Shown one piece after another: positions 1-64,000 of a DNA stretch of 64,000 bases (positions within the stretch are counted from its first letter, which is position 1; each line of letters opens with the position of its first letter). The DNA is from Buxus sempervirens. Its lineage: Eukaryota > Streptophyta > Magnoliopsida > Buxales > Buxaceae. A model generated the notes under the pieces. It did not search any database and was not told the origin of the DNA. It saw only the letters and a program-made list of their open reading frames with translations. A program made the position numbers and the translations under genes. Where the stretch lies: NCBI GenBank assembly GCA_947561395.2, contig OX387187.1, positions 20,627,829 to 20,691,828 on the forward strand, given 5' to 3'.

Positions 1-159
1 GTGAATACTGTTGCCTTTTGGAAGTGTCCACTAAATTCTTAATATGTATGGCTGAAGTGCTTCTGGGACCAAGAAACACTTTTGGTGCCCAAAGCTTCGA
101 TGCCGAATACACTTTGCATTTTGCGTGGGACCAGCTGAAGCATTTTATGGACTAGTTTG

Positions 160-985
160 CCAGATAAGCTGCCATGTGAAATGTATGTCTAATTAGGTTT
201 CCATTCTGGGAGTCCACCAGATAACCCAGAATCTTAATTTATTTGTTTAACGCTAAAAAAATATAATCACTTTTCTCTTAATTAATTTTCTTGGTAAATT
301 TTGGAGTTAAGAAATGGTACTCGAATTTTGTTTGAATTTAGACGATCTCTTACCACTGTGCATTTGTTAAAATAGATGTCATTTACTTTCTTGTTGTTCT
401 AGATTGCAATATTTCATATGATTAAAAACCAATACACAAAGAACTAACTGCACTTAGTATTTTCCTATTATACCAAATATCCAGTTTAGCAGGCCCTCCA
501 AATTAGCTGGGCTAGTGCTTAGAATCTACCAGGTTCTAGTTATCTTTATAAATTTCTTAATTTTAATGGAACCTTTATAATCCCAGAAACCTTTTACCAA
601 ATGATTACAGTGCGTGTGTGTTTGTGGCTAAAGTGCCTTGAGGCTCATGAATCACTTCCAGGGTCTAAATAATAATTGCCAGGTGCACTATGCATGATAG
701 TTGGGGCCACCTGAAGTTCTCATGGTCATGGACAGCCACATGAAAATGCATGCCTCATTAGGTTTCCAAGTCTGGGGATTCCACTATATAATCTCGCCAT
801 CTAGATTATTTGTTTACGATAGCCAAAAAAAAAAGAAACTTCTTTTATTTAATTAATTTTTAGGTAAATTTTGTATTTAAGAGATATTATTCTCTTTCCT
901 GTTGCTTGAATTTATACAAACTTTGATACCATTGTGCATTTCTTGCAAGAGATGTTATTCACGTTCTTGTTATACATTGTAACAA
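160..985. repeat. diverged direct duplication, about 250 bp per copy
   Basis: Two imperfect direct copies lie at about 160-410 and 735-985. Shared landmarks in the same order are a 'ttaggtttcca..tctggg' block, a run of A, 'taattaattttc/ttaggtaaattttg', 'taccattgtgcattt' and 'agatgtcatt/agatgttattcac..ttcttgtt'. A third scrap of the last landmark recurs at 1013-1051. No coding potential is visible in 1-1550. The function, if any, is unknown. Confidence 0.6.
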
Positions 986-1549
986 CATTGCATACTATTA
1001 AATGCATACCTCGTTATGCATTTCTTGGAAGAGATGTTATTCACGTTCTTGGGTAACTTACAGTCCTTACGTAGTTCTAGACACTTTATATTACTTTCTT
1101 AATTCATTGAACTTTAGAATCTCCAACAAATTTTTGTAAGTTTTCTAAATGAGAACTTTAAAAAATGCAAAAAGATTGATATAATTAAACTTCAAATATA
1201 AATTAATTAAAACACTCAGATATCTCAAAACTAGGGATGCCTCTGCTTTAACTTAATTTTCTGTGATATAGCTGAAATTTCTCCTCCCCCCCCCTCCAAT
1301 GATGGGCATGTTTGTTCCCACCTTGTATAGGTTTACGACAGGGTTACTTATGCTCTCCAATTATTTGTCACCCCATTTCTTTGTCGCCCTAGTATGTTTA
1401 GTTTCCTATCATGAATAGTAGAACTAGCTCTGATATCAGGTGTTTTTGTTTGGTGTAAATCAGGTTCATTTTTTTTCATTTTGTAGTTTGCTTATGATGC
1501 ATACATTTTTTTTTTGTTTGGGACAGTGACATAGCTGATTTGGTCTTGT

Positions 1550-1635
1550 CCATTATTAGATGTTTTGAAATAGGTCTGAATTAAGAGTAAATTTGGATAA
1601 GAGCAGCCTCATAGATATTCATGTACCATGAGGTG
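1550..1635 (+). pseudogene. L1-type LINE ORF2 scrap
   Basis: The plus strand reads S-E-L-R-V-N-L-D-K-S-S-L-I-D-I-H-V at about 1574-1630. This matches the conserved 'LRVNxxKSxxxGI' block that follows the FADD motif in plant L1 reverse transcriptases, and a close relative is seen at about 5195-5245. Nothing of the rest of the ORF flanks it, so it is a short relic. Confidence 0.5.
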
Positions 1636-1636
1636 G

Positions 1637-1860
1637 AAAGATGCCATCTGTTCTAGTGGTTAAAGTTTCAAGATGTCACTCCCTTGGCTTGCGTTTAAGC
1701 CCTCCTTCACCTGTCCTTGACACCTATAAGGTAGTTTAAGATTCCTGTAGATTTAATTGGGTGGCTTAGGTGAGTGGCCTCTTTGGCATCTAGGGATGCC
1801 TCTTGGTGACATTCCCAAATCGAAATAATTTTGGAATTTGTTGTTTATCATCATCATCAT
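1637..1860 (+). repeat. possible tRNA-derived SINE
   Basis: A tRNA-like stretch with an A-box-like 'tctagtggttaaag' near 1650 and a B-box-like 'gcgtttaagccc' near 1690 is followed by a non-tRNA body that ends in a (atc)n run at about 1848-1860. The spacing suits a SINE head, but I cannot assign a family and no TSD was found. Confidence 0.3.
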
Positions 1861-1959
1861 AAGATAGTTTCCATCGACCAATGCAAATTTTGTCTTTCCA
1901 TCCCATTTTATAAAAAAAAAAAAATCATTTCTTCAATTTGTTTATGTTTGTGTAAGTCT

Positions 1960-3714
1960 TGTGCTATTAACTCCATCCATGTATTCTAAAGCCTTCCTTT
2001 GGATCTCTTAGGCCCTTCAATATTAATCCTCTCAAACCTTATTGGTGCATCTCTAGGTCTCCGCTTTACATGTCCAAATCACTTTAATTTGCTCTCCTTA
2101 ATTTTATCCCTAACGTATGCTATGCCTAACTACTTTTGAATATTTTTGTTTTGTACTTTATCTTTTCTAGTTTTGCCACATTTCCATTTTAACCAAGGAT
2201 GGAACTTTAGCCATGGGGGAATATTTCCATACATTTCCTCAGTGAGGGGAATGGGGGTATATGTGTTTTCTTGTTTTATTCACTTTTTCTTGTATTTTAT
2301 TGGTTTAGTACATTCATAATAAATGCATACATAGGAAAATATGGGAAATCCTTGGTAACCTAGGGACATTTTGCTAGATTTCGTTGACATTTCACGAAAT
2401 TTCTCCAAAATTTCGTCGAAATCAGGGAAATTGGGGAAATCTCTTTTTCCCCAGACATTTTGTGTCGTTGACCTTGCAAAATCGAAATTTTGTGGAAAGT
2501 TTGTGAAATTTCAAACCATGATTTTAACATCCTCATCTCATAACTCTCATCTCTTGAATATGTTGTTTCTTTGCCACACAACATTCTATACCATACAATA
2601 TAGCCGGTTTAATTATTGTCTTATGAAACTTACCCTTTAAATTAAGTAGAACGTGCTTATCACATAGTATCCTAGAAGCACTCCTCTACCCAGCTATAAT
2701 CCTATGTGCTACATCTTCTCAAGTTTCTCCATCTTTTGTACTACTGACCTAAGGTATTTGAATTTATTGCTTAAAGGAATTTCTTGATTGTTAGTTCTAA
2801 TACTGTCATTAGTTATATTGTTATTTGCATTAAAAGGTCATTTTATATATTCAATCTTTGCACGACTTATTTAAAATCCTTTGATTCTAAGGTATCTATC
2901 TATAGTTCTACTGTAGCATTTACTTTTTCTCTGGCGTGACCAATCAAGACTAAATCATTTGCAAATAACATGCAACAAGGCACCTAATCTTGTATATTAC
3001 TCGTCAACTCATCTATAACTAAAGCAAATAGATAAAGGCTAATAGCTAACCCTTGGTGCAAACTTATATTAACCAAAAACTTAGTTGTCTTACCGTCAAC
3101 AGTTTTAACTTTTGTTAAGGCTCCCCCATACATATCTTTAATTGCATCAATATATTTTATTGGTACCCTTTTTTATGCAAAGTCCACTATATTAATTTTC
3201 TTGGAACCATATTATTTTTCTAAATCAGTAAAAATCATGTGCTCATATTTTTCTTTTCTCTAGACTTTTCTGTTAAATGCCTAAGTTACAATATAGTTTC
3301 TGTAATGGACCTTCCAGGCATAAATCCAAACTAGTTTTCTGTCTTAATCTATGTTCAATCACTTTCTCCCATAATTCTAGTGTGACTTATAAGTTTAGTT
3401 CCATTGTAATTGCACACTCTTGAACATCTCCCTTATTTTTATATATTAGTATCATTGTACTAAGCCTCCAAGCATTTTGGAATTTTCCCAATCCTTTTAT
3501 TAAATAGTTTAGTCAACCAAGACAAGACAATATCACCCATGCACTTCCGTACCTTTATAGGAGTGTTATCTGGGCCCAAGGCTTTTCCTATTTTTATTTT
3601 GACTAGGGCATCTTTAACTTTTATAACTTGAACCTTACGAATGTAGATTTGTTTTCTAGTTCCATTAATGCTATCATCCATGTAGAATCTAGACCTTGTA
3701 TAGCGTCTGACCAT
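1960..3714 (-). pseudogene. RTE-clade LINE reverse transcriptase remnant
   Basis: Read on the minus strand, this is a decayed RTE-type reverse transcriptase. The frame at 3714-3460 holds V-K-D-A-L-V-K-I-K-x-G-K-A-L-G-P-D-N-x-P, the conserved block 1. Further on (about 3062-3001) is L-H-Q-G-L-A-I-S-L-Y-L-F-A-L-V-I-D-E-L-T. At about 2975-2935 is C-M-L-F-A-N-D-L-V-L-I-G, the FADD active site with one Asp replaced by Asn. At about 2075-1990 is H-V-K-R-R-P-R-D-A-P, the typical RTE tail. Many frameshifts and stops show it is inactive. A hAT-like MITE interrupts it at 2194-2520, and an L1 copy abuts its 5' side. Confidence 0.8.
2194..2520 (-). mobile_element. hAT-like MITE, 'TTTCGNCGAAATTTCG' family copy 1
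   Basis: A 327-bp unit flanked by an exact 8-bp duplication ATTTTAAC (2186-2193 and 2521-2528), inserted into the RTE remnant. Ends read CAAGGATGG inward and CATGGTTTG inward from the other side. The interior is full of 'gaaatttcg/cgaaattt' and 'ggggaaat' words. The same family occurs at 8428-9039 and 63045-63436. Short terminal inverted repeats plus an 8-bp TSD are typical of the hAT superfamily. No transposase is present. Confidence 0.75.
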
Positions 3715-6700
3715 TATCCAGTAGTGGTGAATACTGTTTCCATTAACAGAGGTGGGCCTATACTATTTAGATTTGCCAACATGTGGTTGGAGGATTAATC
3801 TTTTAAAGAATCAATTAGTGGTTGGTGGGAGGAGTCAAAGGTTATGGTGGAGGGTTTGGCTGGTTTCAGGTTTATGAGAACACTTCAGAATTTGAAAAAG
3901 AGAGTGAAACAGTGGAATAGGGTGGTGTTTGGGAATGTTGAGAATCGGAAGAAAGATATCAAAGATTGAATCGAATTCTTTGATAGATTGGAGGAAAATA
4001 GGGAGCTTTCTGCGGAGGAAAGAGTTATGAGGAAGGCAAGCTTAGGAGAGTTGAAGAAGGTGTTGAGAGAAGAAGAAATTATCTGGAAACAAAAGTCAAG
4101 AATCCAATAGCTTAAGGAAGGGGATGGAAACACTAAGTTTTTTCATAAGATAGCTAATGGTAGAAGAAGAAGGAATGGAATCCGGAGGTTGATTGTAGAT
4201 GGACAAGCTGTGGAGGATGAAAAGAAGATTATTGATGAAGTGGTAACATTTTACTCAAATCTGTACAGATCTGAGGTTTCTGTGTGTTGTGGCTTACAAG
4301 GGCTAGTAGGGCCTACTATTGATCAGCATCAACGGGAGTGCTTAGAAAAGGACTTAGAGGAAGAAGAAATTAGGAAGGCAGTCGTGGAGCTAGGAAGAGA
4401 CAAGGCTCCAGGACCGGATGGTTTCACGTTAGCATTGTTTTAGGAATGTTGGGATGTGGTGAAAAGGGACTTGCTTGAGGTCTTTAGAGAATTTCATAAG
4501 TATGGGATAGTGAACAAGGTTACTAATGCTACCTTCTTGTGCCTTATCCCGAAATGTTCAGGTGCTGTAGAAGTAAAGGATTTTAGGCCTATCAGTCTTA
4601 TAACTAGCTTGTATAAAATTATTTCTAAAGTTCTATCTATGAGATTGACGAAAGTGATGGAGAGCATTATAAAGGTCAACCAGAGTGCATTTGTAAACGG
4701 TCGTCAGATCTTGGACTGCTCTTTGATTGCAAATGAGTGTGTGGCCGAGAGAATTAAGAGGGGTTAGCCGGGTTTGGTGTGTAAGCTGGATATGGAGAAG
4801 GCCTATGACAAAGTAGAGTGGAGTTTCTTGGAAGAGGTTTTGAAATGGGAAGGCTTTGGTGGTAAATGGTGTAGGTGGATTAAGGGCTGTTTACATAATA
4901 TTACTTTCTCTTTTGTCCTTAATGGAAAGGTGGGGGGTCAAGTTCAGTCATCTAGAGGGTTGAGGCAAGGGGATCCCTTGTCACCGTTCTTATTTACCAT
5001 GGTTAGTGATGTGTTTAGCAGATTAATGGATTTTGGAGAGAATCATGGTCTGACTAGGGGATTTAAAGTTGGAAAAGAAGGGGTTCATTTGTCACATTTA
5101 CAATTTGCAAATGATACCATTTTGTTCTTAGATGCCTGTAGGGATACAATGTTTTGGACACGATGCATTCTTAGGGTTTTTGAGATGATGTTTGGGCTTA
5201 AGGTTAATCTAGATAAAAGTAGTATTTTGGGGATCCATGTAGAGAAGAAGGGGATGGAAGAATTTGCAAGTCAGTTGGGATGTACTATTACCCAATGGCC
5301 CATCAAATACCTTGGATTGCCGTTGGGAGGTAAAATAAAGTCAAATGTCTTTTTGGGAACTTGTTTTAGAAAAATTGAGGAAGAAAATGTCTATGTGGAA
5401 GAAGAACTACTTGTCAATAGGGGGTAGAGTGACGCTTATAAAAGCATCAATGTCGAATGTGCCAGTGTACTTTCTATCATTGTTTAGAGCTTTGATGAAG
5501 GTAGTAAAAGAAATGGAAAGAATTCAGAGGAATTTTTTATGGGAAGGAGGTAAGAATAAGAAGAAAGACCATTTGGTTAGGTGGGGGATTGTTGCTAGGG
5601 ACTTGAATCAAGGGGGCCTTTCTTTGGGGAACATGCATTTGAAAAACTCTTCCCTTTTGGGAAAATGGCTATGGAGGTTTGGTCAGGAAAGGGGGGCCGT
5701 GTGTCATCAGATTATTAAGAGTAAGTTTGGAACTCATTATAATGAAAGGGAGACTAATTTTATTGCTATAGTACCATATGATTGTCCATGGAAATCCATC
5801 TTGTTGCTATCTCACAGTTTCTTTCCTTTGGTGTCCTATAAGCTCCATATGGGGGATACTTTCAAGTTTTGGTCAGATGTGTGGTGGGGGGAAGCTACAC
5901 TTGCATCACTTTTTCTTCGTTTGTTCTGGATTTCGGGCCCTAAGGGATTCAATGGTATGTAACATTTTGTCTTGGTCGGATAAGGGGTTGGAATGGAACC
6001 TTCAATTTAGGAGGGATCTTTAGGATTCTGAGGTTGATGATTTGGGTGCACTAGTTGAAACTTTAAAGGGAGTGTTCATTCATGATAAATAATTGGATTC
6101 TAGATATTGGTCTGTTGAGTCTCATAGTCAATTTTCTTGTAAATCTTGGGTGTCTCACTTTTGAAATTTAGGAGTTACCTATCATCCTTGTTTCCCTACA
6201 TCTTTTCTCTGGAAATCCAAAGTTCCCTTCAAAGTAAAAATTTTTGCGTGGACTGCCTATGTTGAATAGGATCAATACTCAAGACAATCTTCAGAAAAGG
6301 AGGAAAAATTGGGCTTTGTCACTATATATTTGCGCACTTTGCATGAAGGATGCCGAATCAGTTGATCATATGCTTTTACATTGTGAGTTTGCTGGGTTCA
6401 TTTGGAGAATACTATATTATACAGGAGTTAAGTGGGTAATGCCTAAGACTTTGGGTGAATTGTCAGCTCATTGAAGATTTCCTGCTATGTCTTTAAGAGG
6501 AAGACGACTGTATGAAGGAGTTTTCTTTGCTATAATATGCCTTCTCTGGCTGAACAGAAACAGTTGTATTTTCGAGGATGTCTCTAAGAATCGAGAGGCA
6601 TTGCTAGATTCAGTAATGGGACTGACTGCTTTTTGGTCTTCTGTTACTCCAGAATTTGGGGAACTTGGGGTTGGGGATATTGTAAGAAACTGGCAGCAGT

Positions 6701-6905
6701 TTGTACAGTAGAGATCTCAACAAAGGTCTATTAGCTTTGGGTTTGGGGATATGTACTTGTTCTTTGTTTCTTTTAGGATCATCCTATTTCTAGTGGGAAT
6801 GGTCCTAAATGCTTTCTGTATTTCAGTGGTGTTTTTTGTATCTTGTTCTTTGCAGATTTATAAGATTTATCATTACTTATCAAAAAATAAAAAAATAAAA
6901 TAAAA
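3688..6905 (+). pseudogene. L1-type LINE, 5'-truncated ORF2 with 3' tail
   Basis: This is a 5'-truncated L1 retrotransposon. It starts inside the end of the endonuclease domain (A-S-D-H-Y-P at about 3700) and runs through reverse transcriptase: G-R-D-K-A-P-G-P-D-G-F at about 4395, R-P-I-S-L at 4585, L-D-M-E-K-A-Y-D-K-V-E-W at 4785, R-Q-G-D-P-L-S-P-F-L-F at 4965 and F-A-N-D-T at 5105 (FADD with Asp replaced by Asn). A zf-RVT-like C-terminal region with Cys/His residues follows at about 6230-6470. In-frame stops at 3967, 4108, 4441 and 4765 and a frame change at about 5345-5427 break it. An A-rich tail is at about 6883-6905. No product is expected. Confidence 0.88.
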
Positions 6906-7139
6906 TATTCTTTCCAGCTTTTTTTAATCTCCTCATTCACTAATTGTTGGTGAATATTCATTTATGGTGTTTTTCCCCGTTTAAAGCCTTTTTAGGGTTA
7001 TAAGAAATTAGAAGTTATAGAATTTTTGTGAGGAATACAAGAAATGCCATCTAGTCAAGTAGGAGATTTTTTGCAAAGTGTGGAAGGAAGGGAAGCTGAA
7101 TTTAGGAAACTTCATGCCTTGAAATTTCTTACTTCTACG

Positions 7140-7760
7140 AAGGTGTTGTGGTGGTTCAAAATTGCAGGAGCATATTATGGTTTGGATTAATTTCTATTAA
7201 ATTTTGCTCTCATAAAAATAGGTACGATATGCATCCCTATGCTCAGATCCATAGTCCTAGCTTTTGGAAGGATATCTCTTCAATTTCAAGCTTAGTTTGT
7301 CCATTTATTCACCCTTGTGTAGGAATGGTTCTGATATCTCATTTTGGCAGAATCTTCCATGGGGTGAGTCTTCATTTATCACTCACTTCCACATATTCAT
7401 TCGACCTGTCATGAATCATAAGGCAAAGGTTTTATGTACTCTTTCTTGATCAGAGTCTGGGTTGACTTGGAATCATCATTTTAGATGAGACGATATTGAT
7501 GTTGAAGGAGAGCTAGGTTGTATGTTTATGTGTCTTAGGGACTTGTTCATTGGGCTTGTCAGGATTCCTGATTTTGTTCCTCTGGGCCTTGTTGTCTAGT
7601 CTCTTATAGGTCATTTGTCCACGTCATTCCCACCTTGGGCTATTTGGAAACTAAGGTTCCTCTTTGTATTAGAGCTTTTGTCTGGAAACATATTAATATA
7701 ACAAATCAACACTGGTGGCCTTTTTTTACAGGAAAGCAATTCATTGGGTGTTGCCACAAC
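7140..7760 (+). pseudogene. second L1 ORF2 3' remnant
   Basis: Weak but ordered matches to the C-terminal half of plant L1 ORF2: R-N-G-S-D-I-S-F-W-Q-N-L-P-W-G at about 7323-7365 (compare the 'G..I.FW.D.WWG' block), L-T-W-N-H-H-F-R at about 7453, and T-K-V-P-L-C-I-R-A-F-V-W-K at about 7650. Frames shift several times. It follows the first L1 copy and may be a separate, older insertion. From 7760 to 8427 I see no recognisable gene. Confidence 0.5.
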
Positions 7761-8427
7761 TGGTATATATCATGTTTGAAATTACAGTGAATAAGTGGAC
7801 AATCCTTTTGTAAATTGTGATATAACCTAGGAGATTTGGTATCATGTTTTAGCTGATCAATATGAGATGGGCAAGCACTATTGATGGACTAATTGGGTAG
7901 TGGAAGTTCCTTGGTTTTGGGAAGGTGAAGTTCATTTATGATACCATTTTATGCTGTAATATGAGCTACATTTGATGTTTTAATACTGATGACTGCATTT
8001 TGGATGGTAGTATTACTGAAATTTCAAAATTCTTCATCGCAGATTTCCTAAAGTGTTGGGATTGTGGCGAGATCCTCAATTTTGATGAGTGGCAGGGTAT
8101 TAATCGGCTAACCTTCAGAGTGGGAGTTGTCATATTGAACTTTGATGTTTCACACATGGGGAGTCAAGGGGCTCCCAGGGATAGGATCATTATTCAGAAA
8201 TCACGATCTTCATATTTGACATGGCTTTTCTTGGACAATTGGTGAGGGGGAGTTTGTAGGAGCATAGCCACCAGGATTGGTGACAATGTTTAGGGAGGCT
8301 TGTGTCTTTCAGCTGGATGATATATTCTCTAGAGTACACGTGGCGATTTTGTTAATTTTATTTTTTTTGCTCAATCATTAGCGATTGGTTTGATCATCTT
8401 GTTTTCCTAGGTGCTGAAGGTAACAAG

Positions 8428-8865
8428 CATGGTTTGCAATTTCGCGACATTTCGGCAAAATTTTGTTGAAATTTCGTTTTCACCAGGTCAGCGACATGAA
8501 ATGACTGGGGAAAACAAGATTTCCCCAATTGCCTTGCGTTTCGGGAAATTTCCCCAATGAGGGGGAAATGGGCGAAATGTGTTTTTCTTGTATTTTTTTT
8601 AGTTTAATACATTTGAAATAAATTGAAAACATTTAAGAAAAACACATCCACATATCCACATGGAACGTATATATTAATGTAATTGTATTATACTCGGTCT
8701 TTAACTCTTGTATATGTTGACTTGATTAGTAAGGTATTATCTCTTTTCCCTTGATTTTTGTATGTAGTATGCATGAAATGACTTATGCATCACATTTTTT
8801 TTGTTTTCTTGGATGTTATGGATGTATATTGTACTAATGTATGCATTATAAGTGTAATAAAGCAA

Positions 8866-8933
<68 letters not shown>

Positions 8934-9039
8934 CATATATTTCCCCTCACTGGGGAAATTTGCGGAAATATTCCCTCATTTCGGTGAAATTTTGCTGGAT
9001 CTCGCCAATGAAGTTTCGGCAAAATGCTAAATTTCCTTG
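8428..9039 (+). mobile_element. hAT-like MITE, copy 2, with (TAA)n expansion
   Basis: The start CATGGTTTGCAATTTCG and the end reading CAAGG inward match the ends of the copy at 2194-2520 in inverted orientation. The interior has the same 'ggggaaat', 'aaatttcg' and 'tttcggcaaaat' words. A pure AAT/TAA microsatellite of about 65 bp (8866-8930) has expanded inside it, explaining its greater length (612 bp). Flanking 8-mers (gtaacaag and gtggcaaa) are only partly alike, so the TSD has decayed or the right end is a few bases off. Confidence 0.6.
8866..8930. repeat. (AAT)n microsatellite
   Basis: About 21 uninterrupted AAT units inside the MITE copy at 8428-9039. It translates as poly-Asn or poly-Tyr in two frames, but these are not genes. 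Confidence 0.95.
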
Positions 9040-9360
9040 GTGGCAAACAAGAGGGCTGACCTTTTGTCTGGAGCTGGAGTGGAGTGAACTGAGTTAAGTC
9101 ATGGCATACCCACTGAAAAGATGATTCGAAGTTGTTTATTATAGCATATTTGGTAGTTTTTTAATTGTCATTTTATGTTTCATGCTTATTATTTGTTCAA
9201 GGCTACTACACTATTAGGCAGAAGTGTGTCTTGGTCATTTCTCCATATGCATCTCGTCAACATCAGTGAAAAAAATTCCTTCATTAATCTTTATAATTTT
9301 ATTTGTATATTGTGGGCTATTCTTAGGTTGTAACTCTGTGGCCCTGTTCACTGCAAGCAG

Positions 9361-11746
9361 GATTATAATTATCATTGATTTGGATGTGATACTTGAAAAG
9401 TGCGATCCTATTGGAGAACCAAAGCAATTTGTACAAGGTGGTGCTGCTGGTGCTCCCCAAGTGGCTAGACCAATCTTGGGTGCGCAGTCTTCTGTGGATC
9501 AGCTAAGAATGACTACAGCTAGTTCACGTTCTTATCCTCAAGGCAGTGGTTCAGTTGAATCTGGTTCTCTCGCAGGACAAGGTGTATCTCCTAAAACAGA
9601 GCGTCGTTCAGTTCCTCAGTCTTGTGGTGGTTCTGTGAATGACAATCCTGATCCAGGACGTTTTGGTGTTCCCAACATCTCTCCCATGTATCCAAAACCA
9701 GAACCTGCTGCTGGGCTTTCTGGATCAGCAATATTACCTGGCAAGTATGCTGATAATAGCCATAGCTTGCACAACCCTAAATCAGAAGGTTCAAGAGCTC
9801 CTGTAAGTACATACTCCCGGCCATCAGCAATGGCATATCAGCAGCCACCACCAATGTACACAAATAGAGGACCTGTAGTTAAGAATGAAGCTCCTCCCAG
9901 GATCATTCCTATAGCTGCTTTAAATCCCTACCAGGGAAGATGGACAATCAAGGCTAGGGTTACTGCAAAGGGGGAACTTAGACACTATAATAACACTCGA
10001 GGTGATGGTAAGGTGTTCTCTTTTGATCTTCTTGATTCTGATGGTGGAGAGATACGGGTGACCTGCTTTAATGCGGTGGCTGACCAATTCTACAACCAGA
10101 TTGAGGCTGGAAAGGTGTACCTGATATCAAAGGGATCTTTGAAGCCAGCTCAAAAGAACTTCAATCACCTTAACAATGAGCATGAAATTTTTCTGGAGAG
10201 CACATCAACAGTGCAACTTTGCTTTGAGGATGACAAATCCATACCACAGCAGCAATTTCATTTCCGCCCTATTAGTGATGTGGAAGGCATGGAAAACAAT
10301 AGCATAATAGACATCATTGGTGTAGTTTCCTCAATTAGTCCTTCTGCTTCTATAATGAGAAAAAATGGTACTGAAACTCATAAGAGAACCCTCATGGTGA
10401 AGGACATGTCTGGACGAAGTGTTGAATTAACTCTATGGGGAAATTTTTGCAATGCTGAAGGGCAAGAACTACAAAATATGTGTGATTCAGGTATATTTCC
10501 TGTTGTGGCTGTGAAAGCTGGTAGGGTTAATGATTTTAATGGGAAGTCAGTTGGAACCATATCTACAAGCCAGTTATTTATAGAGCCAGATTTCCCAGAG
10601 GCACACAGGATAAAAGAGTGGTTTGAAAAGGAGGGGAAGAACATTCCATCCATCTCTATATCTAGAGAAACATCAGGTATGGGGAGGACAGACATCCGAA
10701 AGACCGTTTCCCAAATCAAGGATGAGAAGCTTGGAACTTCAGATAAACCTGACTGGATCACAGTAAAAGCTACAATTTCATTTATCAAGGTGGACAACTT
10801 TTGTTACACTGCATGTCCTCTCATGATTGGTGATCGCAAGTGCAGCAAAAAGGTTACAAATAATGGAGATGGGAAATGGCGTTGTGATAGGTGTGATAGT
10901 TCTGTTGATGAGTGTGATTACAGGTATATTCTCCAGTTTCAGATACAGGACCATACAGGCTTGACTTGGGTCACCGCATTTCAGGAATGTGGTGAAGAAG
11001 TCTTGGGTTTATCAGCAAAGGACCTGTATTATCTGAAATATGAAGAACAGGATGATGAGAAATTTGCTGAAATTATACGTGCAGTTCTCTTCAATCAATA
11101 CTTATTTAAATTGAAAGTGAAAGAGGAAACATTCAGTGATGAACAGCGAATCAAGTCAACGGTTGTCAAAGCAGAGAAGGTGAATTTCTCTACTGAGTCC
11201 AGGTTTCTTTTGGATTTGATGGATAAGCTTCAAGATGATCCTGGAACTTCATTTTCCCCAAAGGCAGCAAATATCGTTACAGACAGTGGTATGAATAATT
11301 ATGGATATGCGAATACAGGAAGCAGACATGCTGTGCCTCCTGCCGTGAACTATTTGGGGAGCGGCAGCATTGCTGGTAGAGACACTGGGGTTCATGTGAA
11401 TCAAGTGGGACAATATGGTAACCAATACAGTGGTGCTAGGGCTCCCATGGGAACGGTTAGTGGTGGATATATGAGTTGTAACAGCTGCGGAGGCATGGGT
11501 CATAACTCGATGAACTGCCCAGTCGTCATTGATCGACAGGGGCAGTCTAGAGGAGGGGGATATGTCAGTGGGGTTCCATCTGGTACTGGTGCTATTCCAT
11601 CTTCAAGTGAGTGCTATAAATGCCATCAAGTTGGACACTGGGCCAGAGACTGTCCTGGATTGAGCACTGTTACTCCAGCATATGGAAGCAGCATTGCTCC
11701 GGGGAGATACGGAGGCGTTCCAAAGCAGCATGTTGGAGGTTTTTGA
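9361..11746 (+). CDS. RPA1: Replication protein A 70-kDa subunit, large 3' exon (RPA1C/E-like)
   Basis: This exon encodes most of the large subunit of RPA, the single-stranded DNA-binding complex of replication, repair and recombination in the nucleus. It begins after an acceptor AG at 9359-9360; the 45 codons open upstream are intron. It starts in the conserved end of the RPA-N domain (I-I-I-I-I-D-L-D-V-I-L-E-K) and continues with a Gly/Ser/Pro linker, DBD-A (from about 9900; N-P-Y-Q-G-R-W-T-I-K-A-R-V), DBD-B (about 10250-10600) and DBD-C (about 10745-11220) with a four-Cys zinc ribbon at about 10810-10900. Two CX2CX4HX4C zinc knuckles follow (about 11477-11519 and 11609-11654), and TGA is at 11744-11746. 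C-terminal zinc knuckles point to the plant RPA1C/RPA1E branch. The frame is intact. The exon(s) for RPA-N were not found upstream, so the first intron is at least 9.3 kb or the exon lies outside the window. Confidence 0.93.
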
Positions 11747-12130
11747 AATTTACCAAGTTCAGGAATCAGGGGACTCTACAAACTGATGCATATCTTGTTA
11801 CGGGTAGCAGCTTTGCTCTTATGGAAATGCCTACTTAGGTAGAGGATGACTTATCCGGATTGGGGTGCAAAACTTCTCTGTACAGTGGAAAGCTGAGAAC
11901 TTATATTTTCCTCTAGAAATTTGAACAACGCAGTACTTATCTTATCCTTTTTTCTTTCTTTTCTGGTTGCGAATGCTAGTGTAGTGGTTGTCGCTCTTCT
12001 GTGGCTGGTTCTGTGGAGAACAGTCTGAAAGGTGTGGGCTTGTCTTATTTTGTTCTTTGTAATTTATGTTTTCTGCATATGTTTGTGACATCTGTTGCTT
12101 TCACTAAAACGCATTGCAAAAGAGCTTGCA
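11747..12130 (+). other. probable RPA1 3' UTR
   Basis: Unique-looking T-rich sequence follows the RPA1 stop. The putative end lies before the repeat region beginning near 12231. No canonical AATAAA was identified, so the boundary is approximate. Confidence 0.4.
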
Positions 12131-12230
12131 TTTGCTAGATCATTTGCACAACCTTCCCCCCGGGCAGTACGTAATAGCTACAATGTGTACTTGTACGTTA
12201 GAAACCCTGTTTCGAATCATATGACACGTA

Positions 12231-14800
12231 GGGGTCGTTAGGTGGGCATTATAGTATCTAGATTCTGGTAATTTAGAATTCCATTCTATAATCCAAAGAA
12301 GGCGTTTGATTGGGGTTTTGAGGCTTGATGATAAAATCTAATGTTATAATCCACCCCATAATCAGAATCTATCTTTGTCGGGATTATGAGAATTAGTGCT
12401 TCAATATCCAAAATCAATGATTCTATGGTTATATATAACATATTATAATAACTAATATTAGAAGCATTACAATATAATATATCTTGTTAAATTATATATT
12501 ATTGATAACATAATATTATATATTGTATAAAACATATATAATATAACATATTATTTTATATGAGATAATGTTATAACATATATTATATTATAATATCCAT
12601 AATATAATATATTATACTAGTTGATTTATGCGTGCTAAGCGTGGGAAGATTTTTTTTTAATACATAATATTTTATTAAATAATGTAAAATATATATTAAT
12701 TTCTTTAAATTTATGAGTAGGACATTTAGACAAGATATATGTGTTAAATAATGGACCAATAATTTTAAAAAATTACTAAAACATAGAAAAAACTAATAAG
12801 AAAAAATTTAATTTTTGAATAAAAAATATTTTTGGTTTAAAAAATTTGACAATAGCCACATATTGTTGGAAAAAATATTGATTTGGCTGATAATTGAGAA
12901 TGAGTATACATATACTTAGTTTAAATAATGGGTCATTTTTTGATAATTATAAATTAATGATACTTTTTTTTATAATTATTCTGATTAAAATAATAATGAG
13001 GGCATTTTTCGAAGACATCTTTTGTAAGCATTAAAATGACACTCATTCTCAATTATTTAAAAGAAGTATCACTACTTTCAAATTACCATTAGGTGATTGA
13101 ATAGAGATTATTTTTTAAGAAAATGATGAAAACCAATTTTTCCCACTTAAAACCAATTTCTCCAAGAAATTTATTTTTTAAGAACAGTAATGGATTATTT
13201 TTTGACAAATTTATCACTTGAGAATCAGGACTTACCTTCTTGCGTTAAAGATAACAATTAAAAGATAATATCAAAGAAAGACAACAATTAATTAGATAAT
13301 ATTGGATTATTTTGGGGTTCTAGGACTTTGAAAAAATAACAATTAATTAGATAATTTAGTTAATGATAACATTGGAGAAAGGTGGCTTATCCACGTAGAG
13401 GTGAGAGAGTAAGATAAATTATTTTAATGTGGGGCCCAAAAGGGCCATTGGAGAAAGAAGGGGATGTCGACGTGGATGAGAGAGGACGGGGTTTGAAGAC
13501 TGCTTTTATATATATATATATGATATTATATATTGTATAATATATTACATTATATAATTTTATCATGTTATATTATAATATGTTAAATATAATATATAAT
13601 ATATTATATATTAATATATTAACTAATGTATTATATACAATATTGTATATATAATATTATGTTATTTACATTTAATGTAAATCTTACATAACATGATATT
13701 ATGTATGTATATATATATATATATATATGACATGATACATATATATTATATATGATATACATATTATATAATAAATATATATATAGTTTTAATATATTTT
13801 ATAATAATATAGATATTATTTTTAATTTATTTAATATAAATAAGATATTAATTTTTCATTATATATTATATTATTTTTATTTGCAGTTTTTAATATAGAA
13901 ACTCCAAATTTAATCTCAATAGTCAATGTCAACCAAACGATATTCTAGATTCCAATTTCATCTAAACTGGTTTTAAGTGATATTTTTTCAAAATAATTAG
14001 ATTCAGTCACCAAATTCTTTGAAATTGATAATTCGTGATACTTTTTAAAAATAATTGAGAATCAATGTGATTTTATTGTTCGAGGAGTATTTCTTCAGAA
14101 AACACCCTCAAAAGACTTGCAAACCTCACTTGCAACAAAATGAGTGAAAATAAATAAATATATAGTTTGAATATATTTTATAATAATATAGATATTATTT
14201 TTAATTTATTTAATATAAATAAGATATTAATTTTTCAATATATATTATATTATTTTTATTTGTAATTTTTTATATAGAAACTCCAAATTTAATCTCAATA
14301 ATCAATGTCAACCAAACGATGTTTTGGATTCCAATTTCATCTAAACTGGTTTTAAGCGATAATTTTTTCAAAATAATTCAAATTCAGTCCCCAAATTCTT
14401 GGTAATTGATAATTCGTGATACTTTTTAAAAATAATTGAGAATCAATGTGATTTTACTGTTCATGGAGTATTTCTTCAGAAAATGCCTCAAAAGACTTGC
14501 AAACCTCACTTGCAACAAAATGAGTGAAATGTTTTCAAAGTCTTTTGAGGGTATTTTTGGAAGAAACTACTTGTGAATATCGAAATGACACTGATTCTCC
14601 ATTATTTTAAAAAGTATCACTAGTCCACAATCACTAAGAATTGTATGACTGAATCTGAATTATTTTGAAAAAGTATCACTTAAAACTAATTTCCCCTAAT
14701 TATTTTGAATTATTTTATAGTATGATTCTAGATTTTAATAATCAGCGATTATAATCTGTAATAAACAATCCATAATACCCACCAAACTCCTTTGGAGTTT
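12231..14800. mobile_element. AT-rich composite MITE-like region
   Basis: The left end (ggggtcgttaggtgggcatt) and the right end read inward (aaggagtttggtgggtatta) form an imperfect terminal inverted repeat. ACGTA occurs just outside both (12226-12230 and 14801-14805), a possible TSD. The interior is extremely AT-rich, with long 'ataatata' palindromic stretches at 12430-12620 and 13505-13800. A word set 'tgacactcattctcaattatttaaaa..gtatcac' occurs near 13035 and, in both orientations, at about 14040-14090, 14420-14460 and 14585-14625. This suggests several hairpin MITEs nested or duplicated. No ORF is present. Confidence 0.5.
13771..14530. repeat. 379-bp tandem duplication
   Basis: Two adjacent copies, about 13771-14148 and 14150-14530, align nearly colinearly: 'tatagttt.aatatatttta', 'gaaactccaaatttaatctcaat', 'gtcaaccaaacgat', 'ttcatctaaactggttttaag', 'caaaagacttgcaaacctc'. 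Equivalent bases are 379 apart. The distal half of each copy is also inverted-repeated by 14540-14740, giving strong hairpin potential. Confidence 0.85.
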
Positions 14801-15017
14801 ACGTAACATCATGTTACCAATATGACATCCTTTGCACTTTTGAGATGTTGGCACAATTAGAGTGTTTTCAAAAGAAAAACCTTTGTTGAAAACACTTGGT
14901 TATATCAAGAAAAATACTCATTAACTATTAGATTCTCTACATGGTAGCAACCCTATGAAAGTACAGAGAGAAATTCTATAGAATGCAAAGACGAGTGTAG
15001 GAGAAAATCCCATAAGG

Positions 15018-15346
15018 TGTCTAGACCACCCCAGACCCATACCCAGCAAGATATTATCTGCTCTGGGCCCAATGGGCCCTCACGGATTTGTTCTCAAGGG
15101 TAACACTAGAAAACTTCCCAGTGGTCACCCATCCTAGTACTGCTCTCATTCGAGCACGCTTAACTTCAGGGTTCCAAGGGGATTTAGTCCCGTGTTATAC
15201 CTTAAAAGGCCTCTTGCTTAGTAGGAGATCTTAAGACTACTTATAGCATCCCCGAGCGTTGTGGGATCCCCAACATATGCACATCCATGCCTGGTAGCTC
15301 TCCATGTGAGTTCTACCCCTTCATAGCTACCTGACAAGATGTTACA
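15018..15346 (-). mobile_element. Cassandra-like TRIM solo LTR
   Basis: On the minus strand this 329-bp unit starts TGTAACATC and ends GGTCTAGACA, the TGT...ACA ends of an LTR. Its middle holds a 5S rRNA-like sequence, and the 3' part has the 'cagataatatc' block I associate with Cassandra LTRs. Size and 5S content fit Cassandra terminal-repeat retrotransposons in miniature. No second LTR, PBS or PPT lies beside it, so it is probably a solo LTR. No clear TSD was found (taagg versus gtgtc), although GTGTC also occurs near the other edge. Confidence 0.7.
15098..15210 (-). pseudogene. 5S rRNA-like domain within the LTR
   Basis: The minus strand contains 'ctgaagttaagcgtgctc', 'agtactaggatgggtgacc' and 'ctgggaag', in the order and spacing of plant 5S rRNA, including the internal pol III promoter (A box, IE, C box) region. 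It diverges at both ends and is embedded in a TRIM LTR, so it is not a functional 5S gene of an array. Confidence 0.75.
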
Positions 15347-15549
15347 GTGTCTATCAGGGAGGATATCAAACTCATGTTATGGAAGGGTTGATCATGGTGG
15401 ATAATTAGTTTCCAGAGGAAAGTGGTAATATCATTACTTTCTATCATGACATGAGTTTCCAGAGGAAAGTGGTAATATATCATTACTTTCATCACTCCCC
15501 CCCAACAACAAACTTTTTTTTTCCTTTTGGGGTTAAAAGTTTTCAATAG

Positions 15550-16840
15550 CTTACAATATCATATAACAATTTCCATCTTTCAAGATCACTTCTAATACAT
15601 CTAAAATCATTCTCCAAACAAAATAAACCATTCTTAACAAATCAAATAATCTAAAATCATGCTTTTCATCCAAAGATCAAAGTAAACAAAATTCTATCAA
15701 GAGGAAGAACATATAATTTTTCCATGCTTTAAACCTCAACCAAAACCTTCCAAATCAACCTAAACATGTTTCTAAATCATCACAAATCCGAAGAACACAA
15801 TATCTATCGTCTAAACAATAAACCATGTAAGTTTTCCAAGGTAAAGGGTTACTACTTGCCTTAAGATTGCAAAATCCTTCTTCTTTGTCAATAACCTCAA
15901 AGTATAGCCGATTTTTTGGAATTTTCACACAAATCTAGGGATCTTCAAACACGATCTCCACCATTCAAATTGAAGAAACACCAGCCTAGAATAAAACCTC
16001 CAAATTTGAGGCCGATCCAACAGTTGGATCTCTCTAGATCATCATTCGAAGGTTGTTGGTCGGAATTTTCTACAACTCTTCTTTTTCTCTAAAGTATCTT
16101 ATTCGCTTTCTATTTTTCTCTCTCTATTTTTCCAGCCTTATGCACGAATTTTCTCTCTCCTTTTCTTCTTATGATTGAATTAATGGAAACCCTAAATCTT
16201 CCCTAATGCCTTCCTTTTATAGGCTCACCCAAATACAAGTCCTAATTAGTTAAGGAAACTTCCCAACTAGGATTCCTAATTCTAATGAGAAAACTTTCCT
16301 ATCTTATCTCTCCTTCTAATTATTTGCTCTTAAGAATCCCGTATAAAAGAAACTCCCAATTTAATTAATTTTCGTGCTAATTATTTCCCTTATTTTAAAA
16401 TATTACTAAAGCACCCCAAAACTACTCTTATCCTCAAATTTAAGACCCCTAATTAAGTATTATTACAATTAGGTCATTTACTCATCTTTTAAACTATAAA
16501 TTAAGCTACTTAAATCCAAATATAATCCAACTTAAATCTAATTGATTATTTCCACTCTAATAATTATTTATTTTATTAATTTAATAATTAGCCATTGGGA
16601 AAAGACTAAAATGCCCTTTTTCATTATTATATTATATTTGACCATTAGATCTATTTCTAAATTTCCATATTTAATCTCCTCATTATTTATCTTCATAATA
16701 TAAGTGTGAATTATAATTTCAATCTCCCAAATACTTAGATTAAATATTTATCTCTTGATATTTTGAATTTAGTTATTTTATTTCTTCTAATATTTAGATT
16801 TATAATTATATTATTATTTCCTAAATTTCGGGATTCTACA
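15550..16840 (-). mobile_element. minus-oriented LTR fragment J
   Basis: The plus strand ends in 'cgggattctaca' at 16840, i.e. the minus-strand LTR start TGTAGAATCCCG, followed by the candidate TSD TAAAC (16841-16845). The body resembles the other minus-oriented LTRs here (compare F at 33480-33870), including 'ctactt(a/g)cct' splice-donor-like sites. The left (3') terminus could not be located, so this is partial. The direct repeat 'tttccagaggaaagtggtaat' (15410, 15448) lies just outside it. Confidence 0.5.
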
Positions 16841-17884
16841 TAAACAACTATTTAACATGATTTATGGATCAGATCTATAACTTCCATTTAATTAGCTCAA
16901 AAACTCATAAAACTTGAACTCAATCTTTCATTTTCAAGTCTCATACATTTAATCCGAAAAATACAACATAGATTCGTTTAGAAAGGTGCTACTTACCTCT
17001 ATATAGCTCAAATCAGCTCCTGGAATCTATAATTTATAGATCTCCTTTCCGGTGATCGAATCGCGCCCACTAATAACAGAAAAACTAGAAAACTTTAAGA
17101 TTCTTCTCAGATCAGATTTGATATGATCGCAGCTATGAGAATTCTTTGAAATGCATCTCAAATCAGAAACTATGCTTTTCCTTACCTGAATTCCACTAGA
17201 TCTGAACAAATTCTTCAAAGTTTCATGGAATCGTCTAATCTCATCATTCTAGATCAAACAATTCTTCAATTCTCCTTCAGGTCTAGTCGACAATTTCTGA
17301 GATCTCCTCCTCTCTCGGGTCTCCTCAATATCCTCTTCTCCAGATATTTTTCCAAGCTCTGATCTCCAGCTCCTCTCTAGAGAATTCCAGATTCATTCAA
17401 ACAAACAAACTTAACTACCTTTCACTATTTATAGCCTAGGTTCTTGCCGCCCAATCACCTTTAAAATTTCTTATGATTTTCTATTTGCTCCTCCACATAA
17501 CACCCTACAATATCAAAACTTCTTAAGCTATAATTAAATGCTTAATTAATAACAGATGAAATATCATATTAAATCAATAGGCTTACCTTAAGTAGTTCCA
17601 ACACCTCCAACTAAATTGATCACAAACTTCTATATGTTAATCTTAAATTCCTCCTACATAACCAATATTAAATCATTAAATAACTCATGATATTTTATAC
17701 ATAATTATATAAATTATTTTTAAACAATAATCCCTTATCTTATTTAAATAAATTCCTTTCAATTCATCTCTGAATTTTCCCCAAAATACCATTATTCTTC
17801 CTTTCTTGAAATTTTCCACCAATAAAATATTTAGCACTATAAAATCAAATTTTGAATTATTAATTAAAATTTTGGGATTTTACA
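16841..17884 (-). mobile_element. minus-oriented LTR fragment I
   Basis: It ends on the plus strand with 'ttgggattttaca' at 17884 (minus-strand LTR start TGTAAAATCCC), the same terminus as LTRs F (57515) and H (58163). The inner part at about 16990-17440 is homologous to 29200-29470, part of H. LTR J appears inserted into or next to it. No ORF is supported. Confidence 0.6.
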
Positions 17885-19148
17885 AGTTAAGTGCTTGATC
17901 GAACTGAGATTTCAGTTAAGCACAGAAAACCACAATTTTGCTTTTTTGGACAGGGTTGAGTTCCACTGATCTTTGGGATGACCAGGTTTATTGTAGGCCA
18001 CCCAGTGGCCTACAAAGGTGGTGTTAAGCCTCATTAAGTTACTTTTGTTAATTTTAAACCAAAGAAAAAGGAGAGATGGGGCTAGGGGTCTTCTCCTCCA
18101 CTTAGGGATGAAATCCTTGTAATTAAATCCCCACTTACTGTGTTGATGACAATCTCTCCCTCTCTATAGTAGGAGAAAGGAAAAGTGGCCTGGTGGCCCA
18201 TTGTCCAAGTCTAAACGGCCAAACCATGGTTCATACCCAAACAACATTTAGTAAAATGTGAAGATACTAAATAAAAGAACCCATATCATGCAATAAACAA
18301 GTAACAAATACGTGCTTGCAAAGTGTTCATATATACGAAAACACTCAAGGTGAAAGAATTAAACATGCTTTCAAATTATAGCAGTGTGAATGTGCACCAT
18401 ACTTGAGTTGTGTACAGAAATTACATACAATTGATCTAAACACGGGGAGTGAGAATAACCTAAACATGCTTGCTAGAAATATTTCATGCATGCATAATAT
18501 ACTTTATATGTTCAACAAAGAGCATGTGAGTCAATCCATATGGGTTGCAAATAGTAGTGTGTGTGGATCATGCTTTAAGGGTGCATGCAAAGTCATAAAC
18601 ACACACAATCATTCTAGCACACCAAACGATAATAAAGTATATTAGAACTTGTCTAAGAAAGCAAATAAAGAAAGGAGATTGGGGCTTTAAAGGGGTACAT
18701 TACGTCTGGAATGAGGGAGAAGAAGAACAAGCTCTTCTTTTACTTAAAAAGAGGCTAAAATGGATTAAAATGAGACTCTAAATGACACTATTATGCTCTC
18801 TCATCCTCTCTTGCACCATCACTTCCGTGAGACATCTTACCATGGGTGCTCCTTGAGGAACCCAAGTACCAAACTCAAAGAAGGAGAAGAAGAGAGGTAC
18901 AACTAAAGTAATCAACAAACTAAGCATGATATTCAAAACTTGCTTGCATTGACATTAATTTAATTTATATTGCATAAATCATGAAAAGAAAGCTTACCTT
19001 ATGAAGAAAGAATTCCTTAGATGAGTCTAGAGGTCCTTTGAAGACTTGGCAGTGGCTACAGTTCCCCAAGTGGTTCTCCAAGGTGTTCATGGAGCTTTAA
19101 TGGTGGTTAAAGTGCGCTTGAGGGTGATTATAGAAGGTTTAGAAGGCT

Positions 19149-19187
<39 letters not shown>

Positions 19188-20043
19188 AGGAGCTCTGGTT
19201 CATGGGAGAGAGAGTTGTGGAGAGGAAAAGGTTTGAACCTCCTAAAATGAGCTGAAAATAAGCTTTTATACCCAAACAAAATGTAACTGAAATCTCAGTT
19301 CGTTTACCTTATTTTACATGTATAATCGAAATTATATTTCGGTTATACATAAGTTTCTTCATAACCGAAATACAATTCCGGTTACCTTAATGTTAAATCA
19401 GCCAAATCTTGTCAGAGATTGCCCATGAAAGTCTGACACAAAAATCTGCACAAAATATCTAAGAACCGAAATTAAATTCCAGTTATACATAAAACAGATT
19501 ATAACTGAAATTCACACCGAAATTGAATTTTGGTTATAATCAGATCTTTGCAAATTTGAGATTTCTCTCTCCTATTTGGCTTAGATCATGTTTGATTTTG
19601 TCATGATTTTTAATAATGAATGAAATCCAAATTTTGATTTAATTAATTAATTAATTAATTAAAGTAAGATATTTTAGGAAATAACATTATTTTAATCCAA
19701 GATATTTTCTTTTATATTTTGTCTTACTCCTATTTCATTCTTTTCCATTTTAATTTGCAACTTGGCCAATGTGGCTTGCACACTTACTAGGTGGACAAAA
19801 TTTCTGCGTTTATTTACAGTTTTATCCTTAGGGTTGTTCTGTTCATATCTTCTTCATTCGGACTCTGATCCTAGCAAACTCAGTTGCGTTGCAACCGTGT
19901 CAGGATTTCCTACCCATTGGGATAGGGTATGTCAGTCAATTCAAGCTTGATTAGAAAGTCAAATTCTTCTCCTTAGGGTTTGACCTGTCTTTTAGGGTTT
20001 TCATTTCTGGCTTTTAGAGGGGGTGCAAAAATGAGGTGCTTAC
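17885..20043 (-). mobile_element. degraded Tat-type LTR-like region K
   Basis: Read on the minus strand it begins TGTAAGCACC at 20043 and shows the same module order as the Tat-type LTRs E and the 33880-57039 element: dyad-symmetric repeats (AACCGAAAT..ATTTCGGTTA types, 19240-19545), then TATAAAAG (19270-19262), then a donor-like AAGGTAAGC near 19000. A second AACTGA..TCAGTT dyad lies at 17898-17913. The far end and TSD are not resolved. Lines 18000-19000 have no recognisable gene. Confidence 0.35.
19150..19182. repeat. (GA)n microsatellite
   Basis: Sixteen or so GA units within region K, in what would be its transcribed leader. Confidence 0.9.
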
Positions 20044-20170
20044 ACCGGCCACCTATCACCTATTAGGAAGTTGAAATCTGAATATGCGTAGCTTGGTGTA
20101 CCGAGGTCGTTATTTCAGAAAGCGAAAGTGAAAACATTCACCCTAGATCTTTAACTAACGATGTACTGAT
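20044..20170 (+). repeat. segment homologous to the Tat element 5' leader
   Basis: The plus strand shares 'cctattaggaagttgaa', 'tagcttgg.g.accgagg' and 'gaaagcgaaagtgaaaaca' with the reverse complement of 53760-53890, the untranslated leader of the large Tat-like element. It directly abuts the K terminus without the PBS found in that element, so it is a rearranged relic. Confidence 0.6.
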
Positions 20171-20541
20171 ATTGTGGATCTTATGATTCTGATCATGCAC
20201 TCGGCTGGAGATGTAGGTAGTCTTCAAGCAAAAACCAAAACTCAATGCATGAAGGTGGAGTTTTATGTTTTGGACAAAAGAACATTAAAAATTTGCTTTC
20301 AAGGTGGGGGGTTTTGACCTTTTTACCCCCTCAACATCTATATAATAGCTATATTAGGGGGTATACTTGTAATTTACTTTAAATGACCATTTCTACCCTT
20401 CCAACAACCAAATAACAATCATATTTGAGGATAGAGGCGGTAAAAAGCCACTTTTGGTTTTCTATAAAAAGATCCAACTCTTCCCACTCTAAACCACACC
20501 AATCTTATCTCTTCATAGAGTCTTGTTCAGAGATTTTGCCA

Positions 20542-20830
20542 ATGGCGGCAGAGTATTCACATGGGCACGTCCCTGAGCCTCCCGATTGTTGGCAAATCTT
20601 TGAACAAGACTCTTACAAAGTTATCATTTTTTTCTTTCTTCATTTTCTTTTTATCCTACTAATCAGGTTTTATTTCAAAATAGGTCTTCGCATCTAAATA
20701 GAGTTTGACTCTTCTGCCTCTTCATGTTTAAACAGGAGTTGCAAAGGCGTTACTTGCGCGAATGCTGCAAGAGAAAAGTAAAAAAGGTTTTCCAGAACAT
20801 GGATGCTACGCAAAAGGACTTTTTTTCAGT
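20542..20830 (+). CDS. possible two-exon gene fragment, unknown
   Basis: A TATAAAA box (20463) and a short CT-rich leader precede ATG at 20542 in good context (gccaATGgcg). Exon 1 (20542-20619, 26 codons, M-A-A-E-Y-S-H-G-H-V-P-E-P-P-D-C-W-Q) ends at a GT. A T-rich intron ends in 'tttaaacag' at 20735. Exon 2 continues in phase with a Lys/Arg-rich stretch (E-L-Q-R-R-Y-L-R-E-C-C-K-R-K) and runs into low-complexity sequence near 20820. I do not recognise the family. It may be a truncated host gene or a chance structure next to repeats. Confidence 0.3.
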
Positions 20831-20849
20831 TTTTATTTTTATTTATTAG

Positions 20850-21350
20850 GTGTGGCCAACGGGCGGCCCATTAGCCCACGGGCGATGGCCCACCCTTAGC
20901 CATGCCGTGCCAGGTGTATTGGAAAATTGGCCAGGCATGGCACGACCTGTTTCCTAGGCGGGCCGTGCCATGCCTGGCCCAGTAGGCACTGGCTAACCAT
21001 GCCCATGCCATCCGAGCTATCCTGATAAGCAACCCTACGATTTTTCCATGATCACAAAATTAGAAAAAAAAAAGGAAAAAAAGAGAGTTGACCACAACAA
21101 TTAATGTTTCAAAAAAAATGAAAAAGAAAAGAAAGGTGGATAATTTCATACGTTACAAATTTTGAAATAAAAATAAAAATAAAAAAGAAAGAGAAAGCAG
21201 ACAATTCCATATGTCCACAAAATTGAAATTATCAACTTTCAAAAAATAAAAAAGAAGAAAAAGAAAGAAAAGGAAAAGAGGTTTCACAAAATTAAACGTC
21301 ATGCAAAGAGGGTTGAGGCTTGTTCATTAAAAAAAGAAAAAAAATTAAAT
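20850..21350. repeat. GC-rich palindromic block and purine-rich tract
   Basis: 20850-21010 is rich in 'ggcccat', 'gccatgcc', 'ggcatggc' and 'ggccaggc' words forming several short inverted repeats, resembling the interior of hAT-type MITEs, but no termini or TSD were found. 21060-21350 is an A/G-rich tract. Neither contains a gene. Confidence 0.35.
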
Positions 21351-22502
21351 AAATGAGCCTCTAGGGGGCATTTTTAGGCATCAAAATTGTGCAAGTCCCA
21401 ACCCAAGTTTGTAAATGGGCTTGTAAAAGAACAGCTTATTAAACCCAATTGTGAGCATGTATTCCACAAGATAAATATGGGATATTTTAATTTAAAATCT
21501 TCTTATCTATAGAGATATGCAGTCTCTACCCCAGCAATTGAGTCCTCTCTAGGAATAGCTGAAAACAAAATAAAACCGGAATGAGATAAAATATCTAAGC
21601 AAGTAGCACATGCATGATAAATTTTTTTTTATCACAGTTCTAAATCATGCAACGATAAATGATCATAATAATATTGACATCAAATCACGTGGAATCTAAT
21701 AAAACCATATGAACATAAATAAGTGTCGATAAATCAACCGTATCAAGCAAATAGTTATATCCCAATCAAATCAAGTATCAACATAGGCCAATGTCATGTA
21801 GTTCACTTTAATTGAGTACTAAACATGCCGGAGCCAAATCCACATCCCCATGTATATAATCTGGCCTACTCAGGGTTTTAGATACTGAAATGACGGCCTA
21901 CTCAGGGTTTCGTCATCTAATGCTGGTTTACTCCGGGTTTTGGCATTGACAACACCGGCCTACTCAGGGTTTTGGTGCTGCTTTACACCAATTGTGGCAA
22001 CACTCATGGCTATGCAATTACATCAATAAAGTTAATACATTACATCACTAAGCTTAAGTAATGTATCCAAGACAAGCTAGACCAAATAGATAAAAAAACC
22101 AAAGCCATCAAGTAAACCAATGTGCTCAAGTATATAAACATGGGTCCATCATGACCAATTCCACTCCATCATGGAGGATCTCAAGTACATGCCCTCAAGG
22201 CGAGTTCCAATAGCAAAATAGATATTTGTTCCAATCCAATCATGTGATAAAACAAATAATTCAAATCTGTCCAAAACACCAAATTAGGCTAAATCTGTCC
22301 AAATCAATGGAAAACCATTTTTATGCAATTCCAGAAGTTAAAACATGTTTATAATCAACTAATACAAGTGTAGGAATTGTCCAATTCAATTAAAATCAAA
22401 AGAAAGAACACAAACTCCCTAAATTCCCAAATCAAGACCAATTTTAGTAGAACATACCTAAAATCCACAATTAATTCGATAAATTCAATCGGCCACTGGA
22501 AA

Positions 22503-24163
22503 TGTGAGACATGGAAAATCACCTAAATGACTTCCTCATCATCACACGGGATTAATAAAATGAAGGAGTCGCCACCATTCCTTTTTAGGTGTGAATGGAC
22601 ATCAAAATAAATCAAATCAATAAAAAATAGATAAATCAGAGTTAAAAGTAACTCTATTTTAAAACTAAATCCAGAGATGGGTAAGGAGATTAGGTTATGA
22701 ATAGAGGAAGGTGTTAGACACCCCTATTCATCCACACAAGGTGGTTGCCAAGTGTTGTTCACGCTTTGAAAGAGGCTTGCTAACAAAAACCAAATCAAAA
22801 GTAAATAAAAAGAGTAAAAAGATGTATGGCTTTTTCTATATGAATGGCCCAATTAATTTTGGACCCTTCATATGAATATGCCATCTCTAGGGTTTCATGA
22901 TTGAGTAAAAATCAATATAAACATCAAAGAAAATAGATCTAAAGTAAAACTTGGAAAATTAGCTCTAGGTTAAATCATTGAAGTATTTTAAATCAACATA
23001 ACTCAAGTTGAAATCTTTTGACAAAAACATTGAAGAATAAACCTGAACTATTTAGGGTATAGATCTGGTCCAGATCTCTCATTAGTTGAGAGATAGAAAT
23101 CAAATCTACCCATGTTGATAGAAAAACCTCAAAAAGGGAGTGTTTAGACCATAAGATCCTCTCTCAAAGATTAAAACTATTTTAAAATCATTCCATGAAA
23201 CCATAAAGGTTAATTTAAGGCTTCTAATCTCAGATCTACCATATTGATTATGGTAGATCCAGAATCCTAGCCTATAATAACCAAAAGAAAGAAATAAGTG
23301 AGGTGGGTGTAATTGTGTGAAAAAAATTAAAATTTCTAGGAGAAAAAGAGGACCTGATGCTATGAACAGCATAGATCCATGGAATTCCTCCAGATTCAGA
23401 ATAAAAATCATAACACAACATAAACAGAATATTAAAAGACATAAGACCATCACATAATAGGGTTCTAACCTAGGGATTCATTCCTGTTCTCCTTTCCCCT
23501 AGCTCTCTCTTCACGTTTTACGGCTAGAGAGAATGCTTGAGGTACTTAGAGGTAGGTCTGGGGTTACAAACACAGAACATGCCTTATTCTACAGAAAGGG
23601 AGAAGATCAGACTAACCCTAGAATTTAAAAACAGAAAAGGAGAGGGGAGAGAGAGGCTTACCTGGGTTTGAGAAAGTAGAGAGGTAGGGGTTCCCTTCTT
23701 CTCTTGGAGCCCTTCTAGCTTCAATTCTTAGCCCTTTGCTTGAGGAGAGGTGCTCTATTTATAGGCAAACCCAAGGGCATGGGAGGTCACAAGGGTATGC
23801 CAAATTAGGGTTCTAGAATCTTCCAACTCAGTTTTAAAACATGAGTTGGGAGTAAATCTGAAAGCCATGGAGGGTAAAAAGGGAAGATCACATCTCCTAG
23901 AGAGAGGTAGGAGTGGTAAATAAGGCTCAGAAATTGAGTATTTGCAAATTCGCACAAATTGCACATGACTGCATATATATTGCGGTTTTGCTTAAACCGC
24001 ATATAATATGTGGTCACGTAAAAAATGCGGTCAAAACCAATCCGCAAACTTAATGCGGGCAGCATATGTTTGACCAGTTTTCCAACTTTTTTGCATGTTT
24101 CAAATCTCAATTAAATATTCTCCTTTATTTTCTCATCTTGTAGTGCAATTTGGGGTGTCTACA
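22503..24163 (-). mobile_element. solo LTR E, Tat family
   Basis: A 1661-bp LTR with ends TGTGAGACATGG and GGTGTCTACA on the plus strand, flanked by a perfect 5-bp TSD GGAAA (22498-22502 and 24164-24168). Ends and many internal blocks ('gagtcgccaccattc', 'agatgggtaagg.gattag', 'gtgttag.caccc', 'ccttcacgttttacggctag') match the LTRs of the 33880-57039 element, so it is an older relative in the same orientation. It has TATTTATAG (minus TATA) near 23755, a donor-like site near 23660, and its own dyad cluster (GCGGTTT..AAACCGC) at 23935-24065 where the large element has GTATCCGG palindromes. Confidence 0.92.
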
Positions 24164-24659
24164 GGAAATCACTTTTAGAGACTAAAATACCTTTTGTACA
24201 TAAGCTGGATTTACCTAGAAATCAATCTAATGATGTAAACCATCTCAATTTCCAAAATCAACAAGTTTAGAGTTGGGCGCTCGACAGGACCGCTCGAGCG
24301 GTCTGGTTGAGCGTCTCTTTTTATTGTAAAATTTTCCAGATTTGAAACTAACAATATGTGAGCTTGAGAGATCGCTTGAGCGATCTTTGTGCACCTAGAG
24401 GAAAAAAAAACAAACAAATGAGTGCTAGACCCTGCGCTTGAGCGCCGAGTCTAGCGATCCTAAAGAATTCCCAGCTCGCTAATTTTTCATGTTTTGTAAT
24501 TTTGATTTCAACCCTTATGTCCAGATTTTTATTGTTCTAAACACATCAAACATATTTTCGAACATCTCTAAAACACAAATCTAAGCTTCCCTATTTAATT
24601 AGAAAGATTCATCATATAATTTTCCAGAAATTCATACATACAAGCGTTTACACCTGTTT

Positions 24660-27600
24660 TGTAACGCCCCGAACCCTGGTCAATGCAAAACCTGCACTCA
24701 ACCCGAATCCGAAGTGCTACAGCCCCAAAGCTTCTAAATACCAGACAATAAAATTCAATTCAATTAACAATTAATATTAGAGTGCGGAAGTCTTATCATT
24801 AATAAAAACCAATAATAAGTGTGGATTAAAGTCATCCAAATCATCTCATCAAAATATAACTCAAGTTTGGTAAAACAGGTTCTATTACTTTTACTCTCAT
24901 AAGGTCATCCAATAATAAGCGTGAAGAGGTTTTTCTTTGTTTGGATACTCCTAGTTTGCGTTTGTGCTTGCACTTCCTATGCAAGTTAGTTTGCTTTGGA
25001 GGGTCTGCATGTATGTGTAGATAAGCGGCCATCTCCATGTATTGATTCAGGTGCTGCATGCTGGTGGTACGTACCGAACTTCGTAAGTTTCATGCGCAAT
25101 AAGTCTATGACTATGCCTCTTGTCTCAGTGGATATACGGGTTTGAGGGTCTTAGTAGCTTCGCTCATAAGTCGAGTGGTGGCATAGTGAATGGAGAGTTT
25201 CTTTTCAAAGACCTTCCTGTCTTCATGAGTCCTACAATGTTGTATGATGGATTAGTTTTGACTTGTTTATTACACTCTTGTGTTGGAAATTTATGTTGAT
25301 GGAAATGATTATACTTGTTGAACTGTTTTGATTTGAGTACCGTTTAATCTGTTGAGATTGTATCGTAACCTACTTATCTCGTTTACTTTTATCGAGCATG
25401 AAAGTAATTATCTTCTATATATAAACTGTTTGATCATGCATGTTGTTACCTACTGAGATATTCGTATCTCATTCCTATTTGTTTTGTTTTGTTTTTAGCT
25501 AATACGTGTGAGAGAGACGTGGGGTTTGCTTCTGGGGGCGAGTTTGCTAATTTCCTTACAGAGGACTATTATTATCCAGAGTAGTTAGGTTTTTGAGGTT
25601 GATATTGTAAGACCTTGGAATTTTGAGAAAAAGTTTAATTAAGATTAAATATATTAAGTAAGAATAAATAGAGAATTAAATTTAGTTAAGTCGATTAATT
25701 TCATAAATTTAAAACAAACCCTTTGGTTTGGTTCGGGTCAGTTTTGTTGGATTGGTTCATTCAAGTGAACCGGTTTAAGTGTTAAAGTTTGATTTAGTTG
25801 GTTTAGGTATAATGGGTTGAATTGAATTACTTTACTTGGGGGAAATTATTTTAAGTGGGTTTGGCTTATTTAAATTGATTTGGTGATAAAATCGTTCAAT
25901 TGATAAATGGATTGAGTGGTTTAGTGGTAGTTGGGTCGGTTTAGTGGTTTAAGGGCATTATGGGTTTTTATACATGATAAAGAATTCGAGGGTTCTTATG
26001 TTTTCTCGTTAAGGGTTTAAGAAAAGGAAAAACGCAGAGAAGGGGAGAAGAAGAAGAGGGAAAGAAGAAGAAAGAAAGAAGAGGAAAAGGGGGAAAATTC
26101 TCGTTGAGGGTTAGAAGAAAGGGGAAAAGCCGCAGAGAAGAGGAAGGAGGAGGAGAAGAGGAAAGGAGAAAGAGGGAAGAAGAAGGAAAGAGAGAGTGGG
26201 CGTGTGGATTTCTCGATCGTAGGTAAGTAGCATATTGTTTTCTCTTTCGATTGATTAGTGTTTGGATGGTTTTGATTTTTGGTTGTTTGATCGATCACTG
26301 TTTGGTTTCGATTGATTATTGTTTTGATTTCTTATGATCTCGTTTAGATTCTTTTGAGTACGATTTAAGTATGAGTCGAATCAGTTTATTTTATTGGGTG
26401 TTTGGGATTGCTTGTTTACTGAAGGTCGTTTGGTCTGAGAAACCAAACTGATTCGGTTTGCTGAAGGTGTTTGGGTCGTTTGCTGAAGGTTGTTTGGTCT
26501 GAGAAACCAAACTGGTTTTTCCTTGCTGTTAACATTGTTTCTGTATGGCTAGGTATCAGTAGCTATTTTTCCTTCAGTGGTTGAAGTTTATTTATAAGAA
26601 AGAAACCTATTGATCAAATTCTAGAGATGGATGTCAAAAAAATTCTGGTTTCTCGCTTTGCTAGGAAATTGTGGAATTCTCAGGAATTATAGTTATACAT
26701 GTTATTTTTATGTGGGTAAACATATGGTTTTGGATTAAGGTCAGATTGTTATTTTCAGATTATGGTTTCTTATTGCTGGAATTTTTTAGTTGTTCCATAA
26801 GTAAAGAATAGTCTTTAGTCAGATTTAAGGAATCATGGGAAATGAGAATGTTCATTCATGTTTTAATCCTAAGCTCTCAACCATTCATTGTAGGCATTGT
26901 CTTTCATGTTACCTGGGAGCTAGAATTTTGAAGAAATTGCATTGCTTATCTCTTTGATGTTAATTGTGATGAGAGTGTTAATTTAGGTTTTGATTTGGCA
27001 TGAGAGTGTTAATTTAGGTTTTGATTCTAGGTTTGATTTGGCATGAGAAAAATATTGATTTAAGTTCTGAAATGGGGCTGAGAAAATGAGACATGTTTAG
27101 GCTACTTTATGTTAGAGAAACTTAAGATGAGGTTAGTAGTTTAAAATTTCGGTGGCTTGCGAAGGCTAAGAATCTGTGTAAAATTCATATTAGTAGTTTA
27201 AAATTTAATTTATGGTGTTTGTAGTTGAATGGAGGTATTTTAAGACCAATTGGAACTCGGAGTGTTGCAAGAAAATTCAAGAAACATTGATGGTTTACGT
27301 TCATTAGATTTCACGGCTGTTTTAACCACCTGTAGCAAAACGGCCATAACTTCCTGTAGGAAACTCCGAATTACAAACTGTTTATTGAGTTGGAAACTAG
27401 ACTCGTAGAGCTTTCCAACAATATATGGTATATTTAACAATTCCTTATAGATTAGATCAGGTTTAGCATTCAATTAACTAGTTAAAATCAGATTTATAGA
27501 GTAAACAGCGATTGCAAACCAACTGTGGATAATTTGTATTGGTTTTCTTCAAACATGAAATGGATTTACTTCTAACTTGTGATCAAAAATTGGTTTATAA

Positions 27601-29163
27601 AAATTATTCTTTACTTTTATTTGTTAATGATTTGGTTTGGTAAAATGTTTTGAGATATGCAATTGGAAGTCGAAGTTGAGGCTTCTTGTTAGTTGAGACA
27701 GGCAATGAGCCTATGGCATCCCAAAAGGCAGAATGGCCTAGGGATTTAATGGTAAGTGAACAGCGAGGTTCACTTGGATTGAGTTATACTTTGGGTAGTT
27801 GATTTCTTATAGGTTTTGTTTAGTAAAATATTTGAATGGTTAATTCTTATACGAGGCTAGGCAGCATAGAGGGTTGTGGATCTACAGTCAATCTAGGTAG
27901 TGTATTAGTGATGGCTTGTCGAGTTAACACCCAGGGCCACATTTGCATACCACCGTGTGGGATCGGTGAGGCTCTTTTGTGGGATAGAGGGCTGCGGCAA
28001 CCCGTCCGCCGTGTGGGATTGGCGGGGTCTTTGTATGTGCGAGTATGCGTGTGTATGTGTGCATGTGTGGATTGTTTCTTGCCAGCCTATGCGTGGGTGC
28101 TCCACTCCGGGAGAGGACCCTGATCAAGCTCAAACCGTGAGTCGTAAGGTGGCAAACCGGCTGAGGGTGGTTGTCTCGATTTATAGAATCACTAATCCAC
28201 GAGTTTTGAACATACACTTTATGTCGACAGCGTAGTTTGATTTAGTTCGATTTTATCTGTTCATTACTAGTATTGTATAAATGATAACGAACTGCTTCTT
28301 CGCATGGTTTGGATAGAGATTTATTGTATGATATGTTAGTATGTTATTTCATTAGCTTAAAGTTGCATAAACTGTTTTATATCATGCATTGTGCTACTTA
28401 CTGGGACATTAGTCTCACGCGTGTTTTGGATTTATCGGTTTTGTTTTAGATCCTGTTGGTAAGCCGCGTACCGGGACAGAGTGTCAGTGGGATTTGGAGT
28501 ATTGGCCGAAGGATCACTATTCCGGCTAGAGATAGAGGAGGTAAATTATTTTCTTTTGGATAGTTGTAAATCTTTTTTGATATCGTACATATTGTATATA
28601 TAAAGAGGGAGAGATCGTATAGTTGTTTTATTTAGTTGTAGTTAATGTTGATACTGTATATCCATATAACTGTGATTATCAGGTTTCAGGGACGTCGCCC
28701 AACCTTGTAATTACAGCCGCTATATAGCAGTTTTTTTAAAAAAATTTAGGATTATATTATAATTGTCTTAGTTAGTTTCTTAAAGTATCTCATAACGCTT
28801 TGGGTCCTAAATAGCGCTCGGAAGCCAGTATGAACCCTACCCTGTGGACCTGGTTTTAGGGTGCTACAGATATTGTTATTTAGACATTGATTATTTTATG
28901 TTATTTTATAGTATGATGTTTATGAGAGTCAGAGTGATAGAACTTGTTTTTACCAGACTTGAGTTATATTTTGATAAGATGGTTTGGATGACTTTAATCC
29001 AAGCTTATTATTGGTTTTTATTAATGATAAGACTTTTGCACTCTGATATTAGTTGTTAAACAAATTGAATTTAATTGTTTGGTATTTAGAAGCTTTGGGC
29101 TCATAGCACTTCGGATTCGGGTTGAGTGCCGGTTTTGCATTAAACCGGGTTCGGGGAGTTACA
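24660..29163. mobile_element. unit A with about 250-bp inverted LTR-like ends
   Basis: 24660-24907 starts TGTAACGCCCCG. It is an inverted copy of 28915-29163, which ends in CGGGGAGTTACA: 'gcactcaacccgaatccgaagtgct', 'aaagcttctaaatacca' and 'agtcttatcattaataaaaaccaataata' occur in both. Removing nested LTR C leaves 1.24 kb. The right arm plus 25040-25605 looks like the 3' half of a plus-oriented LTR (compare D, 31980-32391), and the left arm like the 3' end of a minus-oriented one. No matching TSD was seen (tgttt versus gataa). It could be two recombined LTRs or a fold-back element. Confidence 0.6.
25606..28868 (+). mobile_element. solo LTR C, 3.26 kb
   Basis: It starts TGTAAGACCTTGG and ends TAGGGTGCTACA with a perfect 5-bp TSD GATAT (25601-25605, 28869-28873). 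It is plus-oriented. It contains a purine-rich leader (26040-26200) followed by 'gtaggtaag' and a repeated dyad GTTTGGT..ACCAAAC (about 26428 and 26493). Open frames at 27836-28235 are low-complexity GT-rich sequence with no protein features. No internal region or second copy lies beside it, so it is a solo LTR. Confidence 0.9.
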
Positions 29164-30052
29164 GATAAAATTGGATCCCTCCCTACTTCACTAAATTATC
29201 CTTTGATAACAGAAAAATTTAGAAAAACCTTAAGAACCAACCCAGATCTAATTAGATCTTACCATAACCATAAGAATTCTCTGCGAAGCATCATAATTTA
29301 GATATTATTATCATTCTTACATGATTTGGATTTAGATCTGGATGAATTCCCTCTCAAAATCAACTTCTCCTTCAATCTTAGCTTCAAAATCAATTGGTTG
29401 TTAGAGATGTCCTCCTTTTCTTACTTCATCTAGATCTCTCTCTTCAAACTCTAGAAAGTCCCATCTCCAAAACAACCTAATTCAAAACTAACAGCCCCTA
29501 TATTAGAGCTGGAAAAATGTGGCTCGACTTGACGGATCAATCCGAACCGTGTAATGCCCCGGATCCAGGTTTATTTAAACACATAAACCCAAATCTGGTT
29601 CGTTAAGGAAAATGGCCCAAAACAACTATTCCAGACTTAAACAATTTCGTTTATTATATCAGAGTACGGAAATAAAACATCTTTTTAGAAAGCGCGGAAT
29701 TAAACCACCAATAATCCATATATGTTTCATCTAAAAAGTCTGGAAAGGGTTCAACTAAATAACATAATTAACATCCACCGAGGGTGAGGAATAAAGATAC
29801 CAATCATCCTTCAAATAACATCAAACTCCTCAATTAAAATACTAAAGTTAATCCCTAATAAAATAAATCTAAATATCTCTCCATGTCCTCTTGGACCTAC
29901 ACAAGAATGAAATAGTCTTCTTCCCGGTAATCACAGTAATCCCCCGGAGTCTCTACCCCAGCAACGTCTTCTCCAGGAATATCTGAAAATAAAATCGATA
30001 AAACAATAATGTGAGAAACAACATCTCAGTAAGCAGTAATGCAAATAGTTGA

Positions 30053-32391
30053 TGTAAAACCCCGACATTTGCTAAGAATTATTTTTATTTAAATTAATTA
30101 TGTGGATGTATCAACTTAAGGAGCTGTGGGTATATGTAGGGATTTTGGTGGGCAAGCACACACGGAATCAAGGAATTTCAAAAGTTTGTCGAGCGGCAAT
30201 CTACATATGGAAGGTATAAATACTTAAGGAAAATTAGGTTTTAGTTTTTAGAATACTCGCATACTCGTAACTGAAGGCTATTGGCGATTGCGGCTACCCG
30301 ATTGTGATCTAGGTTTTCGTTGGGGAGAGAAGAGAAACTGTGAGAGATCCGGCTGTTTTGGTGTGTTAGTGATCAAGGATTTCAGAAGGGTTTTTCCTCT
30401 TGCGACCAGAGGAGCATCTGGGCGGCGATAGCAACCAGGCGGACGGCTGTTGGTGATCGGCCGTGGTTCAAGTAGTTATTGTTGTTGGGATATAAGCGTG
30501 CAAGAGGTGAGTAGCATCGTTTTAAAACTGGATTTTGTATTGATTCGTGAGTTTAATCTGGATGCATGTGTGTTTTCTGGAAGAAGATAGTCCGAGCGTG
30601 AGTTTCTTTTAGGACTGAATGAGATAAATAAAAATGTGTTTAGAATAATTTCAAAAGTGTTTTAAACATCTTCTGGCAATAGTAGGAGGCTAGGGAAATG
30701 GTTACAGACAGAAAAATTTCGGTCAGTTGTGTAGATTTGGAAATAACAGAGAGTCGAAGAAACCAGGGTAGCATCCGCCGAGTGGGCGCTACCTAGCGCC
30801 AACTACCTGTAGTCGGCGAAAGGACATTTTTCCCCTATCCGCCGAGCTCGCGCGGACACCTTTTCTTTCCGCCCATCTTGCGCTAGTCTCGCGCGTATCG
30901 TGTGCCTAGTTCACGCTTACCTTGCGCCTAGCCTATTTTAAGTACACTCGGCTTATATTTTTACCAAGAACTATCCGCCGACCTCGCGCCTAGCGCTGGA
31001 GGTCAGCGCAAGGTCTAATATTTGCCGAAGTGGAGTTTTTGACCATACTAAGATGGATTTGATGATTTTGAGAGTTCAATCACTTGACTAATGTTTTGTT
31101 TAGGACTTTAGAAACATTATCCTCTATTAAATTTTCTTTGAGAATAAGTGGGAATTCTGGAAATTCTTAGGAGCACCCAAGGTTAATTCTAAAGGGCTAA
31201 TGATAGATGAGCTCACAGTACCTAACACTAGGAGTTCTTGATCTAGTTTCCTGTTGTTATATACTGTATATGAATGCGAATTTAATTAATCTGGTTTTAC
31301 TTGATTGCAAGTTCTGAGACGTATTGTAAAACTTTCTTTTGGTGTGAGTAAATGAGTTATTACCAATGGGCATGTGTTATGAGATTTAAGGAAAATACTG
31401 AAAGTACATGAGGTACTGTTTTGGTCTAGAGGGACATGTGGTGAACTGGTTGAATTATGCATGATATTGAACGTATTGTTTTATTGTGAAGTCAGAGTTG
31501 TGATTTTATGTTGGTTTACTGTTTTGGTTTAACTTGTCCTGGATCCATGCTTAAGCTTAGTAATGTAATGTTATTGTTGGTTGTTGAAATTGCATGGCCT
31601 TGTGTGTTGCCACGACCAGTGTAAAGCAGCCAGAAACCCTAAGTAGGCCTGGTTGTCAATGCCGAAACCCAGGGAGTAGGCCGGCATTGGATGACGAAAC
31701 CCTGAGTAGGCCGTCATTTCAGAGTTTCTGAAACCCTGAGTAGGCCGTCATTTCAGAGTTTCCAAAACCCTGAGTAGGCTGGAACTGTGTACATGGAGGT
31801 GTGGAGTGTCTACTTGGCATGTTTAATTTATCAACTTAACAATAGTCATGACATTGACCAATCGATGTGTTGTCGGTATTGAATTGAAATGTGATTGGAA
31901 ACGATTATTGGTTTTGGTTTTAAACTTGGAGATTGTATTGGTTGCTTAATCGTACTGGTTATTTATCGATGCATAATTTGAACTGTTGTTAACTATTTCT
32001 GCATGCATATGCTACTCGTTGAGATATTCGTATCTCACTCTTTTGTTTTTGTTTTGTTTTTCAGATACTCGAGGTGAGGAGACTATTGGGGTAGATCCGA
32101 CTGAGACATATAGGGAGGAAGACTATTATTACATCCCTTAGATCTGTAGGTAATTTTGCATTGAACTTTGAATTAATTGAATGATTGAGGTGTAATAAAG
32201 TAGATTGAGGTTGTACCACTTGAATTTTAGTTAAGTTTTTAATATTGAATTCTTAGATAAAGTATGATTGTGCACTCTGATATGATTTAGTTAGGTGATT
32301 ATCCAGCGATTACAAATGATTAAGATCCTTACCTAACACTCCGTGAGACGTGTTATATCTTTATTGAATAACACGGATCCGGGGCGTTACA
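30053..32391 (+). mobile_element. solo LTR D
   Basis: A 2339-bp LTR from TGTAAAACCCCG to GGGGCGTTACA with perfect TSD GTTGA (30048-30052, 32392-32396), inserted in F in the opposite orientation. It contains short repeats 'gaaaccctgagtaggcc' (31640-31780), dyads such as GGCGCTACCTAGCGCC (30786-30801), and near the 3' end 'gagatattcgtatctca' followed by a 'ttttgtttttcag' acceptor-like site (about 32020-32065). Confidence 0.92.
31640..31785 (+). repeat. short tandem repeats inside LTR D
   Basis: Four to five spaced copies of 'aaaccctgagtaggcc' with 'tttcagagttt' spacers. The inverted counterpart lies in LTR H at 21855-21975. Confidence 0.8.
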
Positions 32392-33879
32392 GTTGACCAC
32401 AATAAAATATGCAACGCTTAATCCGAATAATCACAATAAGATATAAGACAACAATGAAATACAATTTGTCCACCTCATGAGACTTATGAAATAGTATACC
32501 AGGAAAAGAGAGTAGACATGTGTCAATATGCTACCTAACCGAATTACGATGGACTAGCCGCCCTGGAGTCTGGCTATTCAACACCAATGGAAGAAACCAA
32601 CCATGAGTTAGCATGTACGGCCCAACAAATCCAGGAGTGCGTAATGTAGCGACTGACCAATCCAGGAGCGGTACCATCCTCGAGATGATGGAATGCCTCA
32701 GACACAGAATTCAAACCCCTTTAATACACATTTCACTTACTAGCTATTCTATGAATCCATATAACTGCTAAGCCCACTCAACAGTGAGAAAACCAACCAG
32801 GGTAATGGACATACTTCTCAATAACACCCACCAAATACAGAACCTTATCTGTATCACCAAATCTACCCATGTGGGAAACAATAAATCAGGCACCAGCCTT
32901 GTCACACCAGTGACTCAAAAACCAAAACAGAATGTACCAAATCATCTGTCCAAAACTCCAGGTTTCAAAGGGCCAATATATCCCGAATGTGTATCGACTC
33001 CATAGATGTACAACATACTTTCATATCACCCAAATACAGGTGTATGAACTCACAAAACCATCCTTGGTTAAAAGTAAATTCTTTTGGAATAATGGAATCA
33101 AGTAAAAGTGCCTCTTTAGAAACATCTACCCAAAATATTTATAAAATTGAATTTTAAACATCCGCCAATGCAAACACTTCCCAAATACCCCAATCTTGAT
33201 GGTACATAGGTTAAATTTGGATAAAAACACTTTCGTAGTGAAAAACTATGTTGAAAAGTTAATTTCCAAAAATCTGACAGACTAGTTGCTAGAGCAAGCA
33301 AAGGCGCTCGATCGGCCTTACAGAATAGGTTAATTCAGGATAGGTTGCTCGATAGGTCGTTTGAGCGACTGTTCTAGCTACAGTTCAATCTGGGTAAAAT
33401 TGCTCTCGGGTTTTGAATAAATACATAGGTCGCTCGAGCGACTGCTCAGGCGGCCCAATACGTGAAAAATTCGTAATTTTATAAAAATTCCTCAACTCAA
33501 TATTCAATGCATCAAAACCATTCTAAAATACTTTATAAACATGCTAGAACAATTCCCAACAATTAAAACATCATAAATAACAAAAACAACGCATCAAAAC
33601 ACCGAATAACCATGTATATCGTCTAAACACGAATTTGGATTTTATGCAAGCGTCAAGGGACTACTTACCTGCTTCTAGGAACTTAAACATTTTCTAAGAG
33701 AACCGAAATATCACTCCTAAGTTTGTTAAACGATCCCAACAAGCCCGATTACGTATGGGTTAAGAAAATCACGTTTTTAGAATCTAGCAATACATCTATC
33801 TCTCCAAAAACAGAACTGTTTATTACTTGCTCTTACCTTAATTTTTGTGCACGAAAATCCTCTCTTTTCCTTCTCTAAG

Positions 33880-36141
33880 TGTGAGACATGGGAAAAAATC
33901 ACCGGAGTGATCATCCCTCCGTCAACACACGGGCTCAACGCAAAAATTGGGAGAGTCGCCACCATTCATGATTTTGGGGTGAGAATGGACACCAAAGAGT
34001 TCAAAATAAGCAAAAATAGCCAAAGAAACATTCTAGGATAAAAATAATCCTACTTAAAAATCAAATCCAGAGATGGGTAAGGGGATTAGATTATGAACGG
34101 GGGAAGGTGTTAGGCACCCCCATTCATCCACACGAAGTGGTTGCCAAGTGTATGTTCATGCAAAAATAAAGTAAGAAAGCTTGCTAAAATCATGAGAAAC
34201 CTTGAAAAAAAGTCAAATGTATGATATTTTCACATGAAGATCCAAATGGATTTTAGATCTTCTATTATGTCAATATCATTTCTGGAACATTAAAAAGACG
34301 GAAATCAAAGCACAAGTTGCTCAAAACCAAGTTAAATCAAATTTTGGGAAGTTTGGTAAAAAGTATGTCATTTGTCTTGAAATCATTCAAATACAATTTT
34401 AAATCAAATCAAACCAAATCCATTTGAAAGATTATAGTAAATAAGGGTCTCATGCAAAATTTCACTTCATTCCGATAAAAAACCTAGGAGTTATGCTCCT
34501 TTGAAGTTGCTGCTGGGGATTTTTAAAAGTGATAAGTGGGCAACTTTGGAAAATTGTCTAGAAAGATCCACAACATAAAAGTCTACGAAATTTGGTGTGA
34601 TTGAAGTTTGTATGGCCATCTTTCCATAGAAACTAGCCTCATACCAAAATCCCTTCGGATGTGCCTTGGGTGGTCTCCCGAATAGGCCCCGAAGATCACA
34701 GATTTACCCAGAAAAATGCAAATGAGCAGTTCTGAGTAAATCGGCTACCAATAATTCAAATGGAATCCAAAAATTATGAAACTAACTGGATTTGAAAATA
34801 GACTCATAAAGGAGTACCCAGAAATAAAAATCACTCGAATCGGACTTAAAACGAACACATGGCGGTCCGTCGAAGTGACAAGTTCTGTACTTGGACCTGA
34901 ACTGTCCACTTAACTTCGACAGAGAAGTGTCAAAAATCGGCTAGATAGAAATTCATGAAATTTGGTGGACATAAACTAGACAGACTCACCTTTCCCATGG
35001 TTCTGGAATCACCCCAAAATTCATCCGGATGATGAAGTTATGGGCGTCCGAAGTAAGGGTACAGGTGCTGTCAAGCTAAGCCACTTTTGAAGAAAATCAA
35101 ATCCGAAAATTGACAAAAAGTGTGTGATTCGTGTGAGATGAATCCAAAACCTTTGAAAAGCATTTTAAAATACTCCAGAATTTGATTGAGGTCATTTATT
35201 TGAGTTTTATCACAATAAATGCAATAAACCCCAAATATGAGCCTATCCCGCCAAAATAGTGATATGTGTGCAAAAGTGAAAAAAACCAAGCAAGATCCAT
35301 GCACATGCATATAGATTCAACAAAATAGGTTCTAGCATAGCCTAGGGTTCCGTTCCATTATCGTTTCCCTCTGTTCTCTTTAAGATAATCAAGGGTACTT
35401 TGAATATGGAACGGTTTACAATCAATCAAAAAGGCCTTATGCTACATAGGTTCTAGCACTAGGGTCAATCCCCAGTCTCGTTTCTCCTAGATCCGCCTTC
35501 ACGTTTTACGGCTAGGGGAGTCTTGAGATACTTTGAGCCGGGGAAGGATTTCCACACATACAAACAAGGCTTTACACTACAGAAAGGTAGAAGAAGAGAT
35601 CTAGATCTAGGAATGTAAAGACAGAAAATAAAAAGAAAAGTTGAGGCTTACCTGAGTGCTGGAGGCGATTCCACAGCGGTTTTCTTCTTCTCTTGGAGTT
35701 CTTCTTTGCGAGAATTCAAAACAAGAGTTCAGTGCCATTTGCTCAAGGAGGAGGCTCCTATTTATAGGCAAAGTCTAAGGTCATTGGTAGACACAACTTA
35801 ATGTCTAGAACCCCTCCAACCTAAACCCTAAGGTTATTTCCGCGATTTCCCCTCATTTAATGAGGGACATGATGGTAAAAGTGAAAAGCTCTCGGAAAAC
35901 CCTAATTTTGAGCAAACTTAAGGTATCCGGTATGTCAGACCGAATAACAAAGGACCTTAAGGTATCCGGTACATGGTACCGGATACACTAAGGCTCACAC
36001 GTATCCGGTATGAGTATCCGGATACGGGGAGGAGCACTTGTATCCGGATACAGGCAAAAGTTTATTTTCCTCAAATTCTGTGCTGGCTTTCCAGGAGATA
36101 ATGATTTTTGATGATTGTTTGTGCAATTTGGGGTGTCTACA
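33880..36141 (-). repeat. 3' LTR of the Tat element
   Basis: 2262 bp; minus-strand ends TGTAGACACC...ATGTCTCACA. Promoter module on the minus strand: GTATCCGG palindromes (about 36055-35925), TATAAATA (35766-35759), then a donor-like CTCAG|GTAAG near 35655. It differs from the 5' LTR by one missing 13-bp palindrome half-unit and two substitutions that I noticed (near 34837 and 35938). Confidence 0.95.
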
Positions 36142-36156
36142 ACTGCCCCTCTTTGC
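36142..36156 (-). promoter_or_regulatory. polypurine tract
   Basis: The minus strand reads GCAAAGAGGGGCAGT immediately before the 3' LTR start TGTAGACACC. It is the expected plus-strand primer for reverse transcription. Confidence 0.8.
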
Positions 36157-36547
36157 GGGAGCTGCGAAGCAGTGAGCTGCAAAGAGTAGACAAGCCCAAA
36201 TTGCATTCCCTTGAGCATGATTTGCTCGGTTCAATTCAATTTCTGTAGAAAACCATTTTTGAGTGGAGATTTGCAAAAAAGCCCTCACTTTAAGGGGGGC
36301 ATCTCTCCAAGAATTCTTAAACTCCACTGAGCTCTCGTTGCTATGAAGTGGATTTTAAGCCCAAAAATAGGATTTTTTGAAAAACTGATTTTTTATCAAA
36401 CCAAGTTGAAAATTGAGTGGATATCATCCTTTTGACCAGGCACATTTCCCAAAGTTGTCCCAAATTCCACAGAGCTCTCGTGGCTGTGAAGTGGATTTCG
36501 AGACAAGAATAGGATTTTTGAGAAAATAGTAAGAATTGTAGCACAAG

Positions 36548-36728
36548 TTTGCTTTTTCTTTTTTTCTTTTTTTTCTTTTCTTTTTTTTTCTTTTCTTTTC
36601 TTTTTTTCTTTTCTTTTCTTTTTTTTTCTTTTTTTTTCTTCTTTTTTTTTTTCTATTTTTCCCTGTGTTTTTCTCTATTTTTCTGTTTTTTCCTGTTTTT
36701 TTCTATTTTTTCTATTTTTTTTTTTTTG
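36548..36728. repeat. T-rich low-complexity tract
   Basis: Irregular (T)nC runs immediately before the gene X palindromes. They translate to Phe/Ser-rich nonsense; no gene. Confidence 0.9.
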
Positions 36729-36797
36729 GTATCCGGTAAGTGTATCCGGATAATCGAGGGCTTGCGGGTATCCGGCCTGAGTATCCGGATCCTCCAG
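36729..36797. promoter_or_regulatory. GTATCCGG palindrome cluster upstream of gene X
   Basis: Two imperfect dyads, each with 'gtatccgg' and a mirrored 'atccgga(t)' about 8-10 bp apart, just before the TATA box of gene X. Same motif as in the LTRs. Confidence 0.75.
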
Positions 36798-36800
36798 GTT

Positions 36801-38329
36801 TTATAAGTCGCGCGCGACCGCGACTTTTCCTCTTCTTTTCTTCTTGCTCCGATTACTCAGACCGGCTCCAGGCTTTCGTCCTCGACTCCGATGACTCGTC
36901 CTGCTTCTCCGGCGATCTCCAGCAACTCCGGCGACGCCTATTGCTGCCGGCGACAATCTGTAGCTCCGGCGACCTTCACTCATTGCCGAGACCGAGCCCT
37001 AGTTCGGTATTTTTCGGGTTTCTTGCTTCCAAACGACTGTCAGTCGCCATTGCCCAGGCTTCGGTGTTTCTATCCGATTTTTGGCCTCCCCAGCATCCTT
37101 CCTGCTTCCGGCCGATCCTTCTTCCAACCTTGCAATCCCCTGTTCGGCCCTATTTGGTAAGCAAAAAAAATTTTTTTATGGTTGGCCGATTACAACTTGG
37201 TTGTGGCTTGGACGAATTTTGCATATTTTTGTCTTAGCAGTTGAGAACTTTGGATTATCCATCAATTGGCAACTTCTGAATGATTCCTGTTTGAACTGAA
37301 TTGCTATACGAATTGATTATGCTTGACAGCTTTTCTTGTGAATGCTTGAGTTGATTAAGTCTTGTTCTTCTGATTGCATGCTTCCAATGCGCATGCTAGA
37401 TTGCCTGATAGATTTCTTAATTGCATGCTAGCTGCTGGCTTTCCTTGTACATGCTCTGATTGTGCATGCTAGATTTCTGACTTGGTAAACAATGGCTCAT
37501 TTTACTGTTCTTGCCGAAAATTGAAGAGCCCATTTGTTTCTTCATTGCCGAGCTTGAGCCGGAATCTGTAATTGCTTATCCATGCCATGCTCTAATTTTG
37601 GATAGGCTGCTCTCTTTTTTTTTTTTATCCTGCAATTCGCTGCATTATTTATTGGATGGTTTCAAGACCTTGGGTTGACTGCTGATAAAACTGCTGATTG
37701 TATGTTGAATTGCTGATTTCCTGTTGGGATTTTTCTGATTTTGATTGGTGATGAATTCTGACTTCCCATGCCTCAGACTACTTTTGAAATGCAAATGCCA
37801 TGCTGTTCTTTTTTTTTCCATTTAGCCTGTCAACTTCTTGATTGGCTGCCCATTTGCTATTCTGAATTTCTGCATTTCTTTGAGATGCTTGCAAATGATG
37901 ATACCATGCTTACAAAAATTTGGCTTGAATCCTGATTTGCATGCTGGTGGTAATCTGCCACTTGCATGTTTTCTAGCTTCAGTATTGCCGGGATTAAAAG
38001 CTTCTGCTCCCTTCCCATTTTGCTGTGAATTTTTCTTAATTGACTGTCCAATCTGGATTTCTGTAATTCGGCTTGCCTTTGATACCTGGGCCTTCCTTCT
38101 TCTCATATCCTGGAAACATAATATACAAGAAATGTTAAGTACTGTATGAATCTTTTAGGAAATGTTTCAGGATTAGAAACAGAATTATTCCTCATTTCCC
38201 AACTTTGTAGATAACCCAGGTGAAGTAAAATTCATAATTCACGATAATTTTGAAGAATAATCATGTAAAATTGGATGTGAACTGTAATTAAAGCCAACTT
38301 TGAAATTCATAAAATACTTCCCTGTGTAG
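36801..38329 (+). promoter_or_regulatory. promoter, 5' UTR exon and leader intron of gene X
   Basis: Palindromes at 36729-36797 are followed by TTATAAG (36801-36807), a GC-rich CT-rich stretch (36830-37156) ending in TTTG|GTAAG, and a T-rich 1.17-kb intron ending 'cctgtgtag' at 38329 directly before the ATG. The GC-rich exon also has an open frame (36891-37160), so translation could begin earlier; cDNA would decide. Confidence 0.5.
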
Positions 38330-41003
38330 ATGGCTAGGAGTTGTTCTCGAGTTAGAGAGGAGGCTGACCCAGCTGATCAGCCCTCCTCTTCGCGGGCTCG
38401 TACGGAGGCGAGTTCCAGCGCCACCTTGTCTGAGCCATTAGATGTCTCCAGGGAGAGTTCTGCTGAGGTAGGTTTTCAAAATTTTTCCTTTCTTTCTTTC
38501 TTCCATTCTCCTTTCCCATACAACCTTCACATCTTTCTCTTGAATTTTAGCCCGTGGTTGCACCGGCTCGGGGTCGAGGCAGAGGCAGAGGCCGGGTTCA
38601 GGATCAGGCCCCTGAGGGCGAGAGAGGCCGTGGCAGAGGCCGAGGCAGAACCAGAGATACGGCTCAGGAGGGGGTTGCTGTAGCTCTTGCAGGAGTTCCT
38701 GAGGAGTTGAGGGCCTCTGTTCAGGATACAGAGCTTCTCCATGGCCTGGATAGCCATCCTTCCATGTGCATCAGGGCGGATGTGCCGCTTCCGTACCATT
38801 CTTCTCATCTGCGCGGTAGCTGGGGCAGATTCAGTGAGTTGGCACAGTCACTTTCTCCGGCACTCAGGCGGGAGTTTGGGAGATGTCATCTGGACCACTT
38901 TCTTAGCATACCATCCTTCAGAGCCGACCGTCCACTCATCTTTGCCATGATGGAGAGGTATTTCCCAGAGACTCAGTCATTCCATCTGCCGGACGTGGAG
39001 CTGGGTATCCGCCCCTCCGATTTTGTGATGATTACGAGCATTCCTCTGACGGGGCGGACCATTGTCTTGGAGCGGCCTTCTGCGGAGGATATGGGACTTC
39101 TCTTGGGATATCAGGCCCTGCCACCTACTGCTTGGGATGGGCGGAGCGGCCGGCTCTCCATTAGCTGGCTGCGGGAGAGTCTGGCTCGTCATTTTGAGAG
39201 GAGGCATGAGACCGTCTCTGTGGAGGATGCAGCCTTTGCACCGATCTTCCGACATGTATTCTTGCTGATGTTGGGGAGCTGCTTCTTCCCGGAGGATACT
39301 ACCGGTGTCAGCCCACTTTTTTTGGATGCCTTGAGAGATTTCCATCAGACCCGCCAGCTAGCATGGGGTCGGCTCATTTATGGGACCATCTTGGCCGGGC
39401 TGTGCCGAGCGGTTCGGGGCTTAGCGTCTCCGAGAGGTGACGGAGTCAGCAGCCGGTTCTTCTGGCAGATTCTACAGGTATTGCATTCATCTGTCTGGTT
39501 TAATTCCTTAGGCTTTATCTTTTCTTGACTGATTTTTCTTTTGCTAGGTGTTCATGTACACCTATATGACCTTCTTCCGCCCCTCCCCGGTTCCTGAGGT
39601 TGCAGATTTCCCTGTGGCCCTGCGATGGTCGGCCCAGGTTCGAGATGCCGATAGGAGCCAGCCTCGCACTGCCCGGGTGCACTTAGACCGTGCCCGCCGA
39701 TCTGATGTAAGTCCTCTATCTTTTTTCTTTTATTTCCTTTCCTGTATCTTGACTGTATCTGACCACTTTGCTTCTTTGCAGCTCATTCTATCCCATCCAG
39801 ATGACGTGGATGTCGGAGTTGCCCGTGAGATGGCAGTACAGGATGCTTTTGAGAGAGATCTCCGACGTCAGCCTTACCAGTGCTTCCTTGGGAGGCTTGG
39901 TAGGGTGATGTACTTGGGAGAGCGCCTGTACTTCCAGCACACTGGCGCACTTCGCATCCCCGTCCCTCCTCCTGCTGTGGGTCCCGATATCCTCCTTCCT
40001 GGCTTTGATGTGGATTACTTCCTGGATGCCGAGGGGCTCACAGTAGCCGGAGATTATGACGAGTGGTTCCAGGGAGTATCTATCGGATGCTTGATGGATC
40101 GACCTACTCGTGCCGGGGTGACAGAGATTGGCGGGATCCGTATCCGGATCCACGAGGACACGGTAAGCCTTGTACTCTTCCCATTTTTATCCTCTTTTCC
40201 TTCCTTATGCATTTCTGACCACGCTTCCGTTCTTGTTGGCAGGTACACGAGCTGAACTCCATTCGGGACCGGTTCGAGAGCCAGCGGGCTACGATCGATG
40301 ATATGATCGCGGAGCACGATGCGGTCGTGGCCCAGCGGGATGCCCGGATCAGGGAGCTGGAGGCCTTAGTTGCTGAGCTCCAGTCTAGACAGGTATCTGG
40401 CCTTCTCATATTTTCATTTCTTTCATTTTCCTGTTTCTGCTATTCTGATGTGCTTGTTTGCCTTGTGCAGGGCTCGGTCCCAGATCAGGATGCCTTTTTT
40501 GAGCATGGTTTCCTCATTCCTGACCCATCTCCTGCTCGGGCTACGGATTCAGCTGCTGATCCTGGTGATGCTCCAGTGATGGTTCCTGAGCCAGAGGAGG
40601 TCCCTGCTGCCGACCCAGTGGATCCGGATCCCATAGTGCCTGCTGGTATGCTTTCCTTAGCTTCTTCTTTTTTATTGATTTCAGTATCCCAATTCCTGAT
40701 TTTTTTTCATTTTGTACAGATATTTCTGATCCTGACCCTTCTTCTGATGCCGGGCCTTCTGGAGCTGCGGGAGCAGAGCCTGCTATGGCTGAGGGTCCAG
40801 TTGAGCCCGTACCTGCTAGGCCAGAGGTTTCCTCCCCAGATTCTGCTCCTGCTCTACCCCCAGACATCGAGGAGTATTGCCTGGAGTATCAGCTTCAGCA
40901 GGTGGTGGGTCGGCATCCTCGTCATGCAGCCGAGCGTATTCTTGCCTACTCTAGGGGCAGAGCGCTTCGAGTGAGAGGTCGTAGGGATGATCCTGCACAG
41001 TAG
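38330..41003 (+). CDS. antisense gene X: seven-exon plant-mobile-domain-like protein
   Basis: Seven exons (38330-38467, 38551-39477, 39548-39706, 39782-40162, 40243-40392, 40471-40645, 40720-41003) join in frame to 737 residues. All six introns are GT-AG and 70-83 nt. Residues 47-82 are an Arg-Gly-rich tract (possible nucleic-acid binding). Residues about 130-410 resemble the aminotransferase-like plant mobile domain (M-M-E-R-Y-F-P-E-T-Q-S-F-H-L-P, then I-P-L-T-G-R-T). Residues about 536-585 form a coiled coil; the tail is Pro/Asp-rich. It lies between pol and the 3' LTR, opposite to pol. The acceptor 'gtgtag' directly before ATG 38330 implies a 5' UTR intron from a donor at 37157. Known PMD proteins (MAIN, MAIL1) act in transposon silencing; the role of this one is unknown. 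Confidence 0.87.
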
Positions 41004-41207
41004 CAGTAGATTAGGATTTTTCCTTTTCATGTATTGATTTTATCATTCCTTGTACAAAAACTTGAATATATATATGAAAAAAACTTTTTATTCATTCTAT
41101 CTTGTCTTGCACATCTTTTGTTCTCAATTTTATGCAATTATGGCATGTAAGCAGGTGAAACAGGTAAAAAATTCGGATTTTTTCATCCTTAGCTTTTTTT
41201 TTTTTCT

Positions 41208-41352
41208 CGGTATCTGGTCTGACATACCGGATACATTGATTGGTCTTTGTATCCGGTATGTCATACCGGATACTCGTGCCATCTTTTGTATCCGGTATAC
41301 TTATCCGGATATGCATAAAGCCTTTTGTATCCGGTCTGAGTTACCGGATACG
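41208..41352. promoter_or_regulatory. GTATCCGG palindrome cluster upstream of gene Y
   Basis: Four units. The best (41249-41273) has 12-bp arms GTATCCGGTATG/CATACCGGATAC around a single central base. Others are at 41212-41236, 41288-41312 and 41327-41351. The spacing of 37-39 bp centre to centre is regular. The TATAAAT box of gene Y follows 12 bp after the last unit. Confidence 0.85.
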
Positions 41353-41480
41353 TTAAAAGATGCTATAAATGCAACCAGCCTCGGGATTTGAGCATTTTTT
41401 ACGAGTTTTTGAGTTTAGAAACCCCCTTTTTCGCCTTTTTCTTCCTCCTCTTGAGTTCTAGCTTGCTCCCGTCACATCCA

Positions 41481-43207
41481 ATGGAATCCGGATCATCTTC
41501 TGCCCCGTTATTGTCTGTCCACACTGCCTCCCCTGTAAAACAACCTTTTAGATCAAAACCCCCAAATCTCACCAGGTTCAATCCTGTGGATTCCTTTTAC
41601 ACAAGGTGGGTTAACTCTATGACCCTAGATGAGGAGAGGAGATGGGGTTCTACTAATCTAGGCCATACCCTGCTTATTCCCAAAGTTCCCTTCAGGTGGG
41701 AGATTATAGAGGCCATGATTGGTCATTGGGTTCCTGACCTCAACTTGTTCCGTTTTGGGACCCATGAGATGACCCCAACCATTGAGGAGGTGGAAACCAT
41801 CCTGGGCCTGAGGTTTGATGAGAAGGTGGTGAATCCACCTCTTAGGCCCAGTTACAAGAAGGAAGCTTCTACTTTTTTGGGCATAGGGAAGAAGGACTTG
41901 GGGGATTCTGACACCCTTTTGACCCTATCTAAGGCTTTTTTGACTGAGAAGCTTTTGAGGGGAGAAGATAAGGAGGCCCGATTCAATGCGTTGACCCTGA
42001 TAGTGGTCAACCAGTTGCTTTTCCCACGGGAGGATGACGAGGTGGACTTGGCCTTGATTTCCGTGATATGCCAGGTTAGGGAGCGGGAGAGGTTGGCCCC
42101 TATGATTTTAGCTGGGATATATCAGGCCTTAACCGACTGCTACAATAGGAAGTCGAAACGCTTCCTAGCATGTGCCCAGATCCTGCAGGTAAAAAAAAAA
42201 TTTTTTTCTTTTTCTTTCTTTTTTTTCTTTTTCTCTTGCTTCTTGGATTCCTTTTTGCCTTTTTTGCTCTTTTTTTTTTCTTTTTTTTTTCTATTACAAT
42301 GTGCTGAAATATCTCCCTTCCTTTGCAGCTTTGGCTACTTGATCATTTGAGTCAAATTGAAGAGATCAATCGACACTTCTTCCCGAGTCTGAAAGTTCCA
42401 TTGTTGATGAGCAACAGGGGGTGCCCCGATATTCCAGGGGGCAAACAGGGCTGGTTCACTTTCTTGGGCTCGCTTCAGGATGACCAGGTGAGATGGCCTG
42501 GTACTTATCAGCCTAATGCAGAGACAGTGATTAGCTTCCGTGACCGCAACTTTTTGATCCTAGCGGGCCTGAGACATGCAGTGCTTTATCTTCCTCTGCG
42601 GGTCCTTCGTCAGTTCCGAGCGACCCAGGGGATTATCATCCCATGTGGATATGAGGATCGTCTTGGGCCCCTTTCTATGAAGCTGAATGCCTGGTTGATG
42701 AAGGAGTGGTCCTATGTCCGCTTTATGCATGGTCCAGTCTTCTTAGAAGCCCATGTGAAGGATTATCTCTTCTGGATCAAGGAACAGATACAGACTCAGG
42801 CCCCGGTACCCGAAGATCCTCCTGTAGTCTTGGCTCCCACCTATGAGGACATTCTAGAGTCTGAGCGGGCTTCTCATAAGCGGCTTCAGCAGATATGGGC
42901 ACGGGAGGCCCAGGAGCTCAGGATACAGGGCGCTTATCTGGAGAGGCAGCTTGAGGAGCAGATCTCACGCCGTATTGCCGTGGAAGAAAAGCTGGAGGAG
43001 CAGAGGCAGGCTCGTTGCTTTGAGGTCCGTATGATCCGGCAGAAGTACCAGGATACTTTGGCCAGCCTTAGGAGCATGAGGATCAAGCAGGCCCTTTCAG
43101 ATGAGGTCATTTCCTTCCTGAGTGATCCCGCTGCAGAGGGGGCTTCAGGAGTCATTGCAGCTCAGGCAGCTCGGATTCGGGAGCTTGAGGAGCGGCTAGG
43201 AGACTAG
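41481..43207 (+). CDS. antisense gene Y: DUF7745/PMD-like protein with C-terminal coiled coil
   Basis: Two exons: 41481-42188 and 42329-43207, joined in phase 0 across a 140-nt T-rich GT-AG intron, giving 528 residues. The first ATG after a TATAAAT box (41364-41370) was chosen. Residues about 30-380 resemble the plant DUF7745 domain, related to the plant mobile domain: V-P-F-R-W-E-I-I-E-A-M-I, F-R-F-G-T-H-E-M-T-P-T-I-E-E-V and L-G-L-R-F. Residues about 405-505 are Glu/Arg/Gln-rich and predicted coiled coil (L-E-E-Q-I-S-R-R-I-A-V-E-E-K-L-E-E-Q). It is antisense to the host retrotransposon, convergent with pol (stops 938 nt apart) and tandem with gene X. Four GTATCCGG palindromes lie just upstream. 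The function is unknown; the frame is intact. Confidence 0.85.
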
Positions 43208-44144
43208 CTTTATTTCCTGCACATTTTTCATACCTTTGTACAAAATTGAACTCCAATAGTGGGAATACAAAGGATTTAATTCAAAAATAAAGTTTTTATA
43301 TTATTGGCCTCAGAATGCTCAGATGCTTGTAAAAACAAAGGTTTTATGAAAAGTATTTGATTTATCATCACTGGCCAAAGTATAATTTTTCCTTTTTATA
43401 TTTTTTTTTGTATTTTTTGAAATTTGGTCCATGCACTTAATCACCTATAATCAAAGGAATTAAAACCAGGTTAAATAATGAAAAGGGTAGTCCACAAAAT
43501 ACTGAGGGATCAGAACCGTCCATCTTAGGACCTTTAGAGTCATCCCCAACTGCCAAAATTGCCCCATTCTGCTCATGCCAACTTTGCTTCAATCTCATAT
43601 TTCCATGATCAACTCAACCTCTGATTTTTTCATTTTTTTTTCTTTTTTTTCTTTTTGCCTTTTTGCCAATATTGCCCCTAGCGCCAGTTACGGTTTTCAA
43701 TAGGGCCGGCTTCTGAATTCCGTCATCACCCATCTTATTCTGATATTTGAATGAACAAGTTAAGATCACCGAGGGCTTAAAAATAGGACGAAATAAAGGC
43801 TAGGCTCAGTTTATGAAAGAAAGGGTATTGAAGGCCCAAAATTTTTCAAGTGTGGAGATAGGTCAACCGGATTTACAGTCATGATAAATTTACTCATTTT
43901 CCCCAAATTGCATTTTTTGCATCTTTTTTCACACTTGGCTTTCATTTGCCATTTCCATTGCTTTTCCTCTCTTTTTCTTTTTCTTTCCTTACTTTGCCCC
44001 AATTTGTTTTGCCCCAATTTAAGACTGTAAATCCGGTTTGGGTTTATCAAAGAAACGAACCGGCTCAACTTGGCTAGACTAGGGATTAAAATTTTGAAGG
44101 AAATAAAGAAAAATGGCCTCGGATCATTTCCTAGAAATATTCAC
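43208..44144. other. convergent intergenic stretch between gene Y and pol
   Basis: Presumed 3' UTRs of gene Y (plus) and pol (minus). AT-rich, with 'aataaa' near 43286 as a possible poly(A) signal for Y. No gene seen. Confidence 0.5.
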
Positions 44145-47100
44145 TCAAGGAAAATACCTTTTTACCGCATTAGAGTTAATGGGCTCAGGAAAATCTGACC
44201 CATCCATTTCTGCTAAGATGAGTGCTCCCCCTGATAGGACTTTCTTGACGACATATGGGCCTTCCCAATTGGGCTTGAACTTACCACGAGGATCCTCCAA
44301 AAATGGTAGAATTTTCTTTAGCACCAGGTTTCCTTCTTGGAAAGTTCTGGGCCTCACTTTCTTATTGTAAGCCCGGGCCATTCTCTTCTGGTACAACTGT
44401 CCATGGCAAAGCGCTTTCAACCGCTTTTCTTCTATCAGGTTAAGTTGATCATGTCTCGATTTGACCCATTCAGCTTCTTCTAGTTCTGCTTCCATGAGCA
44501 CTCGGAATGAGGGGATCTCTACTTCCACGGGCAAGACTGCTTCCATCCCATAGACTAGGGAGTACGGGGTTGCCCCAGTTGAAGTCCGGATCGAGGTTCT
44601 GTAGGCATGTAGAGCAAGTGGCAGCATTTCATGCCAATCCTTGTAGCTCACTACCATCTTCTGAATGATTTTCTTTATATTCTTGTTGGCTGCTTCTACT
44701 GCCCCATTCATCTTTGGCCTGTACGGAGCCGACTTATGGTGGGTGATCTGAAACTGCTCATACATTTTCTTCATGTCCTTGTTCTTAATATTTGAAGCAT
44801 TGTCTGATACTATGGCATTTGGCAGCCCATAGCGACAAATAATGTTGTGCTTCAAAAATTTGATCACATGGTTGCTTGTGATATTTGCATATGATGCTGC
44901 TTCCACCCATTTAGTGAAGTAATCAATCGCCACCAGGATGAATCTGTGCCCGTTCGATGCCTTAGGGGAGATCATGCCAATAACATCTATGCCCCACATA
45001 GAGAAGGGCCAGGGTGATGTCATGTTGTGCAGCTCGCCTGGGGGTGCATGCTTGTTATCTGCATATATCTGGCATTGATGGCACCTCCTGACATGTGTAC
45101 AGCAATCATGCTCCATGGTTGTCCAGTAGTATCCCAGCCTCAGGATCTTCTTAGCCAGCATGTGTCCACTCATATGGGGCCCACAGACTCCTCCATGTAT
45201 AGTCTCAATCAACCTTTCCGATTCAGCCTTGGCAACACATCTTAGCAGAATATCGTTATGCGACCTCTTGTACACATGTCCACCACTTAGTAGAAATTGA
45301 CCAGACAATCTCTGTATTGTCCTCTTTTCAGTAGCAGTGGCATTTTCTTGCAGACTCCGATTATTCAAGAAATTCTTGATATCTTTAAACCATGGTGCTT
45401 CTTCTTCTGGTGCTTCTTCTAGAACGAGACAGTAAGCCGGTTCATCTCTAACCTCAATTTCCAGCGGTCTGATGTCTACTCCTTCTGGTATGCTGACCAT
45501 TGAAGCCAAGGTTGCTAGAGCATCTGCAAACTGATTCTTGGCCCTTGGCATATAGTTGAAGGAAATTCGAGTGAAATTTGTGCTTATTTCTTCCAAATAC
45601 TGGTGATAGGGGATCAATTTATGATCCTTGGTTTTCCACTCACCAGTTGTTTGGAAGATGATAAGACTCGAATCCCCGTATACGTCAAGTTCCTCTACTC
45701 CATGATCCATGGCTGCTTGCAATCCAATTATGCATGCTTCATATTCTGCTATGTTATTGGTGCACTGGAATCTCAGCTTTACTGCAATTGGGATATGTGA
45801 ACCATCTGGTTTAACCAGGACTGCCCCTATTCCGTTCCCATTCATATTGGCGGCCCCATCGAAGAACATCTGCCAAGAACTCTCACTGTCCTCCTCTTCA
45901 GTGTACAGAATTGCCTCATCTGGGAAGTTGGTCTTCAAGGGTTGATATTCTGGCAGAGGATGTGCAGCCAGGTGATCAGCTATGGCTTGACCCTTGATCG
46001 CCTTCTGGGTGATGTATGTGAGATCAAATTCGGACAGTAGCAGTTGCCACTTTGCCGTCGTGCCAGTCAGTGCCGGTTTCTCAAATAAATATTTCAGCGG
46101 GTCCATCCGGGATATCAATAGTGTGGAGTGACTAAGGAAATAATGCCTTAGCCTCTGAGTGGCCCACACTAGAGCACAGCAAGTCTTTTCCAATGGTGAG
46201 TATTTGGCTTCATATTCCGTGAATTTTTTACTCAGATAGTAAATTGCCCTTTCTTTTCTACCAGTCTCATCATGCTGCCCCAAGACACATCCCATCGACG
46301 TTTCCAACACTGACAAGTACAGGATCAGTGGCCTTCCTGGAGTTGGTGGCACTAGTACCGGTGGGTTCAGTAAATACCTCTTTATTGTGTCAAATGCCTG
46401 CTGGCAGTCCTCATTCCAGACCGTCGGGTTATCTTTCCTCAAAAGTTTGAAAATTGGTTCACAGATAGCAGTGAGCTGTGCTATGAACCGGCTTATGTAT
46501 TGAATCCTTCCAAGAAAACCCCTGACCTCCTTCTCAGTTCTGGGTGCTGGCATTTCAATTATGGCCTTGGCTTTTGCCGGGTCAATTTCAATTCCTCTTC
46601 GGCTCACTATAAACCCCAGTAATTTCCCTGATGTAGCCCCAAAGACGCACTTAGCTGGGTTAAGCCGTAAACTGTACTTCCTGAGCCGATCAAACACTTT
46701 CTTCAGATTGATCAAGTGGTCCTCCTCTTTGCATGATTTGGCAATCATATCGTCCACATAGACCTCCATCTCCTTATGGATCATGTCATGAAATAGTGCA
46801 GTCATGGCCCGCTGATATGTTGCCCCGGCATTCTTGAGTCCGAATGGCATGACTGTATAGTGGAATGTGCCCCAAGGTGTGATAAATGCTATTTTCTCTT
46901 GATCTTCCTTAGCCATCTTGATCTGATTATATCCTGAGAAACCATCCATGAAGGAAAACAGGCTATGTACCGCAGTATTATCGACCAGAATGTCGATGTG
47001 TGGAAGCGGAAAATCGTCCTTTGGGCTTGCCCTGTTCAAGTCTCTATAGTCCACGCACATTCTGACTTTCCCGTCTTTCTTTGGTACCGGCACTATGTTT

Positions 47101-47732
47101 GCGAGCCACTCTGGGTACGTAGAGACTGCCAAAAATCCAGCTTGGAACTGTTTGACCACTTCGTCCTCGACCTTCAAGGTCCATTCAGGCTTCAATCTTC
47201 TCAGCTTCTGCTTAATCGGCTTAACCCCTGGCAAAATTGGCAACTTGTGCACCACCATGTCAGTGTCCAACCCCGGCATGTCCCGATATGACCAAGCAAA
47301 CACATCCTTGTAATCTGCCAAGAATTGTGACATTTCATTTTTCTGCACATCAGACAAGCATGACCCGATTTTCACAATTTTTGGGTCCTCTTTGGTCCCA
47401 AGATTTATGGATATGGTCTCCTCAATATTAGGTTGGACCCCCTTTTCATGACGTTCTAATTGGTATTCAATTTCTTTTGGAACGTCTTCTTCTTCGACCT
47501 CAGTCTCTTCTTCGACCCCCATGAGATCAAAGTCGAGCTCAAAGTCGAAGTCATATTCAACCTGGTCCAATTCGGTCTGAGTATATGGTTCATAAGTGGT
47601 TTGGACCTTTTTGAAAAATTTAAATTTTCTAGAAAAAATAGAAAAATCTTTTTGGGTTTTTTGTGGGCCTTCTAAACCTAATTCCCCTGAAGACGAAGGC
47701 CCATTAGAACCTTCGGGGAAATGGCATTCCAC
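44145..47732 (-). CDS. pol: pol: reverse transcriptase, RNase H, archaeal-type RNase H, integrase
   Basis: An open frame of 1195 codons without stops. No ATG opens it (first codon GTG, overlapping the protease stop), so it is probably expressed by -1 frameshift at the A9 run. Domains in order: acidic linker (about 1-180); reverse transcriptase (about 185-370, V-P-V-P-K-K-D-G-K-V-R-M-C-V-D-Y, P-F-G-L-K-N-A, active site Y-V-D-D near 330); gypsy RNase H (about 455-580); archaeal-type RNase H (about 630-760, F-F-D-G-A-A, G-D-S-S-L-I); integrase with a zinc-binding HHCC-like region (C-H-Q-C) and DDE residues in G-I-D-V-I-G, V-S-D-N-A-S-N and N-G-A-V-E-A. It ends V-K-R-Y-F-P. The second RNase H places it in the Tat lineage. 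Confidence 0.95.
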   Translation of the reverse strand: MECHFPEGSNGPSSSGELGLEGPQKTQKDFSIFSRKFKFFKKVQTTYEPYTQTELDQVEYDFDFELDFDLMGVEEETEVEEEDVPKEIEYQLERHEKGVQPNIEETISINLGTKEDPKIVKIGSCLSDVQKNEMSQFLADYKDVFAWSYRDMPGLDTDMVVHKLPILPGVKPIKQKLRRLKPEWTLKVEDEVVKQFQAGFLAVSTYPEWLANIVPVPKKDGKVRMCVDYRDLNRASPKDDFPLPHIDILVDNTAVHSLFSFMDGFSGYNQIKMAKEDQEKIAFITPWGTFHYTVMPFGLKNAGATYQRAMTALFHDMIHKEMEVYVDDMIAKSCKEEDHLINLKKVFDRLRKYSLRLNPAKCVFGATSGKLLGFIVSRRGIEIDPAKAKAIIEMPAPRTEKEVRGFLGRIQYISRFIAQLTAICEPIFKLLRKDNPTVWNEDCQQAFDTIKRYLLNPPVLVPPTPGRPLILYLSVLETSMGCVLGQHDETGRKERAIYYLSKKFTEYEAKYSPLEKTCCALVWATQRLRHYFLSHSTLLISRMDPLKYLFEKPALTGTTAKWQLLLSEFDLTYITQKAIKGQAIADHLAAHPLPEYQPLKTNFPDEAILYTEEEDSESSWQMFFDGAANMNGNGIGAVLVKPDGSHIPIAVKLRFQCTNNIAEYEACIIGLQAAMDHGVEELDVYGDSSLIIFQTTGEWKTKDHKLIPYHQYLEEISTNFTRISFNYMPRAKNQFADALATLASMVSIPEGVDIRPLEIEVRDEPAYCLVLEEAPEEEAPWFKDIKNFLNNRSLQENATATEKRTIQRLSGQFLLSGGHVYKRSHNDILLRCVAKAESERLIETIHGGVCGPHMSGHMLAKKILRLGYYWTTMEHDCCTHVRRCHQCQIYADNKHAPPGELHNMTSPWPFSMWGIDVIGMISPKASNGHRFILVAIDYFTKWVEAASYANITSNHVIKFLKHNIICRYGLPNAIVSDNASNIKNKDMKKMYEQFQITHHKSAPYRPKMNGAVEAANKNIKKIIQKMVVSYKDWHEMLPLALHAYRTSIRTSTGATPYSLVYGMEAVLPVEVEIPSFRVLMEAELEEAEWVKSRHDQLNLIEEKRLKALCHGQLYQKRMARAYNKKVRPRTFQEGNLVLKKILPFLEDPRGKFKPNWEGPYVVKKVLSGGALILAEMDGSDFPEPINSNAVKRYFP

Positions 47733-49258
47733 TATTGGAGTTTTTTTTTGGAAGCCGCGTTAGTTTGCCGAACAAACGTTGCTTCAAAGGTAAGGGGAGT
47801 TTCCTCCCAATTGTTCATTACAAAATTTTGGGGAGCAGGGGAAATAGGGAAAGCCCGCTCCTCAAGCCTAGCATCCGATGCCATCATCACCGGGTGGGTA
47901 CTGCCCTTTTCTGCTACGGGGCTCAGTCCAGAAGTGACCTCCTCTGGAATCTTCATTGCGGCCCAGTCAATGAACGGCAGGTCCATGTCACCGTCAGTCT
48001 TTTCGCCTTCAGTCATGGCGAAGAAGGCCCCAACATCCTCAGAATAATCTGACTGCTGCTCGGGCTGTGGCCCAGGCCCATCTGCTGTTCCCAGTATTGG
48101 AGATGGGTTAAAGGGTTGTAGGGCCGAAACAAAAGGCTTTTGAAATGGGTTGACATTTCGGTATGGGGGTTTGGACTGGTCTATGGGAGGAGAAATTTGG
48201 ATTATATAGGAGGGTTTTGGAAAGTTCACCCTCAGATGCGGGAGTTTTCCTTTGCTTCTGCTCTCCCCTTCTTCGTGCTTCATTCTTCTCCAGCCTCTGG
48301 GCTTGAAGCCCAACCCTACCTTGGGGATCAGTTTCTTAGCCGTGATTGGCTCCACCATCCCCTGCAGATTGATCCCCAGGCCTTTCCCTGGGTGAAAGTG
48401 GTATTTCTCCATCACTTTCTTGACCATTTTTTCTGCAGTGGTCCCCTTTTCCTTCTTTTTATCACACCCCCCAGGTATGTAATTTACCGCCTCAAATTGG
48501 AATGAGTGGAATGCAATCTTGTCGACAGTTAGGTCCACATTGATCAAGGGTACATCAGGTGACACGATGGGCGGCACCAAGTTTTCAGCTAGGACTGTTA
48601 TCACCCTTTGCCCTCTTATGTACTTCACTCTTTGGTGAAGCGTGGATGGTATTGCCCTAGCCGAATGTATCTACGGCCTTCCTAGGAGCAGATTGAAGGC
48701 TGCGGGTATATCCATCACTTCAAATGTGATGTTAAAGATATTCGGCCCAATTGTGACCGGCAGTTCAATCTCCCCTAGGGAGTAGGTGTTGGAGCTATCA
48801 AAAGCCCTTACTATCCGCCCATTTCGTTTGATCCTCGACTGGTCCAGACCCAGCTTGGTAAAAGTGATTAACGGGCAAACGTTTAATGCCGACCCGTTGT
48901 CAATTAGAACCCGTGCAACCATGCAGCCCTTACAAAGCACAGTGATGTGCAAAGGGTCCACATGATAACACCCACCTGGGCTGATCTCACCCTCTGAGAA
49001 ACTTATCACATTATGTGACAAGATTTGACCAACCATTTTACCAAGCTGGTCCGGATCAATAGTCTGGGATACGTGTGCACTCTGTAGTACCCTTAACAAT
49101 GCATCCCTATGCTTTTCAGAATTCAGCAAAAGGCCAAGTATTGAAATCTGGGCCGGGACCTTGTTCAGCTGATCCACAAGATTAAATTCACTTTTCTTTA
49201 TTATTTTTATGAGGTCTGCTGCCTCATTTTCTGCACCCTGGGGGGTGTCTTCTCCCAC
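47732..49258 (-). CDS. pro: aspartic protease frame, interrupted by one amber codon
   Basis: Cleaves the Gag-Pol precursor. It opens in the -1 frame relative to gag. The retropepsin motif V-L-I-D-N-G-S-A-L-N-V sits at about 48910-48880 (DNGS as in Tat/Ogre, instead of DTGS), followed by F-N-L-L-L-G-R-P. At 48673-48671 a TAG stands directly after G-R-P, where relatives usually have Trp. The frame then stays open for another 298 codons (containing a G-patch-like G-x-G-L-G-x-x-x-x-G stretch, about 48375) to TAG at 47734-47732. The downstream half links protease to reverse transcriptase. An A9 run at 47749-47741 precedes the final stop and could allow a -1 shift into pol. Confidence 0.85.
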
Positions 49259-51414
49259 TTTATTTTTCCCTTCTGTTTTCTTTTTTCATCATTTTCTTTT
49301 TTTTCTTTCTCTACTTCTGTCTCTTTTTCTTTCTCTTCACCCCCTGCACATCTCCCTGACCTCGTCATGAGGTTCACCTCCTCCTGGTTCGGGTTTCTAA
49401 CCGCTGGAACCGTAGCCGTGATTCCCTCGCTGTAGTTCCATGGTACAGCGGCCTCTGAATAGGCTAATTTAGGGATATCAACCACTAGTGGCTGGAGTTT
49501 GGACCGGGATGTATGGGCCGGTTTAGGGATAGTATGGGCTGGCTGCACATTTACAACCAAGGGTTGAAGTTTGGATTTGGTGGGGACAGAAGAAGTGATG
49601 GAAGCAGTGGTGGGGTCAAGATTGATGACCAGTGGAGCCTTAGACGGCTTGGATGGGGAATAAGTGGGTGGACTGCAATTGAAGACCAATGGAGGCCTTG
49701 CAGTATTTATCTGGGCCATCAGAAAAGAGACTCGGTTTAAGGAGGAGCTTATGTCCTCAGCAGCAAGATTATTTTTTTGGGAGACCATGTTGATCTCCTC
49801 TTCGTTCTCCTCTTGGAAAAATCGGACCTGGACTGTAGTCCCCACAGGTGCTATAAGCTGAGATGGGTCAAAGGCCCTTCTCGCGGTGGATATGGCAGTG
49901 ATGGAGTTGGATGGGCCTGCCCCATTGTGGTAAGGCAGAGGGTTCTGCCCAATATCATTCCCGGACGGGGCCGGTGCAGCAGTGTTGAACACCAAGGCCT
50001 TCTGGTCCAACAAATCCTGGACTGCATGCTTCAATACCCAGCAGTTATCAGTAGAATGCCCCGGTGCACCCATGTGGAAATCACAGGTGACCGATGTGTC
50101 AAAATTTCTCCCCTTCGGGGCATTTGGGTTAGGCTCCTTCAGAGTCAAGTATTCCCCTTTTAGCAGGGTTGGCAGTAGTTGGGACAGCGATATGGGTAGA
50201 GGGGTGAAAACCCGGTTCTTCCTTGCTGCGAACCAGGCATCCCGCTCCTCCTTAGAAAAAGTCCTCCTTGTGTTAGCTGGCACAGAGGGAGGGAAGTTGA
50301 CATTCAGCGGGGTCTGGTACGACTGCTGGGCCTGTTGGGGTGCCGAGATGTTGACGTGAAGTGGCTTCTTGGCTGGAGGAGCCTGGACTAGGTTCACCTC
50401 CCCTTCCTTTCGGGCCCCTGTCTTTTTAAATCCGGCTCCCTTCTTTTGGGCCATGGAGGCCGAGGAATCAGACTGCCCAGTCAGGGTAGAGTAGTCTATC
50501 AGCCTTCCTGACCTGACCCCTTCCTCGATCCGGTCCGCCACCTGTACCAGGGCTGCAAAGTTGGTGGTGATCTGACCCACCAGATGGTTGTAAAAGGGCT
50601 GCCCCAGTGTGCCCATAAATGTGGAGATCATCTCCGGCTCTTGCATAGGTGGCCTGACCTGGGAGGCGGCCTCTCTCCACCTCTTGGCGTACTGCCGTAC
50701 CGGTTCATCTTTCCCCTTGGTCATCCTCATCATGTCGTACCGGTCTGGCACGATCTCCGAGTTGAACTTGTACTGGTCCAAGAAAGCATCGGCCAAGTCC
50801 TTCCACCTTCTAATCCTTCCATGGTCCACTGTAGCGAACCACCGAAGGGCTGACCCGGTTAGACTCCTTTGAAAGAGTTGGATCAGTATGCCATCATCCC
50901 GGCCAAACTGGCACAGGGCCCCGCAGTATAATTTGAGATGGCTCAATGGGCAGCCCGTGCCATCAAATTTATCGAAGTCTGGGCACCTGAACTTAGCCGG
51001 TAGACAGACGTCCGGGTACATGCACAGGTCCTCGAAGGTGGTGCCTGCATGGCTGCCTCCCCCCTTCACTTCCTTCAGCTCTGCCTGGATCCTCTCTATC
51101 CTGAGCAGCATTTTCTTTTCCATCTAATCTCGGGCCTTTTCTTTTTCCAGCTCTTTCTCAGACTCCACTGTATTTTCCCTGATCAGAATGGGCTCAGGGA
51201 CTGGTTCAGAAATGGGCTGAGCCGGAGGCGGTATGTAGGCCTGGGGTGGTGGTGCCTGATGGGAAGTAGATGCCTGGTTCTGGGCTTGGGCCTGTTGGGC
51301 CTGAGCCGCCAGTAGGTCCCCCAGCATCTTGGCCAGACCGGCCACTTGCTCCTACAGTTGAGTAAAGTCTTGAGCGGGGACAGTAGCTTGGGCTTGGTTC
51401 TCTTCAGTATTCAT
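49207..51414 (-). CDS. gag: gag polyprotein, interrupted by two amber codons
   Basis: Structural capsid protein of the retrotransposon, forming cytoplasmic particles that package its RNA. The likely start ATG is at 51414-51412. The same frame meets TAG at 51354-51352 (codon 21) and TAG at 51126-51124, the latter directly followed by ATG (51123). The N-terminal part is Gln/Ala/Pro-rich, then Glu/Lys-rich coiled-coil-like. The uninterrupted 638-codon part has the retrotransposon gag domain in its first third (C-P-D-F-D-K-F-D-G-T, then A-L-R-W-F, W-K-D-L-A-D-A-F, G-T-L-G-Q-P-F-Y). It ends in a charged Lys/Glu tail. A single CX5HX4HX4CW-like motif sits near codon 350. It overlaps the protease frame by 52 nt. 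Confidence 0.88.
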
Positions 51415-51619
51415 GGCTCTTGCTTTGGATCTGGTCACGGGAGCAATGACTGCAAATAAGTGCACCTGGGTCGAAAGTAAATGTACCTGAGTTAAGAAAA
51501 ACAAAGACACCAGTCAGCTTCCATTTAATTTGATACACACCCCTATAAATGTAGACAGATAGGTCAGGTGAACACCAGTCCAAAAAAAAAAAAAATTTTT
51601 TTTTTTTTGTTTTTGTTTT

Positions 51620-52915
51620 TGTTTTGTGTTGGAATATTCTGGGGCTTCCAAGGGTCCCAAAAAAATTTTTTTTTGATTTGATTGATAAAAATAACCAACC
51701 AGGGTTTTCATGGAATATTCTAGGGCTTCCAAGGGTCCCAATTTTTTGATTTTTTTTTGATTTGATTGATAAAAATAACCAACCAAGGTTTTCATGGAAT
51801 ATTCTAGGGCTTCCAAGGGTCCCAATTTTTTGATTTTTTTGATTTGATTGATAAAAATAACCAACCAAGGTTTTCATGGAATATTCTAGGGCTTCCAAGG
51901 GTCCCAATTTTTTTGATTTTTTTGATTTGATTGATAAAAATAACCAACCAAGGTTTTCATGGAATATTCTAGGGCTTCCAAGGGTCCCAATTTTTTTGAT
52001 TTTTTTTATTTGATTGATAAAAATAACCAACCAAGGTTTTCATGGAATATTCTAGGGCTTCCAAGGGTCCCAATTTTTTGATTTTTTTGATTTGATTGAT
52101 AAAAATAACCAACCAAGGTTTTCATGGAATATTCTAGGGCTTCCAAGGGTCCCAATTTTTTTGATTTTTTTGATTTGATTGATAAAAATAACCAACCAAG
52201 GTTTTCATGGAATATTCTAGGGCTTCCAAGGGTCCCAATTTTTTTGATTTTTTTTTATTTGATTGATAAAAATAACCAACCAAGGTTTTCATGGAATATT
52301 CTAGGGCTTCCAAGGGTCCCAATTTTTTTGATTTTTTTGATTTGATTGATAAAAATAACCAACCAAGGTTTTCATGGAATATTCTAGGGCTTCCAAGGGT
52401 CCCAATTTTTTGATTTTTTTGATTTGATTGATAAAAATAACCAACCAAGGTTTTCATGGAATATTCTAGGGCTTCCAAGGGTCCCAATTTTTTGATTTTT
52501 TTGATTTGATTGATAAAAATAACCAACCAAGGGTGTCTTGGAATATTCTAGGGCTTCCAAGTATCCCACAAATGTTTTGATTTGATTGATAAAAATAACC
52601 AACCAAAGGTGTCTTGGAATGTTCTAGGGCTTCCAAGTATCCCACAAATGTTTTGATTTGATTGATAAAAATAACCAACCAAAGGTGTCTTGGAATATTC
52701 TAGGGCTTCCAAGTATCCCACAAATGTTTTGATTTGATTGATAAAAATAACCAACCAAAGGTGTCTTGGAATATTCTAGGGCTTCCAAGTATCCCACAAA
52801 TGTTTTGATTTGATTGATAAAAATAACCAACCAAAGGTTTCTTGGAATATTCTAGGGCTTCCAAGTTTCCCACAAATGTTTTGATTTGATTGATAAAAAT
52901 AACCAACCAAAGGTT
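51620..52915. repeat. two-block tandem repeat array in the leader
   Basis: Block 1 (about 51640-52530): about ten units of 82-86 bp, each with 'ataaccaaccaaggttttc', 'atggaatattctagggcttc' and 'caagggtcccaa' plus a variable T-run. Block 2 (about 52530-52906): five units of exactly 76 bp with 'aaaggtgtcttggaat', 'tatcccacaaatgttttg'. Both share 'gattgataaaaataaccaacca'. The blocks diverge only in the spacer. ORFs crossing the array are by-products of the repeat. Confidence 0.95.
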
Positions 52916-53238
52916 TCTTTTTTTTTTTATTCTTTTTTTTTATTTTTGCTGAATTTTCTCAGTTTTCAAGTTCAAAAGTTTGACTGACACATGTTTGAGT
53001 TGAGTTGGTGTCAAAAAATATGACACCTTGGTTTCCTCTTTGATTTTCAAGCTTAGGTTAAATCCTGAAAGAATATTTTATTTTATTTTTTTTTGTTTTT
53101 CTTTTTTTTGTATTTTTTTTTTGTATTTTTGGGAACATTTCTTATGTTCATTTCGGGGTGCCTAAGGATTATCCACAGTGTTTTAGGCATTTTATTTTGA
53201 AAATTTGGGCTGAAAAGCCAATTTGTGCATTTTTGAAT

Positions 53239-53380
53239 GTATCCGGTATAATATACCGGATAAGAATATGCCTTATTGTATCTGGTCAACCTAACCGGAT
53301 ATCCGCATATGTCTTTGTATCCGGAAATATGTACCGGATATGATTAGAGCTGTTATTAACCGGCCTGAGTTGCCGGTTAT
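53239..53380. promoter_or_regulatory. GTATCCGG palindrome cluster in the leader
   Basis: Three units of the GTATCCGG/CCGGATA type (first at 53239-53263), spaced about 38-40 bp, followed by a variant with AACCGGC..GCCGGTT arms (53359-53380). No adjacent TATA box or gene was recognised on either strand. Confidence 0.75.
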
Positions 53381-54743
53381 TGCCGAAATGGCCCTTTTTG
53401 ACTCATTTTTTTCACCAGATTTGATTTTTTTTCATTCCCAATTGATGTTCACCTTAATTTGACCTTCAAAACTTGCCCCAAATTGGGCTTGGACATTATA
53501 TTTGCAAAATCCCCAAATTCATGAAAAGAACATGGTTTTACCTTGCCACCTTGTATTACCTTCATTTAATATGGTATTCACATTATACCTTGGCCTGTAA
53601 AACATGCAAACGGCCTTCCCACATTTACACCCAATTTCCCCAAACGCAATTGTGTGCTTTTAGCCGAAAACGTGTTTCTCCACCTTCAAGCGTATGGTTT
53701 TTAGGTTTTGGCTTAATTGGCAACTTAGAACTCAAGTCTAGTGATGCCCGGAATCGAATCACAGATCCCATTGTCATCACATCATTGACTCAAATTCTAA
53801 GGTAAATGTTTTCACTTTCGCTTTCCGAAGTCACGACCTCGGTGCGCCAAGCTACACACATTCATGGTTCAACTTCCTAATAGGTAAAGGGTAGGCTGTG
53901 CAAATTGTTTCAAGTGCTCAAGTGCAATTTTAAATTGTGGTAACATTCACAACGTCCCAGCCCCTTGCCACTCTTTTTCGTAGCCATGCATTAAATTTCA
54001 AGCCAAGGTACTAATGACAAAGATAATGAAGCTAAATACAAGCAAGCAAGCACCAAAACAACTAAATATGCACAAAAAATATTACATGCCCAAAAAGTGT
54101 TATACAAAACATGTCATTTGTACAAACAACCATTAAATCATGTAAGCATGCTTGAAACTCAAAAGCATTCCCTAAAATCCCAGATTTCATGCTCTTTTTC
54201 ATGCTCAAAGTATACCATTTCTACCCCAAATTGGAGCCTAAAATTTTAGCACTACTTGACATGATACCAAAGTGTTTCAATGAGGTAAAACATGCTTAAA
54301 ATTTCCAGAAATATGCACTAAAATTTTCAGGTTTCTCATGCTCAAAAGTGCATCACTTATACCCCAAATTAATGCCCAAACATTTACCAACTACTTGACA
54401 TGGTATAAGGAGAGTTTTGATGGTAAAAACATGCTTGAAAACCCATATGATGGCTACTGAATTTACCGATTTTTGCTCAATGTTTTCATGCTCAAATAAT
54501 AGCACTAAGAACCTCCTAACCCAAGGCAAACAAAAAACAAGTAGGCATGCACAACAAAGTAAGGCCCTAAACATGATCCTTAGCATATCCAAGCATACAC
54601 ACATGCCTTCATCAATGTAAAATTTAAAAGTATCCCAATCAGATTTAGAATACACCAATATACACCAATAAAGTAAACAAAATAGCAAGCATTCAAAAGT
54701 GATGAAAAAGCATGAATATACACAAAATGGCTTAAATCCACAA

Positions 54744-54762
54744 GTCCCCAGCAGAGTCGCCA
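54744..54762 (-). promoter_or_regulatory. primer binding site
   Basis: Two bases inside the 5' LTR the minus strand reads TGGCGACTCTGCTGGGGAC, which would pair with the 3' end of a tRNA ending ...GTCGCCA. Ogre relatives are reported to use tRNA-Arg; I could not check the match to a specific tRNA. Confidence 0.8.
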
Positions 54763-54764
54763 AT

Positions 54765-57039
54765 TGTGAGACATGGGAAAAAATCACCGGAGTGATCATC
54801 CCTCCGTCAACACACGGGCTCAACGCAAAAATTGGGAGAGTCGCCACCATTCATGATTTTGGGGTGAGAATGGACACCAAAGAGTTCAAAATAAGCAAAA
54901 ATAGCCAAAGAAACATTCTAGGATAAAAATAATCCTACTTAAAAATCAAATCCAGAGATGGGTAAGGGGATTAGATTATGAACGGGGGAAGGTGTTAGGC
55001 ACCCCCATTCATCCACACGAAGTGGTTGCCAAGTGTATGTTCATGCAAAAATAAAGTAAGAAAGCTTGCTAAAATCATGAGAAACCTTGAAAAAAAGTCA
55101 AATGTATGATATTTTCACATGAAGATCCAAATGGATTTTAGATCTTCTATTATGTCAATATCATTTCTGGAACATTAAAAAGACGGAAATCAAAGCACAA
55201 GTTGCTCAAAACCAAGTTAAATCAAATTTTGGGAAGTTTGGTAAAAAGTATGTCATTTGTCTTGAAATCATTCAAATACAATTTTAAATCAAATCAAACC
55301 AAATCCATTTGAAAGATTATAGTAAATAAGGGTCTCATGCAAAATTTCACTTCATTCCGATAAAAAACCTAGGAGTTATGCTCCTTTGAAGTTGCTGCTG
55401 GGGATTTTTAAAAGTGATAAGTGGGCAACTTTGGAAAATTGTCTAGAAAGATCCACAACATAAAAGTCTACGAAATTTGGTGTGATTGAAGTTTGTATGG
55501 CCATCTTTCCATAGAAACTAGCCTCATACCAAAATCCCTTCGGATGTGCCTTGGGTGGTCTCCCGAATAGGCCCCGAAGATCACAGATTTACCCAGAAAA
55601 ATGCAAATGAGCAGTTCTGAGTAAATCGGCTACCAATAATTCAAATGGAATCCAAAAATTATGAAACTAACTGGATTTGAAAATAGACTCATAAAGGAGT
55701 ACCCAGAAATAAAAATCACTCGAATCAGACTTAAAACGAACACATGGCGGTCCGTCGAAGTGACAAGTTCTGTACTTGGACCTGAACTGTCCACTTAACT
55801 TCGACAGAGAAGTGTCAAAAATCGGCTAGATAGAAATTCATGAAATTTGGTGGACATAAACTAGACAGACTCACCTTTCCCATGGTTCTGGAATCACCCC
55901 AAAATTCATCCGGATGATGAAGTTATGGGCGTCCGAAGTAAGGGTACAGGTGCTGTCAAGCTAAGCCACTTTTGAAGAAAATCAAATCCGAAAATTGACA
56001 AAAAGTGTGTGATTCGTGTGAGATGAATCCAAAACCTTTGAAAAGCATTTTAAAATACTCCAGAATTTGATTGAGGTCATTTATTTGAGTTTTATCACAA
56101 TAAATGCAATAAACCCCAAATATGAGCCTATCCCGCCAAAATAGTGATATGTGTGCAAAAGTGAAAAAAACCAAGCAAGATCCATGCACATGCATATAGA
56201 TTCAACAAAATAGGTTCTAGCATAGCCTAGGGTTCCGTTCCATTATCGTTTCCCTCTGTTCTCTTTAAGATAATCAAGGGTACTTTGAATATGGAACGGT
56301 TTACAATCAATCAAAAAGGCCTTATGCTACATAGGTTCTAGCACTAGGGTCAATCCCCAGTCTCGTTTCTCCTAGATCCGCCTTCACGTTTTACGGCTAG
56401 GGGAGTCTTGAGATACTTTGAGCCGGGGAAGGATTTCCACACATACAAACAAGGCTTTACACTACAGAAAGGTAGAAGAAGAGATCTAGATCTAGGAATG
56501 TAAAGACAGAAAATAAAAAGAAAAGTTGAGGCTTACCTGAGTGCTGGAGGCGATTCCACAGCGGTTTTCTTCTTCTCTTGGAGTTCTTCTTTGCGAGAAT
56601 TCAAAACAAGAGTTCAGTGCCATTTGCTCAAGGAGGAGGCTCCTATTTATAGGCAAAGTCTAAGGTCATTGGTAGACACAACTTAATGTCTAGAACCCCT
56701 CCAACCTAAACCCTAAGGTTATTTCCGCGATTTCCCCTCATTTAATGAGGGACATGATGGTAAAAGTGAAAAGCTCTCGGAAAACCCTAATTTTGAGCAA
56801 ACTTAAGGTATCCGGTATGTCAGACCGGATAACAAAGGACCTTAAGGTATCCGGTACATGGTACCGGATACACTAAGGCTCACACGTATCCGGTATGAGT
56901 ATCCGGATACGGGGAGGAGCACTTGTATCCGGATTGAGTATCCGGATACAGGCAAAAGTTTATTTTCCTCAAATTCTGTGCTGGCTTTCCAGGAGATAAT
57001 GATTTTTGATGATTGTTTGTGCAATTTGGGGTGTCTACA
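54765..57039 (-). repeat. 5' LTR of the Tat element
   Basis: 2275 bp, colinear with 33880-36141. It contains four palindromic units at 56808-56949 upstream of TATAAATA (56651-56644) and a donor-like CAG|GTAAG at about 56540. The donor could be used to splice out much of the leader to an acceptor just upstream of gag ('cttaactcag' on the minus strand near 51490); this is inference. Confidence 0.95.
56808..56949. promoter_or_regulatory. GTATCCGG palindrome cluster in the 5' LTR
   Basis: Four units at 56808-56833, 56847-56871 (11-bp perfect arms, 3-base loop), 56886-56910 and 56925-56949, period 39 bp, about 160-300 bp upstream of the LTR TATA box on the minus strand. The same cluster in the 3' LTR (35925-36055) lacks one 13-bp half-unit. 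Confidence 0.9.
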
Positions 57040-58163
57040 CTAAGACAGCTCCAACAGGTTGGTTAGGGTTTGGTTTAGTCACAAGGAAGCAAAGAAAAAA
57101 ACAAGAGGAACACTAGAAGTAACGTGCGGCTGTTCTCTATGTTGTGTTTTTAAACTCCACGTAAATCACTCCATGCACTACTAGGTATTTTATTATTTTA
57201 AAGATTTTTACAATTAAGCCTTTAACCTTTACCCAACTAAACCCTTGGGTCAACCTACTCTCATTGGATTCGACCAACTCTTTTTATTCTCCTTGTTTAT
57301 TCCTCAGTTAATTCTTACTAATACAAACCATAGCACAACTAATTAGTATATTAATATTATACCTAGCCAATAATCATGAACTCACCTTATATAGGCTCTC
57401 CTGTCATCTCCGGTTCATCTTGAACTCCTCCTGGTTGAACCAAAATCTCATCTCTTGCATATTATTAACCAATTAGTCTATTGATTTATTTATTACTAAA
57501 ATTTGGGATTTTACAAACCGACCCGAGTTAAACGGGTTTGGGTTGACCCGTATATTAATTGGGTTGGGGTTTCCCCAACCTGCCAATAATCGGGTCAACC
57601 CGATTGAAAAAAAGCGCCAAAAAGTGTTTCGTCCCGACCCGATTAACCCCAACCCGCCCCGAACCCGACCAATTAACCCCCAACCCTATTCTAATCATAT
57701 TTTTTGAAAAATAAAAAATAATAAACGGGTTGGCGGGTTGGGGTTTTTCCAACCCGCCATAATCGAGTCCAACCCGAACTGATTATCCCCAACCCAATTA
57801 TGACCCAACCCGAACCCGAACCAACCCGACCCGTTGCCACCTCTACCCTATATATAGTCATCCTCTTTGCCGCCCACTTCCTTCTTTAAACTCTCTTGTG
57901 ATCAGCTACTATGCTACTCCACCATATCCCCTACATATCCAATGCCAATCCACTAGGTAAATCACATGATCTAATGCCTAATTTATAATTAAATTTTTTT
58001 TTATAATAATTCCCTTACCACAATTGATAATTCTTCTCCATTTAATTTCTGAAAATTCCCAAATTAACCTTATTCTTCATTTCCCTGAAATTTCCACCAA
58101 TAATTCAATTATTAATCATAAAACCAAATTTTAAATCATTATTTAAAATTTTGGGATTTTACA

Positions 58164-58567
58164 ACGGTTAACCAATAAACTTGAGCAATTCACAAGATTT
58201 TTGGGCTGTTTTCATACATGCCATTATAGTATGATAGATTTGCATTTACATCATTTTCTTATTATTTATGTTTTTACCATTCTATTTACCATAATTGTTG
58301 CAGTTGTACCTTAAAGTTTGTTAATTTTTGTTCAATGAATAAAGTAACCTTCTATAAAATAAATTTTTTTTTGTATTTATCCCTTGTACTATGTTATATT
58401 TTCATTTATATCTTTATATTATTATGTCCATCGTATATATACCCCAAGTAATTGTTATTAATTTGCTCAATTAATAATTATATAAATGAAAATATAATAT
58501 TATACAAGGGATGAATACAACATATTTTTTAATTTTATAGAAGGTTGTTTTAGTTATTTGATAAATG
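58164..58567. other. gene-free AT-rich stretch
   Basis: AT-rich sequence between the outer LTR H and the Tourist-like MITE. I see no ORF, repeat terminus or RNA gene. Confidence 0.6.
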
Positions 58568-58570
58568 TAA

Positions 58571-59041
58571 GGCCTCATTTGGTATTCATTGTGGAACTCA
58601 TTCCCCAAATGACCCTAAATGATTTTGCACAAGTTAAAATGAAGTTGATTTTTTGCATTTAGTGAAGGACGTTTTGTTCTTATAGGTTACACATATAACA
58701 AGTTTGCCATTGTTTAACTTAAAATGATTTTTTATAAATGATAAGTTTAATCTTGTCATGTAAAGAAGTCTTTGAACAAGTTTCAACTATATACTTCCAA
58801 GTTTCTAAATATTATAAATATACCACGATACTTTCCAAAATGAGTTTCAAAAACAAAAAAAAGGGTCTAGAGGTGACTCTTGTCTTTAGTGCCTTTTTTG
58901 AAACTCATTTTGGGAAAGCTCGTTCCAAAATTGTAATAAAAACAACAGGTTTGTAATAGGAATTCATTCTAAGCGTTGGAATTCATTCCAAGCCGTGAAC
59001 AAATTCCCAGAATGAACACCAAAATGAACACCAAATGATGC
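58571..59041. mobile_element. Tourist/PIF-Harbinger-like MITE
   Basis: Ends GGCCTCATTTGGTATTCATT and, inward from the right, GCATCATTTGGTGTTCATT, flanked by TAA on both sides (58568-58570, 59042-59044). About 471 bp, AT-rich, no transposase. The terminal repeats and 3-bp TAA duplication fit Tourist-type elements. Confidence 0.65.
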
Positions 59042-59359
59042 TAAACAACAAAAGTTAAAGGACTTTAGCATCAAGAGTTTGAATAAGCAATTATTAATAA
59101 AAAGAGGAATATGGATATAAATATTAAAAACACGAGTATATAAATGTAAATATATCATAATGCAATACCATGAATGCAAAAACATCCACCTTTTAGCCGT
59201 CTCTAATGATCACGTGCAATGCGTGTCAAGTACAGAAGAAAGAGTTTGTTCGCCCACGATAATTAGCAACCACACAAAACCCTCCTCTCTTTTCTTTTTT
59301 CAACGGTATCATAATTCACATCCATTGAAAATTTGCAATCACAAATTGTGATTTAATGT

Positions 59360-59695
59360 GCGATCAGAGATGAGGGGGCCACCGAGACTCGGTCTGCGGC
59401 GTCTGCCTCGTGCCCATTCACAGTAGTGGTGGTGATTGAAGGGTACCGCTGGGTGGGTCCCTTCCCGCCCTCTCTCTCCCTCTCTCTTTAATAATGGCAC
59501 CTGTGATGTGTCATAGTAGAAGATTTCTCACCTTCTCTAACCACCCCGTTAGCCATCGTCAAATCATATAGATTGAGGGGTCCCGCATCGTTCGGAGGTC
59601 TCTGTGCTCTCCACACGTCTTTCAGCTGGGCTCGTTAGAAAACTGGGAGGAAGGCGTTCTGAGGGGAATTTTGTCAAGATAGTTTCTTGAGGTAA
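59360..59695 (+). promoter_or_regulatory. GC-rich candidate promoter and first non-coding exon
   Basis: A 300-bp GC-rich island in AT-rich surroundings, with a (CT)n initiator-like tract (59468-59488) and ending in 'cttgag|gtaatt' at about 59691, a plausible splice donor. It looks like the 5' end of a plant gene transcribed rightward. No coding exon was recognised downstream in the window, where LINE fragments fill the would-be intron. Confidence 0.3.
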
Positions 59696-60699
59696 TTTTC
59701 TAATGGAATTTGATTTCTAAGATTGCCGATTATGTTATTACTTGCATGTAAAATTTGGGAATTTTTTATTTTTGGTGATCTAATGCGGAAATTTTTATTG
59801 TTGCTTTATTATTATTGGATTTCTAGGGCTCCTGTTGTTGTAGAGACTGAGATGCATTTCTATTATATCTGTATAGATTTACTTTGACCTTGATTGTTAC
59901 ATAGAGTAAAAGATGTATGAATGTTTAGAGAATTTTATCTTATTTTTAGTTGTGCTTGATATAGAAGTAGCATTTATTTTCTAGATTTCTTAATATTTCC
60001 TGCGTTTTCTGTTCTTTAAATGAGGGGGTTTGGTACTATCTAAGCAATGCAATTGTGGCCTTAATAAAGATCATAAACTATCAACACTATTTAATAGTTC
60101 TCAGTATTGTCTCACAAGCCGAGATGAAGGTGATACTTATAGATTTGAATAATTGTGTCACATGGTGATTAGAGGGTCTGAAGTTGGGTTGGAATAGGAG
60201 TTAAATGTGATTGTTTGAGACTGATTGGTTTGTAATTGTGCTGATGATAACATTGATTAATGATTATAGTGATGATAATGAGGGTGACTTACTACACCAA
60301 TTCTCTGAAGTGGGATATAGATAAATGCTACTATTTTAGACATCTAAATTTTGCTTTAGTAGCATTTCATGTATGTACTTCTGTCAAATGTCTTGTGTAG
60401 AGCCATATCTTCTGATAGATTACGAAGCCACATTAAATTCCTCAATAATGTTATTACTACAATTTTAGTCCATAAAGTAAAAATTATTGATGACAACTCT
60501 ATAAGAATATTTGGATTTTGAGCCATTTGCCATTCAAGATTGGTGGTTATTCTATGTATTATTTTACTTTTGAGTTCAAATTGTGTTAGAGAAAACACTA
60601 TGTTAAAGGATGTTAACAAGCAGGTTTTGATTTCTTATCATTTTGTTGCACGACCTTGCTTCATTTGATTGGTAAAATTTGATTAAATTGAAGGCAAAT

Positions 60700-61050
60700 T
60701 CACTTATAAGTTATGAAGCAACATTTTGTATGGTGTCTGTGATGACGATGTGGACAGGTGAGGATGTTAAGATTGATGAGTTGAGAGAGACAGATGGATA
60801 AAATAAAAAAAATTAATGTGTTTGAGATGGTATTGGGGAGCTCCAATAAAAGATAAAATGAACAAGAACGGGTTGAGATTGTTATGCATGTTAAGAAAAG
60901 GCCATTAACAGTGTGGATGAGAAGAGTTGTGGGGCTTGATAGGACATTGGTTGAGCTAGCAAGAGACCGGAAAATTTTAATTTGACTCAAGACATGGCAT
61001 TTGATAGGCTGGAGCATTGGAAATGCGGTCATTCTGTAATTTTATCTAGG
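60700..61050 (+). pseudogene. RTE LINE 3' remnant
   Basis: The plus strand retains the C-terminal order of RTE ORFs: R-M-L-R-L-M-S like (60760), V-F-E-M-V-L-G-S-S (60820), V-M-H-V-K-K-R-P (60880) and L-T-Q-D-M-A-F-D-R-L-E-H-W (60981-61020), with frameshifts and stops. It is the same clade as 1960-3714, which has E-M-R-M-L-K and H-V-K-R-R-P. Confidence 0.65.
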
Positions 61051-61729
61051 CTGGATTCAAAAGGGAATTGTGTGTTTTCTAAATTTGGAACTTCTTTCTT
61101 GAACTCTTACTTCTGCTATTCTTGATTCTTGATGTTTTGACAGAATATGACTTTTTAGTGGGTTGTGATAATTTCAGTTTCACCGACTTTCTGAAGATGC
61201 CTTTCAACTTTTTAATGTATCATTGAAATAATAGATGGTTGCGAGATAGCTGCCAGTTGGCTAGGTATGCAAATTAAAATACTGAATTCACAGAAGGGGA
61301 AAAAAATGACTTTTGTTTTTTCCTGTTAATATGAAATTATGTTCAGCAAGTTAAGAGAAGAAAAAGGAAATGCTACATATAATAGAGTGAAAATGCTACA
61401 TATAATAGAGTGAAATAGCCTGGAATATAGCTATTTGTCTCACCTTATACCTAGTTTAAGATCTAATGGCCCTTTGTCGAATAAAAAGCATATCACATCT
61501 GAAAGAAGGAAACAGTTGTCTCTGCTCTTCCTACTAAAATTCTATTAAGATTGGTCTTCATGAATTTAATACGACCTATCAGTTACATTTTTAGTTCCTG
61601 AAATAGTTTTAAGCAAATAAAGTATAAAGTTTAGTCTTCAAATACATTGTAACTTACCCTTTGAAGTAGGTGACATAAAAATGTGAATCATTAATGAATT
61701 AAACTCTGGAAACTTCAATTATAACCAAA

Positions 61730-62890
61730 TAAATGTGGATCAATAGATTTTTGGATTCAGCGATTCGATGGAAAGGCTTTGGTGCTAGATGGTGTAAGTG
61801 GATCAGTGGATGTATAAGGAACGTATGTCTCTCCTTTATCCTCAATGGATCAATGGTGGTTTTTCCCCTCATCTTGATGATTAAGACAAGGAGATCCTCT
61901 CTCTCTCCTTTATATTCATGTTGGTGACTGACGTTTTTAGCCCTCTGTTCTCTCTAGGGGAGAGTGTAGGTTTTATTAGAGTGCTGCAGACTGGTAGGTC
62001 AATAGTTTCAGTGTCATATCTATGATTTGTAGATGATACAATCCTATTCTTAGAGGCCTCTAGAGAGTAAGTGTTTTGGACAATATGCATGTTCCAAAGC
62101 TTTGACCTGCTTTCTGGTCTTAGAGTAAATCTTGAAAAAAGTTGAATGTTAGGGATCCTCATGAATAGGCAGGTGTTAGATGATTGTACATGGGTGATGG
62201 GGTGTAAGTTGCCAGATTGTCCCATTACATAACTTGTGTTACTATTGGGGACAAAACCAAGGTCGGGGATCTTTTGGGATCTTGTAGTGGATAAAACAAA
62301 GAGGATCACCTAGTGTGTTGGAGTAAGGTTTGTTTGAGCAGATCTTAGGGGAATTTACATCTGAGCTGTCTCTGCTTCAAGAATTCAGCTCTCTTAGCGA
62401 AATGGATGTGGAGGTATGGAGAGGAAAATGAGTCCTTGTCGCATAAAATTATCATGAGCAAGTATAGTATTCATAAAAATGGGTGGGAAGTCAATTCACA
62501 GATGAGCGTGTTGTATCAGTCCTTGGAAAGCAATTTCTATCCTTGCTTCCCAGTTTTATTCCTTGGTGAAAACCATATACTTCATTCAGGTTATTCTTTA
62601 GGAAATTTTGATACTGGTCTCTCTAGGGTTAGTATTAAGAAGTAATTCAGACACATCGCATCAAGCAACATTCTAAGGGATTGGACTTCTATAGCTCTTG
62701 TGGAGTAATCTGTATTTTTTTTTTCTCTATAGTTATGTTTTTTGTTTGTCCATGTTTTGGAGGTATTTGGGTTCAGATTGTTGTAACCCATACCTCATGG
62801 GTTATCTCTTCTTCTGTACTGTTTCAAGTTTTAATCTTTACTATATACTTGTCATTATTCATCAATAAAAGAAAACAAAATAAAAAACCA
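61730..62890 (+). pseudogene. L1-type LINE ORF2 fragment
   Basis: Reverse transcriptase pieces in order: W-K-G-F-G-A-R-W-C-K-W-I-S-G-C-I (61770), R-Q-G-D-P-L-S-P (61885), F-V-D-D-T-I-L-F-L (62027), L-R-V-N-L-E-K-S (62120), then a C-terminal remnant with W-M-W-R-Y-G (62400), and an A-rich end near 62865-62890. It is similar to 4840-6905. Frames are broken several times. The 5' end begins abruptly at about 61735. Confidence 0.75.
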
Positions 62891-63044
62891 ATAAATGTTT
62901 TACAGAATAGAAACTCCTGTAACTGTGAGCTAAACGCAGAAACTCTGCTACAAACTGTAGTTGCAACTTTTAACGAGATCTTCATAATGACTTCAGAACC
63001 TCATTCTGTTGGTAAATCCGATGTCTTTTTTTCCTTGATCTCTA

Positions 63045-63436
63045 CCAAGGTTTGCCGTTTCGGCGGCACCTTGCGAGGTGCCGCTGAAATTTCGGATTTC
63101 GGTAGGTCAGCGGCACGAAAAATGACCTCGAAATGGTCCTGCCTGCGTTTCGCTGGCTTTTCGCCGGCACGCCGCTAAATTTCGCCAATTTCGCCAACAT
63201 TTCGCCAACAGTTCTCCAGAATTTTGCTAATTCTGGAGAAATTCTGGCACGCCGAAAATTTCGCTAATTGTTGTGTTTGTATAATTTATTTATGTTTTTT
63301 TTTCAAAAATGGCATTTCGGCGGCACGCCGCCAATTTCGCTAAAAACTTGTTTTGGGCCATTTCGACCGAATTTCGCCGAAATTTCGTTTCGGCCACCTA
63401 GCGGCGCACCACGAATCGCCGAAAAGTCGATCCTTG
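63045..63436 (+). mobile_element. hAT-like MITE, copy 3
   Basis: 392 bp with a perfect 8-bp TSD ATCTCTAC (63037-63044, 63437-63444). Ends CAAGGTTTGCCG and, inward from the right, CAAGGATCGAC. The interior repeats 'tttcggcggcac', 'cgccgaaatttcg', 'aatttcgccaa'. It belongs to the same family as 2194-2520 and 8428-9039 but is richer in GC. No coding capacity. Confidence 0.85.
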
Positions 63437-63523
63437 ATCTCTACTATATCATTACTTTAGCTTTAACTTGCTAGAAACATGTCTGTATTCTACAACCTTT
63501 ATTTCCGTAGACAGCTGATAATG

Positions 63524-63740
63524 GTACCGTTTGGTAACGCTTTTCAGAAGTGCTTTTTTGCTTTTGAAAGCAAAAAATTGCTTTCGGAAGCAAAAGTACT
63601 GTTTGGTTATGTACACATGAAGCAATTTATAAGAAGCAAAAAAGCAATTTCATTGCTTTTCAAAAGAAGCATAGAAATGTTGCTTCTCACTTTAATCATA
63701 AATTTGCTTTCTTGCTTCTAAAACCTATGACACAAAACTA
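63524..63740. mobile_element. possible MITE end with AAGCAAAA inverted repeats
   Basis: 'accgtttggtaacgcttttcagaagtgc' is typical of a MITE terminus, followed by several 'gcttttgaaagcaaaa' dyads. The other terminus was not found; the minisatellite may lie inside it. Confidence 0.3.
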
Positions 63741-63754
63741 AACCGGGAAAAAAT

Positions 63755-64000
63755 TGACCCACCATGTCTAATGACCCGTTTAACCCAATAATGACCTGCT
63801 TAACCCGATAATGATCCGTTCAACCCGATAATGACCTACTTAACCCAGCAATGATCCGTTCAACCCGATAATGACCCGTTTAACTCGATAATGACCCGTT
63901 GAACTCGATAATGATCCATTCAACTCGATAATGATCCGTTAAACCTGATAATGACATGTTTAACCCGATAATGACCCATTTAACCCGTTAATGATCCGCT
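63755..64000. repeat. 20-bp minisatellite at window edge
   Basis: About twelve tandem units of consensus taacccgataatgacccgtt (period 20) with point variants, running off the right edge of the window. Confidence 0.95.

Follow-up and report, generated by a model that had tools for sequence, protein, structure and literature searches.

In the accessible parts of the published accounts, the plant mobile domain (PMD) occurs in 57% of the Ogre elements surveyed (PMC6317226), ranks first among the non-canonical domains of one LTR survey (PMC9289625), and has PMD-A1/A2 clades that are confined to Gypsy elements (PMC5418596). Additional antisense open reading frames (ORFs) are described for Grande (gene23), RIRE2 and Retand, with transcription of its own reported for the Grande ORF (PMC7264820 and PMC11963269, partial texts), and PMC7264820 calls in its available portion for a search for antisense and spliced transcripts. 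The word "intron" has no match in the available text of PMC7264820 and PMC11963269, and the excerpted part of a December 2025 review (PMC12786077) describes plant LTR retrotransposons as generally without introns, with Ogre and EVADE as exceptions. Prior publications already cover the presence of PMDs in Ogre and of antisense ORFs in Tat elements. A literature search conducted mostly at the level of titles and abstract openings, which is no proof of novelty, recognised no report of a six-intron antisense gene, of selection on such a gene or of the motif arrays described below. Two further systems bear on transposon silencing. VANC, a transposon-encoded protein, binds short motifs in tandem repeats of VANDAL noncoding regions and brings about loss of methylation (PMC5735166 and PMC10398659, in part). 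The host PMD proteins MAIN and MAIL1 interact mutually and with PP7L, and act in transposable element silencing (PMC7156037, in part).

The locus reported here lies in a window, meaning the whole stretch of Buxus sempervirens DNA analysed, of 64,000 nucleotides. An LTR retrotransposon of 23,160 bp (33880-57039) encloses two antisense genes, which we call gene A and gene B. The 3' LTR (left copy, 33880-36141, - strand) and the 5' LTR (right copy, 54765-57039, - strand) are 99.3% identical, with three substitutions and one gap in 2278 columns, and a 5-bp target duplication, CTAAG, flanks both ends (33875-33879 and 57040-57044). Judged from its near-identical LTRs and target duplication the element is young, in agreement with the earlier note, which had placed the gene in a young retrotransposon. 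At 1.3e-8 per site per year the LTR divergence corresponds to an age of about 50 thousand years. The gag-pol span (44145-51123, - strand) comprises a gag ORF of 638 aa (49207-51123; PF03732, 1.8e-11), a 298-aa ORF with a G-patch domain between the protease region and the reverse transcriptase (47732-48628; PF01585, 1.6e-06), and a pol ORF of 1195 aa (44145-47732) in which Pfam profiles identify reverse transcriptase, two RNase H domains (PF17919/PF17917 at residues 439-569 and PF13456 at 624-742) and integrase. By profile assignment the paired RNase H domains are the Tat layout, and the size of 23,160 bp and the PMD content are Ogre-like features, so that domain layout, size and PMD content class the element as Tat/Ogre-like. 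A candidate primer site adjoins the 5' LTR, and tandem repeats with units of 83 and 76 bp occupy 51625-52919, upstream of the gag ORF. The protease-region frame, which differs from that of gag, is closed in the window copy by a TAG at 48671-48673 (-). The gag-pol of this copy may be impaired while both antisense genes stay open.

The combination of a PMD with a large Ty3/gypsy element and dual RNase H domains is shared with the Ogre/Tat PMD elements. Beyond what the available portions of those accounts (PMC6317226, PMC5418596, PMC9289625) describe, this locus has an antisense multi-intron structure, selection across copies, a second adjacent gene and arrays that resemble binding sites. It also differs from Retand, whose ORFs carry Transposase_28 (PF04195); neither gene A nor gene B matches that profile at E <= 10.

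Gene A (38330-41003, + strand) is an antisense PMD gene of 737 aa. It occupies part of the interval that separates pol from the 3' LTR and runs opposite to gag-pol. Its seven exons (38330-38467, 38551-39477, 39548-39706, 39782-40162, 40243-40392, 40471-40645 and 40720-41003) join into a frame that opens with ATG, closes with TAG and counts exactly 737 codons. Each of the six introns is GT-AG and measures 70-83 nt with 44-54% T; introns 1-5 are in phase 0 and intron 6 in phase 1. The structure drawn from sequence in the earlier note, seven exons and six GT-AG introns opposite to gag-pol, is borne out. Chance was modelled with a path search, under approximate splice-site weights, in which no more than six introns were permitted and none could score below the weakest intron of gene A. 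In 200 dinucleotide shuffles of the stretch the longest path was 187 codons and none (0/200) reached 737, and the opposite strand of the real stretch gave at most 122 codons. Applied to the real stretch, the same search found a best path of 803 codons, which means that the 737-codon model is one good path and not a unique optimum. Among 68 other window and strand tests one exceeded 737 codons (745, at an intronless 840-aa ORF) and the next reached 638, at gag. A chance ORF is rejected by these shuffles (187 against 737 codons).

An exon 2 DNA search of the host genome gave 1189 candidates, the best 40 of which (93-100% identity, window included) were retained, and gene A was aligned with the other 39 places. 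Over exons 2-5 of these 40 sequences the median pairwise dS was 0.212 and the median dN 0.019; the median dN/dS was 0.088 in the 775 of 780 pairs with dS > 0.02. The pooled estimate was likewise 0.088 (codon bootstrap 0.069-0.110; 38 sequences, the truncated L025 and the duplicate L056 omitted). The earlier note had proposed dN/dS across copies as a check on the gene, and the value is far from 1. Shifted forward frames of the same exons gave 1.52 and 2.88, and the reverse frames 1.64, 0.17 and 3.84. Because the sense strand of the gene A stretch has 23-31 stops in each frame, we assign the 0.17 to the frame whose third positions coincide with those of the true frame. Values fell with distance, from 0.25 among the 17 closest pairs to 0.09 among distant ones, the pattern predicted when inserted copies decay but the lineages that replicate remain under constraint. 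In the separate parts, dN/dS was 0.04-0.08 in the PMD, 0.21 in the RG tract, 0.13 in exon 1, 0.14 in exon 4 and 0.12 in exon 5. The tail of protein A (exons 6-7, 40471-41003) evolves fast, with dN/dS of 0.48 and 0.53 and many indels, unlike the remainder; 83 were counted in its 459 nt, 46 of them multiples of three.

Splice sites and indels were compared in the same alignment. Across the 39 other copies the splice dinucleotides were canonical in 458 of 464 cases (four gapped sites of L025 set aside; 451/456 when that copy is left out), against 143 changed among 429 GT/AG dinucleotides within introns. Exons 1-5 (1755 nt) hold ten distinct indels, of which six have lengths divisible by three, and each of the four frameshifts is confined to one copy; the introns (460 nt) hold 107, of which 25 are multiples of three. 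The exon 2-intron 2 boundary, at up to two mismatches, was found at 249 and 243 genome places (at least 492), and the reversed control found none. Some aligned copies of gene A are open from ATG to stop and others have early stops or frameshifts; in a protein search with exon 2, 22 of the 128 matches listed of 3284 contain a stop and 106 do not, in an order set by protein score that favours intact copies. The stops and frameshifts are what might be expected if gene A were a chance reading, a decayed gene or a non-coding antisense transcript. Such an origin is contradicted by the dN/dS of 0.088 and is further opposed by the splice-site conservation, the shuffles and the 23-31 stops in every sense frame, and we consider it highly improbable. 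A pseudogene or non-coding antisense transcript is rejected by the selection and by the exon/intron indel contrast. Kept splice sites combined with purifying selection instead identify a splice-dependent protein gene rather than debris, and on these comparisons of genomic copies gene A is confirmed as an intact gene of this kind.

The persistence of the introns has a simple rationale. In the sense RNA of the element the introns of gene A are present as complements of splice sites; sense splicing would leave them in place and reverse transcription of that RNA would retain them, and the suggestion in the earlier note that the antisense orientation keeps the introns holds on this account. Apparently thanks to its antisense orientation, a multi-intron gene has persisted under purifying selection over many cycles of retrotransposition.

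The earlier note had read an RG-rich tract, a PMD-like domain and a coiled coil in the predicted protein. The first lies at about residues 53-80. The second scores above the Pfam cut-off in a profile search (PF10536, residues 166-407, 64.0 bits against 34.9, E 1.8e-17), in a match that crosses the exon 2-3 junction at residue 355. The coiled coil was not borne out: the heptad score of gene A, 1.35, does not exceed the 95th percentile of shuffles (1.40), and Pfam matches of coiled-coil type fall below cut-off; by the same simple score neither protein A nor protein B rises above shuffles. A structure model of exon 2 was poor (pLDDT 53.9, pTM 0.48), and Foldseek returned 92 matches at E <= 10, none at E <= 0.001. 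A search of protein collections with residues 90-560 gave no homologue at E <= 0.001 among 7998 candidates scored. Matches to solved structures by sequence amounted to just three at E = 1 and were rejected as not credible.

Gene B, which the earlier note had missed, follows gene A on the same strand (41481-42188 and 42329-43207, +), with two exons and a GT-AG intron of 140 nt. Its spliced frame encodes 528 aa that match both DUF7745 (PF24924, 2.8e-25) and PF10536 (1.3e-19, 71.1 bits against a cut-off of 34.9). Upstream lies a TATAAAT box (41364-41370, +), a putative promoter element that is also found in the three gene B copies examined (L062, L063 and L064). In all three the gene is opposite to the integrase (3/3) and the intron boundaries are GT and AG, with protein identities of 95-98%. 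L062 has no stop; stops occur at codon 244 in L063 and codon 72 in L064 in an alignment-based reading. At least 15 of the 40 gene B matches listed (window included) have gene A 1.8-4.0 kb away, and all of these pairs (at least 15) share a strand, comparing the 40 gene B matches listed with the 136 gene A places listed.

Genes A and B share their Pfam domain with the host proteins MAIN and MAIL1 (PMD-C) and with MULE-borne PMDs. Since MAIN and MAIL1 interact with one another as well as with PP7L, a partnership of A and B is plausible. The same likeness raises the possibility of a decoy, which the earlier note had suggested alongside an anti-silencing role; the PMD proteins would then join or titrate the host MAIN/MAIL1/PP7L silencing complex and not act through the arrays. 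The interaction of these host proteins and their silencing of transposable elements (PMC7156037, available in part), the side-by-side resemblance of A and B to the MAIN/MAIL1 pair and the strong constraint on the PMD part are compatible with this scheme. It leaves the constrained arrays unexplained, and gene A is just ~29-31% identical to the MULE-type PMDs; we regard it as unlikely.

One intron position joins these genes. Gene A (in its intron 2), gene B and a MULE-type PMD locus (L002) are all interrupted by a phase-0 intron at LQ|; we take these PMD loci to be MULE-type from a zinc-knuckle-like motif of MuDR transposases seen in one of them (L001). The shared position suggests an old common intron and bears on the kinship of retrotransposon and host-type PMD genes. 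The MULE-type PMDs differ in gene context and, at ~30% identity, in sequence from gene A. Two PMD genes on one strand are also found in another Tat-like family of this genome (L009-L011), and these read through the LQ| intron position. The integrase motif is on the opposite strand in L009 and L010, the two in which it lies inside the stretch. L011 also contains a short repeat with a period of ~80 bp. The MULE-type PMD of L002 (1405-2046) matches DUF1985, the VANC domain, at 1.9e-05 (25.1 bits, below the curated cut-off of 35.1). Matches at ~1e-5, again short of the curated threshold, come from L002 and A2 members, and 2 of 14 aligned PMD pieces match the profile; for genes A and B there is none at E <= 10. 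From these profile scores a relation of PMD and DUF1985 is possible and, if true, would join two separate stories of plant transposons meeting silencing.

The element carries arrays of a short palindromic motif, likewise missed in the earlier note. TATCCGG or its complement CCGGATA occurs at 32 sites in the window, 31 of them in the element. With one LTR counted the element has 27 half-sites, where 100 shuffles gave 1.04 on average and never more than 5; the 40.8 kb outside hold 1. By site count, clusters lie in the LTR (35924-36047, twin 56809-56945), between the 3' LTR and gene A (36730-36788, window copy), upstream of gene B and its TATAAAT box (41227-41350) and in the leader that separates gag from the 5' LTR (53240-53340). 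One site stands outside the clusters, at 40141 within a gene A exon. The half-sites come in pairs, spaced by 9 nt where the two are inverted and by 6 nt where they are direct. Four copies of the array that precedes gene B were compared, and differences were found in 9/354 pair-comparisons for the cores, 61/481 for the spacers and 49/1042 for the flanks, with pairs that are non-independent. In the LTR array, compared between the window and an LTR nested in L009 (two sequences), 0/62 core positions and 10/78 spacer positions differ (Fisher p 0.0024). An array in L009 that had appeared independent was rejected as such, being this nested LTR of the window's own family at ~93% identity. An exact 25-bp palindrome occurs at 53 genome places, with none for the reversed control, and at least 19 of the 50 places listed adjoin a gene A or gene B match (compared against 20 hand-picked places). 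On these comparisons, the arrays are constrained palindromic sites that resemble the targets of a self-regulating protein.

In logic this resembles VANDAL/VANC, where a protein encoded by the transposon is paired with a short motif arrayed in that transposon's noncoding DNA. The systems differ in that VANDAL elements are DNA transposons and VANC has DUF1985/DUF287, while A and B have PMD/DUF7745 and their binding to the arrays, like any demethylation that would follow, is presumptive. Together, the arrays and gene B suggest a mechanism more specific than a MAIN/MAIL1 decoy. In the reading we favour, at a probability of roughly 0.4, A and/or B would be an element-encoded regulator or anti-silencer acting on the TATCCGG arrays, a VANC-like trans-acting system in a retrotransposon. 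Transcription of gene A would run antisense to the genomic RNA, and the transcript, once its seven exons are joined, would be translated into a PMD protein. With its neighbour B, also of the PMD superfamily, gene A would most likely make up a regulator located in the nucleus. One or both proteins would bind the palindromes of the LTR and the leader and those preceding each antisense gene, and the bound proteins would keep the promoters of the element open against host silencing and active. By analogy, the VANC precedent favours activation or anti-silencing as the direction of effect.

This regulator reading draws on the spliced frame, the PMD in both genes, the selection, the kept splice sites, the scarcity of indels in exons 1-5 as compared with the introns, and the position of A beside B. 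It also draws on the excess of sites (27 against 1.04), the better conservation of cores than spacers, the 53 places of the 25-bp palindrome, the VANC precedent and the match of L002 to DUF1985. Several observations weigh against it. The L002 match is below the curated cut-off and A and B have none; the other Tat family, with its two antisense PMD genes, has no TATCCGG site, and hence no array, in L010 and L011; the conservation of the arrays was measured in four copies at gene B and in two LTRs; and a host factor could bind the arrays.

The last point belongs to a scheme in which A and B would be accessory proteins of a late step (entry into the nucleus, integration or the choice of chromatin), with the arrays occupied by a transcription factor of the host. 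Roles of that kind have been proposed for the antisense ORFs of Grande and Retand, and arrays and proteins need not be linked. The concentration of half-sites in the element, 27 against 1 in the 40.8 kb outside, fits a dedicated binder better than a host factor of general function, and we give this scheme a small chance, comparable to that of the decoy. The same arrays would also serve a self-limiting repressor, with A and/or B binding them to hold down transcription of the element as copy-number control; arrays also precede the repressor genes themselves, as in negative autoregulation. A family that is abundant (the exon 2-intron 2 places above) and a window copy that is young do not suggest tight self-restraint, and this variant appears less probable still.

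Extended further, the regulator reading would describe a two-gene antisense PMD module, one gene of seven exons and one of two, as a sequence-specific anti-silencing or self-activating system on TATCCGG arrays at promoters. The antisense placement would let a retrotransposon carry multi-intron genes long-term, and the PMD and VANC (DUF1985) families would share ancestry. This extended statement is possible, and we offer it tentatively. For the role of PMDs in Gypsy elements, the arrays supply a concrete candidate target sequence.

Outside the element, the 840-aa ORF that gave the 745-codon path lies at 9224-11746 (+). It is intronless and combines replication factor A domains with zinc knuckles, and from these domains it may be an RPA-like gene, whether of the host or transposon-borne.
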